The notes under the pieces are model-generated. The model was not told the origin of the DNA and searched no databases. It worked only from the letters and a program-made list of their open reading frames with translations. The position numbers were made by a program, and so were the translations under genes. Below are positions 1 through 64,000 of a DNA stretch of 64,000 bases, piece after piece. Source of the DNA: Ancylobacter sp. SL191 (GTDB lineage Bacteria > Pseudomonadota > Alphaproteobacteria > Rhizobiales > Xanthobacteraceae); the NCBI RefSeq assembly GCF_026625645.1, contig NZ_CP113056.1, positions 4,377,001 to 4,441,000 on the forward strand, given 5' to 3'. Each line of letters opens with the position of its first letter. The stretch's first letter is position 1.

Positions 1-893
1 CCGGCCTTCAGCGCGTCCACCACCTGCAGCACGGTCTCCGAGGGGATGGCGAAGGCGATGCCGACATTGCCGCCCGAGGGCGAGACGATGGCGGTGTTCA
101 CGCCGATCACGTCGCCGTCGAGGCTGAAGGTCGGGCCACCGGAATTGCCGCGGTTGATCGGGGCGTCGATCTGGATGAAGTCGTCATAGGGGCCCGAGCC
201 GATGTCGCGGCCACGCGCCGAGACGATGCCCGCGGTGACGGTGCCGCCGAGGCCGAACGGGTTGCCGACCGCGACCACCCAGTCACCCACGCGCGGCGCC
301 TTGCCGGCGAGCTTCACCCAGGGGAAGTCGGACTTGCCGTCGACCTTCAGCAGCGCCACGTCGGTGCGCGGATCGGTGCCCACCACCTTGGCGGTGTAGG
401 TCTTGCCGTCGGTGAGGGTCACGTCGACCTCGGAGGCACCATCGACCACGTGATTGTTGGTCACGACATAGCCATCGGCCGAGATGAAGAAGCCGGAGCC
501 CTGACCGACGACGCGGCCATGGCCGGGACCACCGCGACGCGGGCCCATTTCCGGACCGTTCGGGCCGAGGCCGAAGCGGCGCATGAAGCGCTCGATCTGC
601 GGGGGAACGTTCTGGTTGCCCTCCTCATTCATGGCGACCTCGTCGTCGCCATCCTTCTTCACCTTCACGCTGACGACGGCGGGCGAAACCTTCTCGACAA
701 TGTCGGCGAAGGAGAAGGTGCCGGCCGGCTGGTTGGTGGAGATCTGGGCGTTGGCCGGCGTCACGCTCTCCGGCAGCAGGAGGCCGCCAACGGCGCCGCC
801 GGCAAGGGCGAGGGTGAACACGCCAGCGAGCAGGCGGGTGCGGCTGCGGCGCAGGGTGGAAGTGGTGGGCTGCGAAGGCGCGGTGCGCGACAT
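1..893 (-). CDS. degP: Do-family periplasmic serine protease (DegP/HtrA), 3' end outside window
   Basis: Envelope quality-control protease/chaperone. My reading of the minus strand from the ATG at 893 gives 297 residues: a hydrophobic export segment (about 21-40), then a trypsin-like domain with the catalytic triad His148 (TNNHVV), Asp178 (RTDVALL) and Ser251 (RGNSGGP). The PDZ domains expected in the family would lie beyond position 1. GAGGAA is placed 7 to 8 bases before the chosen start. It lies downstream of ccmH on the same strand, an arrangement known from rhizobial cycHJKL-degP loci, though a gap of about 90 bases separates them. A Gly/Arg-rich loop sits between the signal and the protease core (about residues 108-128). 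Confidence 0.95.
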
Positions 894-986
894 GAAGCGT
901 TCCTCGTTCAACGTCTGTCCCCCCGGCTCGGGAGGCGTTGAAGGAGAAGCTAAGGGCCGTCGCCTTAACGCAGGCTGGCGGGGCGA

Positions 987-1490
987 TTAAACTTTTGTAA
1001 GGTCAGCGCTTGCGGGATCGGGCTCGCCGAGCGCGGTGCGCAGCCGCGCTTCTTCCTCCGGCGAGAGCGGCGCCGCGGGTTCCGTGCTCGCGCGGCGGCG
1101 GCGATAGGCGATGACGGCGCCAGCCGCGCCGATCAGCAGCACCGCGAAGGGCGCCGCCCAGAGCAGCAGATTGGCGCCATGGAAGGTCGGGCGCAGCAGC
1201 ACGAACTCGCCATAGCGGGCGACGAGAAAATCCAGCACCTGCTGGTTGCTGTCGCCCGCCTCGATACGCTCGCGCACGAGCAGGCGCAGATCCTTGGCGA
1301 GCGGGGCATCGGAATCGTCGATGGACTGGTTCTGGCAGACGAGGCAGCGCAGCTCCTTGGAAAGCTCGCGCGCCCGCGCCTCCTGCGCCGCATCGGGCAG
1401 GATCTCGTCCGGCTGCACGGCCAGCGCCGGCCCGGACAAAAGGGCGAGGGAAAGGCTCAGAGCGAGCAAGCTGCGCCGCATCGCCCTCAC
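987..1490 (-). CDS. ccmH: Cytochrome c-type biogenesis protein CcmH
   Basis: Membrane-anchored thioredoxin-like component of the System I cytochrome c maturation machinery, which reduces apocytochrome c cysteines for haem ligation. The 167-residue product has an N-terminal signal (about 5-24), the redox motif LRCLVCQ with Cys49 and Cys52, and one C-terminal transmembrane segment (about 108-128) followed by a charged tail. Length and layout match the short CcmH/CycL form. It overlaps the DUF2283 gene upstream by 4 bases, so it is probably translated from the same transcript as ccmI-ccmE-ccmF. Confidence 0.96.
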   Translation of the reverse strand: MRAMRRSLLALSLSLALLSGPALAVQPDEILPDAAQEARARELSKELRCLVCQNQSIDDSDAPLAKDLRLLVRERIEAGDSNQQVLDFLVARYGEFVLLRPTFHGANLLLWAAPFAVLLIGAAGAVIAYRRRRASTEPAAPLSPEEEARLRTALGEPDPASADLTKV

Positions 1491-1678
1491 TCCGCCGCCT
1501 CCGTCAACACTTCCGGCGAGAGCTTCTCACGCGCCTGCAGCAGCTCCAGCGCGAGGATATGCCCGGCCTCGTCATAGTCGAGGATGACTCCGGGCGAGAC
1601 CTCTTCGCTTTCGACGACATCCCCCGTGCTGAAACGCACATAGAGCGCGTTCGCCTCCGGATCATATTTGAGCTTCAT
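1487..1678 (-). CDS. DUF2283 family small protein
   Basis: A 63-residue protein starting MKLKYDPEANALYVRF, with the YDxxxDxLYIRF-like N-terminus and a LDYDxxGxIxxLE core typical of DUF2283. Function is unknown in the family; such proteins often sit beside DUF4258 proteins, and the pair has been suggested to behave like a toxin-antitoxin module. Here the partner lies directly upstream with an ATGA overlap, and the stop overlaps ccmH. It is unusual inside a ccm operon. Confidence 0.85.
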   Translation of the reverse strand: MKLKYDPEANALYVRFSTGDVVESEEVSPGVILDYDEAGHILALELLQAREKLSPEVLTEAAE

Positions 1679-1926
1679 GGCCGCCGCGCTCCGCGATCAA
1701 AAAAAGCGGTGACGGCGAAAAGTGCATCGCCGTCATCGCGATAGACTACACGCAAAATTCTGTCGCCGCGCTCCTGTATGGCCCGGAAGGCGCGACGGAG
1801 TTCCGGGTCTGCAAGATCGGGTTCAACCCACTCAGGCTCCGACAGGGTGCGTTCCACCCACTCAGCCGCTATGCCCCGTTCCTCCATCACGTCGAGGATA
1901 TGGGCGCTGAAGCGAAGCCGTGCCAC
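1675..1926 (-). CDS. DUF4258 family small protein
   Basis: An 83-residue protein with the DUF4258 pattern: an FSxHxxxxMxERGI-like N-terminus (residues 6-20), a central Glu/Pro-rich segment, and a C-terminal RILRVVYRDDGD strand followed by VTAFFDRGARR. The fold is thought to resemble RelE/BrnT-type small toxins; that is an inference from the family, not visible catalytic evidence. Its stop overlaps the DUF2283 start by 4 bases and its start lies 3 bases after the ccmF stop, so it is transcribed with the ccm genes. Confidence 0.83.
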   Translation of the reverse strand: MARLRFSAHILDVMEERGIAAEWVERTLSEPEWVEPDLADPELRRAFRAIQERGDRILRVVYRDDGDALFAVTAFFDRGARRP

Positions 1927-1929
1927 ACC

Positions 1930-3930
1930 TCACTCCGCCGCCACCGGCGACGCCGGGGCTGGGACGGCTTTCGGCTTCTTGGCGGGCTTGGGGGCGCCGA
2001 CCCGCAGGCGGCGGTCGGAGAGCGAGAGCACGCCACCCAGCGCCATCACCACCGAGCCGAGCCAGATCAGCGTCACCAGCGGCTTCCAATAGGCGCGCAC
2101 GCCGACGCCGCCGCCGGGCAGTTCATCGCCAAGGCTCACATAGAGCTGGCTGAACCAGAAGGTGCGGATGCCCGCTTCCGTCGTCGGCATGTTGCGGGCG
2201 AGGAAGATGCGCTTGGAGGATTCGATGGTGCCGATCTCGACCCCGCCGCGGCGGATGGTGAAGATGCCGGCGAGGTCGCGGTAATTCGGCCCGTTGCGCG
2301 GCTCGAGCCGCGCGAGGGTCAGCTCATAGCCACCGACCTCGAAGCTGCCGCCGAGCTTCACGCCGGTGATGCGCTCGGCGTTCCAGCTGGTTTCCGCGAT
2401 GATGCCGAACAGGCAGACACCGACGCCGGCATGGGCGATGGCCGCGCCCCAGGTGGCGCGCGGCAGGCCGCGCAGGCGGGCGAGCGACGTCGCCGCCGGC
2501 ACGCGGCCGACCGCGCCGCGCTCGGCGATGTCCACCACCGCGCCGATGACGATGAAGGCCGCGAGGCCCATGCCAAGGGGCGCCAGCGCCGGTCCGCCGC
2601 CCTGCATGTAAAGCGCAAGGCCGGCGATGAGGATGGCGGCGCCGAAAGCCACCATCAGCCGCTGCGCCGCCCCGGCGAGATCGCCGCGCTTCCAGGCGAG
2701 CAGCGGCCCGAACGGCATGGCGAACACAACGGGCAGCATCAGTGCGCCGACCGTCAGGTTGAAATAGGGCGGGCCGACCGTGATCTTGGCGCCGTTCCAG
2801 GATTCCAGCGCCAGCGGGTAGAGCGTGCCGACCAGCACGGCGGCGGCGGCGGCGGTGAGCAGCAGATTGTTCAGCACCAGCGCGCCCTCGCGCGAAATCG
2901 GCGCGAAGATGCCGCCCTGCCGCAGCATCGGTGCGCGCAGCGCATAGAGCGCGAGCGAGCCGCCGATGAAGAAGATCAGGATGCAGAGGATGAACACGCC
3001 GCGCGAGGGATCAGTGGCGAAGGCGTGCACCGAGGTCAGCACGCCCGAGCGCACCAGGAAGGTGCCGAGCAGCGACAGCGAGAAGGCGAGGATGGCCAGA
3101 AGGATGGTCCACACCTTCAGCGCGTCGCGCTTTTCCATCACCACGGCGGAATGGATCAGCGCGGTGCCGGCGAACCACGGCATCAGCGAGGCGTTCTCGA
3201 CCGGATCCCAGAACCACCAGCCGCCCCAGCCGAGCTCGTAATAGGCCCAGTAGGAGCCCATGGCGATGCCGACGGTGAGGAAGGCCCAGGCGGCGAGCGC
3301 CCAGGGCCGGACCCAGCGCGCCCAGGCGGCGTCGATCCGCCCGTCAAGCAGCGCGGCGACGGCGAAGGCGAAGGTGACGGAGAAGCCGACATAGCCGAGA
3401 TAGAGCAGCGGCGGGTGAATGGCGAGGCCGATATCCTGCAGGATCGGGTTCAGATCCTGCCCTTCCGCCGGCGGCGGCACCACCCGCGCGAACGGGTTGG
3501 AGGTGAGCAGGATGAACAGCAGGAAGGCGACGCCGATCGAACCCTGCACGCCCAGCACATTGGCCTTCAGGCTCGCGGGAAGGTTGGAGCCGAACAGCGC
3601 CACCAGCGCGCCGAAGATCGCCAGCACCAGCACCCAGAGGAGCATCGAGCCCTCATGGTTTCCCCACACGCCGGTAACCTTGTAGAGCATGGGTTTGAGC
3701 GAGTGCGAATTCTCGACCACGTTCAGCACCGAGAAATCGGACTGCACATAGGCCGCCGTCAGCACCGCGAAGCTCAGCGCGACAAAGCCGAAGAACCCGA
3801 TGGCGAGCGCCGGGCCGGTGCGCATCAGCGCCGCGTCCCCGACCCGCGCGCCCCAGATCGGGAGCACCGTCTGCAGGATCGCCAGCGCCAGCGCCAGCAC
3901 CAGCGCGTATTGGCCGATTTCCGGGTTCAT
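1930..3930 (-). CDS. ccmF: Haem lyase subunit CcmF
   Basis: Large polytopic membrane protein of the System I holocytochrome c synthetase (CcmF-CcmH), which receives haem from CcmE and ligates it to apocytochrome c. The 666 residues contain the CcmF/CcmC signature [11 protein letters not shown] near residue 90 and the periplasmic WWD motif [11 protein letters not shown] near residue 235, plus many hydrophobic helices. Length is normal for CcmF. The start overlaps the ccmE stop (ATGA). Confidence 0.98.
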
Positions 3931-4373
3931 TGCGTCGCCTCGCCTTCCTTCCAGACGCCCTGTTTCTTCAGCGCGTCGGCGACTTCCTTGGGCATGTATT
4001 TCTCGTCATGCTTGGCGAGCACGGTGTCGGCGCGGAAGCTGCCGTCACCCTCCATGACGCCCTCGGCGATGACGCCCTGCCCCTCGCGGAACAAGTCCGG
4101 CAGGATGCCGGCATAGGCCACCGCGATGTCGGCGCCGCCATCGGTGACGACGAAGCGCACATGGGCGTTGTCCTGCCGCACCACGCTCCCGTCCTTCACC
4201 AGCCCGCCAAGGCGCAGCCGCGTGCCCGGCGCGGTGCGCTCGGCGGCGATCTCGCTCGGGGCGCGGAAGAACACGATGGTGTCGTTCAGCGCGAACAGCA
4301 CCAGCCCGGCGGCGATGCCGAGCACGCCGAGCGCGGCGGAGATGAGAACGAGGCGGCGCCCTTTGCGGGTCAT
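3927..4373 (-). CDS. ccmE: Periplasmic haem chaperone CcmE
   Basis: Membrane-tethered OB-fold chaperone that carries haem covalently between CcmC and CcmF. The 148-residue product has one N-terminal anchor (about 8-29) and the conserved haem-attachment histidine His122 in AKHDEKYMP. Length is typical. It lies 4 bases downstream of ccmI and overlaps ccmF, so the genes form one operon. Confidence 0.97.
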
Positions 4374-4377
4374 GGTG

Positions 4378-5508
4378 TCAGCTCCCGAGGCCGAGTTCGC
4401 GGGCGAGCGTGTCGATGCGGCCGAGCGCGCCGTCGTCGCGCGCGAAATGGGTGCGGGCGTCGGTGGCGGCGGCCTTGGCCTTGTCGGCCTCGCCCAGCAC
4501 CGTCCAGGCCCGCATCAGGCGCAGCCAGCCGTCGAGATCATCGCCGTTCTGCGCCAGCCGCGCGGAGAGGCGGTCGACCATGCCGCGCACCATCTGCTGG
4601 CGCTGCTCGGGCGTGAGTTCGGCAGCGGCGGCAACCTGCGCCTGGTCCGGCCCCGGCGCGGTGCTCGCCGGCATGGGCGCGCCGACGCGGGCGAGCGCTT
4701 GCTGGATAAGGCCCATCCACGGCGCGTCCGCCGGGCTCTCGGTGGCCAGCTTCGACCAGATCGCAGCGGCCTGCTGCGGCCGGCCATCCTGCTCGGCGGC
4801 GAGACCGGTGAAATAGAGCGCCTTGGGATCGGCGGGATCAGCCGCCAGCGCCGCCTCAAACGCTGCCCTCGCCTCGGCGGTGACGACGCCGCCGGCCTGC
4901 GCGGTCAGCGCCTCGCCGAGCCCGGTCTGGCGCTGCGGGCTGGAGCCGAGCAGGCGGATCGCGTTGGCCCAGGCGCGCGCCGCGTCATCCAGCCGGCCGA
5001 TGCGGGCATAGATCGGCGCGATGATCTCATAGCCGCGCCCGTCCTGCGGGTTGGCCTCCAGATGCGCCTCGACCTTGCGGATGAGGATGGCGATGTCGGA
5101 TTGCTCGGGCTTGGCCTCCAGCCGCGCCGCCAGAGGCTGCGGGCCGTAGCCGGGCGAGCCCAGCGCGATGTAGAGCGAGCCAGCCAGAAGCGGTATGCCG
5201 ACAAGGGCGATGACGGCGGTCACGCGCCGCCGCCGGTCCGAACTGCCGGCCGCCGGATCGCTCGCCACCTCGGCGCTGGCGCGCAGGATGCGGCGGGCGA
5301 CCTCGGTGCGCGCCGCCTCGCCCTCCGCCGCGCCGATGAGCCCCGCGGCGCGGTCACGCTCGATCTCGGCGAGCTGGTCGCGGTAGACGGCAAGGTCCGC
5401 CTGCGCGGCGCTCGCCGCGTCATCGGCCGCGCGCCCGGTGCGCAACGGCCAGAGCACCGCCAGTATGGCGGCGGCGGTCATCAGGAGAAGGGCGATCCAC
5501 AGCGACAT
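4378..5508 (-). CDS. ccmI: c-type cytochrome biogenesis protein CcmI (CycH), TPR protein
   Basis: Apocytochrome c chaperone that presents substrates to the CcmF-CcmH complex. The 376 residues start with a transmembrane helix ([20 protein letters not shown]), a coiled-coil cytoplasmic loop (about 30-75), a second helix near 93-112, and a C-terminal periplasmic TPR-rich domain. It is the first gene of ccmI-ccmE-ccmF-(DUF4258-DUF2283)-ccmH, so the 166 bases upstream (5509-5674) probably contain the operon promoter; I see no clear consensus there. Confidence 0.95.
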
Positions 5509-5674
5509 TAGGCTTCCTCTAATGCGCTGAGGTAACTGACGCGCGGCGTTCCGCCAATAAGTATCACCCTCAGTCGGATCGCCGCAGGCTCACAGAGGCG
5601 CGAGTCCGCGGCGTTCCGTCACGCGAGCGTGATGGCGGCGGGGCTCAGCCCGCGACCGGCGCCGAATGCCGGCA

Positions 5675-6142
5675 TCAGCCGGCGACGGGCGTCCATGTGC
5701 CGTCCGGGTTGCGGCAGGCGGTGCCGCGCGCGGTCTGCGGCTGGCCGTTGATGTAGATGGTGTGGGTGTATTCGCGGCAGCGCGGCGAGCCGCCCCGCGC
5801 ATAGGCCGGGCCGGGGACGATGGTGCCATAGGCGCCGTCATCGCCGCGCCAGCTCACCGGCGCGCCGGGCTGGCCATATTCCAGCGCCTGGATCTCGGCC
5901 TGCTGGGCGCGCTGACGGTCCTGATCATCCAGCGCGCTGCCGATGGCGCCGCCGATGAGACCGCCGGCCAGAGCGCCGATGGCGGCGCCCGCCACGTTGC
6001 GTCCGGCAATGGCGCCAATCACGCCGCCGGTCACCGCGCCCAATGTGGCGCCGCCGACCATGTTCGGGTTCTCCTGCGTGGCCGTGCAGCCCGCAAGGGT
6101 GGCGCCGATGAGGCCAAGGGCGACGAGTTGAGTAGCGCGCAT
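5675..6142 (-). CDS. Glycine-zipper lipoprotein (17-kDa surface antigen type)
   Basis: A 155-residue predicted lipoprotein: signal peptide ending in the lipobox LAGC (Cys19), then a glycine-zipper segment made of GxxxG repeats (about 30-68), resembling the Rickettsia 17-kDa surface antigen / Gly-zipper_2TM families. The C-terminal part (about 95-155) has paired Cys and a Tyr/Thr-rich stretch. Probably outer-membrane or periplasmic. It lies alone between the ccm operon and the two-component genes. Exact role unknown. Confidence 0.88.
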   Translation of the reverse strand: MRATQLVALGLIGATLAGCTATQENPNMVGGATLGAVTGGVIGAIAGRNVAGAAIGALAGGLIGGAIGSALDDQDRQRAQQAEIQALEYGQPGAPVSWRGDDGAYGTIVPGPAYARGGSPRCREYTHTIYINGQPQTARGTACRNPDGTWTPVAG

Positions 6143-6246
6143 GAGCAGTCCTTCCAGAAACCTGACGCAAAGCAGCCGACCGGCCGGCAGATGGCGTCAG
6201 GAATAGGGCGAAACCACGGCCCGGTCACCCGTACTTGCGAACCGTT

Positions 6247-7635
6247 TCAAGCGGAGGGCAGCCGCACCCGGCAGCGCAATCCGCCGAGCGTCGCGCGCTC
6301 CAGCGTCAGCCCGCCGCCATAGAGCGCGGCAAGCTCGGTGACGATGGAAAGCCCCAGCCCCGAGCCCGGCTTGGTCTCGTCGAGCCGGCGCCCGCGCTGG
6401 AGCGCCTGCGCCTGCTGCGCCTCGGTAAGCCCCGGCCCGTCATCCTCGATGACGATCTCGAAGAAGTCGCGCTGCCCGCCGCTGCCGGGCAAAGCGGCGA
6501 CCGACACCTCCACGCGGCGCTCGGCCCATTTGCAGCCATTGTCGATGAGGTTGCCGAGGATCTCCTCCAGATCCTGCCGTTCGCCGCGAAAGCGCAGCGC
6601 CGGCAGGGGGGCGGTCTCCACCTCGATTCCGCGCCCGCGATAAACCTTGGCGAGCGTGCCGGCGAGCTTCTCGACGATGGGCCCGACCTCCTCCACCGAG
6701 GTCACGACCGAAGCACGCGCGGCCATGCGGGCGCGCTCCAGATGATGCGCCACCTGTCCCTTCATGATCTCCGCCTGCTCGCCCACCTTGGCGGCGAGGC
6801 CGTCGCCCGGCGCGAGCGCGGCAGCGCGGCTGGCTTCGTTCTGCAGCACGCTGATCGGCGTCTTCAGCGCATGAGCGAGATTGCCGACATGGGTGCGGGC
6901 GCGCTCGACAATCTCCCGATTGGTCTCGATCAGCGCGTTCACCTCCGCCGCCAGCGGGGCGATCTCAATGGGATAATCGCCCTCGATCCGGTCCGCCTTG
7001 CCGGCGCGCACGGCGGACAGCGCGGCGAGCATCCGCTTGAGCGGGCGCAGGCCGAACAGCACCTGAAAGGCCAGCGTCAGCAGGAAGGCGCCGCCCAGCA
7101 CGGCGAGGGTGACGGCGAGCGAGCGGTTGAAGCCCTCCACCTCATCCTCGATCTCGCCGGCATCCGCCGCCACCGCCACGGCATAGCGCCCGTCATCGCC
7201 GAGATCGACGATGCGCTCGACGACGCGCAAATTCTGGTGGGAGGGGCCGGGCGCATAGGCCTCGCGCAGGCCGGACAGCTCGGCCTTGCCCTCGCTCTCC
7301 ACCAAAAGCGGCAGCTTGCCCTCGGGCAGCGAGCGCGAGGTCTTCACCTGCTGCGCGGCGCCGTCGAGCCGGGTGATCTGCCAGTACCAGCCGGAGATGG
7401 GGAAGTTGAACAGCGGATCGCCCAGCGTCGTCGGCTCGGGCATGTCGCCCGCCGGCGCGTTGGCGACATCGGCAACGATGGTCTTGAGGTAGACGTCGAG
7501 CCGCTGGTCGAAGGCGCGCTCCACCGCCGCGCGGTAGAGCGAGGAGAGCGTGATGCCGGTCAGCACCAGCACCGCCACCATCACCACCGTCGCGGAGAGG
7601 AAGAGGCGAAGCGCGATGGAGCGGGCGCGGATCAA
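6247..7635 (-). CDS. Sensor histidine kinase (PhoQ/FeuQ-like)
   Basis: Membrane sensor kinase of 462 residues: transmembrane segments near 10-31 and 174-196 flank a periplasmic sensor domain, followed by HAMP, a dimerisation domain with phospho-acceptor His255 (NLAHALKTP), and an HATPase domain with N (NLIDNGCKW), G1 (EDDGPGL) and G2 (GSGLGLSI) boxes. The start is a TTG overlapping the regulator's TGA stop, so translation is coupled. A kinase/regulator pair near degP-ccm resembles FeuP-FeuQ of rhizobia; that identity is inferred from context only. Confidence 0.93.
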   Translation of the reverse strand: MIRARSIALRLFLSATVVMVAVLVLTGITLSSLYRAAVERAFDQRLDVYLKTIVADVANAPAGDMPEPTTLGDPLFNFPISGWYWQITRLDGAAQQVKTSRSLPEGKLPLLVESEGKAELSGLREAYAPGPSHQNLRVVERIVDLGDDGRYAVAVAADAGEIEDEVEGFNRSLAVTLAVLGGAFLLTLAFQVLFGLRPLKRMLAALSAVRAGKADRIEGDYPIEIAPLAAEVNALIETNREIVERARTHVGNLAHALKTPISVLQNEASRAAALAPGDGLAAKVGEQAEIMKGQVAHHLERARMAARASVVTSVEEVGPIVEKLAGTLAKVYRGRGIEVETAPLPALRFRGERQDLEEILGNLIDNGCKWAERRVEVSVAALPGSGGQRDFFEIVIEDDGPGLTEAQQAQALQRGRRLDETKPGSGLGLSIVTELAALYGGGLTLERATLGGLRCRVRLPSA

Positions 7636-8303
7636 CGCGGGGCTTCCGGCGGCACCAGCAGGTAGCCGAGCCCGCGCACGGTCTGGATGACGTCGACATC
7701 CAGCTTCTTGCGCAGGCGGCCGACAAAAACCTCGATCGTGTTGGAATCGCGGTCGAAATCCTGATCGTAGAGATGCTCGACCAGCTCGGTGCGCGAGACC
7801 ACGCGGCCCGCATGGTGCAGCAGATAGGCCAGCAGGCGATGCTCATGCGAGGTGAGCTTCACCGGGTTGCCGTTGACGGTGACGCGGCCCGAGCGCGTGT
7901 CGAGCATCACCGGCCCGCAGGTCAATTCGCTCGCCGCATGGCCGGCGGAACGGCGCAACAGCGCGCGGATGCGCGCCAGCACCTCCTCCATGTGGAAGGG
8001 CTTGGCGACATAGTCATCGGCGCCGGCATCGAAGCCCTGCACCTTGTCGCTCCAGCGGTCGCGCGCGGTAAGGATCAGCACCGGCATCTTCTTGCCGGCC
8101 CGCCGCCAGGATTCGAGCACGGAGAGCCCGTCCATCTTTGGCAAGCCGATATCGAGCACCACCGCGTCATAGGGCTCGGTCTCGCCGAGATAATGGCCTT
8201 CCTCACCGTCAAAAGCCCGGTCGACGGCATAGCCGGCATCGACCAGCGCCTCATGCATCTGGCGGTTGAGATCGGGATCGTCCTCGACTACGAGCAGGCG
8301 CAC
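7632..8303 (-). CDS. OmpR/PhoP-family response regulator
   Basis: DNA-binding response regulator of about 223 residues: receiver domain with acidic pocket (VVEDD) and phospho-acceptor Asp51 in VVLDIGLPKMDG, Lys in AKPFH, and a C-terminal winged helix (TSHEHRLLAYLL onward). I chose the GTG at 8303 because GAGGAAAA sits a few bases upstream and the product then begins VRLLVVEDD; an in-frame GTG six codons further up (8321) is less likely. It forms an operon with the kinase downstream. Confidence 0.92.
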   Translation of the reverse strand: MRLLVVEDDPDLNRQMHEALVDAGYAVDRAFDGEEGHYLGETEPYDAVVLDIGLPKMDGLSVLESWRRAGKKMPVLILTARDRWSDKVQGFDAGADDYVAKPFHMEEVLARIRALLRRSAGHAASELTCGPVMLDTRSGRVTVNGNPVKLTSHEHRLLAYLLHHAGRVVSRTELVEHLYDQDFDRDSNTIEVFVGRLRKKLDVDVIQTVRGLGYLLVPPEAPR

Positions 8304-8415
8304 GGCTTTTCCTCGGCACACCGCGCAGGGTTCGCGCGGCGGCCGGAGAATGCCACCACAAAAGGGCGATGTCAGGTCGGCACGGTGGCGCGCCGCGCGC
8401 CCTCCAGCCCTGAGC

Positions 8416-8500
8416 CGTCATGGCCGGGCTTGGCCCGGCCATCCACGACTTGGATAGGCGAGAAAGACGTGGATCCCCGGATCAAGCCCGGGGAAGACGT
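8416..8500. repeat. Palindromic intergenic repeat, copy 1
   Basis: Two hairpin-forming arms separated by a short linker: a TGGCCGGGCTTGGCCCGGCCA-like arm and a GGATCCCCGGATCAAGCCCGGGG-like arm. It lies between the response regulator and the GTA lysis genes. The same two-arm unit recurs at about 15.65, 18.61, 21.55, 22.54, 23.18 and 28.82 kb. Extragenic palindromes of this type are common in Hyphomicrobiales and often generate spurious ORFs. Confidence 0.85.
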
Positions 8501-8559
8501 GTGACAGGGGGGAGCCTCGTTCTGCTCACGCTGCAGGCGTTCGGGAAACCGCCATCCGA

Positions 8560-8799
8560 TCAACCAGCGCCACCCATCCCGCGCCAGCCGCACAGCGCGC
8601 GGCCGACGGCGTTGTGCGCCTTCACCTGCCGGATCGTCGGATCGGTGTCGGCGTCGGCCCAGCTGATCGGCCGGAAGGCGCCGCACGCGCCTCTACTCGC
8701 GGCGGAAGGCGTCAGGCTCGCGCAGCCGGCGAGGATCGGCAAGGCGCTCATCAGCATCAGCCCGCGCGCGGTTCGCCCGCGCGATCGTCTCGACAACAT
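8560..8799 (-). CDS. Rz1-like outer-membrane spanin lipoprotein (overlaps Rz-like gene)
   Basis: A 79-residue predicted lipoprotein, beginning MLSRRSRGRTARGL with a hydrophobic segment and lipobox LAGCASL, then a conserved tail (CGAFRPISWADADTDPTIRQ) that I associate with small proteins next to endolysins in rhizobial phages. AAGGAGAA directly precedes the ATG at 8799. Its 5' half lies out of frame inside the upstream 82-residue gene, the arrangement of lambda Rz/Rz1. A role in outer-membrane fusion during lysis is inferred from this architecture. Confidence 0.75.
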   Translation of the reverse strand: MLSRRSRGRTARGLMLMSALPILAGCASLTPSAASRGACGAFRPISWADADTDPTIRQVKAHNAVGRALCGWRGMGGAG

Positions 8800-8941
8800 C
8801 GCGTTCTCCTTCAGCCAGACACGCCGCCCGCCCCTCATGGCGTCCCTTGAGATAAAGCCCGCCGCCCGCAAGCACGGCGAGCAGCACGAGACCCGCCAGC
8901 CGCCCGGCGGGCGAGGCGAGCAGCGTGAGAATCAGGCTCAT
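8693..8941 (-). CDS. Rz-like inner-membrane spanin candidate
   Basis: An 82-residue protein with an N-terminal transmembrane segment (about 3-27), the YLKGRHEGRAAC motif common in phage Rz-like proteins, and a charged helical C-terminal part. It starts by ATGA overlap with the GH108 muramidase gene and contains the Rz1-like start out of frame. Length is short for Rz but the topology (N-in, helical periplasmic domain) fits an i-spanin. Confidence 0.7.
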   Translation of the reverse strand: MSLILTLLASPAGRLAGLVLLAVLAGGGLYLKGRHEGRAACLAEGERDVVETIARANRARADADERLADPRRLREPDAFRRE

Positions 8942-9723
8942 GCGCCCTCCCCGGCGCGCAGCCGGGCGAGCGCCGCCTTCAGCGTCAGCGCGACACCCGC
9001 CACCATCAGCGCGGCGAACAGCCATTTCAGCGGCCCGCCATAGGCGGCGAGCGGGGCGAGACGGTCCGCCTGCTCGGCCACCACGGCGCCGAGGCCGCCG
9101 ACACCGGCGATCAGGCTTCCCGCTCCTTCCGGCGTGCGCGACAGGCGGGTATCCATCGGCCGCGCGCGCCCACTCGCCGGCCCCTCGGGTGCGGCGGCAG
9201 AGACGCCCTCGACCATCGCCATCGCCGCCGCCCGGACCTCGGCGACACGGCGGGTCCAGCCGGCGCCAAAGGTGCGGAAGGTCTTGAGGCTGCGCAGCAT
9301 GGCGAGGCGCCGCTCGCACACGGCGTCGATCAGGCCGGCAAGGTCGCGCCCCTCCAGCGCCGCCAGCGTCGCCTCGCCGATCTGCCCGTCGGCCGCGACG
9401 CCCAGCGCGCGCTGGAGCCATTTCGCCGCCTGTGCCGGGCCGGAATTCACCCCGGCGTCGAACAGGCAATAATCCAGCCCGGCGGGCAGGTCGTCGGCCC
9501 GCAGCGCGTCCCAGTACTGCGCGCGGTAGATGGCGGCTATCTCGGCCTGCGCGATGCGCCGGACCGGACGGAGCGCGAGGCCGTTGCGGCGGCGCCAGCC
9601 ATCATAGACCCGCTGGGTCACGCCTTTCATCGTCGCCCCGCCGGGATCGGCGGGATGGTCGGCATAGCCGCCTTCATGCACGAGGACGCGCGCCAGCGCC
9701 CCGTCGAAGCTCGACGCGGTCAT
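8938..9723 (-). CDS. GH108 N-acetylmuramidase, holin-associated endolysin
   Basis: Peptidoglycan hydrolase of 261 residues. The N-terminal GH108 domain has the catalytic signature HEGGYADHPADPGG with Glu17, followed by a PG_binding_3-like region (GLDYCLFDAGVNSG, about 90-180). The C-terminal region contains a predicted transmembrane helix (about 230-250). No signal peptide is seen, so export would need a holin or the C-terminal helix itself; no separate holin gene is present. In R. capsulatus the GTA lysis genes are unlinked, here they are in the structural locus. The ATG at 9723 is chosen because the protein then starts MTASSFDGAL before the catalytic motif. Confidence 0.9.
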   Translation of the reverse strand: MTASSFDGALARVLVHEGGYADHPADPGGATMKGVTQRVYDGWRRRNGLALRPVRRIAQAEIAAIYRAQYWDALRADDLPAGLDYCLFDAGVNSGPAQAAKWLQRALGVAADGQIGEATLAALEGRDLAGLIDAVCERRLAMLRSLKTFRTFGAGWTRRVAEVRAAAMAMVEGVSAAAPEGPASGRARPMDTRLSRTPEGAGSLIAGVGGLGAVVAEQADRLAPLAAYGGPLKWLFAALMVAGVALTLKAALARLRAGEGA

Positions 9724-9746
9724 GGTGTCTCTCCGCTGTGAAAGGG

Positions 9747-10658
9747 TCAGGGCAGAAGCTGCGCCAGCGCCGCATCGAGCGTGGCGATATCGAGCGCGCT
9801 CTGCGCGATCACCGCCGCGCTGATCCCGCCGGCGAACGGCTCGGCGCCAATGTGGTTCGCGCCGATGGACACCAGCGCCGACTGCGCGGTGGCGGCGCTG
9901 GCGCCGGCGGCCTGAAAGGCACCGCTGGCGGTCGCGCCGTTCACCGCGATGTCCACCTGGCCGGCGCCATAGCGCAGCCGGGCGATGAGTCGCGTCCACG
10001 CGCCGGTCGCGACAGTGGCGGTGTTCGACACGCGGGCGAAGGTGTCGGTGTCGAGCCGCCGACCGCCCGCCGCCACGCGGTAGCTCTCGCTGGCGAAGAA
10101 GCTGAGATTGACGCGGGTGACGCTGGTCGCCACCCCCGTGGGCGCGAAAAGAACCTGCTGGTTGGCGCCGGCCGCGTTCGCCCCGCTGCGCATCCCCACC
10201 ACCGCGAGGGTCAGGGCGGCTTGCGACGCCGAGAAGGCGAGGCTGTCCGCAACCCCCAGCCAGTCATCCACGCCGTCGAAGGTCGCGACCAGCCGCCCGT
10301 TCGGACCGAGCTCGGGCGTGCCGGTGAGGACGAGGCGCGGCTGCGCGCCGGGCGTCGCCTGCCCGGCATGGCGGGCATTGCCGGTCTGGTCGTAGAGCGT
10401 GACCAGAAAGGCACTGGAACTCCCTGCCCAGGCGGTGAGGGCGGCAAGATCCAGCCAGCCATCGCCGCGCGGGTAGAAATCCGCCTGCGCGTTGTCCGAG
10501 CCGCGCCGCGCCCGCAGCAGCGGCCCGCGATAGGTCGAGAGCAGCCGCCGCAGCCCATGCGCGGCATAGGCCGCGAGGCCGTCGAGCGGCGCCCGGCGCG
10601 CGCCGGCGCGCCGCCGGCAGGCCGCAAGATCGAGAGACGGGCCGAGGCGCACCGCCAT
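9747..10658 (-). CDS. Arabinofuranosidase-like / LamG-like GTA surface protein
   Basis: A 303-residue protein. Residues about 25-95 resemble the alpha-L-arabinofuranosidase B catalytic-domain fragment found in phage proteins (LLSTYRGPLLRARR, then LYDQTGNARHA), and the rest (100-300) looks like a concanavalin/LamG beta-sandwich (FDGVDDWLGV). I infer a glycan-binding or glycan-cleaving appendage that recognises capsule or another surface sugar, because it follows the fibre and spike genes. Enzymatic activity cannot be judged from sequence alone. No signal peptide. Confidence 0.75.
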   Translation of the reverse strand: MAVRLGPSLDLAACRRRAGARRAPLDGLAAYAAHGLRRLLSTYRGPLLRARRGSDNAQADFYPRGDGWLDLAALTAWAGSSSAFLVTLYDQTGNARHAGQATPGAQPRLVLTGTPELGPNGRLVATFDGVDDWLGVADSLAFSASQAALTLAVVGMRSGANAAGANQQVLFAPTGVATSVTRVNLSFFASESYRVAAGGRRLDTDTFARVSNTATVATGAWTRLIARLRYGAGQVDIAVNGATASGAFQAAGASAATAQSALVSIGANHIGAEPFAGGISAAVIAQSALDIATLDAALAQLLP

Positions 10659-10659
10659 C

Positions 10660-10965
10660 TCAGTTCACCGCATGGATGTCGAGGCCGGCGGTGGTGCCGG
10701 TGGCGAGCACCCGGCGCACGAGGAATTCCAGCACGCTCGGCTGGCCCGGCGTCACCTGCAGGGTGAGCGGGGCATCATCCGCCTGATCGACCGGCAGGAT
10801 GCGCAGCTGTGCGCTCGACAGGCTCGCCGGGGCGAAGACGCGGATACGGGCATAGCGTGGCAGGTCCACCGTGTCGCTCGGCGTCACGACAGCGCCCGCG
10901 CGGCCGAGGCCGGTCGGGCCGACGGCGCTGCCGCGCCAGGGATCCTTAGCGGAATCATAGGGCAT
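10660..10965 (-). CDS. Spike base protein, RCAP_Rcc01079-like
   Basis: A 101-residue beta-rich protein with the pattern of the GTA head-spike base family: a TPSDTVDLPRYARIRV-like segment (28-43), then a VLEFLVRRVLATGTTAGL ending. In R. capsulatus the homologue (rcc01079) forms the base of capsid head spikes and lies outside the main cluster; here it is between the fibre gene and the arabinofuranosidase-like gene, 2 bases after which the latter starts. Assignment is by motif memory, not a search. Confidence 0.78.
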   Translation of the reverse strand: MPYDSAKDPWRGSAVGPTGLGRAGAVVTPSDTVDLPRYARIRVFAPASLSSAQLRILPVDQADDAPLTLQVTPGQPSVLEFLVRRVLATGTTAGLDIHAVN

Positions 10966-10982
10966 GGGTGTCTCCCGAAGGG

Positions 10983-11675
10983 TCAGAGGACGAAGGCGAG
11001 GGTGAAAAGGGCGAGCCGCACGCGCCCGCCGGTGAAGGCGCCGCCCAGCGCGGTGAGGCGCAGCGGCGTGTCGGCATAGAAGGCCTGCGGGCCGATCACC
11101 CCGATATTGCTGCTGCCGGCGGCGATGCCGAGCGAGCCGCCGAACTTCGATGTCTCCCCGGATATTCCGACCTCATAGGCGCTGGCGCCGGTGATGGCGG
11201 TGACGGTGCGGCTCGCAACCGCCAGGCAGATGGTCCGGGCCGGGATGACAAGGGTGGTGGTGACCGAGGCCCCGCTCAGCACCGCCTCCACCTCGGCCGC
11301 GCGCAGGCTCACCGCGCCGCCGGACGGCGTGCCGGCGATCAGGTCCGCCCAGCCGGCGCCGGTATGGAGCAGCGTCAGGCGCTCGGCGGCGACATAGGCG
11401 CGCCAGCCGGCCTGGGGGGTGAGGAAACTCCAGCCATCGCTGCCATAAACCGCGATGGCGCCGTCCCGCCCCGCCCAGTCGCCGCCCGCCCCCGCCGCGA
11501 CGAGATGACGGTCTCCCGCCACGGGCGCGGCGGGCGGGCTCACGCGGGTGCGGTCGAGCACGGCGAGCTGGGTCAGCGCGTCGAGTTTCTCCAGCGCCTC
11601 GTTGTGGGTGACATGCTTCTGCGCCTGCGCCGCCGCGAGCAGCGGCAGGGCGAGCAGCGGCGTGGTCTCGCTCAT
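10983..11675 (-). CDS. DUF2793 tail fibre-like protein
   Basis: A 230-residue protein with the DUF2793 hallmark N-terminus (LPLLAAAQAQKHVTHNEAL, residues 10-28) and the GWSFLTPQAGW core near 85. In R. capsulatus a DUF2793 protein (rcc00171) is the GTA tail fibre and is genetically unlinked. The C-terminal half (about 130-230) is a variable beta-rich region likely to be exposed. It lies 12 bases downstream of the megaprotein gene. Confidence 0.85.
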   Translation of the reverse strand: MSETTPLLALPLLAAAQAQKHVTHNEALEKLDALTQLAVLDRTRVSPPAAPVAGDRHLVAAGAGGDWAGRDGAIAVYGSDGWSFLTPQAGWRAYVAAERLTLLHTGAGWADLIAGTPSGGAVSLRAAEVEAVLSGASVTTTLVIPARTICLAVASRTVTAITGASAYEVGISGETSKFGGSLGIAAGSSNIGVIGPQAFYADTPLRLTALGGAFTGGRVRLALFTLAFVL

Positions 11676-11687
11676 GATGGTTCCCGG

Positions 11688-14600
11688 TCAGATTGTGAGG
11701 GTCACGGTCAGCGGCTGCCCGGCGCCGATGGCGGCGGAGAGCTGGACGATGCGGACGGACAGCGTCACCTGCGGCGCGCCGAAATCGGCGATCTCGTCGG
11801 CCGCCGGGTAGAGAACCGACGGGGTGGACGCGGTCAGCGTGCGCCGAACCGTGGAACCGGCCAGCACCTCCACCCGGTAGGCTTCCGCCTCCTCGGCCAG
11901 CGGCACCTCGGCGAGATCCCAGGAATCGCCGTCGCGCCGCGTGCGCCGGGTCCAACTCATAGCGATACCGGCCCCTGTCCGCCGCGCCCGCGCATGAACC
12001 GGGGCGAGCGGGCGCAGCGCGGTGCTCCCCACGGTCCCGGGGATCTCCGCCACCCCGGCATCGCCATGGTCGCGGTCGGCCCGGCCGACGCGGTAGGTGA
12101 CCGCGCGGCCGACAAGATCGAGGCCGCTGGCGGCCGGGAACAGGTTGCGGTCGAGCCGCACCAGCCGCGTGCCGGCGGGCCAGATCGTTCCCGAGCGCGC
12201 CTCCGTGCCGAGCTGGCCGCGCAGGAGGCCCGAGAGGCGCCAGCGCCGCGTCCCGATCAACGCGGCCTCGGTGAATTGCAGCACCTCCACCGCGCCTTCG
12301 CCGATCAGCGCCAGCGCGTTTGCCCCGCCCAGCACCGCGTCCTCGCTGGCGCCGGCGAGGAGCCCGCCATCAAGCTCCACCTCCAGCGAGCCCGCTCGGT
12401 TGAAACGCAAGAGCGCGCCCGGTGGCAGAGCGGTCAGCGTGGTGCCCGTGACAGAGGGCGCGGCAATCGTGCCGATCCGCTCGAAGCTCGCCCCGTCCAC
12501 CGCCCGCCACACGGCGAGCGCGCCGGGCCACGGGTCCGCCACCGCCGCCAGCCAGGCCAGCACCGGCGGCTCGCTCGCGGTGAGCAGCGGCAGGTCGAGC
12601 AGCATCAGTTCGGGCGGGCCGTAGCTCGGCGGCAGGACGGGCATCGCGGCCTCGCCCGTGCGCACGGCGAGCGCGAAGACCGACGGGTCGATGCTGCGCA
12701 GGGAGAGAATGCGCGCCTCGCGGTCTTCCGTCGCGGTGATCTCGAACAGCCGCACCCGGCCGTCGCGGTCGAGCTCGACCACATCGCCCGGCTCCAGGGC
12801 GAGCCGCGACAACGGCACCGCAAGGCGCCCGCTCTCGCGCGTCGCCCAGGCATCCTGCAAGGCGCGTTCGGCCAGCGCGGCGGCGAGGGCGGGATCGGCC
12901 ACCATCGCCACTTCCTCGCCGGTCTGCGCCCGCGCTGCGCCAGCGAGACGGCGCGAGGCGGCGGTGGCGCGGCGGTAGTCGCTGGTGCCATCGGTGAAGC
13001 CGAGCGTCAGGCTCAGCGGCAATTCGGCCTCGTCGGCGCGGGTGAAGCTCGGGGCGGGTACGTCCTCGCCCGCCAGCAGATCCTCGTCGGTGAGGCGCGC
13101 CACCACCGCCCCGCCGCGCGGGTGCAAAGTGAGGCCAGCGGCGCGCTCGACGAGATCGAAGCCGAAGGCGCGGGCGAGCGGCTCCAGCGCGGCGCGCACG
13201 GTCATCGGCCGGTCGACGACATAGCCGTCGATCACGCCGGTGAGCGCCCCCGCCTCCAGCGTCACCCCGGCGTCCGTGGCGAGCCGTTCGCACAGCTCCG
13301 CCAGCGGCGCGCCGCCGAGCCGGCCGTTCAGCCAATGGCCGCTCGCCCAATTCGCGCCATCGGCCCACACATCGGTGGCGAGCGGGAACACCGGGAAGGG
13401 CCGCGCGTCCCACGTCCAGGCATAGATCGCCGCCGTGTCGATCATCCGCCCGCCGGGCAGCGCGGGCGCGAGCGGGTTGGCGGGCAGGCCGGCAAAGGCG
13501 TCCAGCGTCGCCTCAAGGTGGCGGCGCTGCATCAGGTCGTCGCGCTGGCCGTTGGAGAAGGGCGGCAACCCATTCTCCGCCGATTTCGGATCGGGAAAGA
13601 CGCTCGGCCGGTTCGCCCCCTTGTCCACCGCCGCGCAGCCGATCTCGGTGAGGCGGATCGGCTTCACGCCCGGCACATAGGCGGTCGGGCTCGCCTGCCG
13701 CACGCCGTCGATACGCTCGTGATGGGCGCTACCCCACCATTGGGCAATCGCCTTCTGGCGGAACAGCCAGGGCTCACCAAAGGCGCCGTCGGTGATCGGC
13801 AGGCGCGCCTGCGCGAGGCGCCCGGCCTCATCGGCATAGTACCAGTCGAAGCCCTCGCCGCCGGTGACATTGCCGGCGAGATAGGCGCGGTCATAGGGGC
13901 TGGTGGTCAGCGCCGCGTCGGCATGGGTGTCGCCCTCGCGCCAGTCGGCAAGCGGCGCGTACCAGTCAATGCCGAGAAAATCGATCGCCGGCGCGGCCCA
14001 GAGCGGATCGAGTGGAAAGCGCAGCTCCGCCCCGCTCTCCCGCACATGCGCGCCATATTCCGTCCAGTCGGCGGCATAGCCGATCCGCGTGCCCGCGCGC
14101 AGCAGCGCCCGCGCCTCGCCCGCCAGCCCGGCGAAAGCCTGCACCGCCGGATAGACGCCGGAAGCAGAGCGCGCGCGGGTGAGCGCGGCCATTTCCGAGC
14201 CAATGAGGAAGGCTTCCACCCCGCCCGCCGCCTCGGCCAGCGCCGCGCAATGCAGCACCATGCGGCGCAGCGTCCACTCGTCCGGCCCGGAATAGACGAC
14301 CTCTGCGCCGCTCACCGCGTAATGAGCGGCGCTCGCCGTGCCGAACAGCGCGGCCACCTGCGTGCCCGCGGCCGCCGTGCCGTCCGGCGAGCCCGGCCGG
14401 TCCGGCGCGGGATGGCAGGTGATGCGCCCGCGCCAGGGATAGGCCGCCTGCTCCGCCCCGCCCCACGGGTCTGGCAGGGCGTTGCCGGCGGCGATGTCCA
14501 TCATCACGAAGGGATAGAGCGTGACCTTGAGACCGCGCGCCTTCAGCGCCGCAATAGTACGGATCACGCTCGCATCCGACGGCGTGCCGCCATAGGCGGG

Positions 14601-15596
14601 CTTGCCCGCGTGCTGCGTCACCAGCCGGGCGGAGGCGCGGGTGCGCCCCGCCACCCGCCAGGCCAGCGGGGCGCGCATGCCGGCGACCTCGGTGACCTTG
14701 TCCCGCCGCTCCACCGCCGGCTCGCTCCGGCAGTTCCCGGCGCGCAGATCGGTGCCGAACCAGCTCACCACCAGCGCGACGCGTTCGAGGTTCGGGCAGA
14801 CCGCCATCAGGTCGTCGAGCGCCGCGTCGATGTCGCTGTCGGCGGTCGTCACATGGCGGTTTTCCGGCTGGTAGACGCCCGGCCGGTCGACGCGGCGCAC
14901 CTCCAGGGGGTCATAGCCGAACTCGCTGGCGCCGGGGATCAGCGTCACCGCCTTCAGCCGGCTCTCTAATGCGCCGACGGCGCGGACGATCTCGACCGTC
15001 ACCTGCGGCAGGCGGTTGCCGTAAGGCGCCAGCGGCAGGCGCTCGAAGACGAGATAGGCGAGGCCTCGATAGGCCGGCACCGCGCCCTCGCGCGCCTCGA
15101 TCAGCGGATCGGGCAGCTGCCCCTCGCCGCCCAGATGCCGGCGGATGGCAAGGCCGGGCTCGTCGAGCACTTCGCCATCGACCCAGATGCGGCCGATCCG
15201 GCTCACCGGCCCCTCGCAGAGCCCGACGGCGAAGCTGCCGAAATAGCTGTAGGTCGTCGTGGTGGTGGAGCCCCCGCCGAGCGCGCTGCCAATGCCGCCC
15301 TTGCCGCCGGAGGACTGCGTCTGGGTGGAGATCACCTCCTCCACCGGCGCCGCCCAGATCACCTGACCGGCGAGCCGCGCGCGGCCATAGAGGCGGGGCA
15401 GCGGCGCGCCCTCGGTCGAGGTCATGGTGCCGAGATCGGTGAGGCGCGGGCCTTCCACCCGCTTGCCGCCCACCAGCATATTGTCGAGCGCCGAGCCACC
15501 GAGCGCGCCCAGCGCCCGCCCGGCCAGCGCGCCCACCGGCCCGAGCAGCCCCCCGCCCAACGCCCCGCCCGCCGCACCGAGAATGAGAGTGGCCAT
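11688..15596 (-). CDS. GTA TIM-barrel baseplate megaprotein (g15)
   Basis: A 1302-residue baseplate/host-contact protein of the RcGTA g15 type, with an N-terminal glycine-rich membrane-active segment (MATLILGAAGGALGGGLLGP), the GTA TIM-barrel domain in the centre (about 380-730), and a phage-tail/fibre-binding C-terminal region. I chose the ATG at 15596, preceded by CGGAG, because upstream codons fall inside an intergenic repeat. In RcGTA the homologue attaches fibres and penetrates the outer membrane. It is the largest gene of the locus. Confidence 0.93.
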   Translation of the reverse strand: MATLILGAAGGALGGGLLGPVGALAGRALGALGGSALDNMLVGGKRVEGPRLTDLGTMTSTEGAPLPRLYGRARLAGQVIWAAPVEEVISTQTQSSGGKGGIGSALGGGSTTTTTYSYFGSFAVGLCEGPVSRIGRIWVDGEVLDEPGLAIRRHLGGEGQLPDPLIEAREGAVPAYRGLAYLVFERLPLAPYGNRLPQVTVEIVRAVGALESRLKAVTLIPGASEFGYDPLEVRRVDRPGVYQPENRHVTTADSDIDAALDDLMAVCPNLERVALVVSWFGTDLRAGNCRSEPAVERRDKVTEVAGMRAPLAWRVAGRTRASARLVTQHAGKPAYGGTPSDASVIRTIAALKARGLKVTLYPFVMMDIAAGNALPDPWGGAEQAAYPWRGRITCHPAPDRPGSPDGTAAAGTQVAALFGTASAAHYAVSGAEVVYSGPDEWTLRRMVLHCAALAEAAGGVEAFLIGSEMAALTRARSASGVYPAVQAFAGLAGEARALLRAGTRIGYAADWTEYGAHVRESGAELRFPLDPLWAAPAIDFLGIDWYAPLADWREGDTHADAALTTSPYDRAYLAGNVTGGEGFDWYYADEAGRLAQARLPITDGAFGEPWLFRQKAIAQWWGSAHHERIDGVRQASPTAYVPGVKPIRLTEIGCAAVDKGANRPSVFPDPKSAENGLPPFSNGQRDDLMQRRHLEATLDAFAGLPANPLAPALPGGRMIDTAAIYAWTWDARPFPVFPLATDVWADGANWASGHWLNGRLGGAPLAELCERLATDAGVTLEAGALTGVIDGYVVDRPMTVRAALEPLARAFGFDLVERAAGLTLHPRGGAVVARLTDEDLLAGEDVPAPSFTRADEAELPLSLTLGFTDGTSDYRRATAASRRLAGAARAQTGEEVAMVADPALAAALAERALQDAWATRESGRLAVPLSRLALEPGDVVELDRDGRVRLFEITATEDREARILSLRSIDPSVFALAVRTGEAAMPVLPPSYGPPELMLLDLPLLTASEPPVLAWLAAVADPWPGALAVWRAVDGASFERIGTIAAPSVTGTTLTALPPGALLRFNRAGSLEVELDGGLLAGASEDAVLGGANALALIGEGAVEVLQFTEAALIGTRRWRLSGLLRGQLGTEARSGTIWPAGTRLVRLDRNLFPAASGLDLVGRAVTYRVGRADRDHGDAGVAEIPGTVGSTALRPLAPVHARARRTGAGIAMSWTRRTRRDGDSWDLAEVPLAEEAEAYRVEVLAGSTVRRTLTASTPSVLYPAADEIADFGAPQVTLSVRIVQLSAAIGAGQPLTVTLTI

Positions 15597-15914
15597 GGAA
15601 GCTCCGTGTCGGTTGATGGGGCTGGGGCGTCTTCCGCTCTGATGACCGTCATGGCCGGGCGTGACCCGGCCATCCACGTCTTGCGCGGGACGAGCGGAAA
15701 GGAAGTCGTGGATCCCCGGGTCAAGCCCGGGGATGACGGCGTGAAGGCGGGAGCCCCGTTCCCCGGACGAGCTGCGCAAGGCGCAGCGATGATCCGGGGC
15801 CCAGGGGAGAGTCTTTGGCCGCCACTCGTGAGTCGCCCAGAAGAGACATCGCCAAAGTGTTTTGCGCTGGGTCCCGGCTCGCCTTCCGCTCGCGCTACAG
15901 GCGTCCGGGAAACG
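15597..15914. repeat. Gene-free gap filled with palindromic repeats, copy 2
   Basis: Between g14 and g15 the 318 bases hold the two-arm repeat (about 15647-15739), then a second motif of the form CCCCGGAC...GATCCGGGG (15761-15802), then a third motif TCCCGGCTCGCC...GGCGTCCGGGA (about 15872-15912). The three motifs occur in the same order at 18.6-18.85 kb, so they behave as one composite element. No gene is visible. Confidence 0.85.
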
Positions 15915-16361
15915 TCACGCCCCCGGAAAGGCGAAGGCGTAAGCCAGATGCCGGCGCCACCAGGGGGCGAGGAACACTTCGGCCACCGCCGCGCCGTCAT
16001 GGGCGTGGACCATGCGCGCGGCTTCCCCTCCCGCCACCAGGATCGCCGCGTGCTTGGCCGGCAGGTGCGCGCGCCAGCGGAACAGCAGCACATCGCCCGG
16101 CGCGATGGCCTCGAGGGGGACGGCGCGCATATGCCGGCCCGCCGCCCCGGCCAGCGTCTCGGCCTTGAGCGCCTCCGCCCAATCCGGCGTATAGGCCGGC
16201 AGGCCCTCCGGCTCGGCGCCGATCACCCCCCGCCACACCCCGCGGATGAGGCCGAGGCAGTCCGCCCCCTCCCCCTTGCAGGAGGCGCGGTGCAGATAGG
16301 GCGTGCCGATCCAGTCCCGCGCCTCGGTGACGAGGCGGGCGCGCACATCCTCGCTCGCCAT
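15915..16361 (-). CDS. NlpC/P60 peptidoglycan peptidase (g14)
   Basis: Tail-associated cell-wall peptidase of 148 residues. Catalytic Cys35 lies in EGADCLGL and His104 in PAKHAAILV, the NlpC/P60 pair. GGGAGGGTGAG immediately precedes the ATG at 16361. In RcGTA the homologue sits in the tail hub to open the recipient's cell wall. Its start overlaps or touches the g13 stop, so the genes are translationally coupled. Confidence 0.93.
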   Translation of the reverse strand: MASEDVRARLVTEARDWIGTPYLHRASCKGEGADCLGLIRGVWRGVIGAEPEGLPAYTPDWAEALKAETLAGAAGRHMRAVPLEAIAPGDVLLFRWRAHLPAKHAAILVAGGEAARMVHAHDGAAVAEVFLAPWWRRHLAYAFAFPGA

Positions 16362-16362
16362 C

Positions 16363-17223
16363 TCACCCTCCCGGCGTGGCGACGCGCAGCACGGCGTCAT
16401 TGCCGGGCATGTGCGGGAAGCCGCGAAAATTCAGCGCGTTGGCGAAGCGGTCGCGGCAGGTGGCGAGCCGCTTGTCGCAGCCGGCGGTGACGGTGAAGGC
16501 ATCGCCCGGCGCGAGCGGCGCGGGCGGGCGCTGCCACAGTTCCAGCCGCACCACGCCGCCCGCCGCCGCATGGGTCTTCACCTCGCTGGCAAAGCCCGCA
16601 TTGGCGCCGCTGCCCATCACCAGCCGCCCTTGCGTGAACCAGCCGGCCGCATAAGCGCCGAGACCACCGGCGACGAACAGGCTCGTGCCTTCCACCGCCG
16701 CCACCGTGCCCTCCGCGCGAAAGGCGCCGGTGAGCGCGACGCCGCAGCGGGCATCGCCGAGATCGGCGTCGCAGGCGCGGGTGAACAGCCGCCCGCGCAC
16801 CACATTCAGCGCGCTGGCGAGCCCTCGCAGCTCGGCGGTGAAGGCGCCACCCTCGCGGCGCACCTCGCCGATCGTGCCGCGCCGCAGCCGCAGGAAGTTC
16901 GTCGGCGCCGCCCAGTCGATCAGCAGAAGCTCGACGCTCGCCCCGTCATAAAGCCCGGCGAGGAGGTCGGCCTCGTCGATGAGATCGGAGGACAGCGCCG
17001 CCGCCATCTCGCCCCCGCCCACCGCGAAGCCGAGCGCGGACGCCTCCTCCGAGCCGGTGACGCCGCCGGCGGCGCGGAACGTCGTGCCGTCCGCGAACAG
17101 GTCGTCATCATGCTCCGTGAAGCCGATCACCGCGCCGTCGCGCCGTGTGATCCGCCAGCCGCGCGCCAGCGTCGTCGCACTGCCCGCCAGCGCGGCGGCG
17201 AGCCCGGCCGGAATGTCCCTCAT
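16363..17223 (-). CDS. DUF2163 tail hub protein (g13)
   Basis: A 286-residue protein of the DUF2163/phage_BR0599 type: N-terminal LARGWRITRRDGAVIGFTEHD segment (about 20-40), then YDGASVELLLIDW near 92, and a C-terminal domain with several conserved cysteines (CDADLGDARCG, CDKRLATCRDRFANALNFRGFP). The homologue in RcGTA forms the tail hub and its four Cys are thought to bind an iron-sulphur cluster. Order g12-g13-g14 is conserved. Confidence 0.93.
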   Translation of the reverse strand: MRDIPAGLAAALAGSATTLARGWRITRRDGAVIGFTEHDDDLFADGTTFRAAGGVTGSEEASALGFAVGGGEMAAALSSDLIDEADLLAGLYDGASVELLLIDWAAPTNFLRLRRGTIGEVRREGGAFTAELRGLASALNVVRGRLFTRACDADLGDARCGVALTGAFRAEGTVAAVEGTSLFVAGGLGAYAAGWFTQGRLVMGSGANAGFASEVKTHAAAGGVVRLELWQRPPAPLAPGDAFTVTAGCDKRLATCRDRFANALNFRGFPHMPGNDAVLRVATPGG

Positions 17224-17233
17224 GACATGCTCC

Positions 17234-17875
17234 TCATGGCCGGATCTCCACCACCGGAATGCGCGGAATAGCCCCCGCCTCGAAGGCGGAGAGGTTCACT
17301 TCGAGGAAATCCGTGTCGAAGCGCACCGGCACGTCGAACAGGAAGCCGGCGCTGACGCTCGCCCCGGCAGGGGGCACATGGCCGGCGAGGAAGCCGACGA
17401 GGCCCGTGGACGTATCGACCGCGAAATGCGTGCCGGCGGTCTTCTCCACCCCGTTCACCGCCACCCGCACCGAGCCGGCGACCGGCTTCACGATGGGCCG
17501 GGCATAGGGCGCGTGCGCCCCGCCATAGGTCTTGATCAGCGGGAAGCTCGTCCGCACCCCGTCGCCGGTGCCGAGCGCCTGGTCGAACGGCGTCACGCTG
17601 GCGCCCGGCGCGGCGGAGGCGTGGTCCAGCCGGTCGCGCCAGCGGAAGCCATAGAGCCGGCCGCGCCGCTCCTCGAAGAAGGCGACGACGGCCTGCAACT
17701 GCGCCAGCGAGGTCACGCCATAGCCCGCGTCCCAGCGCCGGCGGGAATGCTTCAGCCGCGTGTTGCGCTCCTCGCGGCCGGTGAGCGTGGTGACAATCTC
17801 CGTCGCCCGCTCCGGCCCGCCCGCCGCGCCGAGCGCGATGTCGAGCGGGAACAGCGTCTCGTGAAAGGCAGGCAT
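17234..17875 (-). CDS. DUF2460 distal tail protein (g12)
   Basis: A 213-residue protein with DUF2460 features: MPAFHETLFPLDIALGAAGGPER at the N-terminus, then RRWDAGYGV near 46-54 and GRLYGFRWRD near 74-83. RcGTA g12 is the distal tail ring that joins tail tube and hub. The stop lies 10 bases before the g13 start, and the start directly abuts the tape-measure stop. Confidence 0.93.
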   Translation of the reverse strand: MPAFHETLFPLDIALGAAGGPERATEIVTTLTGREERNTRLKHSRRRWDAGYGVTSLAQLQAVVAFFEERRGRLYGFRWRDRLDHASAAPGASVTPFDQALGTGDGVRTSFPLIKTYGGAHAPYARPIVKPVAGSVRVAVNGVEKTAGTHFAVDTSTGLVGFLAGHVPPAGASVSAGFLFDVPVRFDTDFLEVNLSAFEAGAIPRIPVVEIRP

Positions 17876-18466
17876 CTAGAGGCTCCTTTCCCCGCGCGCC
17901 ACGGCGCGGGCGACGAGGCCGGAGAGATAGGCGTCGGAGCGGCGGAAGGAGGAGGCGTCAGGCGTCGCGACATTCACCGTCACGCTCACCGCCCGCCCGC
18001 CGGCCCCGGAGGCTACGCCCAGCGTGCCGTCCGGCCCGCGGCGCAGCGGCAGGATGGCTTCGGCGCCGGCTTCGCCCATCAGCCCGGTGCGGCCATTGGC
18101 GAGCGGGAAATAGGTCGGCGCCGCCACCACCCCGCCGCTGGCGAAGGGCACGACGCGCCCGCTCTGGAACGCCCCGCCCTGCGCGAAGCCGAGCGCGCCG
18201 CCCAGATTCTGGAACAGCCCGGAAACGCCCTGCTCGAGCGGGCGGAAGGCGGCGTTGATGGCGAGGCTGGAGAGGCGCGTGACCAGCGAGCGGAACACAT
18301 CGTCCGTCTCGCGCCCCTTCACCGCCGCGCCGGTGAGCGCATCGCCCACCACCCGCCCGAACCCCCGCGCCAGCCGCTCGGCCTCCGACAGCTCGCGGCG
18401 AAAGGCACTGGTATCGGCGGCAATGGCGACGGTGACGGTCTCGGCCTCAAAGCTGTCCTCGGCCAT
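17876..18466 (-). CDS. Tail tape measure protein (g11)
   Basis: A 196-residue protein starting MAEDSFEAETVTVAIAADTS. The C-terminal half has the GTA tape-measure signature FAQGGAFQ...GRTGLMGEAGAEAILPLRRGPDG (about 105-150). It is very short for a tape measure, so a short tail is implied, as in other GTAs. The ATG at 18466 is preceded by a GGAG-like site; longer upstream readings enter the repeat region. Confidence 0.9.
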   Translation of the reverse strand: MAEDSFEAETVTVAIAADTSAFRRELSEAERLARGFGRVVGDALTGAAVKGRETDDVFRSLVTRLSSLAINAAFRPLEQGVSGLFQNLGGALGFAQGGAFQSGRVVPFASGGVVAAPTYFPLANGRTGLMGEAGAEAILPLRRGPDGTLGVASGAGGRAVSVTVNVATPDASSFRRSDAYLSGLVARAVARGERSL

Positions 18467-18856
18467 GGGGGTCTCCGGGGTTAGGTGAGGATGGGGTGCC
18501 GGACGGCAGGAACCACCCGTACCCCGGACAAGCCGCGCGCCGCGCGGCGCAGAGCCGGGGCCCAGGGGAGAGTCTTCAGCTGAATTCGTGGCCCGCCTGC
18601 GCCGCCAGTGGGCCGTCATGGCCGGGCTTGACCCGGCCATCCACGTCTTCGGAGCGCCGGCGCGCGGCAGGCAAGTCGTGGATCCCCGGGTCAAGCCCCG
18701 GGGATGACGGTGCTTCATGCGTGAGCCCCGTTCCCCGGACGAGTTGCGTGGAGCGCGGCGATGATCCGGGGCCCAGGGAAAACTCTTTGGCCAAAGACTC
18801 CCCGCTGGATCCCGGCTCGCCTTTCGCTCACGCTTCAGGCGTCCGGGACACGGGGC
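18467..18856. repeat. Gene-free gap with composite palindromic repeats, copy 3
   Basis: A 390-base gap between tape measure and chaperone genes. It contains the CCCCGGAC-type motif twice (about 18515-18560 and 18727-18778), the two-arm repeat (about 18612-18708), and the TCCCGGCTCGCC...GGCGTCCGGGA motif (18811-18852). Nothing looks coding. Confidence 0.85.
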
Positions 18857-19072
18857 TCAATCGGGGAACCGCGCCATCAGCGCCGTGAGGCGCGCGCGGT
18901 CGAGCGGGGTGCGGGTGGGGCCGAGCACGGCCTCCATGGCGCGGGCGAGTTCGCGGGGCGTCATGCGCCAGAAAGCCTCGGACGAAAGAGCAAGGCGCCC
19001 GAGCCCGAACCCCATCGCCGCGCCCCAGGGAAACGGCTTGGAGGACTGGAACGGCGTAGGGCGCAGGCTCAG
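18857..19072 (-). CDS. Tail assembly chaperone, g10.1-like (probably made by -1 frameshift from g10)
   Basis: The frame encodes 71 residues after a -1 slip in the last codons of g10 and contains the small chaperone signature FPWGAAMGFGLGRLALSSEAFWRMTPREL. A separate start would be the ATG at 19015 (52 residues), but this would remove the conserved FPW segment, and I see no good ribosome site for it. The slip site C-CCT-TTC precedes the g10 stop directly, so a g10/g10.1 fusion of about 189 residues is the better explanation, like lambda G/GT. Confidence 0.75.
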   Translation of the reverse strand: MSLRPTPFQSSKPFPWGAAMGFGLGRLALSSEAFWRMTPRELARAMEAVLGPTRTPLDRARLTALMARFPD

Positions 19073-19425
19073 AAAGGGCGGGCGGGGTCTCCCGGCGCGG
19101 GCGCCGGCGGGGCCGTGTCCCCGCCAAAGGTCGCGGCGATGAGGTCGCCGACGAGGCGCGCGAAGCCGGCGGCACCGCCCGGCGTGGTCATGCGCGCCAC
19201 CTCCTCCTCGGTCACCGCCTCCCCCGCCCCGCGCAGGCCCGCCGCAATGAAGCGGATGGCGTCGCGCGCGGCGAGCCGGCCCTGGCCGAAGCGTTCGGTC
19301 AGCGCCACGAGGTCGTCCACCCCGAACGCCTCCTCCAGTTCCGCCAGCGCGCCCAGCGTCAGCACGAGGGTGCGGGTGCGCCCGTCGAGGTCGGCGGCGA
19401 TCTCGCCGCGATGTCGGTTGGCCAT
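19069..19425 (-). CDS. GTA tail assembly protein g10
   Basis: A 118-residue protein with the GTA g10/tail chaperone pattern: MANRHRGEIAADLDGRT...LTLGALAELEEAFGVDDL (1-43). The ATG at 19425 has GAGG in the preceding bases; a GTG four codons upstream is possible. The Pro/Ala-rich C-terminus (PPAPAPGDPARPF) ends with the slippery codons CCT TTC before TGA. The gene follows the tail tube gene with a short overlap or gap. Confidence 0.9.
   Translation of the reverse strand: MANRHRGEIAADLDGRTRTLVLTLGALAELEEAFGVDDLVALTERFGQGRLAARDAIRFIAAGLRGAGEAVTEEEVARMTTPGGAAGFARLVGDLIAATFGGDTAPPAPAPGDPARPF
19072..19078 (-). promoter_or_regulatory. Candidate -1 ribosomal frameshift heptamer (CCCTTTC)
   Basis: In the g10 reading frame the end is CGC CCT TTC TGA. 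The bases C-CCT-TTC fit the X-XXY-YYZ slippery pattern exactly, with the stop codon directly 3'. A one-base backward slip leads into the only frame that encodes the g10.1 chaperone domain. No downstream pseudoknot was worked out. Confidence 0.65.
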
Positions 19426-19433
19426 GGCGTACC

Positions 19434-19841
19434 TCACAGCGCCGCGAAGACGATTTCGCCGGCGCTTTCCAGCGTGATGTCGAAGGTCACCTCGCGGTCA
19501 TGCTCGGCGGCGATTTCCAGGCTGGTGATCTGGAACGAGCCGGTCAGCGTGCCGAAATCCGGCACCACCACCTGGCCCTGCCGGATCTCGCCGTCGAAGA
19601 AGCTCTGGCGGATCAGCGCGTCGGATGCCGCGTCCTTGAACAGGCCGGAGCCGGCGATCGAGGCGCGCTTCACGCCCGCCCCCGCGAGCAGCTCGCGCCA
19701 GCGCCCGGCGCTCTCGGCATGGGTGATGTCGACCGGCTCGGTGTTGAAAGCGATCTGCCGCGAGCGCAACCCTGCGACGGTGACGAGGGCGCTGCCGTCC
19801 GAGAGCTTGAGCAACAGATCCTTGCCCTTCTGCGCCGCCAT
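19434..19841 (-). CDS. Major tail tube protein, TP901-1 family (g9)
   Basis: A 135-residue tail tube subunit beginning MAAQKGKDLLLKLSDG, followed by VAGLRSRQIAFNTEPVDIT and a C-terminal TFDITLESAGEI strand, all typical of the TP901-1/GTA tail tube family. It sits between the tail terminator gene (224 bases upstream) and g10. Confidence 0.93.
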   Translation of the reverse strand: MAAQKGKDLLLKLSDGSALVTVAGLRSRQIAFNTEPVDITHAESAGRWRELLAGAGVKRASIAGSGLFKDAASDALIRQSFFDGEIRQGQVVVPDFGTLTGSFQITSLEIAAEHDREVTFDITLESAGEIVFAAL

Positions 19842-20065
19842 GGCGGGTCTCCTTGTCTGGCGTATGATGGTAATGGCGTGTATTCAGGGAGCGTTAACCC
19901 TGATGTGGCAGTTTAAGAGCGTGACGGCACTGAGACGCCGCCGCACAGCTTCGCGGCTTGATTCAACAAATCGCCGCAAGTGAGCTCATCTTCTGATTCA
20001 GCTTCACGCGGATTCATGAGTCGGCGGAATCGCTTGGCGCGGTTTCCTGACAGCTCCGGAAAACC

Positions 20066-20488
20066 TCAACCGGTTTCCGTCACCGCCCGCAGCCGCAGCA
20101 GCGCGCGATAGGTGCGCCCGCCCGCCTCGCGGCGAATCTCGGCGCTGGTCGCACGCAGATTGACCAGCCGGTGCCCGTCGAGCGTGAGCGGCGCATCATG
20201 CAGCACCGCCTGCACGAGATGGGCGAGATGATGCGCCTCCCCATGCCCGCCCTGGCGCGACCACACGTTGAGCGTCAGCCGATGCTCATGGCCGGTCTCG
20301 GTCGCGGTCGACCAGTCGATCACCTGCGCCTCGCCGAGCGTGACATAGGGAAATTCCGGCGTGGGCGGAGGCACGTCATGGATGCGCGCCCCGCCGAGCG
20401 CGGCGGTGAGCGCCGGGTCGGCGGCGAGCGCGGCATGGACAGCGGCGCGCAGCGCATTGGCGGGGCTCACCGGGGAACTCGCGCTCAT
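20066..20488 (-). CDS. DUF3168 tail terminator protein (g8)
   Basis: A 140-residue DUF3168 protein: [16 protein letters not shown] near the N-terminus, DVPPPTPEFPYVTLGE (about 38-53), and WSRQGGHGEAHHLAHLVQAVLH in the middle. RcGTA g8 completes the top of the tail. Start overlaps the 26-residue ORF upstream by 4 bases. Confidence 0.93.
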   Translation of the reverse strand: MSASSPVSPANALRAAVHAALAADPALTAALGGARIHDVPPPTPEFPYVTLGEAQVIDWSTATETGHEHRLTLNVWSRQGGHGEAHHLAHLVQAVLHDAPLTLDGHRLVNLRATSAEIRREAGGRTYRALLRLRAVTETG

Positions 20489-20565
20489 CGGCGCCCCCGC
20501 TGCGCGAGTTGCGCCAGCCGGCGGGCCAGCGCCGCGAGGCCCTTCATTCGCACCTCGAACTTCAT
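20485..20565 (-). CDS. 26-residue ORF, HK97 gp10-like N-terminal remnant
   Basis: A very short gene starting MKFEVRMKGLAALARRLAQL and ending RGRR. The start resembles HK97 gp10-family phage proteins (MKFEVRVKGL...), which are normally over 100 residues and lie between head closure and tail terminator genes, as this one does. It keeps a strong GAGGAGAA ribosome site and an ATGA overlap with g8, so it may survive as a translational coupler for g8. Remnant status is inference. Confidence 0.55.
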   Translation of the reverse strand: MKFEVRMKGLAALARRLAQLAQRGRR

Positions 20566-20575
20566 GGCGTTCTCC

Positions 20576-20902
20576 TCACGGGGTCTCTTCTCGACACTCG
20601 CAGACGAGGCGGCGCCCGCGCCCCTCGGGATCGCTCACCGCCTCGACGGTGAAGCGCCGCACGCCGAGCCGCAGCCGGTCGCCGGGCTGCACCGTGGCGG
20701 GGGCGCGGATCGTCACGCGATGGGCGAGCACGGCGCCCGGCCGGTCGGCGATCTCGGCGGGGTTCGCCACGGTCTCGACCGCGCCCCACAGCGCATCGAC
20801 CGCGAGAAACGTGCGGGTCACGCCGCCCTGCCCGTCCGGCGTCTCGAGCGGCGTCTCATGCACCAGCCGGTGGCGCAGCGCCGAAACAGGGAGCGCGCTC
20901 AT
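20576..20902 (-). CDS. Phage head closure / head-tail adaptor protein (g7)
   Basis: A 108-residue head closure protein with the pattern LRHRLVHETPLETPDGQGG at the N-terminus, WGAVETVANPAE near 40, and a GDRLRLGVRRFTVEAVSDPEGRGRRLVCECRE ending. This is the usual stopper/adaptor architecture. It overlaps the g6 stop by 4 bases. Confidence 0.92.
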   Translation of the reverse strand: MSALPVSALRHRLVHETPLETPDGQGGVTRTFLAVDALWGAVETVANPAEIADRPGAVLAHRVTIRAPATVQPGDRLRLGVRRFTVEAVSDPEGRGRRLVCECREETP

Positions 20903-21465
20903 AGCCGCGTCACCCGGAAGGGGGCGACGAGCGCATCGAGCCGGGCGGGAAAGGCCGCGCCGGCGCCCGGCACGTCGCGATGCTCGTAGAAATGCGCCAG
21001 CACCACCCGCACCGCCTCAATGAGCGGCGAGGGCACATGGTCGGCGCTCGGGCCATGCCCGGCGGTGATGTCCAACACGATGCCGGCGAGCGCCCGCCCC
21101 GGCGGCGGCACGGCGGCGCGGTCCACCCGGATCAGGCCGGGCAGGCGCGCGGTGTCGAGCGTGAAGGCACCCAGCGGCAGCGCCGTCTCTCCGCCGGCCG
21201 CGTCGATCAGCTTCACCGCGAGCAAGGCCCGCAGCGGGTTCACCGGCACCGGTATCAGGCCGGAGACCGGCCAGGCATCGCGGGTGAGGCGCCATGTCTG
21301 GTCGATCAGCACGCGCCGCGTCAGCGCCTCCACGGTGGCGCGGGCGCTGGTGAGGAGGGAGGCGATCAGCCCATCCTCCGCCTCATGGTCGACGCGCAGA
21401 TAGGCCTTGGCCTCGGCAAGCGTCAGCGGCTCCGCCGGCGGCCCGGCGAGAAGAACAGCGGGCAT
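20899..21465 (-). CDS. Head-tail connector protein, gp6-like (g6)
   Basis: A 188-residue connector: LTLAEAKAYLRVDHEAEDGLIASLLTSARATVEALTRR (14-52) is the helical phage gp6-like N-terminus, and the tail region has VRVVLAHFYEHRD. The ATG at 21465 gives MPAVLLAGPPAEPLTLAEAK; upstream codons lie in the repeat. In RcGTA the homologue binds the portal. It is separated from the capsid gene by the opposite-strand protease and a duplication. Confidence 0.92.
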   Translation of the reverse strand: MPAVLLAGPPAEPLTLAEAKAYLRVDHEAEDGLIASLLTSARATVEALTRRVLIDQTWRLTRDAWPVSGLIPVPVNPLRALLAVKLIDAAGGETALPLGAFTLDTARLPGLIRVDRAAVPPPGRALAGIVLDITAGHGPSADHVPSPLIEAVRVVLAHFYEHRDVPGAGAAFPARLDALVAPFRVTRL

Positions 21466-21796
21466 GGGTGCCTCGTGGTTGGGGGTGTGCGGGGGTGCGC
21501 CGCGAATGAGCTTCCCGCAGCGCAAAGAGGATCCGCCTCGCGACGTCATGGCCGTCCCCGGACTTGATCCGGGGATCAGGCCCGGCCATCCACGACTTGG
21601 CCGGGCGCGCCAGAAGGAAGTCGTGGATCCCCGGGCCAAGCCCGGGGATGACGGTGTGCCGGGGGATGACACCGTGACTGCGGGCGCAACGCGGGCGGAG
21701 CGGCCCGGCCGATTGACGGCGCCGGCCAGCGCGGCGACAAGGGCGCTGCTTGCGTGCCCCCTGCCCCGCTCCCCCGCCTCTCGCCGGAACAAGCCG
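21466..21796. repeat. Divergent gap with palindromic repeat, copy 4
   Basis: The 331 bases between the g6 start and the S1 protease start contain the two-arm repeat at about 21545-21655 in a GATCCGGGGATC variant. Any promoter for the protease must lie between 21655 and 21797; I see no clear consensus. Confidence 0.75.
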
Positions 21797-22516
21797 ATGC
21801 GCCGCCTCGTCCTCTCCCTCGCCGCCCTCGCCTGCCTCAGCCTGCCCGCGCGCGCCATTGTCGGCGGCGTGCCGGCGGATGCCGATCTGAAGGCGGAAAC
21901 GGCGATGATCGTCTCGACGCGCGGCGCCGCCTGCACCGGCGTGGTGCTGGCGCCGACGGTGCTGCTGACGGCGGCGCATTGCGTGCAGCCGGCGGCGGAT
22001 TACGCGGTGGCGGTGTTCGAGGCGAGCGGCCCGCGCCTCATCCCGGCGAGCCGCATCGCCGTGCATCCGAGCTTCGACCCGAACTCCTTCGCGACCCGCA
22101 GGCCGACACCGGACCTCGCTCTGGTGCGGCTGTCTGAGCCTCTGCCGGCGAGCTTCCGCCCGGCGACGCTGACGGCGGAGGTCGCGCTGCCGGCCCAGCG
22201 CACCGGCTTCGTCATCGCCGGCTTCGGGGTAACGAAGGACGGCGACGGCAAATCCGCCGGCACGCTGCGCATGGCGAGCCTGCCGAGCATCGGCACCACG
22301 GGCGGCATCATGGTCCGCCTGTCGGAGGGCGCCGCCAAGGGCGGCTGCACCGGCGACAGCGGCGGGCCGGTTCTGCTCGACGGCACGGTCGCCGGCATCA
22401 TCGGCTGGTCGACCGCCGCCGGCGGCGCGCGCGGCTGCGGCGGCGTCACCGGCGCGACGCTGATCGGCCCGCAACGCGCCTGGATCGACGCGACGGCGCG
22501 GGCGATGGGGCGGTAG
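21797..22516 (+). CDS. Secreted S1 (chymotrypsin-like) serine protease embedded in the GTA locus
   Basis: A 239-residue exported protease on the strand opposite to all GTA genes. The signal peptide (1-20) is followed directly by IVGG, the usual mature N-terminus of S1 enzymes. The catalytic triad is His61 (LTAAHC), Asp106 (PDLALV) and Ser188 (CTGDSGGP). The residue six before the serine (primary pocket) appears to be Gly182, not Asp, so trypsin-like specificity is not implied. The last 116 bases are duplicated at 23041-23156. It may be a chromosomal gene inserted between capsid and connector genes or a cargo gene; no structural role is known. Confidence 0.9.
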   Translation: MRRLVLSLAALACLSLPARAIVGGVPADADLKAETAMIVSTRGAACTGVVLAPTVLLTAAHCVQPAADYAVAVFEASGPRLIPASRIAVHPSFDPNSFATRRPTPDLALVRLSEPLPASFRPATLTAEVALPAQRTGFVIAGFGVTKDGDGKSAGTLRMASLPSIGTTGGIMVRLSEGAAKGGCTGDSGGPVLLDGTVAGIIGWSTAAGGARGCGGVTGATLIGPQRAWIDATARAMGR

Positions 22517-22539
22517 GCGGCGACCTGAGTTAGCAGGCC

Positions 22540-22728
22540 GTCATGGCCGTCCCCGGACTTGATCCGGGGATCAGCCCGGCCATCCACGACTTGGCGGGGC
22601 GCGCGAGGAAGACGTGGATCCCCGGGTCAAGCCCGGGGATGACGGTGTGACGGGATGACGGGGGATTGGGGGCCCGTTCCCCGGACACGTTGCGCGCAGC
22701 GCAACGATGATCCGGGGCCCAGGAGAGA
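22540..22728. repeat. Palindromic intergenic repeats, copy 5 (also at 23180-23368)
   Basis: The two-arm repeat (22540-22645) and the CCCCGGAC...GATCCGGGG motif (22678-22722) lie between the converging protease and capsid 3' ends and are carried along in the duplication. Confidence 0.85.
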
Positions 22729-22804
22729 CTCTTCGGCTGTCTCTCCACCGCTGCGTAGGCGCCCCTCACCCCTCGCCCCGACGGGGAGAGGGGGCGAGCA
22801 CCGC

Positions 22805-23040
22805 TCACGCCGCGAACTTCAGCAGCTTGATGGCGTCGAAATCCTGCACGCCGCCGCCGACGCGCTTGGTGGTGTAGAACAGCACATAGGGCTTGGCCGA
22901 ATAGGGGTCGCGCAGCACCCGCACGCCGGCGCGGTCGACCACCAGATAGCCCCGGCGGAAATCGCCGAAGGCGATGGCGAGCGCGTTGGCCGCCGGGTTC
23001 GGCATGTCCTCCGCCTCGAACACCGGGAAGCCGAGCAGGC
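22805..23040 (-). pseudogene. Truncated capsid 3' fragment from the tandem duplication
   Basis: Encodes the last 78 residues of the HK97-type capsid protein and its stop, identical to the intact gene end at 23445-23680. The fragment has no start of its own; the frame continues upstream into antisense protease sequence. It is a duplication by-product. Confidence 0.93.
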
Positions 23041-23156
23041 TCGGCTGGTCGACCGCCGCCGGCGGCGCCCGCGGCTGCGGCGGCGTCACCGGCGCGACGC
23101 TGATCGGCCCGCAACGCGCCTGGATCGACGCGACGGCGCGGGCGATGGGGCGGTAG
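23041..23156 (+). pseudogene. S1 protease 3' fragment from the tandem duplication
   Basis: The C-terminal 37 residues of the S1 protease plus the stop codon, without the triad. It is joined in frame to antisense capsid sequence upstream, so an accidental 60-residue fusion could be read, but nothing suggests it is functional. Confidence 0.93.
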
Positions 23157-23680
23157 GCGGCGACCTGAGTTAGCAGGCCGTCATGGCCGTCCCCGGACTT
23201 GATCCGGGGATCAGCCCGGCCATCCACGACTTGGCGGGGCGCGCGAGGAAGACGTGGATCCCCGGGTCAAGCCCGGGGATGACGGTGTGACGGGATGACG
23301 GGGGATTGGGGGCCCGTTCCCCGGACACGTTGCGCGCAGCGCAACGATGATCCGGGGCCCAGGAGAGACTCTTCGGCTGTCTCTCCACCGCTGCGTAGGC
23401 GCCCCTCACCCCTCGCCCCGACGGGGAGAGGGGGCGAGCACCGCTCACGCCGCGAACTTCAGCAGCTTGATGGCGTCGAAATCCTGCACGCCGCCGCCGA
23501 CGCGCTTGGTGGTGTAGAACAGCACATAGGGCTTGGCCGAATAGGGGTCGCGCAGCACCCGCACGCCGGCGCGGTCGACCACCAGATAGCCCCGGCGGAA
23601 ATCGCCGAAGGCGATGGCGAGCGCGTTGGCCGCCGGGTTCGGCATGTCCTCCGCCTCGAACACCGGGAAGCCGAGCAGGC
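23041..23680. repeat. 640-bp tandem duplication, unit 2
   Basis: Second copy of the unit described at 22401. Its right border lies within the capsid gene, where GCTCGGCTGG continues into the intact coding sequence instead of the protease. Confidence 0.97.
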
Positions 23681-24707
23681 TCGGCTGGGCGCCCGGCGCG
23701 GTCGGCGCGGCCCACAGATACTGGCCGTTCTCGTCCTTCAGCTTGCGCACCGCGCCCTGCGTGCGCCGGCTCATCAGGAAGCTGCCATTCTGGCGGTAGC
23801 CGGCCTTCAGCGCATAGACCAGATCGACCAGCGGATCGGAAGGGTTGGCGGCGGGGAAGTCGCCGGCCGCGCCGGTGGCAGTGAAGCCGAGCTTGCCCCA
23901 CACCCACGCGCTCTCCGCCACCGTGTCATAGGCGAGGAACCCCTTGGGCTTGCCGACGCCGTCGCCGGTGACGAAGGCCGTGCCCTCCTGGCTGGCGAAG
24001 GCGGCCTCCACCTCGATGGCCAGCCACTCGTCGATGTTCACGGCGGAATCGTCCAGTAGCGTCTGCGTCGCCGCCGGCATGGCGTAGAGCTCCATCGCCG
24101 GGAAGGCGAGCTCGTCCAGCACCGGGCTGGTGGTCTGGGCGCGCGCGGCGGTCTCCGCCACCCAGCCGACCGCCGGGCCGGAGGTCATGAAGGGCTTCTT
24201 GTAGGTGCCCTGCGAGATGGTGCGCACATCGGCCAGCGCGCGGATCGGCGAGAGCGCGGCGAGGCGCTTGCCGATCTCGCGCTCGGTCTCCACCGGCACG
24301 GTATAGCCGCCATCGGCGCCGATGCCGGCGGAGAGCGCCTTGGCCTCCAGCCGCTTCAGCCCGGCCGCCTCGCCGGTGCGCACATAGGTGTCGAACGCCG
24401 CCTTGTGCTCGCGGGCGGCGAGGTCGGTGAAAGCGTCGCCCCCACCCAGCGCCGGGCGGCGGGCTTTGAGCACCAGCTCGTCGATCAGCGCCTTCTGCGT
24501 GTCGAGCACGGCGTTGATGCGCTCCACCTTGTCGGCGGTGATCGGGTCGCCGCCGCGCCGCTCCAGCTCGCCGAGGCGCTGGTCATTGGCATCCTTGAAC
24601 GCCTCGAAGGCGCTCATGAACTCCTCGAAGGCGGCGGAGACCTCCGGGCCGGCGGACTTGGTTTCGGGCGCAGTCTGGGACGTGGCGGGCAGGGACATGG
24701 CGGTCAT
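23445..24707 (-). CDS. HK97-family major capsid protein (g5)
   Basis: A 420-residue capsid protein. The N-terminal scaffold-like delta domain (about 20-95, predicted coiled coil) precedes the HK97 fold, recognisable by IGADGGYTVPVETEREI (about 128-145), VAETAARAQTT, PAATQTLLDDSAVNIDEWLA and the C-terminal VFEAEDMPNPAANALAIAFGD. In GTAs the delta domain is removed by the g4 protease. The gene is intact although its 3' 236 bases are duplicated downstream. Confidence 0.96.
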   Translation of the reverse strand: MTAMSLPATSQTAPETKSAGPEVSAAFEEFMSAFEAFKDANDQRLGELERRGGDPITADKVERINAVLDTQKALIDELVLKARRPALGGGDAFTDLAAREHKAAFDTYVRTGEAAGLKRLEAKALSAGIGADGGYTVPVETEREIGKRLAALSPIRALADVRTISQGTYKKPFMTSGPAVGWVAETAARAQTTSPVLDELAFPAMELYAMPAATQTLLDDSAVNIDEWLAIEVEAAFASQEGTAFVTGDGVGKPKGFLAYDTVAESAWVWGKLGFTATGAAGDFPAANPSDPLVDLVYALKAGYRQNGSFLMSRRTQGAVRKLKDENGQYLWAAPTAPGAQPSLLGFPVFEAEDMPNPAANALAIAFGDFRRGYLVVDRAGVRVLRDPYSAKPYVLFYTTKRVGGGVQDFDAIKLLKFAA

Positions 24708-25084
24708 GGGTGTGTCCTGTTGAGGGGATGGGGTGTGGAGACCTCCCCGCCGTCATCCCGGCCCCTCGGGTCTTGCCTTCGGCAAGCCCAAGGGCAGGCT
24801 CCGCGAAGCGGAGAGCCGGGATCGTCCGCCGCGCTCGTCCGGCACGTGAGGAGGGAGGAGCGGCACGCGATCCCGGATCGGCCTGCGGCCGTCCGGGATG
24901 ACGGTGTGAGGGGATGACGGCGTGACGGGGTTGGCGGTGTGACTGCGGAAACCCGCTCCCCGGACAAGCCACGCGCAGCGTGGCGCAGAGCCGGGGCCGA
25001 GGAGAAACTCTTCGGCAAAAGACTCGTCCGCTGGATCCCGGCTCGCCTTCCGCCCGCGCTTCAGGCGTCCGGGACACGGGGCAC
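24708..25084. repeat. Gene-free gap with palindromic repeats, copy 6
   Basis: The 377 bases between capsid and prohead protease genes contain a different repeat (GTCATCCCGG...GCCGGGATCG and GATCCCGGATCGGCCTGCGGCCGTCCGGGATGACGG, about 24751-24903), the CCCCGGACAAGC...AGCCGGGGCC motif (24957-24998) and the TCCCGGCTCGCC...GGCGTCCGGGA motif (25036-25076). Capsid expression therefore has to pass this region or start within it. Confidence 0.8.
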
Positions 25085-25654
25085 CTACCCCGCCGGCGAT
25101 AGCGCCGGCAGCGCGCGCAGGCGGCGGGCGCCGCGGCGGATGGTGGCGGCGAGGCGGCCGGCGCTCCAGCCGCCCTTCACTGCGGCGATGCGGGCTTCGG
25201 GCTGCATGGGGAAGGTGACGATGGAAATCTCCCACAGATCGATGCGGGAGAGCCGGCGGATGCGCGTGCGCGGCTCGCTGCGGCCTTCGACAGTGCGAAA
25301 GCCGATGGACAGGCCGTCAATCGCCCCGGCGCGCATCAGCGCCAGCACCTCGCGGGCGCGGGCGACTTCCAGCGTCAGCCGGCCGCGCACCTTGAGCCCC
25401 AGCGCATCCTCGCGCAGCTCCTCCCAGATGCCGATCGGCTCGGCCGGGTCGTGCTGGAACAGCAGGCGCACGCCGCCGGTGCCGCGCTCATTCAGCGAGG
25501 CGGCGAAGGCGCCGGGCAGGATGAGATCGCGACCGAGATCGACCCGGCCGAACAGCGCGGCATAGCCCTCGAAGGTGCCGTCCTCAGCGATGGTGGCCAG
25601 CCGGCCGGCCGCCTTGATCTCCAGGGGCGTGCCTGCGGATGCCGGCGCGCTCAT
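25085..25654 (-). CDS. HK97-family prohead protease (g4)
   Basis: Capsid maturation protease of 189 residues. FEGYAALFGRVDLGRDLILPGAF (28-50) is the family signature; His68 in LFQHDPAEPIG and Ser116 in GLSIGFR are the catalytic residues. The start ATG overlaps the 58-residue ORF upstream by 4 bases. It would process the capsid delta domain. Confidence 0.94.
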   Translation of the reverse strand: MSAPASAGTPLEIKAAGRLATIAEDGTFEGYAALFGRVDLGRDLILPGAFAASLNERGTGGVRLLFQHDPAEPIGIWEELREDALGLKVRGRLTLEVARAREVLALMRAGAIDGLSIGFRTVEGRSEPRTRIRRLSRIDLWEISIVTFPMQPEARIAAVKGGWSAGRLAATIRRGARRLRALPALSPAG

Positions 25655-25827
25655 GCGCCGTCTCCGCGCGGGCGGCGGGTGGCGGCGGCGCGCTCCAGCC
25701 GGCCGAGCGTCTGGCCGAATTCGCGAAACACCTGCGGCGCCTGCCCGGCGCGGCTGGAGGTCGGCAGGGAGACAGGCAAGCGCACGCGGCCGGGCAGGAA
25801 GGCCCGGATTCGCGGGGTGGAGGTCAT
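25651..25827 (-). CDS. 58-residue hypothetical protein between g3.5 and g4
   Basis: An Arg-rich small protein (MTSTPRIRAFLPGRVRL..., then QAPQVFREFGQTLGRLER) with ATGA overlaps at both ends: with the g3.5-like gene upstream and the prohead protease downstream. The tight coupling argues that it is translated. No family recognised. Confidence 0.6.
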   Translation of the reverse strand: MTSTPRIRAFLPGRVRLPVSLPTSSRAGQAPQVFREFGQTLGRLERAAATRRPRGDGA

Positions 25828-26012
25828 GGTTCGTCTCCGAACTGGGCGTTGAAGCGCGCGATCTCGCGCACGAAGTCGTCAAAGCGGCGCACCGCGCGGG
25901 CAAGCTCGCGCACCGCCCCCGCCGCCAGCGCCGAGGCGCCCAGCGCCCACATCAAGAGCGCGAGATGGGCGAGGTCCGCCCTGGCCGCGAAGGCGGTGAT
26001 GAGCGTCTCCAT
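25824..26012 (-). CDS. Small membrane protein, GTA g3.5-like
   Basis: A 62-residue protein with a hydrophobic helix (about 14-35, LAHLALLMWALGASALAAGAV) and an amphipathic C-terminus (ARAVRRFDDFVREIARFNAQF). RcGTA has a small gene, g3.5, in the same place between portal and prohead protease. Function unknown. Confidence 0.75.
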   Translation of the reverse strand: METLITAFAARADLAHLALLMWALGASALAAGAVRELARAVRRFDDFVREIARFNAQFGDEP

Positions 26013-26097
26013 GGGGGTCTCCTCGGGGGCGTTTCCGGGGGCGTCTTCTTGGGGCTTGAGCTTGGGGGGCGTTTCCTCGGGGCCGCACCTTTCCGGT

Positions 26098-26126
26098 CGT
26101 CATGGCCGGGCTTGACCCGAGCATGA
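26098..26126. repeat. Half palindromic repeat, copy 7
   Basis: Only the first arm of the two-arm repeat is present (CGTCATGGCCGGGCTTGACC, then CGAGCATG). The second arm is missing where lower-GC sequence begins, so this may mark one edge of imported DNA. Confidence 0.6.
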
Positions 26127-26304
26127 GGGAGCGTCTTGGCACACCGCCATGCTTAGGTGCCGGCGTCCGCGCTAGCCTCGAAGCACTCTGTCGCCGCGTC
26201 AGCAGCTTAGATGGGCGATCTCAGCATTGTCGGCGAAGTCGGCAATAAGCTTGCCCACACCCTCTCGCCACCTTAAGTTGCACCTATAAGTCAGGAGGGA
26301 TGCC

Positions 26305-26502
26305 ATGATGCCGAAGCTCAACGATGAGGCGATCAGGGACTACTGTGACCGAATCGTTGAACGCCTCAACAAATCGGATTTAAATGGTTGGGAAATTGGA
26401 TTTCTTGAAGATGTTAAATTGAAAATTGAGTCAAAACAGCAGCTTACAGATAAGCAAGAACAGCATTTACTGAAACTATTGCCCAGCAAGGATAACCGCT
26501 AA
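26305..26502 (+). CDS. AT-rich 65-residue hypothetical protein
   Basis: A small helical, charged protein (MMPKLNDEAIRDYCDRIVERL..., ending LTDKQEQHLLKLLPSKDNR). AGGAGG is located 6 bases before the ATG. Codon use (AAA, ATT, TTA, GAT rich) is very unlike the surrounding GC-rich genes, pointing to recent acquisition. It converges on the portal-gene fragment, its stop overlapping the fragment's stop on the other strand. It may be part of the insertion that carries the methyltransferase. No domain recognised. Confidence 0.75.
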   Translation: MMPKLNDEAIRDYCDRIVERLNKSDLNGWEIGFLEDVKLKIESKQQLTDKQEQHLLKLLPSKDNR

Positions 26503-26786
26503 GGTCGCACCCCGTAGCCCACCGCCTGGCGTTTTTCGTCCTCGGTGAGGAAGCTCGCCTCGTCACCTGCCGCCACAGCGCCTCGCGCTCGCCGTGGAGC
26601 GCGGAGACGGCGTCGAGGTCGGGCTCCAGCGTCAGGCCGCTGCCGCCGAAGGCGGGGGCGAGCCAGCCGCAGAGATCATGGCCGATGCGGCGGGCGAGCG
26701 GCAGGATGGCCTGGCGCCACAGCACGCGGCTGGCCTCGGCGTAATTGGCATAGGTCGCGTCGCCGGGAATGCCGAGCAGCATGGGC
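26499..26786 (-). pseudogene. Duplicated 3' fragment of the portal gene
   Basis: Positions 26506-26786 match 27581-27862 (portal 3' end) with four substitutions and one missing T, which shifts the frame. The fragment lacks a start. The stop TAG (26499-26501) follows one codon after the end of homology. Together with the intact copy it brackets the methyltransferase gene. Confidence 0.93.
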
Positions 26787-26849
26787 ACCGTGCTTTGTCG
26801 TCATCGTCCAAGGAAAAAGCCAGCCGGACGACGCGATACGCTCATCAGC

Positions 26850-27569
26850 TCACAGAATTGCATGTTCCAGGTGAATGCGCTGGCAAGCAATTTCGAAATA
26901 TTCTCTGCTGGACTCAATGCCGATGTATGTCAAACTGGCCCGTAAACAGGCGACACCGATGGTTCCCGAGCCCATGAAAGGATCGAGGATTGGCCCTTCC
27001 ATGACTTGGAGTAGGTCAGACATGAGTTCCACCGGCTTACCTGCCATATGAAGTCTGGGACTAGGTGGCCGGCATCTAATGACACCAGGTGCACTAGATC
27101 CTGCTAATGCTCGTGGGCCATTGGTCGCCCACACCGCATATTCGGCTTGGTTGCGATATCTTCCGCGCTGTGGTCGGGCACATTCAGTCTTGTCCCAAGG
27201 AACGATACCGCGCCAAACCCATCCTGCAGATTGTATAGCATCGGTTGTCGTGGGTAATTGGCGCCAATCTGAAAAAACGCAACATAGCGCCGATGGGGGT
27301 ACTTTTCGTCGCGCTTGTCGTAGCCACTGGCTTGACCAAGCAAAATAAGAGCGTTGATCTCGGCTGTCGCCATCGAATTCCGGATACTTAACCTTCTGAA
27401 ATGAATATTTCCGACTTGTTGAAATATCGCGATTGGATCGCTGAGAATTTCCACTGGAGTAAGGGGGATCGGTTAGGATTGCCCCACCAGACAGATCGGG
27501 GACATTGGCCAGCAAGTCGAGGGCATCCCCATAATAGAGGGTAGCGTTCCCGATAACTTCGATGTGCAT
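26850..27569 (-). CDS. DNA adenine-N6 methyltransferase, beta-class order
   Basis: A 239-residue SAM-dependent methyltransferase. Motif IV DPPY lies at residues 34-37 and the SAM-binding motif I DPFMGSGT at 196-203, so catalytic region comes before the cofactor region, as in beta-class N6-adenine or N4-cytosine enzymes of phages. The DPPY form suggests adenine. No restriction gene is nearby. It starts 4 bases after the portal stop, so it is placed to be cotranscribed and coupled with GTA genes. Base composition is lower in GC than neighbours, and the gene is bracketed by the portal duplication. Confidence 0.9.
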   Translation of the reverse strand: MHIEVIGNATLYYGDALDLLANVPDLSGGAILTDPPYSSGNSQRSNRDISTSRKYSFQKVKYPEFDGDSRDQRSYFAWSSQWLRQARRKVPPSALCCVFSDWRQLPTTTDAIQSAGWVWRGIVPWDKTECARPQRGRYRNQAEYAVWATNGPRALAGSSAPGVIRCRPPSPRLHMAGKPVELMSDLLQVMEGPILDPFMGSGTIGVACLRASLTYIGIESSREYFEIACQRIHLEHAIL

Positions 27570-27573
27570 AGCT

Positions 27574-28740
27574 CTACCCCCGCACCCCGTAGCCCACCGC
27601 CTGGCGTTTTTCGTCCTCGGTGAGGAAGCTCGCCTCGTTCACCTGCCGCCACAGCGCCTCGCGCTCGCCGTGGAGCGCGGAGACGGCGTCGAGGTCGGGC
27701 TCCAGCGTCAGGCCGCTGCCGCCGAAGGCGGGGGCGAGCCAGCCGCAGAGATCATGGCCGATGCGGCGGGCGAGCGGCAGGATGGCCTGGCGCCACAGCA
27801 CCCGGCTGGCTTCCGCGTAATTGGCATAGGTCGCGTCGCCGGGAATACCGAGCAGCATGGGCGGCACGCCGAAGGCGAGCGCGATCTCGCGCGCCGCGGC
27901 GTTCTTCGCTTCCAGAAAATCCATGTCCTTCGGCGAGAGCGACAAGGGCCGCCAGTCGAGCCCGCCCTCCAAGAGCAGCGGGCGCCCGGCATTGGCGGTG
28001 CCGGAGAAATTCGCCTCCAGCTCCTCCTTCAGCCGGTCGAACTGCTCGTCCGACAGATTGCCCGCCCCGGCATAGACCAGCGCGCCGGAGGGCCGGGCGG
28101 CATTGTCGAGCAGCGCCTTGTTCCAGGCGCCGGCGGCGTTGTGCAGATCGAGCGCGGTGAGCGCGGCTTCCAGCGGCGGGGCGCCGTAATGATCGTCCAG
28201 CGGGTTGAACAGCGCGATATGGCGGATCGGCGGCACCTCGCCGCTCTGCGCGAAGCGCACGCTGCGCCCGCCGGCGCTGTATTCATAAGCCTCCGGCCAG
28301 CCATCCGCGCCGGGCACGACGCGCATCCGGTCCGGGCGCAGCACATGGAGTTCGCGCGGCGTGCCGGAAAGGCTGACCGCCTCGACATAGGCATTGCCGG
28401 CGATCAGCAGATGCGCCGCCACCGCCTCCAGCAGTTCCGGCCCGGAGAGTTTTCCGCCCGGCCGGGCCATGAGGGCGATCAGCGGGTGATCGTCGATCTC
28501 GCGCCCGCTTTCGCTGAGGATGAAGCGCGTCTCGGCCACCCCTTGCGCGATCAGCCGCACGCAGCGATGCGCGACGGCGTTACGCTGATAGCCCTCGCGG
28601 GCCAGCGCGCCATAATCGCGCGGCGTCCATTGCGGCCGGCTCCCGGCGAGGAACGCCACCAGCGGGTGGGTCCGCGAGGCCTTGGCCTCCGGCGCGCCGG
28701 GCGCCGCCGGGCGATGGCGGGTGAAGGGAAAGAGCTTCAT
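27574..28740 (-). CDS. Portal protein (g3)
   Basis: A 388-residue HK97-type portal protein: YQRNAVAHRCVRLIAQGVAE (about 50-70), LIAGNAYVEA, ELHVLRPDRM, HIALFNPLDDHYGAPPLEAA and EIALAFGVPPMLLGIPGD are classic portal motifs. The ATG at 28740 gives MKLFPFTRH. The last 92 codons exist a second time at 26506-26786; this copy is the intact one but could be the imported one. Confidence 0.95.
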   Translation of the reverse strand: MKLFPFTRHRPAAPGAPEAKASRTHPLVAFLAGSRPQWTPRDYGALAREGYQRNAVAHRCVRLIAQGVAETRFILSESGREIDDHPLIALMARPGGKLSGPELLEAVAAHLLIAGNAYVEAVSLSGTPRELHVLRPDRMRVVPGADGWPEAYEYSAGGRSVRFAQSGEVPPIRHIALFNPLDDHYGAPPLEAALTALDLHNAAGAWNKALLDNAARPSGALVYAGAGNLSDEQFDRLKEELEANFSGTANAGRPLLLEGGLDWRPLSLSPKDMDFLEAKNAAAREIALAFGVPPMLLGIPGDATYANYAEASRVLWRQAILPLARRIGHDLCGWLAPAFGGSGLTLEPDLDAVSALHGEREALWRQVNEASFLTEDEKRQAVGYGVRG

Positions 28741-28816
28741 CGGGGGCTCCGGTTGCAAAGGGGGGCGGCAGTAAATGGGGGGCTAACGGCCGCTGGAGCG
28801 CCCCGCCATCAGGCGG

Positions 28817-28925
28817 TCATGGCCGGGCTTGGGCCGGCCATCCACGACTTGGGCCGAGCGTGCCAGAAAGAAGTCGTGGATCCCCGGGCTGATCCTCGGA
28901 TCAAGTCCGGGCACGGGGATGACGG
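28817..28925. repeat. Palindromic intergenic repeat, copy 8
   Basis: Two-arm repeat (TGGCCGGGCTTGGGCCGGCCA arm, then GGATCCCCGGGCTGATCC and TCAAGTCCGGGCACGGGGATG) between portal and large terminase genes. The second arm is rearranged compared with other copies. Confidence 0.75.
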
Positions 28926-28958
28926 CGCGTGGGGCGGGACACGCGCCCCCTCACCCCC

Positions 28959-30329
28959 TCACACCCGCCGCACGCGGGGCGCGGACTGGGGGCCGAGGGC
29001 GAGCGCCGTCACCGCCCAGACCAGCGCGTCGAGCCGGTCCGGGGAACGGCCATTGGAGAGGCCTTCGGGGGCGAAGTCGCACATCTCGTCCTCCAGCGCC
29101 GGGAACACCCCGGCATGACGCACGCGGCACTGCTCGTAGAGCGCGGCGACGGGCTCGGCGCGCAGCCATTTTCCGCGCGTCGCCCGCACCTCGCGCACCG
29201 GCACGGCGGGGTCGATGCCGGCGAGGATGGTGCGCACCATCTCCCCGCCCTGGTTGATCTCCACCACGACCCGATCGGCCTTGAGGCGATGAAACAGCCC
29301 GATCGCCCGCGCGCCCCAGGCGGTCGGCGTCAGGCCCTGCGCGCTCTCATCGGCCAGCACATGGACGATGCCGTCGCGGTCGATCCCCGCCGCGACCAGC
29401 CCGCAGGCATCGGCCGTGCGGCGCGAGGACGCCGGCGGATCGACCGCCACGACGATGCGCACCAGCTTTTCGCGGGTCATCTCGGGCGCCGCGTCTTCCC
29501 GCGCGGCTTCCAGCGCCGCCCGGTTCCACAGCGCGTCCGGCCGGTCCTCGATCAGCTCGCCGGCGAGTTCCTGCCGGCCGAGCCGCGTGCCGGCATAGCG
29601 CCCGACCACCGTGTCGAGGAAGCTCGGGGCGAGATGGGCGGCGTTCTCCGCCGTGCCCATGCGGGTGATGGCGGTGCGCGGATCGGCCAGCAGCGCGCGG
29701 ATCAGCGCGGTCGGGCGTGGGGTCGTGGTCACCATCTGGCGCGGCCGGGCGCCGAGGCGCAGGCCGAATTGCAGCATGTCGAAGGCGGCTTGCGCGTGCC
29801 GCCATTTGGCGAGTTCATCGCACCAGGCGGCGTCGAATTGCGGGCCGCGCAGCGCCTCCGGGTCTTCGGCGGAAAAGCCCTGCGCCACCGCGCCATTCGG
29901 CCATTCGAGGCGCCGGCGCGTCGGCTCCCAGCGCGGGCGCTCACCGCGCGGGTGAATGGCGAGAAGGCCGGAGACGCCCTCCACCATCACCTCGCGCACA
30001 TCGTTGAAGGTCTCGGCAACAAGGGCGATGCGCCCGGCCTTCGGCCCGGCCCGGCCGTGAATGAGGGCGCGCACCCATTCGGCGCCCGCCCGCGTCTTGC
30101 CGGCGCCGCGCCCGCCCAGCACCAGCCAGGTCAGCCAGTCGCCCCCGCCCTGCGCGCAGGCAGGCGGGTGCTGCGCCGGCCGGCCGATCAGCGGCCAGTG
30201 GTGCAGCAGCCAGCGGCAGGCGGCGGGATCGAGCGCGGCCAGCGCCTCAGGGAGCCTTCCCGCCTGCCAGCACGCGCTCAAGCGTCGCGCCAAGCTCGCG
30301 TCGGAAGGCGTCGGCATCGCGTCCGGCAT
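28959..30329 (-). CDS. Terminase large subunit (g2)
   Basis: Packaging motor of 456 residues. Walker A GGRGAGKT at 72-79, Walker B FDAAWCDE near 165-172, motif III TTTPRPT, and the C-terminal nuclease start VAVDPPAS (Asp). The start overlaps the small terminase gene by about 80 bases out of frame, with GAGGAGGACGAGG before the ATG. Headful packaging of host DNA is known for RcGTA; not deducible here. Confidence 0.95.
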   Translation of the reverse strand: MPDAMPTPSDASLARRLSACWQAGRLPEALAALDPAACRWLLHHWPLIGRPAQHPPACAQGGGDWLTWLVLGGRGAGKTRAGAEWVRALIHGRAGPKAGRIALVAETFNDVREVMVEGVSGLLAIHPRGERPRWEPTRRRLEWPNGAVAQGFSAEDPEALRGPQFDAAWCDELAKWRHAQAAFDMLQFGLRLGARPRQMVTTTPRPTALIRALLADPRTAITRMGTAENAAHLAPSFLDTVVGRYAGTRLGRQELAGELIEDRPDALWNRAALEAAREDAAPEMTREKLVRIVVAVDPPASSRRTADACGLVAAGIDRDGIVHVLADESAQGLTPTAWGARAIGLFHRLKADRVVVEINQGGEMVRTILAGIDPAVPVREVRATRGKWLRAEPVAALYEQCRVRHAGVFPALEDEMCDFAPEGLSNGRSPDRLDALVWAVTALALGPQSAPRVRRV

Positions 30330-30798
30330 CCTCGTCCTCCTCTTCCGGCTCCTGGCGGGCGAGCGCGGCGAGTTCGCGCAGCGAGCGCACGAGAATGGCC
30401 AGCGTGCGCGCGGCCCGCTCGGCCTGGGTGACGCCGTTTGCGGCGAGCCCGGCCCGCGCGACGATGCGCTCGACCGCGCCGATCTCAGCCTCGATGCGGG
30501 CGACCAGCCGGGTGATGAGATCCCCGCGCAGCGCCCCGCCCGCCGTGGGAAGGGCGGGCACCAGGGGCGGTGCCGCCGCGGTGGGCGCCGGGGCGAGCGC
30601 GGGAGCGGGGTCGGCGTCGGGCGGGGGAATGCGCCCGGCCCGCCGGGTCCAGCCCCAGCGGGGAATGCGTGTGTTTAAGGTCGATTTCGAGATGCCGAGC
30701 ATGTCGGCGATCTGCTGCACCGGCACATTGCTGCGCTCATAAAGCCGGCGCGCCTCATCGAGCGCCTCCGGCGTGATGACATGAGCAGGAACCGACAT
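30247..30798 (-). CDS. HTH small terminase-like protein (g1 position)
   Basis: A 183-residue protein whose N-terminus has a helix-turn-helix (EARRLYERSNVPVQQIADMLGISKSTLNTRIPRWGW, about 15-50), then an Ala/Pro-rich linker (60-95) and a helical C-terminal domain. Position before TerL and the HTH suit a TerS DNA-recognition subunit. The ATG at 30798 has AGGAGG in front. It would be the first gene of the GTA transcript. Confidence 0.82.
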   Translation of the reverse strand: MSVPAHVITPEALDEARRLYERSNVPVQQIADMLGISKSTLNTRIPRWGWTRRAGRIPPPDADPAPALAPAPTAAAPPLVPALPTAGGALRGDLITRLVARIEAEIGAVERIVARAGLAANGVTQAERAARTLAILVRSLRELAALARQEPEEEDEDAGRDADAFRRELGATLERVLAGGKAP

Positions 30799-30862
30799 GG
30801 CGCCTCCTGAGGGTGGGGTGAGGACGGGGCCACCACAGGGGCGGCGGGAACGGTCGGGCATG

Positions 30863-30885
30863 AAAAAGCCGGCCCGAGGGCCGGC
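30863..30885 (-). terminator. Intrinsic terminator upstream of terS
   Basis: On the minus strand GCCGGCCC-TC-GGGCCGGC forms an 8-bp perfect GC stem followed by five T. It lies 65 bases before the terS start codon and about 75 bases after the predicted transcription start, so it either ends a small RNA or attenuates the GTA transcript. Confidence 0.8.
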
Positions 30886-30961
30886 GGGAGGATGGCGACC
30901 GTCGCGTTCGCCGCATCAACCGGGCGGAAGCACCCGGCCCTTCGACGCAACTGTGGAGCAT
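30863..30961 (-). ncRNA. Candidate ~100-nt small RNA or attenuated leader, suhB/mmgR-like layout
   Basis: The transcript between the predicted start (~30961) and the terminator would fold into a CCGGG/CCCGG hairpin, then GAU-GGCGA/UCGCC-AUC, then an unpaired CUCCC anti-Shine-Dalgarno-like run, then the terminator stem. GGUUGAU and CCUCCC before the terminator recall the alphaproteobacterial suhB/mmgR RNA family, by memory only. If no such RNA exists this is a terS leader. Confidence 0.45.
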
Positions 30962-30967
30962 GCTCGA

Positions 30968-30996
30968 AATCTACCCGACCAGCGTCACGCTGTCAA
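30968..30996 (-). promoter_or_regulatory. Strong sigma70-type promoter with palindrome in the spacer
   Basis: Minus strand: TTGACA (30996-30991), 17-base spacer, TAGATT (30973-30968). The spacer and the end of the -35 box contain the perfect inverted repeat CAGCGT-G-ACGCTG (30992-30980), a likely repressor or activator site. AT-rich sequence upstream could act as an UP element. It is the only near-consensus promoter I found ahead of the GTA genes. Confidence 0.7.
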
Positions 30997-31418
30997 GGAC
31001 TATTTTCCTATTATTATTTATGCGGTGCGTACTTGGCGATTGAGGAATGATCTCAATAGGCTAGCGTCATTGCGAGCATGGCTGAACCACAACCCATAAA
31101 AAAAACCGCTGGCCCCCACCGCTCACCGACCTTGCCAACCCTGATTTCACGTGTTGTGAATATCTCCAACATACCAAGCAAACTCTTCAATGAGTCTGCC
31201 TGATCCGACCTCGAACTTATGACGCCGCAATCTGTGAACAAAGGTTCACAGAACGTGGACTTGGGCATCGGCTCTGTGCTCCTAGGAGCACGAGCGTTGT
31301 ACAATTTGATATATTCAGAATCTTCCCGAAAGGGGAGAAGGGGGGAGCCCAGATGCGGACCCGGAACTCCCCCAAACCGCCCCGTTAAGGAGCGTCGCTA
31401 GAAGAAGTCACGTGGGGC
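30997..31418. other. AT-rich gene-free stretch upstream of the GTA promoter
   Basis: About 420 bases of lower GC content. It holds short open frames without ribosome sites, and I see no convincing gene. It may host regulatory protein binding upstream of the 30.97 kb promoter. Confidence 0.5.
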
Positions 31419-31535
31419 TTAGCGCTTCGGCCAATGCCGACAGTGCGGCCTCACGTACTCTTTCTTGCCGAACCGAATGCGGACATAGTCCGTAACCGGC
31501 ACCGGCATGCAGACAGGACAAGAAGCAGGGCGCAT
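31419..31535 (-). CDS. 38-residue putative zinc-binding microprotein
   Basis: A small ORF starting MRPASCPVCMPVPV and ending RPHCRHWPKR. The CPVC pair (Cys6, Cys9) and the HCRH cluster near the C-terminus could bind one zinc ion. AAAGGAGG is 6 bases upstream of the ATG, a near-perfect ribosome site. Too short for most gene finders. Position upstream of the GTA promoter and on the same strand; no relation to GTA proved. Confidence 0.6.
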   Translation of the reverse strand: MRPASCPVCMPVPVTDYVRIRFGKKEYVRPHCRHWPKR

Positions 31536-31559
31536 GGCGTCCTCCTTTGCTGTGGCCGG

Positions 31560-32240
31560 CGAGCTGGGCTCGCCCCCCTGAAGCGCCGAATACGCCCCTG
31601 CCTAAAGGCGCATCGAATCAGGACCACATTGTCTGCGAATCACAAGGTACCAGCGCGAGCAGTAGAGGTGGAGTCAGTTCGGGGTTTGTTCCCCGCCATC
31701 CCCGCCACCCCCGTCATCCCCCGCCCTTCTACAGCTACTCTACGCAAATTTCCTTTGGGAGCGGTCTTTAAGCCGGCTACGGCGGGCATCCCTTTGCTAG
31801 CACGGAACCCGCCCTCCCTCCCCCTCACCCGGCGCTCCGCGCCGACCTCTCCCCCACGGGGAGAGGTGAAGGGCGGCCGTTCACATGGAGGAGCTGACGA
31901 AGACGGAGCACGATCCCGGCTCATCGCCTACGGCGATGTCCGGGATGACGCTCTGATGCTCGGGATGACGCTCGGATGCTCGGGATGGCGCACTTCGGGA
32001 TGACGCTCTGACGCCGGGACCACGCCCCTTCATCGAGTGCGCCGCCTCCACGGGGCGCGCCCGGCTCCCTCTCCCCGTCGGGGAGAGGGCTGGGGTGAGG
32101 GGCCGGGACGCTTCAGGAAAGAAACCGCGCGCGCCCTCACCCGGCTGATCGCGCCGACCTCTCCCCCACGGGGAGAGGTGAAGAACCGCCGGCTTTCAGG
32201 CGGGGCAGCCGGACCCGTCTGGAGACCGGCGGCCTGCCTC
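31560..32240. repeat. Gene-free region made of diverse intergenic repeats
   Basis: Contains two copies of a CTCACCCGGC...GACCTCTCCCCCACGGGGAGAGGTGAAG element (about 31827-31873 and 32136-32181), the related CTCTCCCCGTCGGGGAGAGGGCTGGGGTGAGG (32071-32102), and several CGGGATGACGCTC runs (31941-32010). No credible gene. Confidence 0.75.
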
Positions 32241-32816
32241 TCAGAGCCCGTGCGACTTGGCGTGGGCGAGGAGCTTGATCTCCTTCAGCAGCGCCTCGAC
32301 GCCGCCGAGCACGAAGCTCTTGGTCTTGTCATCAGTGAACACCCCGTCCTTCACCTTCTCGGCGACCGAGGGGATGGCGAGGTGCGGGTAGTCGATGACG
32401 CGCGAGCCGGCGGCGCTCAGCGTCTCGCGGACCTGCGCCTGGGCGCGGATGCCGCCGGTGGAGCCGGGCGAGGAGGTGAGCACGAGCGCCGGCTTGCCGC
32501 GCAGCGCGCCCTTGCCATAGGGGCGCGAGCCCCAGTCGATGGCGTTCTTCAGCGCGCCGGAGGTGCCGTAATTATATTCCGGCGAGGCGAGGATGACGCC
32601 GTCCGCCGCCGCGATCGCCGCGCGCAGCGCCGCCGCATGGGCCGGCGGGGTCTCGGTGTCCTCGTCCTGGTTGTACATCTCGACGCCGTTCAGGCGGAAC
32701 ACGGTGAGGTCCGCCGTGTCGGCCAGCGCGACCTTCAGCGCCTCGAGGACGGCGGTGGAGAAGGAGCCGGCGCGCAGGCTGCCGGAAATGCCGAGGATCT
32801 TCGGGCGGTCGGTCAT
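32241..32816 (-). CDS. NADPH-dependent FMN reductase (ChrR/SsuE-like flavoprotein)
   Basis: A 191-residue flavodoxin-like reductase: ILGISGSLRAGSFS at the N-terminus (phosphate loop for FMN), ASPEYNYGTSGALKNAIDWGSR in the middle (about 85-106) and VLTSSPGSTGG. Such proteins reduce quinones, chromate or azo compounds with NAD(P)H. The ATG at 32816 has AAGGAG 9 bases upstream; in-frame codons further upstream lack a site. Confidence 0.9.
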   Translation of the reverse strand: MTDRPKILGISGSLRAGSFSTAVLEALKVALADTADLTVFRLNGVEMYNQDEDTETPPAHAAALRAAIAAADGVILASPEYNYGTSGALKNAIDWGSRPYGKGALRGKPALVLTSSPGSTGGIRAQAQVRETLSAAGSRVIDYPHLAIPSVAEKVKDGVFTDDKTKSFVLGGVEALLKEIKLLAHAKSHGL

Positions 32817-33097
32817 GAAAGCTCTACTCCTTGGGCGGCGCGCCGCCGGTATGGGAACGCGGATCGCGTGCAAGATCACGGCCGCGCCAGCGGAACTCAA
32901 GGGGGCAGATTTGCAGATCCGCACACAAAAGCTTGCGCGGAACGCATGACCTTGCGGCAATGACCTAGCGGCAACGACCGTCAGGCGCCCGCCAGGGGCG
33001 CGGCGCGCGGCGGGAACCTGCGGCGGGGGCGCGCGTTTGCCCGCTCCGCGAAGCGTGCTACCGATTCGCGGGAGTTGCGCAGCAGGAAGGCCCGCTT

Positions 33098-33655
33098 GTG
33101 ATTCTGACCGACCGCGACATTCTCGACGCCCTCGCCGCCGGCACGCTCAGCATCGAGCCGCCGCCCCCGGCGGAGTTCTACGCGCCGAACGGCGTGGACC
33201 TCCGGCTCGACAGCCGGCTCACCCTCTACCGCGCGCCGGGGCCGGAGGAAGATCCGGTGATCGACCCGGCGGGGCCGGGCTACAGTTTTCGCGAGGCGAT
33301 CACCCGGATGGCCGATGACATCGAGATCGGCGAGGAGGGCTTCGTGCTCGACCCCGGCCGGCTGGTGCTGGGCTGGACGCTGGAGCGGGTCGATTTCGGC
33401 GCCGGGGCGCGGCTCGCCGCGCGCGTCGAGGGCAAGAGTTCACTCGCACGGATCGGCCTGATCGTCCACCTGACTGCACCGACCATCCACGCCGGATCGA
33501 CCGGCCGCATCCAGCTCGAGATCATCAATCTCGGCCCGCGCCCGATCCGCCTGCGCAGCGGTATGAAGGTGTGCCAGCTGATCCTGGAGCAGACGCTGGG
33601 CGTGCCCCAGCGCAGCTATGGCGGGCAGTTCGCCGGCCAGCGGGCGGCCGGCTGA
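33098..33655 (+). CDS. dcd: dCTP deaminase
   Basis: Converts dCTP to dUTP for thymidylate synthesis. 185 residues, GTG start with AGGAAGG upstream. EGKSSLARIGL (111-121) forms the nucleotide-binding motif and Glu141 in HAGSTGRIQLEIINLG is the catalytic residue. Length is slightly shorter than E. coli Dcd (193). It stands alone with its own start. Confidence 0.95.
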   Translation: MILTDRDILDALAAGTLSIEPPPPAEFYAPNGVDLRLDSRLTLYRAPGPEEDPVIDPAGPGYSFREAITRMADDIEIGEEGFVLDPGRLVLGWTLERVDFGAGARLAARVEGKSSLARIGLIVHLTAPTIHAGSTGRIQLEIINLGPRPIRLRSGMKVCQLILEQTLGVPQRSYGGQFAGQRAAG

Positions 33656-33682
33656 TCCGGCCCGAAAGCTGACCGGATTATA

Positions 33683-34030
33683 TTACCGCTTGCCGGTGCG
33701 CGCCTTGCGGGCGGCATAACGCTCGTCGCGCTTGGCCTTGGCAGCGGCGACGGCAGCCTTGGCCTCGTCCAGCGCCGCGGTGCGCGCGGCGATTTCAGCG
33801 GCGACAGCGGCTTCGCGCGCGGCGGCTTCCTCGGCGAGGCGGGCTTCCTTGGCGATGCGCTTGGCCTCGGCGGCCGCGGCGCGGGCCTCGGCCTGCGCCT
33901 TGCGCTCGGCGGCGCGGGCAAGCACGGCCGGGTCATCGGCGGCGGGGCGCTTGGCGAGTTGTTCCAGCAGGCGGGCCTTGGCGGCAGCGGCGTTCTTCTG
34001 GCGGTCGTGGAAAGAGTCGATCGTTTTCAT
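33683..34030 (-). CDS. DUF6481 alanine/lysine-rich coiled-coil protein
   Basis: A 115-residue protein beginning MKTIDSFHDRQKNAAAAKARLLEQL and consisting mainly of a long Ala/Glu/Lys/Arg helix (about 15-105). It belongs to the DUF6481 type common in Hyphomicrobiales. Converges with dcd. Function unknown. Confidence 0.85.
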   Translation of the reverse strand: MKTIDSFHDRQKNAAAAKARLLEQLAKRPAADDPAVLARAAERKAQAEARAAAAEAKRIAKEARLAEEAAAREAAVAAEIAARTAALDEAKAAVAAAKAKRDERYAARKARTGKR

Positions 34031-34238
34031 GCGCGTTCTTTAACCCCAGAACGGCCGGATTAACAGCCGGGGCAGGCGATTTTGCTGGTGTTGCCCGCCG
34101 ATTTGAGGCAGCGCCACAGGGCGACGCGAAATTTGATCGCCGCGCCCGGTTTCAAAACCCGCCATCTTCTGGAAGGGAGAGCGCCTTGCCGCCGCTCGGG
34201 CGATTCCGCCGGGTGGGCCGGGCGCGCGTGGCCGTACC

Positions 34239-35153
34239 ATGACACCGAGAGACGTCTCCGCCTATCTGTTCCTGGCCATCGCCTGGGGCCTGTCCTTCAT
34301 GTGCGTGGTGCAGGCGGTGCACGGCTTCGGCTGGGCGGGCGCGGTGGCGTTCCGCGCCTTCATCGCCGCCGGCACGCTGCTGCTGATTGCACGGCTGCGC
34401 CGCAAGCGGCTGGATTTCTCCTGCGGGATCAAGCCGCTGATGATCGTGGGGGCGACCACCGTGGCGGGTCAGCTGGTGTTCCTGTCCTATGGCATGCCGC
34501 TCATCGGCACGGCCATGTCGGCGATCCTCGTCGCCACCATCCCGGTCTTCTCCATGCTGATCGCCAGGGTCTGGGGCGTCGAGCGGCTGAATGGCGGGGC
34601 GGTGGCGGGCATTGCGCTGGGCGCGCTCGGTATCCTGCTGCTGGTGGGTTTCCCCGCCGTGCCGGTCACGGCCGATTTTCTCATCGGCTGCGCGGCGACG
34701 CTGGTGGCGACCTTCTCCGCCGCCTTCGGCAGCGTCTATGCCGGGCGCCGGCTGAAGGGCGTCGGCACCAGCGAAGCCACCATCGGCGCGTTCATTTCCG
34801 GCGGCCTGATCGCCCTGCCCCTGCTCATCCTCGCCCCCGTGCCGGGCGTGCCGGGCCTTGCCGACATCGCCGCGCTGGTGACGCTCGGCGTGGTGATGAG
34901 CGCGGCGACCTATGTGCTGTATTTCGGGCTCATCAACAGCATCGGCCCGACGCGGGCGATCAGCGTCGAATTCGCCGTCACCGGCGTTGCCGTGCTTGTC
35001 GGTACTATATTACTTGGAGAACCGCTCTCGGTGCCGCAGATCGCCGGAGCGGTGGTGATCGGGCTCGGCTGCGCGCTGGTGCTCGGCCTCATCCGCCTGC
35101 CGCGCGGCAAGAGGCCGGCGGAGGTTACCCCGCCAGCAGCGTCGAACGGTTGA
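34239..35153 (+). CDS. EamA/DMT-family membrane transporter
   Basis: A 304-residue inner-membrane protein with about ten hydrophobic helices and two EamA repeats (FLAIAWGLSFMCVVQAV at 11-27; the second from about 150, ATLVATFSAAFGSVYAG), ending GEPLSVPQIAGAVVIGLGCALVL, the usual EamA C-terminus. Substrate unknown. Its 3' end overlaps the lldR 3' end convergently by about 29 bases. Confidence 0.93.
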   Translation: MTPRDVSAYLFLAIAWGLSFMCVVQAVHGFGWAGAVAFRAFIAAGTLLLIARLRRKRLDFSCGIKPLMIVGATTVAGQLVFLSYGMPLIGTAMSAILVATIPVFSMLIARVWGVERLNGGAVAGIALGALGILLLVGFPAVPVTADFLIGCAATLVATFSAAFGSVYAGRRLKGVGTSEATIGAFISGGLIALPLLILAPVPGVPGLADIAALVTLGVVMSAATYVLYFGLINSIGPTRAISVEFAVTGVAVLVGTILLGEPLSVPQIAGAVVIGLGCALVLGLIRLPRGKRPAEVTPPAASNG

Positions 35154-35889
35154 GGCGGCGCAGCGCCAGCCCGGCCCGCGCCTCGTCGCGCCGGAACGCC
35201 TCGACCGCCGCGCCGGTATAGTTCAGGTGATCGACAATCGCCCGCTCCGCCGCGTCCGGCTGGCCGGCAATGATGGCGCCGGCGAAAGCCTTGTGCTGGG
35301 CGAGCAGCGCCACGCGGAAGTCCGGCTGGGCGAAGAGCTTCTCGCGATTGAAGAAAATGTCCCGCCGCAGCATGTCGGAGAAGGCCCGCATGACGTGCAG
35401 GATGACGAGGTTATGCGAGGCCTCGTAGACGAGGCGGTGCAGTTCGATGTCGGCCTCCGCCTCCAGCGTCGCGTCCTCGGCGACATGGGCCGCCTCCATC
35501 GCCTCGATGCAGGCGGCAAGGGCGGCACGCTCGGGATCGGTGGCGCGCACCGCCGCGAGCGCCGCCGCCTTGGCCTCCACCGCCGCGCGGTACTCGAAGT
35601 AGTCGCCGGTTACCTGCTCGCTGGATTGCAGCAGCGCGACCAGCGGCTCGGTCAGTGGCGCCAGGAACTGGGCGACGCGCGTGCCGTCGCGGCTGGTGGC
35701 GAGCAGGCCGCGCGCCTCCAGCAATTGCAGCGCGTCGCGCAGCGAGGGGCGTGAGACCTCCAGCCGCTCGGCGAGGTCGCGCTCGCTCGCCAGCTTCTCG
35801 CCCGGCCGCAACACGCCTTCGAGGATCATGCGCTCGATATGCTCGGCGATGGTCTCAGCGAGCTTTCGCGTGCGCAGCGGCTCGATCAT
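35125..35889 (-). CDS. lldR: FadR/GntR-family regulator, probably LldR
   Basis: A 254-residue regulator: N-terminal GntR winged helix (LRPGEKLASERDLAERLEVSRPSLRDALQLLEARGLL, about 27-63) and an all-helical FCD ligand domain with metal-binding His residues (ELHRLVYEASHN, LAQHKAFAGAI). It is divergent from lldD, which supports a lactate-responsive regulator. The ATG at 35889 gives MIEPLRTRKLAE; a longer in-frame version reaches into the shared intergenic region. Confidence 0.85.
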   Translation of the reverse strand: MIEPLRTRKLAETIAEHIERMILEGVLRPGEKLASERDLAERLEVSRPSLRDALQLLEARGLLATSRDGTRVAQFLAPLTEPLVALLQSSEQVTGDYFEYRAAVEAKAAALAAVRATDPERAALAACIEAMEAAHVAEDATLEAEADIELHRLVYEASHNLVILHVMRAFSDMLRRDIFFNREKLFAQPDFRVALLAQHKAFAGAIIAGQPDAAERAIVDHLNYTGAAVEAFRRDEARAGLALRRLNRSTLLAG

Positions 35890-36202
35890 GGCGGCTCCGG
35901 AAGGGCTCGGGTCGGTGGTTCCCGATGTATGCGACAGCGGGCCGGTGCGTTCAACCAAGGATTGGGATCTTGGCCGATTGACAGGAATGGTCAAATAATT
36001 TTACCAGAACAGCATCCACTCCCCGGCGGGGCAGAGCCATGCGGGGAGGATGGGTGCCCCGTCCAAGGTGGTGGCGTCCCTCGCGGCGGGATGTCAGAAC
36101 AGCGGGGAACACGACGTTCCGCAGGATCAGGGGGAGGCCGGGCGCCTTCCTTCACCCTTGAGCGGCGCCCGGTCACGCAGCAGGCGCAGAGAAAGGCCCG
36201 AT
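35890..36202. promoter_or_regulatory. lldR-lldD divergent intergenic region with a TGGT-N11-ACCA site
   Basis: The 313 bases hold TTGACA at about 35978, directly followed by TGGT (35988-35991), 11 bases and ACCA (36003-36006). FadR/PdhR-class regulators bind TGGT...ACCA-type inverted repeats, usually with a shorter spacer, so this is a weak operator candidate. Promoters for both genes must lie here. Confidence 0.4.
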
Positions 36203-37336
36203 ATGAGCACCGTCACCAACATTCAGGATCTGCGCGCCATCGCCAAGCGCCGGGTGCCGCGGGCCATTTTCCACTACGCCGACCGCGGCTCCTATGACGA
36301 GGTGACGCTCAAGGCCAACAAGGCGGACCTCGCCGCCATCCCGCTGCGCCAGCGGGTGATGATCGACGTGTCCGAGCGCTCCACCGCGACAACGATGATC
36401 GGCGAGAAGGTCGCGCTGCCGCTCGCCATCGCCCCCACCGGCCTCACCGGCCTGTTCCACGGCGACGGCGAGATCCATGGCTGCCGCGCCGCCCATGCGG
36501 CGGGCATTCCCTTCACCCTCTCCACCATGTCCATCTGCTCCATCGAGGACGTGGCGGCTGCCGTCGACAAGCCGTTCTGGTTCCAGCTCTATGTGATGCG
36601 CGACCGTAAATTCTCGGAATCGCTGATCGAGCGCGCCAAGGCGGCGAAGTGCTCGGCGCTGGTGCTGACGCTCGACCTGCAGATCCAGGGCCAGCGCCAC
36701 ATGGACATCAAGAACGGTCTTGCCGTACCGCCCAAGCTGACGCTGGCCAATGCGCTCGACATCGCCACCAAGCCGCGCTGGGCGATGAGCGTGCTGATGG
36801 GCAAGCGCCATTCCTTCGGCAATCTCGCCGTGCGCCAGGAGGCCGACAGCCTCACCACCCTCTCGCAGTGGATCGCCGGTCAGTTCGATCCGTCCCTGTC
36901 GTGGAAAGATGTCGAGTGGGTGCGCTCGATCTGGCCGGGCAAGCTGATCCTCAAGGGCGTGCTGGATGTCGAGGATGCGAAAATCGCCGCCGCCACCGGC
37001 GCCGACGCCATCGTCGTGTCCAACCATGGCGGACGCCAGCTCGACGGCGCCGTCTCCTCCATCTCGGCGCTGCCCAAGGTGGTGGAAGCCGTGGGTGACA
37101 GGACGGAGATCTGGTTCGACGGCGGCGTCACCTCCGGTCAGGACATACTGAAGGCGCGGGCGCTCGGCGCGCGCGGCTGCATGATGGGAAAGGCCTTCCT
37201 CTGGTCGCTGGCGGCGGGTGGACAGGCGGGCGTCGCCCAAGCCATCGACATCATGCGCAAAGAGCTCGACGTCTCGATGGCGCTGACCGGCGTCAAGGAC
37301 ATCGAGACCGTCGACCGCAGCGTGCTGGCGCTCTGA
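36203..37336 (+). CDS. lldD: FMN-dependent L-lactate dehydrogenase (alpha-hydroxy-acid oxidising)
   Basis: Membrane-associated enzyme oxidising L-lactate to pyruvate, 377 residues. Catalytic His275 is in VVSNHGGRQLDG; other family motifs are LAIAPTGLTGL (74-84), FQLYVMRD and ILKGVLDVEDA. Other alpha-hydroxy acids are possible substrates; the lldR neighbour supports lactate. Confidence 0.92.
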   Translation: MSTVTNIQDLRAIAKRRVPRAIFHYADRGSYDEVTLKANKADLAAIPLRQRVMIDVSERSTATTMIGEKVALPLAIAPTGLTGLFHGDGEIHGCRAAHAAGIPFTLSTMSICSIEDVAAAVDKPFWFQLYVMRDRKFSESLIERAKAAKCSALVLTLDLQIQGQRHMDIKNGLAVPPKLTLANALDIATKPRWAMSVLMGKRHSFGNLAVRQEADSLTTLSQWIAGQFDPSLSWKDVEWVRSIWPGKLILKGVLDVEDAKIAAATGADAIVVSNHGGRQLDGAVSSISALPKVVEAVGDRTEIWFDGGVTSGQDILKARALGARGCMMGKAFLWSLAAGGQAGVAQAIDIMRKELDVSMALTGVKDIETVDRSVLAL

Positions 37337-37358
37337 GCCGGTACTCGGCGGGGCAACG

Positions 37359-37859
37359 TCAGCGGCGTGGCGCAGGCCGCAGCCTTGTATCGGCGCCGCG
37401 CGGCAGGCGCAGCGGCCAGCGCACCATATGCTCGATGAAATCTTCCAGCGGCAGGTCGTCCTCCAGCGCCGCCACCTTGCCGCGCACCGAAACGCCGGCC
37501 TGATGGACGGTGTCGCGGTTGCCGGAGACGAGGTGGTGCCACCAGTAGAGATCGCGCCCCTCCTCGACCAGCCGGTAGGCGCAGGAGGGCGGCAGCCAGC
37601 CGAGCGCGCGCACCGTCTCCGGCGTCAGCCGCACACAGTCCGGCACCTGCGCCTGCCGGTTGGGATAGTCGCGGCAGCGACAGCCATCGTCGTCCAGCAG
37701 CTTGCAGCCGATATCGGTATAGGCGATCGCCTCGCTGTCCTCGTCCTGCAGCTTGACCAGGCAGCAGCGTCCGCAGCCATCGCACAGGCTCTCCCACTCG
37801 GCCGCGTCCATCTCTTCGAGCGACTTGGCGCGCCAGAAAGGTTCGTCGGCCGGGGTCAT
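37359..37859 (-). CDS. YcgN/UPF0260 cysteine-cluster protein
   Basis: A 166-residue protein of the YkgJ/YcgN zinc- or iron-cluster type: [16 protein letters not shown] (about 26-41), [19 protein letters not shown] (51-69), [11 protein letters not shown] and [10 protein letters not shown]. All expected cysteines are present. Function unknown. Convergent with lldD. Confidence 0.92.
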
Positions 37860-37924
37860 TGCGGGTCCATCAGGCTGGGAGTGAGCGGCGGAGGGCCTGC
37901 GCCCGCCCGCTTGAACCTGCGTGG

Positions 37925-39586
37925 CTAGCCGATCTTGCGGCCCATGTCTTTCAGGATTTCGCGAGCGGCATTGTGGCCGGGAATGCCGGAGACGCCGCCA
38001 CCCGGATGCATGGAGGCGCCGCAGATGTATAGCGCGCCGATCGGCGTGCGGTAATCGGCATAGCCGGACACCGGCCGCTGGAAGAAAAGCTGGTCCGCCG
38101 ACAGCTCGCCCTGGAAGATATGGCCCTGCGGCAGATTGACGATCCGCTCGATGTCCGGCGGCAGCAGAAGCTGGGCGTCGATCACGTCATTGCGGAAGCC
38201 GGGGGCGAAGCGCTCGATCACATCGAACACGTTCTTCTCGAAATTCGCCCGCTCATCGGCCCAGTCGCCGCCCTTCAGCGTGTGGGGCGCATGGCCGCCG
38301 AACAGGTTCACCACATGCTTGCCGGGCGGGGCGAGCGTGTCGTCCACCATGGTCGGCACCACCGGGGTGATGAAGGGCGCGGCCGAGTACCCGCCATGCT
38401 TGGCGTCGTCATAGGCGCGCTCGAGATAGTCGATGTCCGGCGCGATATGCATATAGGTCGGGTAGCTGAAGGAGCCGATGGCGCCCTCCCGTCGCACGCG
38501 GTCGAGGATGCGGTATTGCGGCGGGCGCTCGCAGGCGATGTTCATCTTGAAGGCGGTGCTGAAGGTGCGGTAGCCGCGGATTTCGCGCACCACCTCGGCC
38601 GGCAGATGCTGCTCGCCGACCAGATCGCGGTAGAGATGCGGCGCCGAGGCATTGGAGATGATCGCCCGCGCCCGGTAGATGTCGCCCGCGGCGGTGACGA
38701 CCTCGGTGGCGCGGTTATTGGCGATGCGGATCTCGGCGACCGGCGCGCCGGTGACGATCTGCACGCCCGACTGCCGGGCGGCGCTGGCCAGCGCCTGGGT
38801 GATCGCCCCCATGCCGCCCTTGATGAAGCCCCAGCCGCCGGCGCCCTCATGCTCGCCCATGACATGGTGCATGATGACATAGGCCGAGCCGGGCGATTTC
38901 GGGCCCGCAAAGGTGCCGATCGAGGCGTAATAGGCGAGGACCGCCATCACGCGGTCGTCCTCGAACCATTCGCGCAGGAAGTCGTAGGCCGACATGGAGA
39001 GCATGTCGACGATGCGGTACATCTTGCGGCCGACCTTGCGGTACTTCCACAGCAGCGCCGCGCCTTCGCGGAAGGTCTTCCAGTCGCGCCGCGCCGGGTC
39101 GATCGGCGTCTCCCACAGCAGCCGGCGCACGATCTGCGTGGCTTCCACCAGATAGTCGTTGAAAGCGGGATAGATCGCCGCGTCATGGGCGGAGAAGCGG
39201 GCGAAGGAGGCCTGCGTCTTGGCCACATCGTCGGAGAAGGCGATGTAGTCGTCATCGCCAATGGGCGAGACCATGTCGGAGCAGGGCAGCACCTCGAGGC
39301 CATGCGCGTGCAGGCGCAGGTCGCGGATGATGCGCGGGTGCAGCAGGCTCATCAGATAGGAGAAGATCGAGGCGCGGAAGCCGGGCGAGAACTCCTCCGT
39401 CACCGCCGCCCCGCCCACCACGTCGCGGCGCTCCAGCACCGCCACGCGCAGCCCGGCGCGGGCGAGATAATTGGCGCAGACGAGCCCGTTATGGCCGGCG
39501 CCGATGATGACGGCATCGAAGTCACGGCCGGCAAGCGCTGCGCTGGCGGCGGAGGCGGGCGAGGCACTGGCGGGGCGGGCAGACAT
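37925..39586 (-). CDS. FAD-dependent oxidoreductase, phytoene desaturase/PYROXD2-like
   Basis: A 553-residue flavoprotein: dinucleotide fold [23 protein letters not shown] (about 23-45), [10 protein letters not shown], and a C-terminal [23 protein letters not shown] (about 520-542). The closest class is carotenoid isomerase/PYROXD2-like oxidoreductase. Substrate unknown; no carotenoid genes nearby. The XRE-cupin regulator directly upstream on the same strand may control it. Confidence 0.88.
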
Positions 39587-39617
39587 GGCGAAGCCTCTGG
39601 CTGGCGGGTGGAAGGGA

Positions 39618-40223
39618 TCAGAAGGAGGCGGGCGTGACGGCCCAGATCACCACGGTCTCGTGCGTGCCGGGGTTGCGGTAGCGGTGCGGCCGGTGCGAGG
39701 CGAAGCCGAAGCTGTCGCCGGCCTGCAATGTCCAGCTCTGGGTTTCGACGGTGAGTTCGAGCGTGCCGGCCACGACATAGCCGCCCTCCTCGCCCTCATG
39801 GGCATAGCCCTCCTCGATCCCCGTGCCGGGAGCGATGCGGCAGAGCAGGAATTCGAGCTGGCCGCCCATCTGCGGGGTCAGCAACTCGTCGCTGATGCCG
39901 CCGGCATAGGTGATCTGGCGGCGGGCACCCCGGCGCACCACCACCTCATCGGGCGCGGGCGTCGCCGGCGCGGCGTCCTCGCGGAAGAACCAGCCCACCG
40001 TGACGCCGAGCGACCCGGCGATCAGGTGCAGCGCCTTCACCGAGGGTTCGGAGAGGCCGCGCTCGATCTGGCTGAGCAGGCCGAGGGAAAGTCCCGTCGC
40101 TTCCGACAGCGCGGCCAGCGTCAGCTTCCTGTCCCGCCGCAGCGCGCGGATCATCTGCCCGAGCCGGGTGCCGAGGTCGGCCGCGCCGGCGGCGTCCTCG
40201 CGGGGCTCTCTCCTCTCCTCCAT
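39618..40223 (-). CDS. XRE-family regulator with C-terminal cupin domain
   Basis: A 201-residue regulator: HTH_3 domain at about 20-78 (RDRKLTLAALSEATGLSLGLLSQIERGLSEPS) and a cupin_2 domain at about 125-195 (HEGEEGGYVVAGTLELTV, GDSFGFASHRPHRYRN). Such proteins regulate neighbouring catabolic or oxidase genes. Here the next gene downstream is the FAD oxidoreductase, 31 bases away, and a palindrome lies upstream. Confidence 0.92.
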   Translation of the reverse strand: MEERREPREDAAGAADLGTRLGQMIRALRRDRKLTLAALSEATGLSLGLLSQIERGLSEPSVKALHLIAGSLGVTVGWFFREDAAPATPAPDEVVVRRGARRQITYAGGISDELLTPQMGGQLEFLLCRIAPGTGIEEGYAHEGEEGGYVVAGTLELTVETQSWTLQAGDSFGFASHRPHRYRNPGTHETVVIWAVTPASF

Positions 40224-40293
40224 GACGGTCCCTCGCGCTTGCCCGTGTTGAATTTCATAAATGTGGAATCATGGAGAGCTTCGCAAGCCATAT

Positions 40294-40309
40294 TTTCACG
40301 TACGTGAAA
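40294..40309. promoter_or_regulatory. Perfect 16-bp palindrome TTTCACGTACGTGAAA
   Basis: Lies about 70 bases upstream of the XRE-cupin regulator start and 104 bases before the PBP1a start, in a small AT-rich island. Palindromes with CACGT arms are typical for XRE regulators, so autoregulation is likely. A degenerate second copy (TTTCATAAATGTGGAA) lies at about 40252-40267. Confidence 0.65.
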
Positions 40310-40412
40310 TATCGAGAACTCCCCGGCATGACGGGCGATCCGCGACAGCCCTCGCCTGCCCTGCCGGGCTTCGCTATAAGGGCGCGGGGGCGGGTGGCAT
40401 GGAGACGACGGC

Positions 40413-42632
40413 GTGAGCGAGCGTCGACCGGACGAGGACGCGACCGGGGAGAGCCCGGCCGGGCAGGACGCACCGCGCCCGCGCGGGGGACGGCGCCTGC
40501 GCAATTTCCTGCTCGCCATCGATTCCTGGATCGACAGCACGATCTATTCCGGCGGCGTCAATCTGCGCGCGGGCTGGGACGGGTTCGTCGCCTTCACCGA
40601 GCGCTTCAACGTGCAGGGGCCAGGCCGCTGGGCCATCGCGCTGGCCTCGGAGGGCATGACCTGGGGCGCGGTGGGCGCCGTGCTCATGCTGGCGCTGGCC
40701 ATCCCCGCCTTCAAGGAAACCTCCGACGACTGGCTGAAGCGGGCCGAGCTTTCCGTCACCTTCCTCGATCGGTACGGAAACACCATCGGCGAGCGCGGCA
40801 TCCGCCATAATGACACGGTGCCGCTGGAAGAATTCCCGGATCACCTCATCAAGGCGGTGCTGGCGACCGAAGACCGGCGCTTCTACGAGCATTTCGGCAT
40901 CGACATTCCCGGCACGTTCCGCGCCGTTCTGTCCAATGCGCGGGCCGGCGGCGTGGTGCAGGGCGGCTCCTCGCTCACCCAGCAGCTCGCCAAGAACCTG
41001 TTCCTGTCGAATGAGCGCACACTGGAACGCAAGATCAAGGAAGCCTTCCTCGCGCTCTGGCTCGAATTCCACCTCACCAAGAACCAGATCCTCAAGCTCT
41101 ATCTGGACCGCGCCTATATGGGCGGCGGCGCCTTTGGCGTGGACGCGGCGGCGCAGTATTACTTCGGCAAATCCGCCCGCGACGTGAACCTCGCGGAGGC
41201 CGCCATGCTGGCGGGCCTGTTCAAGGCGCCGTCGAAATTCGCCCCGCATGTGAACCTGCCGGCGGCGCGAGGACGCGCCTCGGTGGTGCTCGACAATCTC
41301 GTCGATGCCGGCTTCATGACCGAGGGCCAGGTGTTCGGCGCCCGCCGCAACCCAGCGACCCCCGTCGACCGCAAGCAGGACGACGTGCCGGAATATTATC
41401 TCGACTACGCCTTCAACGAGGTGAAGGGCATCGTCGACACGCTGCCCAAGAGCTACGCCGAGCGCTCCTTCATCGTCCGCACGGCGCTGGACCCGAACAT
41501 CCAGAAGGCCGCCGACACCGCCATTCGCGACAGCTTGCGCCAGTTCGGCAAGGACTATGGCGCCAGCCAGTCGGCCATGGTGGTGATGGAGCCGAGCGGG
41601 GCGGTGCGCGCCATGGTCGGCGGGCGCGACTATGGCGAGAGCCAGTTCAACCGCGCCACCGACGCGTTGCGCCAGCCCGGCTCGTCCTTCAAGCCGTATG
41701 TGTATACCGCCGCGCTGATGACCGGGAAATACACCCCGCAGACCATCGTGGTGGACGGGCCGATCTGCATCGGCAACTGGTGCCCGCAGAATTATGGCCG
41801 CTCCTATGCCGGCTCGATCCCTCTCATCACCGCGCTGACCCGCTCGCTGAACACGGTGGCGGTGAAGCTGGCGGAGAATATCGGCCGTGGCCGCATCGTC
41901 GATCTCGCCCATGCAATGGGCGTGAAAAGCGAGCTCAAGATCACCCGCGCTTTGCCGCTCGGCGCCGCCGAAGTGACGGTGCTCGACCAAGCGACCGGCT
42001 ACGCCGTCTTCGCCAATGGCGGCATGTCGGTCTCGCCCCATGCGGTGATCGAGATGCGCACCCCCGCCGGCGAGCCGGTGTGGAACTTCGCGCAGGACGG
42101 GCCGAAGTCGAAGCAGGTCATCCCGCCCAACATCATCGCCATGATCAACCCCATGCTGAACAGCGTGGTGGAGAACGGCACCGGCCGGCGCGCGATGATT
42201 CCGGGCACCAAGGTCTCCGGCAAGACCGGCACGACCAATGCCTATCGCGACGCGTGGTTCGTCGGCTTCACCGGCAATTACGTCGGCGCCATCTGGTTCG
42301 GCAATGACGACTACACCTCGACCCGCAAGATGACCGGCGGCTCGCTGCCGGCGATGACCTGGCAGAAGGTGATGGCCTTCGCCCATCAGGGCATCGAGAT
42401 CAAGCCGACGCCCGGCCTCGGCAACCAGCCCCCGCCCGTGCTCGACGGCGCCGTCGCGGAAGCCTCCGCCCTAAAGATCGAGGGCGTGCGCCGGCCGGTT
42501 ACCCTCTCTCCCGCCGCCGCCGAGCGGCTGATGGGCCTCTCCGCCCGGATGCGCGACGCCGCCAGCCAGCCGCTGCGGCGCCCGACCGCCGCCGCCGATA
42601 TCGCGGCCCCGGTGGCGACGGGCAGCAATTGA
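40413..42632 (+). CDS. Class A penicillin-binding protein (PBP1a family)
   Basis: Bifunctional peptidoglycan synthase, 739 residues, GTG start. Transmembrane anchor about 83-100; transglycosylase domain with catalytic Glu153 (ATEDRRFYEH) and QGGSSLTQQLAKNL; transpeptidase domain with Ser424 in GSSFKP, SLN in TRSLNTVAVK and KTGTT. The N-terminal cytoplasmic segment of about 80 residues is longer than usual. Monocistronic. Confidence 0.95.
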   Translation: MSERRPDEDATGESPAGQDAPRPRGGRRLRNFLLAIDSWIDSTIYSGGVNLRAGWDGFVAFTERFNVQGPGRWAIALASEGMTWGAVGAVLMLALAIPAFKETSDDWLKRAELSVTFLDRYGNTIGERGIRHNDTVPLEEFPDHLIKAVLATEDRRFYEHFGIDIPGTFRAVLSNARAGGVVQGGSSLTQQLAKNLFLSNERTLERKIKEAFLALWLEFHLTKNQILKLYLDRAYMGGGAFGVDAAAQYYFGKSARDVNLAEAAMLAGLFKAPSKFAPHVNLPAARGRASVVLDNLVDAGFMTEGQVFGARRNPATPVDRKQDDVPEYYLDYAFNEVKGIVDTLPKSYAERSFIVRTALDPNIQKAADTAIRDSLRQFGKDYGASQSAMVVMEPSGAVRAMVGGRDYGESQFNRATDALRQPGSSFKPYVYTAALMTGKYTPQTIVVDGPICIGNWCPQNYGRSYAGSIPLITALTRSLNTVAVKLAENIGRGRIVDLAHAMGVKSELKITRALPLGAAEVTVLDQATGYAVFANGGMSVSPHAVIEMRTPAGEPVWNFAQDGPKSKQVIPPNIIAMINPMLNSVVENGTGRRAMIPGTKVSGKTGTTNAYRDAWFVGFTGNYVGAIWFGNDDYTSTRKMTGGSLPAMTWQKVMAFAHQGIEIKPTPGLGNQPPPVLDGAVAEASALKIEGVRRPVTLSPAAAERLMGLSARMRDAASQPLRRPTAAADIAAPVATGSN

Positions 42633-42698
42633 GGGCGGTGATGTTCGCGGTGATGTTCGTATCGGCCGGATTGACCTTCCCCACCCGCGCGCCCATGC

Positions 42699-43310
42699 AT
42701 GGGCGCCCCGTCACCGCCTCGGATTGATCCGCCCTTGCGCGCCCTGCTCTTCTTCCTGACGCTGGCCATCGGCGCCGTCATCGGCCTCGGCCTCACCTGG
42801 GTGACCACGGTGCGCGGCTATGGCCCGACGGCGATCCGCGCCGGCGCGTGGGAAGCCTGGCCGAAGGCGGGAACCGAGGATGCCGATCCCTATGCGCGCG
42901 CTGCGCTCGCCCGCGCCGGCGAATTGCCGCTGGAACTGGCCGATGGCATCGCCTTCGTCGCCACCACCGACGATGCCGGCAAGCCGCTCGACGGGCGCTG
43001 CGACCTGCGCCTCTCCGGCACCGTGCCGCAGGCGCGCTTCTGGACGCTGACCGTCACCGACGAACGCGGCCGGCTGATCGAGAACGCCGCCCAGCGCAGC
43101 GGCTTCACCAGCCCGGAGGTGGTCTGGAACCGCGACGGCACGCTCGACGTCGCGCTCGGCCCCCGCGCCCGGCCAGGCAACTGGCTGCCGACCGGCGCGC
43201 GTGGACATATCGTCCTGACACTCCGCCTCTACGACACCCCCGTCGGCCTCGCCAGCCGCACCAGCGATGCGCCGGCCATGCCGAAGCTCATGACGGAGCG
43301 GTGTCCATGA
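42699..43310 (+). CDS. DUF1214 membrane-anchored protein
   Basis: A 203-residue protein with one N-terminal helix (about 14-36) and a DUF1214 domain (ARFWTLTVTDERGRLIENAAQRSGF). The start is uncertain: ATG at 42699 has no clear ribosome site, and a TTG at 42735 is possible. It overlaps the DUF1254 gene by 4 bases. These domains often occur fused or adjacent; function unknown. Confidence 0.85.
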   Translation: MGAPSPPRIDPPLRALLFFLTLAIGAVIGLGLTWVTTVRGYGPTAIRAGAWEAWPKAGTEDADPYARAALARAGELPLELADGIAFVATTDDAGKPLDGRCDLRLSGTVPQARFWTLTVTDERGRLIENAAQRSGFTSPEVVWNRDGTLDVALGPRARPGNWLPTGARGHIVLTLRLYDTPVGLASRTSDAPAMPKLMTERCP

Positions 43311-43852
43311 AGCGGCTGATCCTGCCCATTCTCGCCGGCGTGGTGCTCGGCGGCATCGTCCATCTCGTGGGCGTACTGCTCATGCCCTATGTCGCCGACC
43401 AGGACGCCTATGCCCGCCTCGCGGCGGTCGGCGAGCTCAACACCGTCACCGGGATCGACGATCCCGGCGTCGACGGGGCGGTTCTGCCGGCCAGCGACCC
43501 GGCCTTCGTGACCGCCGTCTGCCTCTACGATCTCGCGGACGGGCCGGTAAAAATCCAGGTGCCGCCGACCGACGACTATACCTCGATCTCGTTCTACACC
43601 CGCTATGGCCTGCCCTTTTACGCGATCAACGACCGCTCGGCCAGCCGCAGCCTGATCGTGCTCGACCTGATGACCGCCAAGCAGCGCGCCGCCCTGCCCG
43701 AGGATGCGGATGTGACGGCGGCGGACCGGCTCGTGGTGGAATCACCGAGCCTCGAAGGCGTCGTGCTCATCCGCGCGCTGGTGCGCGAGCGCGGCGCCCG
43801 CGAGCAGGTGCGCACGCGGCTCGACATGGCCCGCTGCAGCAGCGCCTCATAG
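43307..43852 (+). CDS. DUF1254 membrane-anchored protein
   Basis: A 181-residue protein: N-terminal membrane segment (MKRLILPILAGVVLGGIVHLVGVLLM), then the DUF1254 core VCLYDLADGPVKIQVPPTDDYTSISFYTRYG (about 67-97). Coupled to the DUF1214 gene by an ATGA overlap, so the two products probably work together in the envelope. Confidence 0.85.
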   Translation: MKRLILPILAGVVLGGIVHLVGVLLMPYVADQDAYARLAAVGELNTVTGIDDPGVDGAVLPASDPAFVTAVCLYDLADGPVKIQVPPTDDYTSISFYTRYGLPFYAINDRSASRSLIVLDLMTAKQRAALPEDADVTAADRLVVESPSLEGVVLIRALVRERGAREQVRTRLDMARCSSAS

Positions 43853-44023
43853 CGTCTCGCGTGGGGTGGCCGACGCGACAAGAGGTGCGGTCAGCGCGGG
43901 GGATGTCCGCACCATCTGCACCACCGGCAGAATAATGACCTCCGCCGCATCACCGAGGATCACCCGGCGCGGACGGCCGTCCGCCGGGTTGCGACGTGTG
44001 GGGAACGGCACGATCGAGCCCAT
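43847..44023 (-). CDS. 58-residue hypothetical protein
   Basis: A small ORF on the minus strand starting MGSIVPFPTRRNPADGRPRRVILGDAAEVIILPVVQ. It has GGAGGG before the ATG and balanced composition, which suggests a genuine gene. Its stop overlaps the DUF1254 stop convergently by a few bases. No family recognised. Confidence 0.6.
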   Translation of the reverse strand: MGSIVPFPTRRNPADGRPRRVILGDAAEVIILPVVQMVRTSPALTAPLVASATPRETL

Positions 44024-44202
44024 CTCGCCCTCCGTAGCTGTCGCCCCGTGACCGGTCTGTCCCGGCCGGGACGCTGCGTTACGTCAACCGCACGCCACCA
44101 TAACAAAGTGTCATGGTTAACGGCTTGCTAACGATCCAGCCCTAGCTTGGTTTCGCGAGGCTGTTGTGGCCCGCCGCACCCGATTCTCCAGCCAGCCTGC
44201 CC

Positions 44203-44895
44203 ATGCCCTCCACACCCGGCTCCGGCCTCAAAGACCTGATCGACGATGCGCGTCGCCGGCACGAGGACACGCGGCCGGAGATGCTGCGCGCGCTGGTGAA
44301 ACTCTACATCCAGGCGCCCGATCACGGCCCGGCCGAGCAGGCGCGCTTTGCCACGCTGGCGCGGCGGCTGTTCGATTCCGTCGACATCCCGGTCGCGGCC
44401 AAGCATGTGCGCGAGATCGCCGCGCGCACCGATCTGCCCCGCCAGCTCATGCTGCATCTGGCGCGTGGACCGCTGGCGGTGGCCGGGCCGGTGCTGCGCC
44501 TCTCCCCGGTGCTGACGGATGACGATCTGGTCGAGCTCGCCCGCACCGCCGCACCGGATCACCGCGCCGCTATCGGTGCCCGGCGGGATGTCTCGCCGGA
44601 CCTCGCCAAGCGGCTCGCCGCGCTGCTTGATGAGCCACAGGCCGCTGCCGGGCCCGTGCCGAGTGACACCGTCTCGGGCGAGACCGGCGCCGTTGAAGAC
44701 CGGCCCACCGAACCCGCTCCGGCCGACACATGGCTGGCGGTGCCCGCTGACACGGCACCGGAGGCAGGCTCCGCGCCCGTACCCACCACGGCTGATCCGG
44801 CAGCAAGCCCGGCCGAGGTCGACACGGTCGAGGTGACGGCTGCCGCCGCACCGAATTCCCCCGCGGTCCCGCCCCCCCGACCCCGGAGGAGGTGA
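44203..44895 (+). CDS. DUF2336 protein, N-terminal part (probably frameshifted gene)
   Basis: Reads as 230 residues: DUF2336 helical repeats (SGLKDLIDDARRR..., about 6-145), then an acidic Pro/Ala linker. The frame ends just after a run of seven C (44872-44878). One extra C would join it in frame to the next ORF through PPTPEEVMSARAELP, restoring a typical DUF2336 protein of about 420 residues. Either a real split, a mutation or an error in a homopolymer. Start uncertain: a TTG lies 13 codons upstream. Confidence 0.8.
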   Translation: MPSTPGSGLKDLIDDARRRHEDTRPEMLRALVKLYIQAPDHGPAEQARFATLARRLFDSVDIPVAAKHVREIAARTDLPRQLMLHLARGPLAVAGPVLRLSPVLTDDDLVELARTAAPDHRAAIGARRDVSPDLAKRLAALLDEPQAAAGPVPSDTVSGETGAVEDRPTEPAPADTWLAVPADTAPEAGSAPVPTTADPAASPAEVDTVEVTAAAAPNSPAVPPPRPRRR

Positions 44896-45473
44896 TGTCG
44901 GCGCGCGCGGAGCTTCCCGCACCACGCACGCCGGCAGCCTCGCCCGACCTCACCTTCTTCAACGCCAGCCCGGAAGAACGCACGGCGCTGCTCGCACGGC
45001 TGGTGACCCTCCCCCCGCTGCCGCTGGCCGAGCGCATAGGCGGGGGCGGCGATGCGCTGACCGAGGCGTTGCTGGACGCCGCCAAGGCGGACGACAAGGC
45101 GCGGCTCGCCGGCTTGCTGGCCGAGGCGCTCGATCTCGCGCCGGCGACCGGCCGGCGCATCGTCGCGGATGAGAGCGGGCAGGCGCTGGCCGTCGCCGCC
45201 CGCGTGCTCGGCCTGTCACTCGCCATCCTCTCGCGCATGCTGTTCCGTCTGCACCCGGCGACCGGGCGCTCGGCCGGCGAGATGACCCGGCTGGCGGAAA
45301 TGTTCGATTCCCTGCCGGTTGGCAGCGCCCAGAACCTCGTCGCGCAGTGGCGCGGCGCACGCCGGGCGAGAAACGAGCGCGTGGAGGATGCTCCGCCGAT
45401 CCGCAGCTATGCGGTGGCGCGCCCCGCGCCCCTCGCCACAGGCGAGACCGAGGGCCAGCGCGAGCGCGGCTGA
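44895..45473 (+). CDS. DUF2336 protein, C-terminal part
   Basis: A 192-residue ORF with the C-terminal DUF2336 pattern: FFNASPEERTALLARL (about 20-35), GRRIVADESGQALAVAARVLGL and MTRLAEMFDSLP...NLVAQWRGAR. Its ATG overlaps the upstream TGA and has GGAGGAGG before it, so reinitiation could give a separate protein. In related bacteria I expect one polypeptide. Confidence 0.8.
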   Translation: MSARAELPAPRTPAASPDLTFFNASPEERTALLARLVTLPPLPLAERIGGGGDALTEALLDAAKADDKARLAGLLAEALDLAPATGRRIVADESGQALAVAARVLGLSLAILSRMLFRLHPATGRSAGEMTRLAEMFDSLPVGSAQNLVAQWRGARRARNERVEDAPPIRSYAVARPAPLATGETEGQRERG

Positions 45474-45476
45474 GGT

Positions 45477-45821
45477 TTACTGGCTGACGGTGTCGAGGAA
45501 ATGCCGGCCCTCGCGGTCCTCGATCTCGACGAACCACAAATCGGGGTCGAAGCGGATCTCCCGGCGCATCCGCTCCTCGCAATCGAGTTCGGTCGAGCCT
45601 TCGGGAACGATGGCGGCGAAGAGCCGCTCGCCGGGCTCATAGTCTCCCTCGAGCGAGGGCATGGCCGGCCCGTACAGCGTCGCCGTGCCGTCGAGCCGCG
45701 TCGCCTTGACGAAGACGGCGCCCGCCTCCTCCGCCCCGCGTCGGCGCACAGCGGCGAAGGCCCCCGCGCCATTGGCCCGGCGGATCAGCGCCGAGACCCA
45801 GATGGCACTTTTGAGCCGCAT
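45477..45821 (-). CDS. DUF1491 family protein
   Basis: A 114-residue protein: MRLKSAIWVSALIRRANGAGAFAAVRRRGAEEAGAVFV at the N-terminus, then CEERMRREIRFDPDLWFVEIEDREGRHFL at the C-terminus, typical for DUF1491. It starts 16 bases after the peptidoglycan-binding gene and converges with the DUF2336 ORF. Function unknown. Confidence 0.9.
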   Translation of the reverse strand: MRLKSAIWVSALIRRANGAGAFAAVRRRGAEEAGAVFVKATRLDGTATLYGPAMPSLEGDYEPGERLFAAIVPEGSTELDCEERMRREIRFDPDLWFVEIEDREGRHFLDTVSQ

Positions 45822-45837
45822 CGATCTGCTCGTTTTC

Positions 45838-46497
45838 CTACTGGATGGTGAAGCCGGCGACGGCGTTCAATTCGCGCACCAGCCGGTCGGAAATATCGCC
45901 GGTGACGGGCAGGCGCCGGTCACGCTCGAAGCGCTGAATGGCGTCGCGGGTCGCGTCACCGGTGCGCCCGTCGATGCGGATCGGGCCATAGCCGAGCCGC
46001 GCCAGCGCCTTCTGCACCTCCATCACCCGAGCAGACACCGCTACATCGGCCGGCGGCACGATGCCGGTGGCGGGCGCGGGAGCGATGGCGGCGGCAGGGG
46101 CAGCCGAAGCCGCGGGAGCCGCCGGGCGGGGCGGGGCCGCGGGCTTTACCGGCGGCAGCGGGGTCGCAGGAGCGGCAATGGGAGCGGCGGCCGGCGGCGC
46201 GGCAGGCTCCGCATTCATCGGCACCGGCGCGGCCTCGGGCGCCGTCGCCGGCTGGGCCGCCGGTGGGATCGGCACATGGCGCAGCTCATTGGGGGCGCTG
46301 ACGGGTTTGGGCACATCCCGGCGCGCGCCCTGCAGCCACAGCGCGTTGAACAGGAAGCCGGCGCTGGCCACCGCCCCGAGGAACAGCATGAAAAGATCGG
46401 ACCGGCGACGGCCCGAGCGATAGGGCTGCCCGGCGAAGCGCTCTCCGGGCAGGTCAATGTCGTCGACGAGCAGGTCGCTGGCGTAGGAACGCGGCAT
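45838..46497 (-). CDS. Membrane-anchored peptidoglycan-binding domain protein
   Basis: A 219-residue protein: cytoplasmic N-terminus, one transmembrane helix (about 34-52), a long Pro/Ala linker (about 65-150) and a PG_binding_1 domain at the C-terminus (VQKALARLGYGPIRIDGRTGDATRDAIQRFER). Likely spans from inner membrane to cell wall. The ATG at 46497 is chosen; an in-frame start 17 codons upstream is also open. Confidence 0.87.
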   Translation of the reverse strand: MPRSYASDLLVDDIDLPGERFAGQPYRSGRRRSDLFMLFLGAVASAGFLFNALWLQGARRDVPKPVSAPNELRHVPIPPAAQPATAPEAAPVPMNAEPAAPPAAAPIAAPATPLPPVKPAAPPRPAAPAASAAPAAAIAPAPATGIVPPADVAVSARVMEVQKALARLGYGPIRIDGRTGDATRDAIQRFERDRRLPVTGDISDRLVRELNAVAGFTIQ

Positions 46498-46698
46498 GTC
46501 CACCCAACCGGCGCGCCCCCCTGGCGCGTTGATCCCGCACTGTGTCATGCGGGGCTTAAGCGAACCCTAAAACATCCGCCGTGCTTAACAAGCCCTTGCG
46601 AAAATCCAGCGATTTCGCGCCTTTGCAACATCGGTTGGGCAAGGTCTTGCCGCTAGGATACGCCACTGAGGTAGTGGGTGACGGCCGCAGGATGCGTC

Positions 46699-47187
46699 AT
46701 GTTCTTTCTGTTGCGCATGTGTTTCTGGTTGGGGCTCGTGCTCCTGCTGCTGCCGGGCATTACCGGCGGCTCCTCCAGCCATACGCCGACCGGCGAACCG
46801 AAGGTCAGCCCGATGGAGGCACTCTCCGCCGCTTCCTCCGCCGTGGCGGATGCCGGCGGCTTCTGCTCCCGCCAGCCGCAGGCCTGCGCCATCGGCGCCG
46901 GTCTGATCGAGATGATCGGAGAGCGGGCACAGGCGGGCGCGCAGTTCGCCCTGGCCTATATCAGCGAGCAGCTCATCGAGGAAAAACGCAAGGCCGCCTC
47001 CCGCGCGGCTGGTGCCCCGGCGGGCGACACGCTGACCACTCATGATCTCAGCCCGGCCTGGCAGGGCCCGAGACTGCCCGCCTCCCCCAGCGCCACGGGC
47101 GCGAACACACCGCCCCCGTCTCCGGTCGAGGCGACGCCCGGCGCCCCCGGCTCATCCGTGCCGCTGCCGCCGAAAAGGCCCGCCTGA
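46699..47187 (+). CDS. DUF5330 exported protein
   Basis: A 162-residue protein starting MFFLLRMCFWLGLVLLLLPG, a signal or anchor, then the DUF5330 core (SAASSAVADAGGFCSRQPQACAIG, about 44-67) and a Pro-rich tail. Typical of Hyphomicrobiales; function unknown. Divergent from the peptidoglycan-binding gene. Confidence 0.87.
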   Translation: MFFLLRMCFWLGLVLLLLPGITGGSSSHTPTGEPKVSPMEALSAASSAVADAGGFCSRQPQACAIGAGLIEMIGERAQAGAQFALAYISEQLIEEKRKAASRAAGAPAGDTLTTHDLSPAWQGPRLPASPSATGANTPPPSPVEATPGAPGSSVPLPPKRPA

Positions 47188-47250
47188 GACGCCGACGGCC
47201 ATTGCGCCGGGCCATGCCGCGCCCCTATATGCGCCCCTTGAGAGGCGCTG

Positions 47251-47688
47251 ATGAGCACACGCACGATCGACAGCATCATCGAGGATTTTGAACTCCTCGA
47301 TAATTGGGACGACCGCTACCGCTACCTGATCGAGCTCGGGCGCGCGCTGCCGCCCTTCCCGGAGGAAGCGCGCAGCGAGGCCACCAAGGTGCAGGGCTGC
47401 GCCAGCCAGGTATGGCTGGTCAGCGAGACGGCCACCGCTCCCGAAGGACCGGCGCTCGCCTTCCTCGGCGATTCCGACGCGCATATCGTGCGCGGGCTGA
47501 TCGCCATCCTGCTGGCGCTCTATTCCGGCCGACCGGCGCCGGACATCCTCGCCGCCGACCCGGCCGCCGTGTTCCAGCGGATCGGCCTCAAGGATCATCT
47601 CACCCCGCAGCGCTCGAACGGGCTGCGCTCCATGGTCGAGCGCATCCGCGCCGATGCCCGGCAGGCGGTGGCGACCTCCGCCGCCTGA
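47251..47688 (+). CDS. sufE: SufE family cysteine desulfuration protein
   Basis: Sulphur acceptor that stimulates cysteine desulfurase in Fe-S assembly. 145 residues, with the persulphide-carrying Cys50 in VQGCASQVW and the usual DFELLDNWDDRYRYLIELGRALPPFP N-terminus. The suf operon is not in this window. Confidence 0.95.
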   Translation: MSTRTIDSIIEDFELLDNWDDRYRYLIELGRALPPFPEEARSEATKVQGCASQVWLVSETATAPEGPALAFLGDSDAHIVRGLIAILLALYSGRPAPDILAADPAAVFQRIGLKDHLTPQRSNGLRSMVERIRADARQAVATSAA

Positions 47689-47700
47689 AACTTCTCGCTA

Positions 47701-48243
47701 TCAAGCCGGCCCGGTCTCCTCCGGGGCGGTCCAACCGCGCACGAGGGTGCGGGATGGCCCCTGCGCCGCGTCGCTGAGACCGTAATGGCGGGCGAGACGG
47801 TCGAGCCCGAGCGCCAGCACGACCTTGGCCGTGCGCGCAGGCCAGGCGCGCTCACGCTCGACCTCTTCGAGACCTTTGAGGAAGCAGCACACATCAAGCA
47901 GCAGGCCGGAAAACTCCGGCCCGACCGCCTCAACGGCGCGGCCGAGCCGCTCGCGCGCCGCGAGCGCCGCCTCGGAGAAGGTGAGCCCCGGCGAACTGCC
48001 GCGCCCGCGCCGGGCGGGGGCGTTCCAGTCGGCGGTGAGGCGTGGCGTCATCTGCGCGCGCGTGAAATCGACCCGCAGCCGCTCGCCCGCGAGAAGCTGG
48101 GCGGGCGCGATGAAAGCCTTGCCGTCGCGCCCCCGACGACGAGCGAGCCAGCCGAGCGGCGACTCGTCGAGATCGATCTCGACCCGCGCGCACACCCCAT
48201 CCACGACGACCTCGATCGTCTCCAGCGCCCGCTCACGCCCCAT
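47701..48243 (-). CDS. DUF6456 domain protein
   Basis: A 180-residue protein; the C-terminal domain (about 85-165) has FSEAALAARERLGRAVEAVGPEFSGLLLDVCCFLKGLEEVERER and WPARTAKVVLALGLDRLARHYGL, the DUF6456 pattern. It overlaps the DnaA-HTH gene upstream by 11 bases. In other species such a domain may be fused to an HTH, so the two products may act together in DNA binding. Confidence 0.85.
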   Translation of the reverse strand: MGRERALETIEVVVDGVCARVEIDLDESPLGWLARRRGRDGKAFIAPAQLLAGERLRVDFTRAQMTPRLTADWNAPARRGRGSSPGLTFSEAALAARERLGRAVEAVGPEFSGLLLDVCCFLKGLEEVERERAWPARTAKVVLALGLDRLARHYGLSDAAQGPSRTLVRGWTAPEETGPA

Positions 48244-48610
48244 GGCCGCCCTCCCCCGTCAAACGGGCACGCACCTCATCCTCCAGCCGGCTGACCCAGC
48301 AATCCCAGCCGGCAACCTCGCGCCGCTCCTCAATCTGCCCGCACGCATGGTCGACGCTGGTGCGGTGGCGCCCGAAGGCGGCGGCGACCTCGGCCTGCGG
48401 AATGCCGAGCCCGACATGGGCGAGATAGAGCGCCAGCGCCCGTGCGCTGGACACACGACGCGGCCCGCGCCCGGCCGCCAGCAGCTCATCGAGCGCAACG
48501 CCGCTAGCACGGGCGGCAGCCTCGGCACAGATGGTGAGCGGCATGGGAAGGGCGAAGACGGGGGGCGGAAGCTCGGAGGAACGGCCGGGCCCCTGTGACG
48601 TGTGATACAT
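48233..48610 (-). CDS. DnaA domain IV-like helix-turn-helix protein
   Basis: A 125-residue protein whose middle part (about 50-100) resembles the DnaA C-terminal DNA-binding domain: RALALYLAHVGLGIPQAEVAAAFGRHRTSVDHACGQIEERR. The AAA+ part of DnaA is absent. The ATG at 48610 has GGAGG upstream. It is probably a transcription factor derived from the DnaA box-binding fold. Coupled to the DUF6456 gene. Confidence 0.85.
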   Translation of the reverse strand: MYHTSQGPGRSSELPPPVFALPMPLTICAEAAARASGVALDELLAAGRGPRRVSSARALALYLAHVGLGIPQAEVAAAFGRHRTSVDHACGQIEERREVAGWDCWVSRLEDEVRARLTGEGGHGA

Positions 48611-48626
48611 GACAGCCTCCACAATC

Positions 48627-48642
48627 TAGGAATTTAAGCCTA
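48627..48642. promoter_or_regulatory. Inverted repeat TAGG-N8-CCTA
   Basis: Located 17 bases upstream of the DnaA-HTH start codon. A related site, AGGAT-N4-ATCCT, lies at 48743-48756 ahead of the 88-residue gene on the other strand, and TAGGATT recurs (minus strand) at about 49645-49652 upstream of mucR. Possible shared operator; weak evidence. Confidence 0.4.
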
Positions 48643-48810
48643 CTTCAGTGGAGAAGGCGAGACAAGAACAAATCACGAACATACAGGAGTGTGTCCAGCC
48701 TATTCAATGGACGATGCCGCATCGAAGACGCCTCATAAATCTAGGATTTTTATCCTCATCGCCATCGCACGCCGTATCCTCGGGCCTTCACGAGCAAGGA
48801 AGGGCGACGC

Positions 48811-49077
48811 ATGGGAAACAGGTCACGGCTCATCCGGGCCATGCGTGTGGAGGAGCCGGCGGCGCAGATCGCTGCGCGGGCGGCGGCGCTGCGCCCGTTC
48901 ATCGGGCGTACGGAAGTGGAGAAGGTCGCCGTCCTGTCGCGGCTGCTGCGCCAGGAGCGCCGGGCGGCCGCGCAAGGCGCCGGCTACGATGCCTGCCGCC
49001 ACGCGGCACTGGGCCGCCTGCTGGCCGAGTGCCGGGCGAGGAGCCCCGCGCCACACGAAAACAGCCGCCGCGGATGA
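48811..49077 (+). CDS. 88-residue hypothetical protein
   Basis: A basic, helical small protein (MGNRSRLIRAMRVEEPAAQIAARAAALRPF..., EVEKVAVLSRLLRQERRAAA) with AAGGAAGGG 6 bases or more before the ATG. Divergent from the DnaA-HTH gene and convergent with mucR. No family recognised. Confidence 0.6.
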   Translation: MGNRSRLIRAMRVEEPAAQIAARAAALRPFIGRTEVEKVAVLSRLLRQERRAAAQGAGYDACRHAALGRLLAECRARSPAPHENSRRG

Positions 49078-49132
49078 GCGCGACGGCCGTTTGTTCAGGC
49101 GACAGATGCGGCGGGGCTGGCCGCGGATAGGG

Positions 49133-49552
49133 TCAGCGCGCGGTGCGCCGGCGCTGCTGGCCGAGGCCCATTTCCTTCGCCAGCGCGGAACGGGCGGCGG
49201 CGTAGTTGGGGGCGACCATGGGATAGTCGGCCGGCAGGCCCCACTTCTCGCGGTACTGCTCGGGCGTAAGATTGTACTGCGTGCGCAGGTGACGCTTCAG
49301 CGACTTGAACTTCTTGCCGTCCTCAAGGCACACCAGATATTCCGGCGCGATGGACTTCTTGATCGGCACGGCCGGGCGCAGCGGCTCCGCCGGCGGCTCG
49401 GCGTCGACCTTGGTCACACGCTGCAGCGCGCTGTGCACCTCGCTCAGCAGATTGGCCAGATCATTCGCCGGAACGGGATTTTTGCTCACGTAAGCGGAGA
49501 CGATATCGGCGGCTAGCTCTATATAATTGGCAACGTCCGGAGTGTCGCTCAT
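49133..49552 (-). CDS. mucR: MucR/Ros-family transcriptional regulator, zinc site incomplete
   Basis: A 139-residue MucR protein with DNA-binding region EYLVCLEDGKKFKSLKRHLRTQYNLTPEQYREKWGLP and the conserved ending DYPMVAPNYAAARSALAKEMGLG. Of the Ros-type zinc ligands, Cys75, Asp78 and His88 are present, but the last position (usually His) is Gln92. Some Mesorhizobium MucR homologues fold without zinc, so function may be kept. MucR proteins are H-NS-like global regulators binding AT-rich DNA; the AT-rich upstream region suggests autoregulation. Confidence 0.93.
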   Translation of the reverse strand: MSDTPDVANYIELAADIVSAYVSKNPVPANDLANLLSEVHSALQRVTKVDAEPPAEPLRPAVPIKKSIAPEYLVCLEDGKKFKSLKRHLRTQYNLTPEQYREKWGLPADYPMVAPNYAAARSALAKEMGLGQQRRRTAR

Positions 49553-49900
49553 GGCTCATTCTTTAGATGACATACGGAATTTGGTCCACCCGGCGCACAG
49601 CAGCTGCAGGCTCGCGCCGAGATCCGTAACAATACGTGACATTTAATCCTAAACCACTTGTTCAGGATACATGGATGGATAGATAAAATTCAAAAACACG
49701 CCACGCAAGATATTTCGACCTAAATTCGCATCTTTTCGTCGCGTGTTTTATGTCGCCCCATGCAAAGCTCGCCCGCCTACGACGAATTATCAAGGCCAGC
49801 GCGGCGTAGATCGGCCCCGGAGCGATGGCGCAATGGCGCACCCACTTGCGACACAGGGCCTGCCCAATTATCTCATGGAAGATCATCAGGAAGAAATCCC
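49553..49900. other. AT-rich intergenic region between mucR and msrB
   Basis: The 348 bases are clearly richer in A/T than neighbours, especially 49620-49760. I see no gene with a ribosome site. It must contain the mucR promoter, and AT-rich DNA with T-A steps is the preferred target of MucR. AGGAAGA precedes msrB. Confidence 0.5.
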
Positions 49901-50332
49901 ATGAACGAGGCTATTCGTCGACCCAAGGTGATAAAAAGCGATGCCGAGTGGCGCGCCCAGCTCACTTCGGAACAATATCGCGTGACCCGCGAGCACGGCA
50001 CGGAATGCGCCTTTGGCGGTCCGCATCTGAGCCAGAAGGAGCCGGGTCTCTATCGCTGCGTGTGCTGCGACGCGCCGCTCTTCCGCTCCGACGCCAAGTT
50101 CGAATCCGGCACCGGCTGGCCGAGCTTCATGCAGCCGGTCGACGGCCAGGCTGTTACGGAAAAGCACGATTTCTCCTACGGCATGCACCGGGTCGAGGTG
50201 CTCTGCGCCACCTGCGACGCTCATCTCGGCCATGTATTTCCGGACGGGCCGCGCCCCACGGGCCTGCGCTACTGCATGAACGGCGTGGCGATGACCTTCA
50301 CGCCCGACCGGGCCGGAGACGCCACGCCGTGA
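49901..50332 (+). CDS. msrB: Peptide-methionine (R)-S-oxide reductase MsrB
   Basis: Repairs oxidised methionine (R form) with thioredoxin. 143 residues; zinc is held by Cys53/Cys56 and Cys102/Cys105, the catalytic Cys125 is in GLRYCMNG, and GTGWPSF is the substrate loop. The stop overlaps the GTG start of the peptidase gene, so both are translated from one mRNA. Confidence 0.96.
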
Positions 50333-52425
50333 GCGAGCCGACCCCTGCCCTCGCCCACCCCCCGCTGGTGCGCACCGTCCATGGCGTCACCCTGAGCGAT
50401 CCCCATGCCTGGCTGCGCGCCGAAAACTGGCGCGAGGTCATGCGCGATCCCTCGCTTCTGGCGCCAGACATCCGCCAGTGGCTGGAGGCGGAGAACGCGG
50501 CGACGGAGGCGTGGTTCGGCCCGCTCGCCGATCTGCGCCGCGACCTCGTGAAGGAAATGCGGGGGCGCATCAAGGAGGACGATTCCTCGGTGCCGGCCAC
50601 CGATGGGCCCTACGCCTATTTCACCCGCTTCCGCGAAGGCGGTCAGCATCCGCTGATCTGCCGCCGGCCGGCTGGCGCGGTTGCCGGTGAGACCATCCTG
50701 CTGGATGGCGACGCGCTCGCGGAGGGCAAGGCCTATTTCCAGTTCGGCGACGCCCACCAGTCACCCGACCATGCGCTCTATGCCTGGACGGCGGACGAGG
50801 CGGGCTCGGAGTACTACACGCTGCGGGTCCGCGACATCGCCAGCGGCGCCGACCTCCCGGACGTGATCGACGAGACCACCGGCGACGTGCTGTGGAGTGC
50901 CGACGGCGCGTATCTGTTCTATATCCGCCGCGATCCCGAACATCGCCCGAGCTTTGTCTACCGACACCTTCTGGGCAGCGACCCAGCCGATGACATGCTG
51001 ATCTATGAAGAGCCGGACAAGGGCTTCTTCGTCTCGCTCGGCCAGACCCAGTCCGGCCGCTTCGGCCTCATCTCCTGCGGCGACCATGACACCAGCGAGA
51101 CCTGGCTGATCGACCGACATGACCCGCTGGCGCCGCTGGCGCTGGTCGAGCCGCGCGCGCCGGGCCTGCGCTACGGTGTCGAGCACCATCCCGATCTCAA
51201 TGGCACGGAAAGCCTGATCATCGAGACCAATGCGGATGGCGCCGAAGACTTCAAGATCGTCGCCACCCCGCTCGCCACGCCCGGCCGGGGCAACTGGCGG
51301 GAGATCGTGCCGCATAAGCCGGGCCGGCTCATTCTCTCGGTTGCCGTGCTGCGCGGTCATCTGCTGCGGCTGGAGCGCGAGGACGGCCTGCCGCGCCTCG
51401 TCGTGCGCGCCCTCGCCGATGGCAGCGAACACGCGGTCGCCTTCGCCGAGGAAGCCTATTCGCTCGGCTTCGATGCCGGCTATGGCTTCGACAAGACCGA
51501 GATCCGCTTCACCTACGCCTCGATGACCACGCCGACCGAAGTGTGGGACTATGACGTGGCGAGCCTCGCCCGCGTGCTGCGCAAGCGCCAGGAGGTGCCC
51601 TCCGGTCACGATCCGGCGCGCTACGTCACCCGCCGCCTGCTGGCGCCGGCGGCCGATGGCGAGCTGGTGCCGGTATCGCTGCTCTATGCCAAGGACACGC
51701 CGCTCGACGGCACGGCGCCCTGCCTGCTCTATGGCTATGGCGCCTATGGCATCTCGATCCCCGCGAGCTTCTCGACCTCGCGCCTGTCGCTGGTCGATCG
51801 CGGCTTCGTCTATGCCATCGCCCATATTCGCGGCGGCACGGAGAAGGGCTGGCGCTGGTATCGCGAGGGCAAGCTGGCGGCGAAGACCAACACGTTCCAC
51901 GACTTCATCGCCGCCGGCGAGCATCTGATGCGGGAGAAGATCGTCGCGCCCGACCGCATCGTCGCCCATGGCGGCTCGGCGGGCGGCATGCTGATGGGGG
52001 CGGTGGCCAATCTGCGCCCCGACCTCTTCGCCGGCATCGTCGCGGAAGTGCCGTTTGTCGACGTGCTCAACACCATGCTCGACGACACGCTGCCACTGAC
52101 CCCGCCGGAATGGCCCGAATGGGGCAATCCGATCAGCGACGCGGAGGCCTTCGCGCATATCCGGTCCTATTCGCCCTATGACAATGTGAGCGCGCAGGAT
52201 TATCCGGCGATCTTCGCTCTGGCGGGGCTGACCGATCCGCGCGTGACCTATTGGGAGCCGGCAAAATGGGTGGCACGGCTGCGGGCGACGAAGACCGACA
52301 ACCGGCCGCTGCTCCTGCGCACCAATATGGAAGCCGGGCATGGCGGCGCCGCCGGGCGGTTCGACCGGCTGGAGGAGACCGCGCAGGTCTATGCCTTCGC
52401 CCTGACGATCGCCGGCGAGGCGTAG
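50329..52425 (+). CDS. ptrB: Prolyl oligopeptidase family serine peptidase (S9, oligopeptidase B-like)
   Basis: A 698-residue cytoplasmic peptidase: N-terminal linker helices, beta-propeller (about 75-400) and C-terminal alpha/beta-hydrolase with Ser550 (GGSAGG), Asp636 and His671. [10 protein letters not shown] and [13 protein letters not shown] are typical for oligopeptidase B. GTG start overlapping msrB. Followed by a strong terminator. Confidence 0.93.
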
Positions 52426-52451
52426 ACGCGCGGCAGCTTCTCAAAAGCAAA

Positions 52452-52476
52452 GGGGCGCCAAATGGCGCCCCTTTTT
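52452..52476 (+). terminator. Intrinsic terminator after the msrB-peptidase operon
   Basis: GGGGCGCCA-AA-TGGCGCCCC perfect stem followed by five T. The A-rich sequence on the other side may let it serve the convergent gene too. Confidence 0.9.
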
Positions 52477-52497
52477 CGTGGGTGATGACCGGCGGTC

Positions 52498-53751
52498 TCA
52501 GCCTTCGCGCGGGGCGACGCCGGAGACATGGTCGCGCAGATCCTGCAGCGAGGCGAAGCGCAGCGTGCCATCTGGCAGGTCCGCCTCGATCGAGCCGTCG
52601 GAATAGAGCTTGTAGGCCATGCCGCCGATGACGCCGGACTTGAGCACGGTGATCTCCGGCTCGGGCGCCGGCTCGTCGTCGCCCAGAAGGTCCGCCTCGC
52701 GCAGGAAAGCGGGCGGGGCGCCCGGATCCGGTCCGAGATCGGCGCGGGGGAACGGCTCGCGCACCAGCGGTTCGTGCAGCACGGGCTCGCGCAACGCCGG
52801 CTCGGCGAGACGCGGCTCGGGGGCACGCGGCTCGGGGGCGGCGCGCCGGACCTCCGCACGCGGCTCCAGCTTGTCCGGCGTCAGGCCGGGGAAGAACGGG
52901 CGCTCGGCCGGCGCGGCGGGCCGTTCCGGCGCCGGGGCGCGCTCGGGCAGGCTGCTGCGCAAGAAGGGCGGCGGGTCGCGCCGCACGGGAACCTCACGCT
53001 CGGTCTCCCGCACAATCTCGGAGGCGGAACGCGGGGGCGGCAGCGGCTCGAAAGGCAGCGCCGTCTCGGGCGCCTCCGGCTCGATCTGCGGCTCCGGCTC
53101 GACCACCGGCTCGGCCTCGCGCTTGCGGCGGAACCAGGACGGAAGGCCACCGGCGGCGGGAGCCGGACGCTCCTCGGCCTCGACCGCCTCAACCGGGCCC
53201 TCGGCCTCGGCCGCCAGGTCCGGCGCACGCTCAAGGCGCGGCTCCGGCTTCAGCTCGGGCTGCGGTTCCGGCTTTGCCTCGACCTTGGGCTCGGGCTTGG
53301 GAGCCGGCCGGGCCTCGGGCTTCGGCTCCGGGCGGGGCGCCGGCTTGGGCACGGGGATGGGTTCCAGCTCGGCGGCGGGCGCCGGCCGGGCCGGCTTCGC
53401 GGGGCGGGACGGGGCCGGCACGGCGGGCTCCGGCTCGGCGGCGAAGGGATCGAAACCGTCGGCGTCGAGGCCCAACGGATGCGCGTGGGCGTGCTCCTGC
53501 AACTCGTGATGCAGGTGGGTCGCCTCTTCCTCCTCGAACTGGATGATGCCGTCGAGCCGGTTGGAAACCTCCACCAGCGCCCGATGCACCAGGCCCAGCG
53601 CCACCAGCAGCAACCCGCCGACGAAAACGATGCTGCCGGATGTGAGCACCGCCGCGCCGGAAGTCGTTTCCGAGCTGTTCAGGCCTAACACGCCGCAGAC
53701 GACGCCGATAACGGCTACCGCCATGCCGACGCCGATGACAATTGCACCCAT
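52498..53751 (-). CDS. Pro/Glu-rich membrane protein of unknown function
   Basis: A 417-residue protein: two transmembrane helices (about 4-23 and 34-56), a coiled-coil/His-rich part (EEEEATHLHHELQEHAHAHPLG), a very long Pro/Glu/Ala/Arg low-complexity region (about 105-365) and a conserved-looking C-terminal motif (ITVLKSGVIGGMAYKLYSDGSIEADLPDGTLRFASLQDLRDHV). The C-terminal domain type occurs in other rhizobial envelope proteins; function unknown. ATG at 53751 chosen because the first helix follows directly. Confidence 0.8.
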   Translation of the reverse strand: MGAIVIGVGMAVAVIGVVCGVLGLNSSETTSGAAVLTSGSIVFVGGLLLVALGLVHRALVEVSNRLDGIIQFEEEEATHLHHELQEHAHAHPLGLDADGFDPFAAEPEPAVPAPSRPAKPARPAPAAELEPIPVPKPAPRPEPKPEARPAPKPEPKVEAKPEPQPELKPEPRLERAPDLAAEAEGPVEAVEAEERPAPAAGGLPSWFRRKREAEPVVEPEPQIEPEAPETALPFEPLPPPRSASEIVRETEREVPVRRDPPPFLRSSLPERAPAPERPAAPAERPFFPGLTPDKLEPRAEVRRAAPEPRAPEPRLAEPALREPVLHEPLVREPFPRADLGPDPGAPPAFLREADLLGDDEPAPEPEITVLKSGVIGGMAYKLYSDGSIEADLPDGTLRFASLQDLRDHVSGVAPREG

Positions 53752-54049
53752 CAACTCACTCCGCCCGACCGATTCGCGCTCGGCCTTGTTCACGTCGACT
53801 TTACGTCCAGACCTGCTTTTACAAAAGCTGCACAGGAAAATGCACCCCTCCACGGGTAATTCGTGGACAGTCTATCCACCGCCTTCACCCCTACGACCTT
53901 CGGCGGAGAAGATTTTCGGCGCACGCGATGCTTTTGGTTGTCGGGCGCGACGGTCCGCCCTATCTAGTCGGAGCCGCCGGGCGTGGTGCCGACGCACCCG
54001 CAACCGATGCCGGAGCGGCGCCGGATTTCATTTCGCGGAGACAGTTTCG

Positions 54050-54646
54050 ATGTCCTTCACGCTTCCCGAGCTTCCCTACTCCTACGACGCCCTCGCCCCC
54101 TATATGTCGCGCGAGACGCTTGAGTATCACCACGACAAGCACCATCAGGCCTATGTCACCAACGGCAACAACCTGCTCAAGGGCACCGAGTGGGAAGGCC
54201 AGTCGCTGGAAGAGATCGTGAAGGGCTCCCACGGCAAGAATGCCGGCCTCTTCAACAATGCCGGCCAGCACTACAACCACCTGCACTTCTGGAACTGGCT
54301 GAAGCCGAATGGCGGCGGCGCCATCCCGGGCGAGCTCGAGAAGAAGATCGTCGAGGATCTCGGCTCGGTGGAGAAGTTCAAGGAAGACTTCATCCAGGCC
54401 GGCGTGACGCAGTTCGGCTCCGGCTGGGCCTGGCTCGCGGTCAAGGACGGCAAGCTCGTCATCGCCAAGACCCCGAATGGCGAGAGCCCGCTGGTCTCCG
54501 GCGCGACCCCGATCCTCGGCGTCGACGTGTGGGAGCACTCCTACTACATCGACTACCGCAACCGTCGTCCCGACTACCTCAAGGCGTTCGTCGAGAACCT
54601 GGTGAACTGGGACTACGTGGCCGAGCTTTATTCCAAGGCCGTCTGA
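54050..54646 (+). CDS. sodB: Superoxide dismutase, Fe type
   Basis: A 198-residue cytoplasmic superoxide dismutase. Metal ligands correspond to His27, His77, Asp159 and His163 (DVWEHSYYIDYRN). Gln73 in NNAGQHYNH occupies the position that distinguishes iron enzymes such as E. coli SodB, so iron is likely, cambialistic behaviour possible. A terminator follows. Confidence 0.95.
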   Translation: MSFTLPELPYSYDALAPYMSRETLEYHHDKHHQAYVTNGNNLLKGTEWEGQSLEEIVKGSHGKNAGLFNNAGQHYNHLHFWNWLKPNGGGAIPGELEKKIVEDLGSVEKFKEDFIQAGVTQFGSGWAWLAVKDGKLVIAKTPNGESPLVSGATPILGVDVWEHSYYIDYRNRRPDYLKAFVENLVNWDYVAELYSKAV

Positions 54647-54670
54647 TCGCCGCGACGACCCGCATCTTCA

Positions 54671-54701
54671 AGGCGTCGGCCCCACGGGCCGGCGCCTTTT
54701 T
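54671..54701 (+). terminator. Intrinsic terminator after sodB
   Basis: AGGCGTCGGCCC-CAC-GGGCCGGCGCCT with one G-T mismatch-like pair, followed by a T run. Confidence 0.88.
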
Positions 54702-54709
54702 GCTGCGCC

Positions 54710-55048
54710 CTACCCGGCATAGGGCCGGCGCGGGCGCGGCTGGTCACTGATGACGCAGTAATCCGCCCAGAAATTGTACTGGTAGGTCGAGCGCCACTGG
54801 TACAGCCAGTTGTCGCATTCCGCCTTGGTGCGGAAGCAGCCTTCCACGGTACGGGTCTGCAGGCGGTTGAGATAGAGCCCCCATTCGCGCTGGCCGGTGA
54901 AATGGCCGTACCAGAGCTTGTTGGGCGGAATGCTCTGCGCCATCACCTTGCAGTCGCCGCCGGGAAACGCGCCGGTGAATTCATAGGCCTGCGCCGCGCC
55001 GGCGGCGAGCGCCACACACGCCACGATCATCGCCATCATCGCCCGCAT
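54710..55048 (-). CDS. Small exported protein of unknown function
   Basis: A 112-residue protein with a signal peptide (about 1-21, ending AAQA) and a mature part rich in Trp/Tyr with four cysteines (DCKVM, GCFRTKAECDNWLYQW, DYCVI), so two disulphides are plausible. No family recognised. Convergent with sodB. Confidence 0.8.
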   Translation of the reverse strand: MRAMMAMIVACVALAAGAAQAYEFTGAFPGGDCKVMAQSIPPNKLWYGHFTGQREWGLYLNRLQTRTVEGCFRTKAECDNWLYQWRSTYQYNFWADYCVISDQPRPRRPYAG

Positions 55049-55117
55049 GACACGCCCTCCCTGCCGGATGCCCCATCTTAGCGGGGGCACACGGGGCTGG
55101 CGACCGGCGACGCGCGG

Positions 55118-56128
55118 CTAGAGCCAGCGCACCGCCCGCAGCAGCGCCACCAGCCCTGCCCCGAGCAGCCCGGCGATGAGGGTCACCGCCCAGAAGCCGT
55201 TCGGATCCTGTGCGCCGGGAATGCCTTCGACATTCATGCCCATCAACCCGGTAATCAGCGTCATCGGCGCGAACACCACCGTCACCGCCGCCAGCACCAG
55301 CATGGAATGGTTCATCTGCTCGGCGCGGCGTTCCACCATCTGGTCATAGATCACCGCCGCGCGGTCGCGCACCGAGTCGAGTTCCTCGGCGAAGCGCGTC
55401 ACCCGGTCCGCCGCCTCGCGCAGCCGGTTGCGGTCGCGCGGGGAAAGCCACTCGGCATCCTCCAGCGAGAAATGGTTCAGCGCTTCGCGCTGCGGGGCGA
55501 TGTAGCGGCGCAGGATGATGGCGACGCGCCGTACCTCCGAAACCTTCATGCTGAGATTGGACAGCGTCGCCTTGAACACCTGCTCCTCCAGCTCGTCCGC
55601 CTGCTCGGCGAGCGCGGTGATGACGGTGTCCATCCGGTCGACGAGGCGCATGGAGATGTCGGCGACGAACTCGCCGGGCGTGCGCGGGGCGCGGCCGCGC
55701 TGGATCGCGTCCTCGAAATCGCCCATGGCCGAGAGCGGGCGCTTGCGCACGGAGACGATGCGGTTCGGCTCCACCCAGAAGCGCACCGAATGCATCTCGT
55801 CCGGCAGCGAATAGGGCATGAGGTTGATGCCGCGCAGATTGAGGAAGGCGCCGTGCTCGTAGAGCGCGCAGCGCGGGCGCGTTTCCGCCGCCACCAGCGA
55901 TTCAACGATGCCGGGATCGATGCCGGCGGCATTGTTCAGCCAGCTCTGGCCGTGGCGGTGATCGAGCTGCTGCAGGCTGATCCAGATGAAGGCCGGCGCG
56001 CGGGGCGGACCCTGGTGAATCTCCTCCCAGCCGGCGCGCCGCGCGCCGCCGGCGCCGTCGAAGATCCAGGCGCTGACCAGGCCTTCCGTATCGAAATCGG
56101 GCACGCGCGCACTCCTTCGGGTCGGCAT
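55118..56128 (-). CDS. CorA/ZntB-type divalent metal transporter
   Basis: A 336-residue channel protein: large N-terminal cytoplasmic domain with helical stretch (RDRNLREAADRVTRFAEELDSVRDRAAVIYDQMVERRAEQMN) and two C-terminal membrane helices; the selectivity motif GMNVEGIPG follows the first helix. EGIPG rather than the classic MPEL loop suggests the ZntB subgroup. Could import or export zinc or other divalent ions. Confidence 0.92.
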   Translation of the reverse strand: MPTRRSARVPDFDTEGLVSAWIFDGAGGARRAGWEEIHQGPPRAPAFIWISLQQLDHRHGQSWLNNAAGIDPGIVESLVAAETRPRCALYEHGAFLNLRGINLMPYSLPDEMHSVRFWVEPNRIVSVRKRPLSAMGDFEDAIQRGRAPRTPGEFVADISMRLVDRMDTVITALAEQADELEEQVFKATLSNLSMKVSEVRRVAIILRRYIAPQREALNHFSLEDAEWLSPRDRNRLREAADRVTRFAEELDSVRDRAAVIYDQMVERRAEQMNHSMLVLAAVTVVFAPMTLITGLMGMNVEGIPGAQDPNGFWAVTLIAGLLGAGLVALLRAVRWL

Positions 56129-56285
56129 GAACAGCCGATGAACGGCTGCATTGGAATGCGTTCAGTTTGATGAACCTATTGCAACAGCCGGTTCAGCTTG
56201 TGTTCTGGGGCACCGTTCTAGCTTTGACTTCATCAACGGCCAATACCGGCCGCGAGCGACCCGCAGAGTTCCGACGAGGACCGCC

Positions 56286-56675
56286 ATGATCCGCCTCGCA
56301 AAGCCCACCAAGCTCGCCGCGCTTGCCCTTATCGGGGCGACGCTGGCCTCGGTTCCCACCGCGTCCTATGCGCGCAACAACACCGGCGCCGCCGTGGCGG
56401 CCGGGATCGCCGGCGGGCTGCTGCTCGGGGGCATCGCCGCCGCTGCCGCCAGCGACTATGACCGCGGCAACAACTACTATGCCCCGCCCCCGCCTCCCCC
56501 GCCGCGTTATGGCTACGGCTATGGTGGCGGTTACGGCGGCGGCTATGGCCCGCGCTACGTGCCGGCCTATGGGCCGGGCTACCGCCCCTACCGCCCGCGC
56601 TGCTGGGTGGAGACGCAGACCTTCTATAACCGCTGGGGCTATCCCCGCTCGCGCGACGTGGAAGTCTGCCGCTGA
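56286..56675 (+). CDS. Gly/Tyr/Pro-rich exported protein
   Basis: A 129-residue protein: signal peptide (about 1-29), hydrophobic glycine-rich segment (GAAVAAGIAGGLLLGGIAAAA), a Pro run and GYGYGGGYGGGYGP repeats (about 75-97), and a two-cysteine C-terminus (CWVETQTFYNRWGYPRSRDVEVCR). Resembles small rhizobial envelope proteins. ATG at 56286 with GAGGA upstream. Confidence 0.82.
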   Translation: MIRLAKPTKLAALALIGATLASVPTASYARNNTGAAVAAGIAGGLLLGGIAAAAASDYDRGNNYYAPPPPPPPRYGYGYGGGYGGGYGPRYVPAYGPGYRPYRPRCWVETQTFYNRWGYPRSRDVEVCR

Positions 56676-56727
56676 GCGGCACGGCACCGTATGAACGGGG
56701 CGGCGGAGCGATCCGCCGCCTTCGCCG

Positions 56728-57270
56728 TCAGTAGATGACCGGCTGCGGCTCGACCTTGACGATGCCGGAGCGGTCCAACGTCTCCAGCGCCGCACGCACC
56801 GCCACGCCGCCGACGACGAGATCGGGCGCCAGTTCCGCCAGCGGGATCAGCGCGAAGGCGCGCTCCATCATGCGCGGATGCGGAATTTCGAGGTCCGGCT
56901 CATCCACCCGGTCCTCGCCATAGAGCAGGATGTCGATATCGATGGTGCGCGGTCCGAAACGCACCTCCCGCGTGCGGTCCCGCCCGAAGGCGTGCTCGAC
57001 GCCGAGCAGCATGTGCAGCAGCTCGCGCGCCGACAGCTCGGTCTCCACCGCCACCACCATATTGAGATAGGGCCCCTGCGGCACCGGCCCCCAAGGCGGG
57101 GTCTCGTAGAGCGACGAGCGGGCGATGATGGTGAGCCCGGTGCGGGCGATCACGCCTACCGCCTTCGCCATGGTGCCCGCCCGATCGCCCAGATTGGAGC
57201 CGAGGCAGAGATAGGCGGTGCGCTTCTCGACCTTGCGCGGCCGACGGATGAAGAAGTCAGGCGGCGCCAC
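56728..57270 (-). CDS. folK: HPPK, folate biosynthesis pyrophosphokinase
   Basis: Transfers pyrophosphate from ATP to 6-hydroxymethyl-7,8-dihydropterin. 180 residues with LCLGSNLGDR (about 21-30), YETPPWG, and RFGPRTIDIDILLY carrying the Mg-binding Asp pair. Overlaps the folP stop by 14 bases. No folB (dihydroneopterin aldolase) is present between them. Confidence 0.95.
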   Translation of the reverse strand: MAPPDFFIRRPRKVEKRTAYLCLGSNLGDRAGTMAKAVGVIARTGLTIIARSSLYETPPWGPVPQGPYLNMVVAVETELSARELLHMLLGVEHAFGRDRTREVRFGPRTIDIDILLYGEDRVDEPDLEIPHPRMMERAFALIPLAELAPDLVVGGVAVRAALETLDRSGIVKVEPQPVIY

Positions 57271-58099
57271 GGATCGCCTCCGTCACCCGCGCGGCCTGCA
57301 CATGGGCGGCAACGTCATGCACGCGGATCATCGCGCAGCCGGCCATGATGCCGATGACGTTGGAGGCGATGGTGCCCGGCAGGCGCTCAGCCGGCGTGGT
57401 CTCGATCACCTTGCCGATCAGCGATTTGCGCGAGGTGCCCAGCAGCAGCGGAAAGCCGAGCTTGCCGATCTCGGCCAGCGAGCCGATGGCCTTCAGGTTC
57501 TGCTCGAAGCTCTTGCCGAAGCCGATGCCGGGATCGAGCGCGATGCGGTCGGGCCGGATGCCCGCGCGCGCCGCCCGCTCCAGCGCCTGCTCGAAGAAGG
57601 CGATGATGTCGGCGACGATATCGACGGTCGGATCGACGCTCGCCCGGTTGTGCATGGCGACCACGCCCGCATCATGGGCAGCCGCGACGCGCGCCATGTC
57701 CGGGTCGCCCATCAGCCCCCAGATGTCGTTGACGATGACCGCGCCCGCCTTCAGCGCCGCCTCGGCGACAGCGGCCTTCTGCGTGTCGATGGAGATCGGC
57801 ACGGGCAGCCCCGCCAGCGCCTCGATGGCCGGGAGCACGCGGCGCAGTTCCTCCTCCACCGGCACCGGCGTGTGGCCCGGCCGGGTGGATTCGCCACCAA
57901 TATCGAGAATATCGGCGCCCTCCGCGACCAGGCGGTGCGCGTTCGCCACCGCATCGTCCAACGCCGTGCTGCGCCCGCCATCGGAGAAGGAATCGGGCGT
58001 CACATTGAGGATGCCCATGATGAGCGTGCGGCCCGCATAATCGAGCCGGCGGCCACGCGCGTCGAAAAGGCGATCAGTGGGCGGAGGAAGTACAGCCAT
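57257..58099 (-). CDS. folP: Dihydropteroate synthase
   Basis: Condenses hydroxymethyl-dihydropterin pyrophosphate with p-aminobenzoate; sulphonamide target. 280 residues with GILNVTPDSFSDGG (29-42), ADILDIGGESTRPG, and GFGKSFEQNLKAI. The ATG at 58099 gives MAVLPPPTDRLF; a longer frame exists upstream. First gene of the folP-folK unit. Confidence 0.95.
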   Translation of the reverse strand: MAVLPPPTDRLFDARGRRLDYAGRTLIMGILNVTPDSFSDGGRSTALDDAVANAHRLVAEGADILDIGGESTRPGHTPVPVEEELRRVLPAIEALAGLPVPISIDTQKAAVAEAALKAGAVIVNDIWGLMGDPDMARVAAAHDAGVVAMHNRASVDPTVDIVADIIAFFEQALERAARAGIRPDRIALDPGIGFGKSFEQNLKAIGSLAEIGKLGFPLLLGTSRKSLIGKVIETTPAERLPGTIASNVIGIMAGCAMIRVHDVAAHVQAARVTEAIRGAA

Positions 58100-58260
58100 G
58101 GCGGTTCCGGCGTCGCGTGTCGTTCCCACCAAATCGCCCGCCACGCGGCGGAAGGCAAGGGCTGGCGGTCAGCCGGGCGGCGCCTTCGCCATTCCCCGGC
58201 TTGCCTCGCCGCACGCGGCGCGCTCTAAAGTGGCGTCAGACACGCCCGCAGAGGACCACC

Positions 58261-59763
58261 ATGTCCGGTGACATCGACGGCAAGATCTTTCTCGGCCGCA
58301 GCGACACGCCCGAATATCTCTCGCTCAAGCTCGCCAACCGGCACGGCCTCGCCACCGGCGCCACCGGCACCGGCAAGACGGTGACGTTGCAGACGCTGGC
58401 GGAAGGCTTCTCACGGGCCGGTGTCCCGGTCTTCGCCGCCGACATCAAGGGCGACCTCTCCGGCATCGCCATGCAAGGCGAGGGACCGGACTGGATCCTC
58501 AAGCGCTGCGCGGAAATCGGCATCGACTATGTGCCGGACGAATTCCCGGTGATCTTCTGGGATCTGTTCGGCGAGCAGGGTCACCCGGTGCGCGCCACGG
58601 TCTCGGAGATGGGGCCGCTGCTGCTGGCCAGGCTGATGAACCTCAATGAGGTTCAGGAAGGCGTGCTCAACGTCGTCTTCCGCGTCGCTGACGAGCAGGG
58701 CCTCCTGCTGCTCGACCTCAAGGATCTGCGCGCTATGCTCGCCTTCGTGGCGGAGAATGCGGGCAAGCTCACCACGACCTATGGCAATGTCTCGGCCGCG
58801 ACCGTTGGTGCCATCCAGCGCCAGCTTCTGGTTCTCGAAAATCAAGGCGCCGACAAGTTCTTCGGCGAGCCGGCGCTGAAGATCAGCGATCTCATGCGGG
58901 TCGAGCCGCGCTCGGGCTATGGCACGATCAGCATCCTCGCCGCCGACAAGCTGATGGGCGCGCCGCAACTCTACGCCACCTTCCTGCTCTGGCTGCTGTC
59001 GGAACTGTTCGAGGAGCTTCCCGAGGTCGGCGACCCCGACAAGCCCAAGGTCGTGTTCTTCTTCGACGAGGCGCACCTCCTGTTCGACGGCGCACCAAGG
59101 GCCCTGTTGCAGAAGATCGAGCAGGTGGTGCGGCTCATCCGCTCCAAGGGCGTCGGCGTCTATTTCGTCACCCAGAACCCGCTGGATGTGCCGGAAAGCG
59201 TGCTGGCCCAGCTCGGCAACCGGGTGCAGCACGCGCTGCGCGCCTTCACCCCGCGCGACCAGAAGGCGGTGAAATCCGCCGCCGACACCTTCCGCCCCAA
59301 CCCGGCGCTCGACACCGCCCGCGTCATCACCGAGCTCGGCAAGGGCGAGGCGCTGGTCTCGACGCTGGAGGGCAATGGCACGCCTTCCATCGTCCAGCGC
59401 ACGCTCATCGCCCCACCGGCCAGCCGTGTCGGCCCGATCACGCCGGAGGAGAGGAAGGTGGCGCTCCAGAGGAGCCCGGTGCGCGGCATCTATGACGAAA
59501 CGCTGGACGCCGACTCCGCCTATGAGATGCTCGCCCGCCGCGCCGCCGAGAGCCCGGCCCCGGAGACGCCCGCCCCCACGCAGGCCGATGCCGCCGGCGG
59601 CGGCTGGATCAGCGATGTGCTGGGCGGGCTTTTCGGCAGCGGACGCACGCGCGGGCGCATGACGATCGGCGAACAGGTCACGCGGCAGGTGACGCGCGAG
59701 GTGACCAATCAGGTCACAAAGGCCATCCTGCGCAACATTCTCGGCGGGGCGCGACGGCGCTAG
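58261..59763 (+). CDS. HerA-like DUF853 ATPase
   Basis: A 500-residue P-loop ATPase: Walker A GATGTGKT (33-40), Walker B FFFDEAHLLFDG (about 263-274), and a sensor region VGVYFVTQNPLDVPESVLAQLGNR. DUF853/HerA-like proteins are FtsK/HerA relatives of unknown cellular role, with DNA translocation suspected. A C-terminal linker and a repetitive helix (EQVTRQVTREVTNQVTKA) follow. Confidence 0.92.
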   Translation: MSGDIDGKIFLGRSDTPEYLSLKLANRHGLATGATGTGKTVTLQTLAEGFSRAGVPVFAADIKGDLSGIAMQGEGPDWILKRCAEIGIDYVPDEFPVIFWDLFGEQGHPVRATVSEMGPLLLARLMNLNEVQEGVLNVVFRVADEQGLLLLDLKDLRAMLAFVAENAGKLTTTYGNVSAATVGAIQRQLLVLENQGADKFFGEPALKISDLMRVEPRSGYGTISILAADKLMGAPQLYATFLLWLLSELFEELPEVGDPDKPKVVFFFDEAHLLFDGAPRALLQKIEQVVRLIRSKGVGVYFVTQNPLDVPESVLAQLGNRVQHALRAFTPRDQKAVKSAADTFRPNPALDTARVITELGKGEALVSTLEGNGTPSIVQRTLIAPPASRVGPITPEERKVALQRSPVRGIYDETLDADSAYEMLARRAAESPAPETPAPTQADAAGGGWISDVLGGLFGSGRTRGRMTIGEQVTRQVTREVTNQVTKAILRNILGGARRR

Positions 59764-59812
59764 CCACCCCTACCCCCGCCCCGGCGGGGCCAATCGCACA
59801 AGGAACTTTCTG

Positions 59813-61195
59813 ATGAGCGATCTCGATCGCGTCCTCGCCGCCGTCGATGCCGATCTCGACGGCGCCCTGGAACGGCTCTTCGCCTTCCTGCGCATTCCCT
59901 CGATCTCGACCGACAGCGCCTATGCGAGCGAATGCCGCCGCGCCGGCCAGTGGCTGGTGGACGATCTCGCCGGCCTCGGCCTCGCCGCCAAGCTCAACGA
60001 CACGCCCGGCCACCCGGTCGTCACCGGCATCTCGCAGCTCGGCACCGGCAAGCGCGTGCTGTTCTACGGCCATTACGACGTGCAGCCGGTCGATCCGCTG
60101 GAACTGTGGGAGAACCCACCCTTCGAGCCGAAGATCGTCGAGGGGCCGAACGGGGTGAAGCGTATCGTCGCGCGCGGCTCCTCCGACGACAAGGGCCAGG
60201 TGATGACCTTCGTCGAGGCCTGCCGCGCCTATCTCAAGGTCACCGGCACGCTGCCCGTCGACGTCACCATCATGGTCGAGGGCGAGGAGGAGAACGGTTC
60301 GGGCAACCTGCCGCCCTTCCTTGAGGCCAACCGCGACGCGCTTGCCGCCAACCTCGCGCTGGTCTGCGACACCTCGATGTGGAACGCGACGACGCCGGCC
60401 ATCACCGTCTCGCTGCGCGGGCTGATGCATGACGAGATCGTCGTCACCTGCTCCAATCGCGACCTGCATTCGGGCTATTATGGCGGGGCCGCCGCCAACC
60501 CGCTGCATGTGCTCTCCACGATCATCGGTGCCGTGCATGGGCCGGAGGGGCGCATCACCATTCCAGGCTTCTATGACGGCGTGGTCGAGCCGCCGGACGA
60601 GGTGAAGGCGCAGTGGAACACGCTGGGGCTGACGCCCGAGGTGTTCCTCGGCCCGATCGGCCTGTCACAGCCCATCGGCGAGCAGGGCCGCTCGCTGGTG
60701 GAGATGACCACCTCGCGCCCGACCTTCGAGGTCAACGGCATGTGGGGCGGTTATATTGGCGAGGGCGCGAAAACCGTCATCCCCTCCATCGCCACGGCCA
60801 AGATCTCCTGCCGCCTCGTCGCCGGACAGAACCCGGTGCATGTGCGCGACGCGGTGCGCGCTTTCGTGCGCAGCTTCATTCCCGCCGACTGCTCGGTCGC
60901 GTTCCGCGGCGGCGAGGGCTCGCCGGCGGTCGCCGTCTCCCATGACAACCCGAACCTCGCCAAGGCCAGCGCCGCGCTGGGCGACGAATGGGGCAAGCCT
61001 GCGGTGACAGTCGGCGCGGGCGGCTCGATCCCGATCGTCGGCCATTTCAAGAAGACGCTGGATCAGGACACGCTGCTGATCGGCTTCGCGCTGGACGATG
61101 ACCGCATCCACTCGCCGAACGAGAAATACGACCTCGCCTCCTTCCACAAGGGCATTCGCAGCTGGGTGCGCGTGCTGGCGGCGCTGGCCGACTGA
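59813..61195 (+). CDS. M20-family dipeptidase
   Basis: A 460-residue zinc metallopeptidase: His87 and Asp89 in FYGHYDVQP, ARGSSDDKGQ (bridging Asp near 125-130), EGEEENGSGNL (general base Glu). Dimerisation lid domain about 215-340 with HSGYYGG. Probably cleaves dipeptides or acylated amino acids. Followed by hairpin repeats. Confidence 0.93.
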   Translation: MSDLDRVLAAVDADLDGALERLFAFLRIPSISTDSAYASECRRAGQWLVDDLAGLGLAAKLNDTPGHPVVTGISQLGTGKRVLFYGHYDVQPVDPLELWENPPFEPKIVEGPNGVKRIVARGSSDDKGQVMTFVEACRAYLKVTGTLPVDVTIMVEGEEENGSGNLPPFLEANRDALAANLALVCDTSMWNATTPAITVSLRGLMHDEIVVTCSNRDLHSGYYGGAAANPLHVLSTIIGAVHGPEGRITIPGFYDGVVEPPDEVKAQWNTLGLTPEVFLGPIGLSQPIGEQGRSLVEMTTSRPTFEVNGMWGGYIGEGAKTVIPSIATAKISCRLVAGQNPVHVRDAVRAFVRSFIPADCSVAFRGGEGSPAVAVSHDNPNLAKASAALGDEWGKPAVTVGAGGSIPIVGHFKKTLDQDTLLIGFALDDDRIHSPNEKYDLASFHKGIRSWVRVLAALAD

Positions 61196-61206
61196 GCCGC
61201 GCCCTG

Positions 61207-61271
61207 AAAGTCGCATGGCGGGGTCTTGCCCGCCAAGGGTCTAAAGTCGCGTGGCGGGGTCTTCCCCGCCA
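61207..61271. repeat. Two direct 29-bp hairpin repeats
   Basis: AAAGTCGCATGGCGGGGTCTTGCCCGCCA (61207-61235) and a copy with two changes (61243-61271), 7 bases apart; each folds via TGGCGGG/CCCGCCA. Located after the M20 peptidase gene and before the aminotransferase gene; possibly mRNA-stabilising or REP-like. Confidence 0.85.
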
Positions 61272-61336
61272 TGCCAGAACCGCTCACCCGAAACTGCCGG
61301 CCGCGTGAGGCGGCCGCGACGCGCGGAGCCTTTCCG

Positions 61337-62197
61337 ATGTCCCATAGCTGGACCCGCACCTTCACCTATCTCGACGGCGCCTGGCATGAGGGCAATGTGC
61401 CGATCATGGGCGTGCGCACCCACGCCGCCTGGCTCGGCACTTCGGTGTTCGATGGCGCCCGCGCCTTTGAGGGCGTGACGCCGGACCTCGAACTGCACTG
61501 CCTGCGCGTCAACCGCTCGGCGGTCGCGATGGGGCTGAAGGCGGTGGTGCCGGTGGAGAAGTGGATCGAGCTGACCCACCAGGGCCTCAAGCACTTCGCG
61601 CCGGATGCCGCGCTCTATATCCGGCCGATGTACTGGGCCGAATATCCCGGCGCGCGCACGGTGGATGCGGATGCCGAGTCGACCCGCTGGTGCCTCAGCC
61701 TCTATGAGGCCGGCATGCCCGACCCGGCGCATGGCACGGCCATCACCCTCTCGCCCTTCCGCCGCCCGACGGTGGAATGCGCGGTGACCGACGCCAAGGC
61801 CGGCGCGCTCTACCCGAACAATGCCCGCGCGCTAGTCGAGGCGCATAAGCGCGGCTTCGATAATGCGGCGCTGTGCGACATGCTCGGCAATGTCGCCGAG
61901 CTCGCCACCGCCAATGTCTTCATGGTGAAGGACGGCGTCGCCTTCACCCCCGCCGCCAACGGCACGTTCCTCGCCGGCATCACCCGCACCCGCACCATCG
62001 GCCTCTTGCGCGAGGCGGGCGTCGAGGTGGTCGAGACCTCGCTGCGCTGGGAGGATTTCCGCGGCGCGGACGAGCTGTTCACCACCGGCAACTACTCGAA
62101 GGTCTCCCCGATCACCCGCATCGAGGAGCGCGAGTTGCAGCCCGGCCCGGTCTATCGCCGCGCCCGCAAGCTCTATTGGGACTTCGCCCATAGCTGA
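61337..62197 (+). CDS. ilvE: Branched-chain amino-acid aminotransferase (class IV)
   Basis: PLP fold-type IV aminotransferase, 286 residues. Lys154 in [16 protein letters not shown] is the cofactor lysine; FDGARAFEG (38-46) and [16 protein letters not shown] are family motifs. Branched-chain specificity is the usual annotation; D-amino-acid or other activity is possible. The meaB gene follows 19 bases later. Confidence 0.88.
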
Positions 62198-62216
62198 TCG
62201 AAAGCCTGGCCCCGCC

Positions 62217-63209
62217 ATGAACGAAGCGCACGCCCTCCCCTCGCTCGACGCGCTGGTCGAGGGGGTGCGCGCCGGCAACCGGGCGATGCTGGCGCGGGCG
62301 ATCACGCTGGTGGAATCGCGCAAGGCCGAGCACCGCGCACGGGCGGAAGATCTGCTGCAGCGCCTCCTGCCCTTCACCGGCACGGCGATGCGCGTCGGCA
62401 TTACCGGCGTGCCGGGGGTGGGCAAATCCACCACCATCGACACGCTCGGCACCCACCTCACCGCGCAGGGGCACCGCGTCGCCGTGCTGGCGGTCGATCC
62501 CTCCTCCTCGCGCTCCGGCGGCTCGATCCTCGGCGACAAGACGCGGATGGCGCGGCTCTCCATGGATGCGCGTGCCTTCATCCGCCCCTCGCCCGCCGCC
62601 GGCACGCTGGGCGGGGTCGCCGCCCGCACCCGCGAGACGCTGCTGATCTGCGAGGCCGCCGGTTTCGATATCGTGCTGGTCGAGACAGTCGGCGTCGGCC
62701 AGTCCGAGACGGCGGTGGCGGACATGACCGACACCTTTCTCGTGCTGATGCTGCCCGGCGCCGGCGACGAGCTTCAGGGTATCAAGAAGGGCATCATCGA
62801 ACTCGCCGATATCGTCGCGGTGAACAAGGCCGATGGCGAGAATGCCGTCCGCGCCCGCGCGGCAGCGGCCGAGTACCGCGCCGCGCTGCATGTGCTGGGT
62901 GGGCGCGAGGCGCATTGGAGCGTGCCGGTGCTCACCTATTCCGGCCTCACCGGCGCGGGCATCGACGATCTCTGGCAGCAGGTGGCGCTGCATCGCAGCC
63001 GCGCGCAGGCCGCCGGCAGCTTTGAGGCCAAGCGCAGCGCGCAGCAGGTGAAGTGGATGTGGACCCTGTTCGACGAGCGCCTGCGCGCCCGGCTGCGCGC
63101 GGATGCCGCCCTCCGCGCGGAACTCGCGCGGATCGAGGCGGAGGTCGGCACGGGGCGGCTCTCCCCCGCCCTCGGCGCCGGCCGCATCGCCCTGCAGCTG
63201 GGTTTGTGA
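62217..63209 (+). CDS. meaB: Methylmalonyl-CoA mutase-associated GTPase MeaB
   Basis: G3E GTPase chaperone that protects and reloads B12-dependent methylmalonyl-CoA mutase. 330 residues with Walker [10 protein letters not shown] (64-72), [29 protein letters not shown] and NKADG. The mutase genes are not in this window. Confidence 0.95.
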
Positions 63210-63341
63210 GAGATCACACCCTCAAAATGCCGGATTGAACGTGTTAGGGTTCGGGTTCCACCATTCTGGTGAACGGATACTGCCCGGAGCGGGAGGTTCA
63301 GCCCGCTCGGTTCAACGTACCGAAGCACGCCGGAGGCTGTC

Positions 63342-63725
63342 ATGAGCAAAGTGGACCTCAGCGGACGACGCATCTTTCTCGTCGAGGACGAAGCCCTCGT
63401 CGCGATGATGATCGAGTCCATGATCGAGGAACTTGGCGGCACCGTCGTCGGCACCACATCGGCGGTGAGCGACGCGCTGAATTTCGTCGCGGAGCGCCAT
63501 GCCGACATCGACGTGGCCCTGCTCGACCTCAATCTGAACGGCAAGCGGTCTTATGACGTCGCCGCGGCGGCCAGTGGCCATGGCATCCCCGTGGTGTTCG
63601 CGACCGGCTATGCCGATGACGACCTCATCGCGGACTGGCGCACCCGTCCGGTGCTGACCAAGCCGTTCCAGCTCGCCGAGCTCGAAGGCGCCCTTCTGCG
63701 CGCGCTCGACGCCCAGACCGCCTGA
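63342..63725 (+). CDS. Single-domain response regulator
   Basis: A 127-residue receiver without output domain: acidic pair Glu15/Asp16 (FLVEDEALV), phospho-acceptor Asp62 (ALLDLNLNG), Lys107 (LTKPF). Probably a stress- or motility-related phosphorelay partner; no kinase nearby. Confidence 0.9.
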   Translation: MSKVDLSGRRIFLVEDEALVAMMIESMIEELGGTVVGTTSAVSDALNFVAERHADIDVALLDLNLNGKRSYDVAAAASGHGIPVVFATGYADDDLIADWRTRPVLTKPFQLAELEGALLRALDAQTA

Positions 63726-63736
63726 CCCTTCCCGCC

Positions 63737-64000
63737 ATGCCGCCGGTGCCGCCTCCCCTGCGCGTGTTGATCACCGGCTTCGGCCCCTTCCCCGGCGCAC
63801 CGTCCAACCCTTCCGCCATGCTGGCGCGGGCGTTCGCCCGCAGCCGCCGGCTGCCCGGTGTCCGGCTCAGCGCCGTGACGCTGCCGACCGAGTGGCAGGC
63901 CACCGAGGGTTTTCCCGCCTTTTTGGCGCAGGAAGCGCCGGATATCGTGCTGATGATCGGCCTCGCCGCCCGGCGGCGGGCGCTGTGCATTGAGATTTCC
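63737..64000 (+). CDS. pcp: Pyroglutamyl-peptidase I, truncated by window end
   Basis: The first 88 residues of a C15 cysteine peptidase that removes N-terminal pyroglutamate: LRVLITGFGPFPGAPSNPSAMLARAF, and MIGLAARRRALCIEIS. The catalytic Glu in the N-terminal part and the Cys/His further on cannot be checked. Starts 11 bases after the response regulator gene. Confidence 0.85.
   Translation, partial: MPPVPPPLRVLITGFGPFPGAPSNPSAMLARAFARSRRLPGVRLSAVTLPTEWQATEGFPAFLAQEAPDIVLMIGLAARRRALCIEIS

What the first reader, a model, noticed from the sequence alone, without database searches (positions are those of the whole stretch)
26126..27862. Methyltransferase inserted behind the portal gene with a duplicated portal 3' end
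The methyltransferase gene lies between an intact portal 3' end (27581-27862) and a second, frameshifted copy (26506-26786); the copies differ at four bases and one indel. This fits an element that inserted into the portal gene and brought a replacement 3' end, or unequal recombination with a diverged donor. The methyltransferase start is 4 bases after the portal stop, so it joins the GTA transcript. It could mark packaged DNA against recipient restriction, which would be a novel accessory function for a GTA.
Basis: partly seen in the sequence, partly recalled or inferred. Interest (0 to 1): 0.8.

Follow-up and report, generated by a model that had tools for sequence, protein, structure and literature searches.

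The report
Swappable cargo slot behind GTA portal
The gene for the DNA gate of a domesticated virus particle ends in a slot where accessory genes seem to be swapped in and old gene ends pushed downstream; here the newcomer is a DNA-methylating enzyme, and in some related bacteria the same slot holds toxin-like modules.

Summary
In an Ancylobacter RcGTA-like cluster a low-GC N6/N4 DNA methyltransferase starts 4 nt after the portal stop. A 281-bp frameshifted copy of the portal 3' end lies beyond it.

A. polymorphus has a similar structure. Its distal copy is the native portal end: it shares the stop codon and spacer of a sister species without the gene. The three methyltransferases form one clade with a metagenomic protein and are saturated at synonymous sites while the portals are not.

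The wider survey changed the picture. In related genera the portal-protease interval can carry polymorphic-toxin-like cargo. In one genus the portal itself is fused to it (6 of 6 genomes with a portal match), with displaced portal ends downstream in 5. A module displaced in one genome is the primary module of another (84% and 92% identity for its two genes).

I conclude that this is 3'-end displacement anchored in a GTA portal gene, as proposed for Rhs and T6SS loci. The methyltransferase is one occupant of the slot. Marking of packaged DNA is untested, and I think it less likely than not.

The parts
11688..30861 (-). RcGTA-like gene cluster (HTH protein/putative small terminase, TerL, portal, protease, capsid, tail genes, GTA_TIM protein)
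   Evidence: Pfam/NCBIfam
27574..28743 (-). portal gene (HK97 type), intact; carrier of the slot
   Evidence: PF04860 2.3e-83; 97% identical in G015
27581..27862 (-). proximal, in-frame portal 3' end
27570..27573 (-). 4-nt gap between portal stop and MTase start (2 nt in G009, 3 nt in G019)
26850..27569 (-). orphan beta-class N6/N4 DNA methyltransferase, 239 aa, GC 0.52, GC3 0.46 (GTA genes GC3 about 0.9)
26506..26786 (-). displaced portal 3' end, one base shorter than the proximal copy and frameshifted
26130..26505 (.). low-GC segment (left edge approximate) starting where similarity of the displaced portal end stops; read as former cargo (inferred)
26305..26502 (+). 65-aa ORF in that segment, GC 0.42; no Pfam, PHROG or NCBIfam match, and the protein search returned only itself
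25830..26012 (-). conserved 60-aa ORF at the g3.5 position: the far edge of the slot in Ancylobacter
25085..25654 (-). prohead protease
   Evidence: PF04586 6.3e-35
23445..24707 (-). major capsid protein
   Evidence: PF05065 2.4e-89

Best explanation
The interval between the portal gene (g3) and the g3.5/protease genes is a cargo slot, and cargo enters it by 3'-end displacement. Incoming DNA that carries a portal end plus new cargo pairs with the resident portal gene. Its other end joins without homology, and the resident portal end and the former cargo are left downstream. In this genome the newcomer is a phage-type orphan DNA methyltransferase, expected to be translated from the portal transcript because it starts 4 nt after the portal stop. 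The frameshifted portal end is the displaced one, and the low-GC segment behind it is the displaced former cargo. In sister genera the same slot can carry polymorphic-toxin-like domains, often with a small partner gene, fused to the portal or in a separate frame. Shown: the slot, the displaced ends, the native state of the distal copy in G009, and modules that are displaced in one genome and primary in another in a related genus. Inferred: the recombination mechanism, the former-cargo status of the low-GC segment, co-expression, and any function of the methyltransferase.
For: Empty sites: 22 of 25 Ancylobacter loci lack the MTase. G009's distal end and spacer are native. Own portal-end copies of at least 100 bp: 2 of 3 MTase loci against 0 of 27 others (Fisher 0.007, post hoc). 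The three MTases are saturated at 4-fold sites (0.66-0.70), the portals of the same genomes are not (0.15-0.23), and the two copies within G000 and within G009 are closer to each other than to the nearest sister species, so the captures look recent and separate. Other low-GC inserts occur at the site in G029 and G024. In 100 further family loci, portal-end copies occur in 7: 5 of 6 with a cargo-fused portal, 2 of 94 without (Fisher 1.6e-6). L104's displaced module matches L107's primary one (84% and 92% aa), L111's second matches L109's (51%, 64%), L111's third matches L094's (65%); L107's displaced end is nearer to L109's portal (88.0%) than to its own (86.3%). Precedent: PMC5361080 (passages).
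Against: G019 has the MTase without a displaced end. Both copies in G000 and G009 are host-like, so a distant donor needs a crossover close to the portal stop or joining between sister chromatids; neither is shown. In G000 no native spacer follows the distal copy. Partial tandem duplications also occur elsewhere in these clusters (G000 capsid, G015 g6, G011), and G035 has a 46-bp portal-end copy without cargo gene, so duplication alone is not specific. In L104 and L171 the two modules are alleles of one family (48% and 52% identical to each other), so local duplication is not excluded there. The displaced ends of L104, L111 and L109 are nearest to their own portal. No toxin-like linker was seen in the 25 Ancylobacter loci, where only 1.5 kb was held. 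G169 of the fused genus lacks GTA_TIM.
Confidence: 0.7

Rival explanations
1. A site-specific element integrated in the portal 3' end and supplied a replacement end, as prophage e14 does in icd; the MTase segment is its decayed remnant.
For: e14 leaves a 163-bp icd pseudo-end (PMC6379469, passages). Such elements do seem to hit GTA genes: in G009 terL is split over two contigs with a 19-bp exact repeat and an ORF with a weak, below-cut-off match to phage integrase beside the break (E 0.0043); in G055 the portal is split by about 13 kb that begins with a serine recombinase (PF00239, PF07508).
Against: No recombinase frame was seen between the copies and there is no short exact core. The copies cluster by genome instead of sharing an element-specific end. 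Copy lengths differ: 282, 170 and 46 bp.
Confidence: 0.1
2. Two unrelated events: a local tandem duplication of the portal end, and a separate insertion of an MTase gene.
For: Other partial tandem duplications exist in these clusters. G019 has the MTase without a duplication, and G035 has a 46-bp duplication without an MTase.
Against: In both genomes with a long copy the MTase lies between the two copies, and related genera show displaced ends together with modules that are primary elsewhere.
Confidence: 0.15
3. The function claimed by the reader: the MTase marks packaged DNA and protects it from restriction in recipients, as phage modification enzymes do.
For: Most of the nearest other relatives follow a Com-like zinc ribbon frame, as in phage modification genes (10 of the 15 other family genomes, plus G053 and G006; PF10122 on the one submitted). 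It is an orphan MTase, kept at 71-76% identity despite saturated synonymous sites. It is placed to be expressed with the head genes.
Against: Com was not found at the three GTA loci. GTA DNA enters through the competence system (PMC7296036, passages). G009 keeps the MTase although its terL is split. 22 of 25 Ancylobacter loci lack it.
Confidence: 0.2
4. Assembly artefact.
For: Reads were not available; a 98% repeat can be misassembled.
Against: Single-contig complete genome; similar architecture in A. polymorphus.
Confidence: 0.03

Closest known systems
3'-end (C-terminal) displacement in Rhs loci and T6SS effector-immunity arrays
   Same: Conserved carrier with a swappable 3' region; old ends and partner genes are left downstream; homology on one side only (PMC5361080, passages)
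   Different: The carrier is the portal gene of a GTA; in Ancylobacter the cargo is a methyltransferase, not a toxin-immunity pair, and follows the portal stop as its own gene
MuF polymorphic toxins of temperate phages
   Same: Toxin-like domains carried by a head-module protein encoded directly behind the portal gene (PMC5576092 and PMC3482391, passages)
   Different: Here the carrier is the portal protein itself, or a separate frame with a QPR..G..GG.W-type linker, in a GTA cluster; of the cargo frames scanned with Pfam none matched a MuF model, and MuF was not searched for otherwise
Com-linked orphan methyltransferases (Mu com-mom-like position; the Mu comparison is recalled)
   Same: Same N6/N4 family, 57-64% identity over most of the length, phage-type surroundings judged by eye in 6 loci
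   Different: The three GTA copies and one metagenomic protein form a clade with 100/99 support, lack Com and have lower GC (0.50-0.53 against 0.65-0.70 in 6 loci)
Extra phage genes in RcGTA-like clusters
   Same: A DNA-cytosine methylase in R. palustris BisB5 and DX-1, and a lysozyme between terL and portal in Agrobacterium and a Rhizobium (PMC11409702, section 10)
   Different: No displaced portal ends or module exchange in the section and passages I saw; the methylase's position within the cluster is not given there
e14 in icd
   Same: Insertion replaces a gene's 3' end and leaves the old end as a pseudogene (PMC6379469, passages)
   Different: Site-specific integration of a prophage, with an element-supplied end

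Membership tests
RcGTA-like gene transfer agent cluster | Head-tail gene order with GTA-specific genes (GTA_TIM, Rcc01698_C, gp10) | tested here: met
RcGTA-like gene transfer agent cluster | Makes particles that carry random host DNA | not testable with these tools
   needs cultures
Beta-class N6/N4 DNA methyltransferase, orphan | PF01555 domain, DPPY before FMGSG, no partner nuclease next to it | tested here: met
   of the neighbours only the portal and the 65-aa ORF were scanned
Com-MTase pair | Com zinc ribbon directly upstream | tested here: not met
   a Com-like frame upstream in 12 other genomes (one of them the source of the query), none at 3 of 3 GTA loci
3'-end displacement system (Rhs/T6SS kind) | Displaced copy of the carrier's 3' end downstream of the cargo | tested here: met
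   G000 and G009 yes, G019 no; 7 of 100 family loci
3'-end displacement system (Rhs/T6SS kind) | A module displaced in one genome is the primary module of another | tested here: met
   met in genus g47; not shown inside Ancylobacter
3'-end displacement system (Rhs/T6SS kind) | Cargo is a toxin with its immunity gene | tested here: not met
   in Ancylobacter the cargo is an MTase; toxin-like cargo by homology only in related genera
Site-specific integrative element (e14 kind) | Integrase and short exact core shared by both junctions | tested here: not met
   contrast G009 terL and G055 portal
Polymorphic toxin delivered by particles | Domain is toxic and is carried in the particle | not testable with these tools
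   only homology: PF18431 in L094 and L111

The most novel reading that the evidence does not exclude
Alphaproteobacterial GTAs carry swappable effectors on or next to the portal, at the point through which DNA leaves the head, and may deliver them with the DNA: toxin-like domains plus partner genes in some Xanthobacteraceae genera, a DNA methyltransferase in some Ancylobacter. The slot diversifies by portal-anchored 3'-end displacement, a process GTA-mediated recombination itself could drive, so a GTA would be a device for both gene exchange and kin discrimination.
Probability: 0.35. Interest if true: 0.9.

Novelty: new variant of a known kind. Interest (0 to 1): 0.72.

Why it matters
GTAs are usually described as stripped devices for packaging random host DNA. 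A recurrent cargo slot fused or coupled to the portal, holding toxin-like modules in some related genera and a DNA-modifying enzyme here, would mean that GTA clusters evolve by the same module exchange as bacterial weapon systems. It makes the old question of what producers gain from GTAs testable through particle contents, toxicity and immunity assays, and methylomes.

Tried and rejected
Promoter and terminator scan of 25900-28000 gave nothing clearly beyond chance (2 promoter-like sites against 0.8 expected, 1 terminator-like against 1.6). PADLOC's listed matches for the MTase are nearly all type II or orphan methyltransferase models (25 of 34 shown). The 65-aa ORF search returned only itself. 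IMG/VR gave A. polymorphus itself (L086 identical to L032) and two 56% MTases without a match to the GTA portal, TerL or capsid in the DNA held. That the MTase was inherited with the portal was rejected on synonymous divergence. A fixed, element-borne portal end was rejected because copies cluster by genome. I take the dS values of -1 as saturation, so no dN/dS ratio is given. No direct test of which G000 copy is native was possible. The antisense cargo ORF of about 102-115 aa (G029, G024, G008; remnant by eye in G027) has 19 listed relatives without a named function. No structure prediction was run. Not counted: weak portal-end matches of 59 bp at 76% and 27 bp (G006) and 29 bp (G048); L112 (chance frame); L136 (its linker lies after the capsid start). 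L031 and L148 are the same genome. Tree rows: P0001-P0060 of 215-300 aa plus two more, with P0004 replaced by the full-length G019 protein.
Full report
WHAT IS THERE. The window lies in a complete 4.65-Mb genome of the genus Ancylobacter, judged by the named relatives A. polymorphus DSM 2457 and Xanthobacteraceae bacterium 501b (a source names the matching protein Ancylobacter sp. FA202). The minus strand from 30861 to 11688 is an RcGTA-like cluster. Behind the portal stop codon come 4 nt, a 239-aa methyltransferase (GC 0.52, GC3 0.46, against about 0.9 in GTA genes), 63 nt, a 281-bp copy of the portal 3' end lacking one base, a low-GC segment with a 65-aa ORF on the other strand, and then the conserved 60-aa ORF at the g3.5 position.

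EMPTY SITES AND NATIVE ENDS. Of 25 Ancylobacter loci with a near full-length portal, 3 carry the MTase at this spot: G000, G009 (A. polymorphus) and G019 (501b). The nearest relative G015 (portal 97% identical) has an ordinary GC-rich spacer. In G009 the order is portal, 2 nt, MTase, AT-rich DNA, then about 170 bp of portal 3' end running into a spacer. That distal end has the stop codon of MTase-free sister G002, and end plus spacer align at 91.5% over 470 bp. So in G009 the distal copy is the native end and the proximal end belongs to the newcomer. G019 has portal, 3 nt, MTase, AT-rich DNA and the g3.5 ORF, with no copy. It refutes a strict link but not displacement, because simple double-crossover replacement would leave no trace.

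COPIES ARE LOCAL AND YOUNG, METHYLTRANSFERASES ARE NOT. The two ends within a genome are 98.6% (G000) and 98.8% (G009, over 160 bp) identical, and 83-85% between the two genomes. They are closer to each other than either is to the nearest sister (G015 96.8 and 97.5%; G002 95.7 and 97.5%). The three MTases are 65-71% identical in DNA and differ at 0.66-0.70 of 4-fold sites, against 0.15-0.23 for the portals of the same three genomes. In a 62-row tree they form a clade of four with the metagenomic protein P0003, whose context is unknown (support 100/99). I read this as separate, recent captures from a diverse pool at one junction. In G000 the four substitutions cluster in the first 61 of 281 bases, which suggests a recombination mosaic and not simple decay.

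ORIGIN OF THE METHYLTRANSFERASE. Of 391 family genomes 18 have a match at E 1e-40, three of them the GTA loci. The others are 57-64% identical over most of the length (to 69% for partial ones) and lie elsewhere; in six loci that I looked at by eye, several have phage tail-type frames nearby. A Com-like zinc-ribbon frame lies directly upstream in 10 of these 15, and in G053 and G006; Pfam confirmed the one submitted. It was not found at the three GTA loci. Whether the portal end now serves as a translational lead is inference. In PDB the best match is the DpnA-named adenine methyltransferase 5hek (E 4e-19).

THE SLOT IN THE FAMILY. I searched 391 family genomes for the portal: 165 matched at E 1e-90, 139 of them outside Ancylobacter. 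I took up to 5 kb behind it in 100 of those 139. No relative of this MTase was found in those 100 stretches. Copies of the genome's own portal end occurred in 7 of 100 (L094, L104, L107, L109, L111, L171, L188). The portal is fused, after its normal end, to a linker of the form QPRVPAGNPDGGQWT and a variable domain in 6 of the 130 loci held, all of genus g47 and all six g47 genomes with a portal match (G075 of g47 has none). Domains include a CdiA-CT RNase A-like fold (PF18431: L094 2e-12, third module of L111 1e-8). The others have no Pfam match beyond the portal; my impressions of HNH-like or JAB-like motifs are recall only. A small gene follows in five of the six (none seen in L103). Partner genes of L171 (two) and L189 are DUF2019; the others scanned have no Pfam match. 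Displaced portal ends occur in 5 of 6 fused and 2 of 94 other loci (Fisher 1.6e-6; related genomes are not independent, so the true strength is lower).

MODULES DISPLACED IN ONE GENOME AND PRIMARY IN ANOTHER. L104's displaced module is close to L107's primary one (domain 84%, partner gene 92% identical), L111's second to L109's primary (51%, 64%), and L111's third to L094's primary (65%; partner alike by eye). L107's displaced end is nearest to the portal of L109 (88.0%, own 86.3%), whereas those of L104, L109 and L111 are nearest to their own. In L104 and L171 the two modules are also related to each other (48% and 52%), so local duplication is not excluded there. This is the pattern that Kirchberger and colleagues explain by homology-facilitated illegitimate recombination in T6SS arrays and that, they say, others proposed for Rhs (PMC5361080, passages). 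Duplication through alternative pairing between chromatids is reported for pneumococcal transformation, there with large duplications (PMC3784515, passages), and a like process could explain why both copies here are host-like.

HOW WIDE. A linker pattern was found on the forward strand in 40 of 130 loci (39 genomes, since L031 and L148 are one), on the reverse strand in 0, and in 0 of 130 shuffled loci. By place (a locus can count twice): before the protease in 13 loci, between protease and capsid in 16, after the capsid start in 5, and undetermined in 12, among them L111 with its fused portal. None of the 25 Ancylobacter loci has it, but only 1.5 kb was held there (the protease start lies within it in 20 of 25). 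That loci with cargo or end copies are GTAs was checked in 8: GTA_TIM lies about 12-15 kb from the portal on the same contig and strand in G130, G151 and G158, and on another contig in G227. It was not found in G169 (one contig), G200, G185 or G248.

WHAT THE METHYLTRANSFERASE DOES. Most likely it modifies DNA in cells that make GTA particles, because it should be read from the portal transcript; this is inference. Protection of transferred DNA is possible but weakened by entry through the competence route (PMC7296036, passages), by its rarity, and by its persistence in A. polymorphus, whose terL is split by what looks like a prophage insertion. Conservation with saturated synonymous sites indicates a working enzyme, but selection may have acted before arrival.

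IN PRINT. Among the papers listed by searches (capped lists: 12 of 26, 12 of 23, 8 of 20 and 25 of 526) I saw no title or abstract start that describes displaced portal ends or polymorphic effectors in a GTA. Ancylobacter with gene transfer agent gave 0 papers. A methylase in R. palustris GTA clusters is in print (PMC11409702, section 10). The library holds only open-licence papers, so this is weak evidence of novelty.

Noticed in passing
window 22401-23068 and 23041-23708: 640-bp tandem duplication (668-bp copies, 99.1%) spanning the capsid 3' end and the 3' end of the neighbouring trypsin gene; G015 has a much shorter capsid-trypsin interval.
   Followed up: partly
window 21665-22516 (+): Trypsin-like protease gene on the opposite strand between capsid and g6; a relative lies there in 9 of 9 fetched clusters that reach this point, including other genera (L063, L066).
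   Followed up: partly
L089 (G009 contig C3) and L057 (C5): terL of A. polymorphus is split over two contigs with a 19-bp exact repeat; an ORF beside the break has a weak match to phage integrase (E 0.0043, below cut-off), so a prophage may use the GTA terminase gene as its attachment site.
   Followed up: partly
L064 3548-16783 (G055): Portal gene split by about 13 kb that begins with a 522-aa serine recombinase.
   Followed up: partly
L056 8934-9864 (G015); L059 7303-8120 (G011): Other partial tandem duplications in GTA clusters: 467 bp at the 5' end of g6, and three copies of about 210 bp behind the capsid gene.
   Followed up: no
L060 3585-4436 (G028): Portal gene lacks the part corresponding to residues 140-232, so this GTA is probably inactive.
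   Followed up: no
L019, L024, L023, L020 behind the portal: A second cargo kind: an antisense ORF of about 102-115 aa (remnant by eye in L020); the one scanned has no Pfam match, and its best relative outside Ancylobacter is 61% identical, in Chelativorans.
   Followed up: partly
16 loci, such as L102, L139, L166, between protease and capsid: Linker-bearing toxin-like reading frames also lie between the protease and capsid genes: a second cargo slot.
   Followed up: no
L063 (G035) behind the portal: 46-bp portal-end copy with a short repeat-like stretch between the copies and no gene seen: displacement-like trace without cargo.
   Followed up: no
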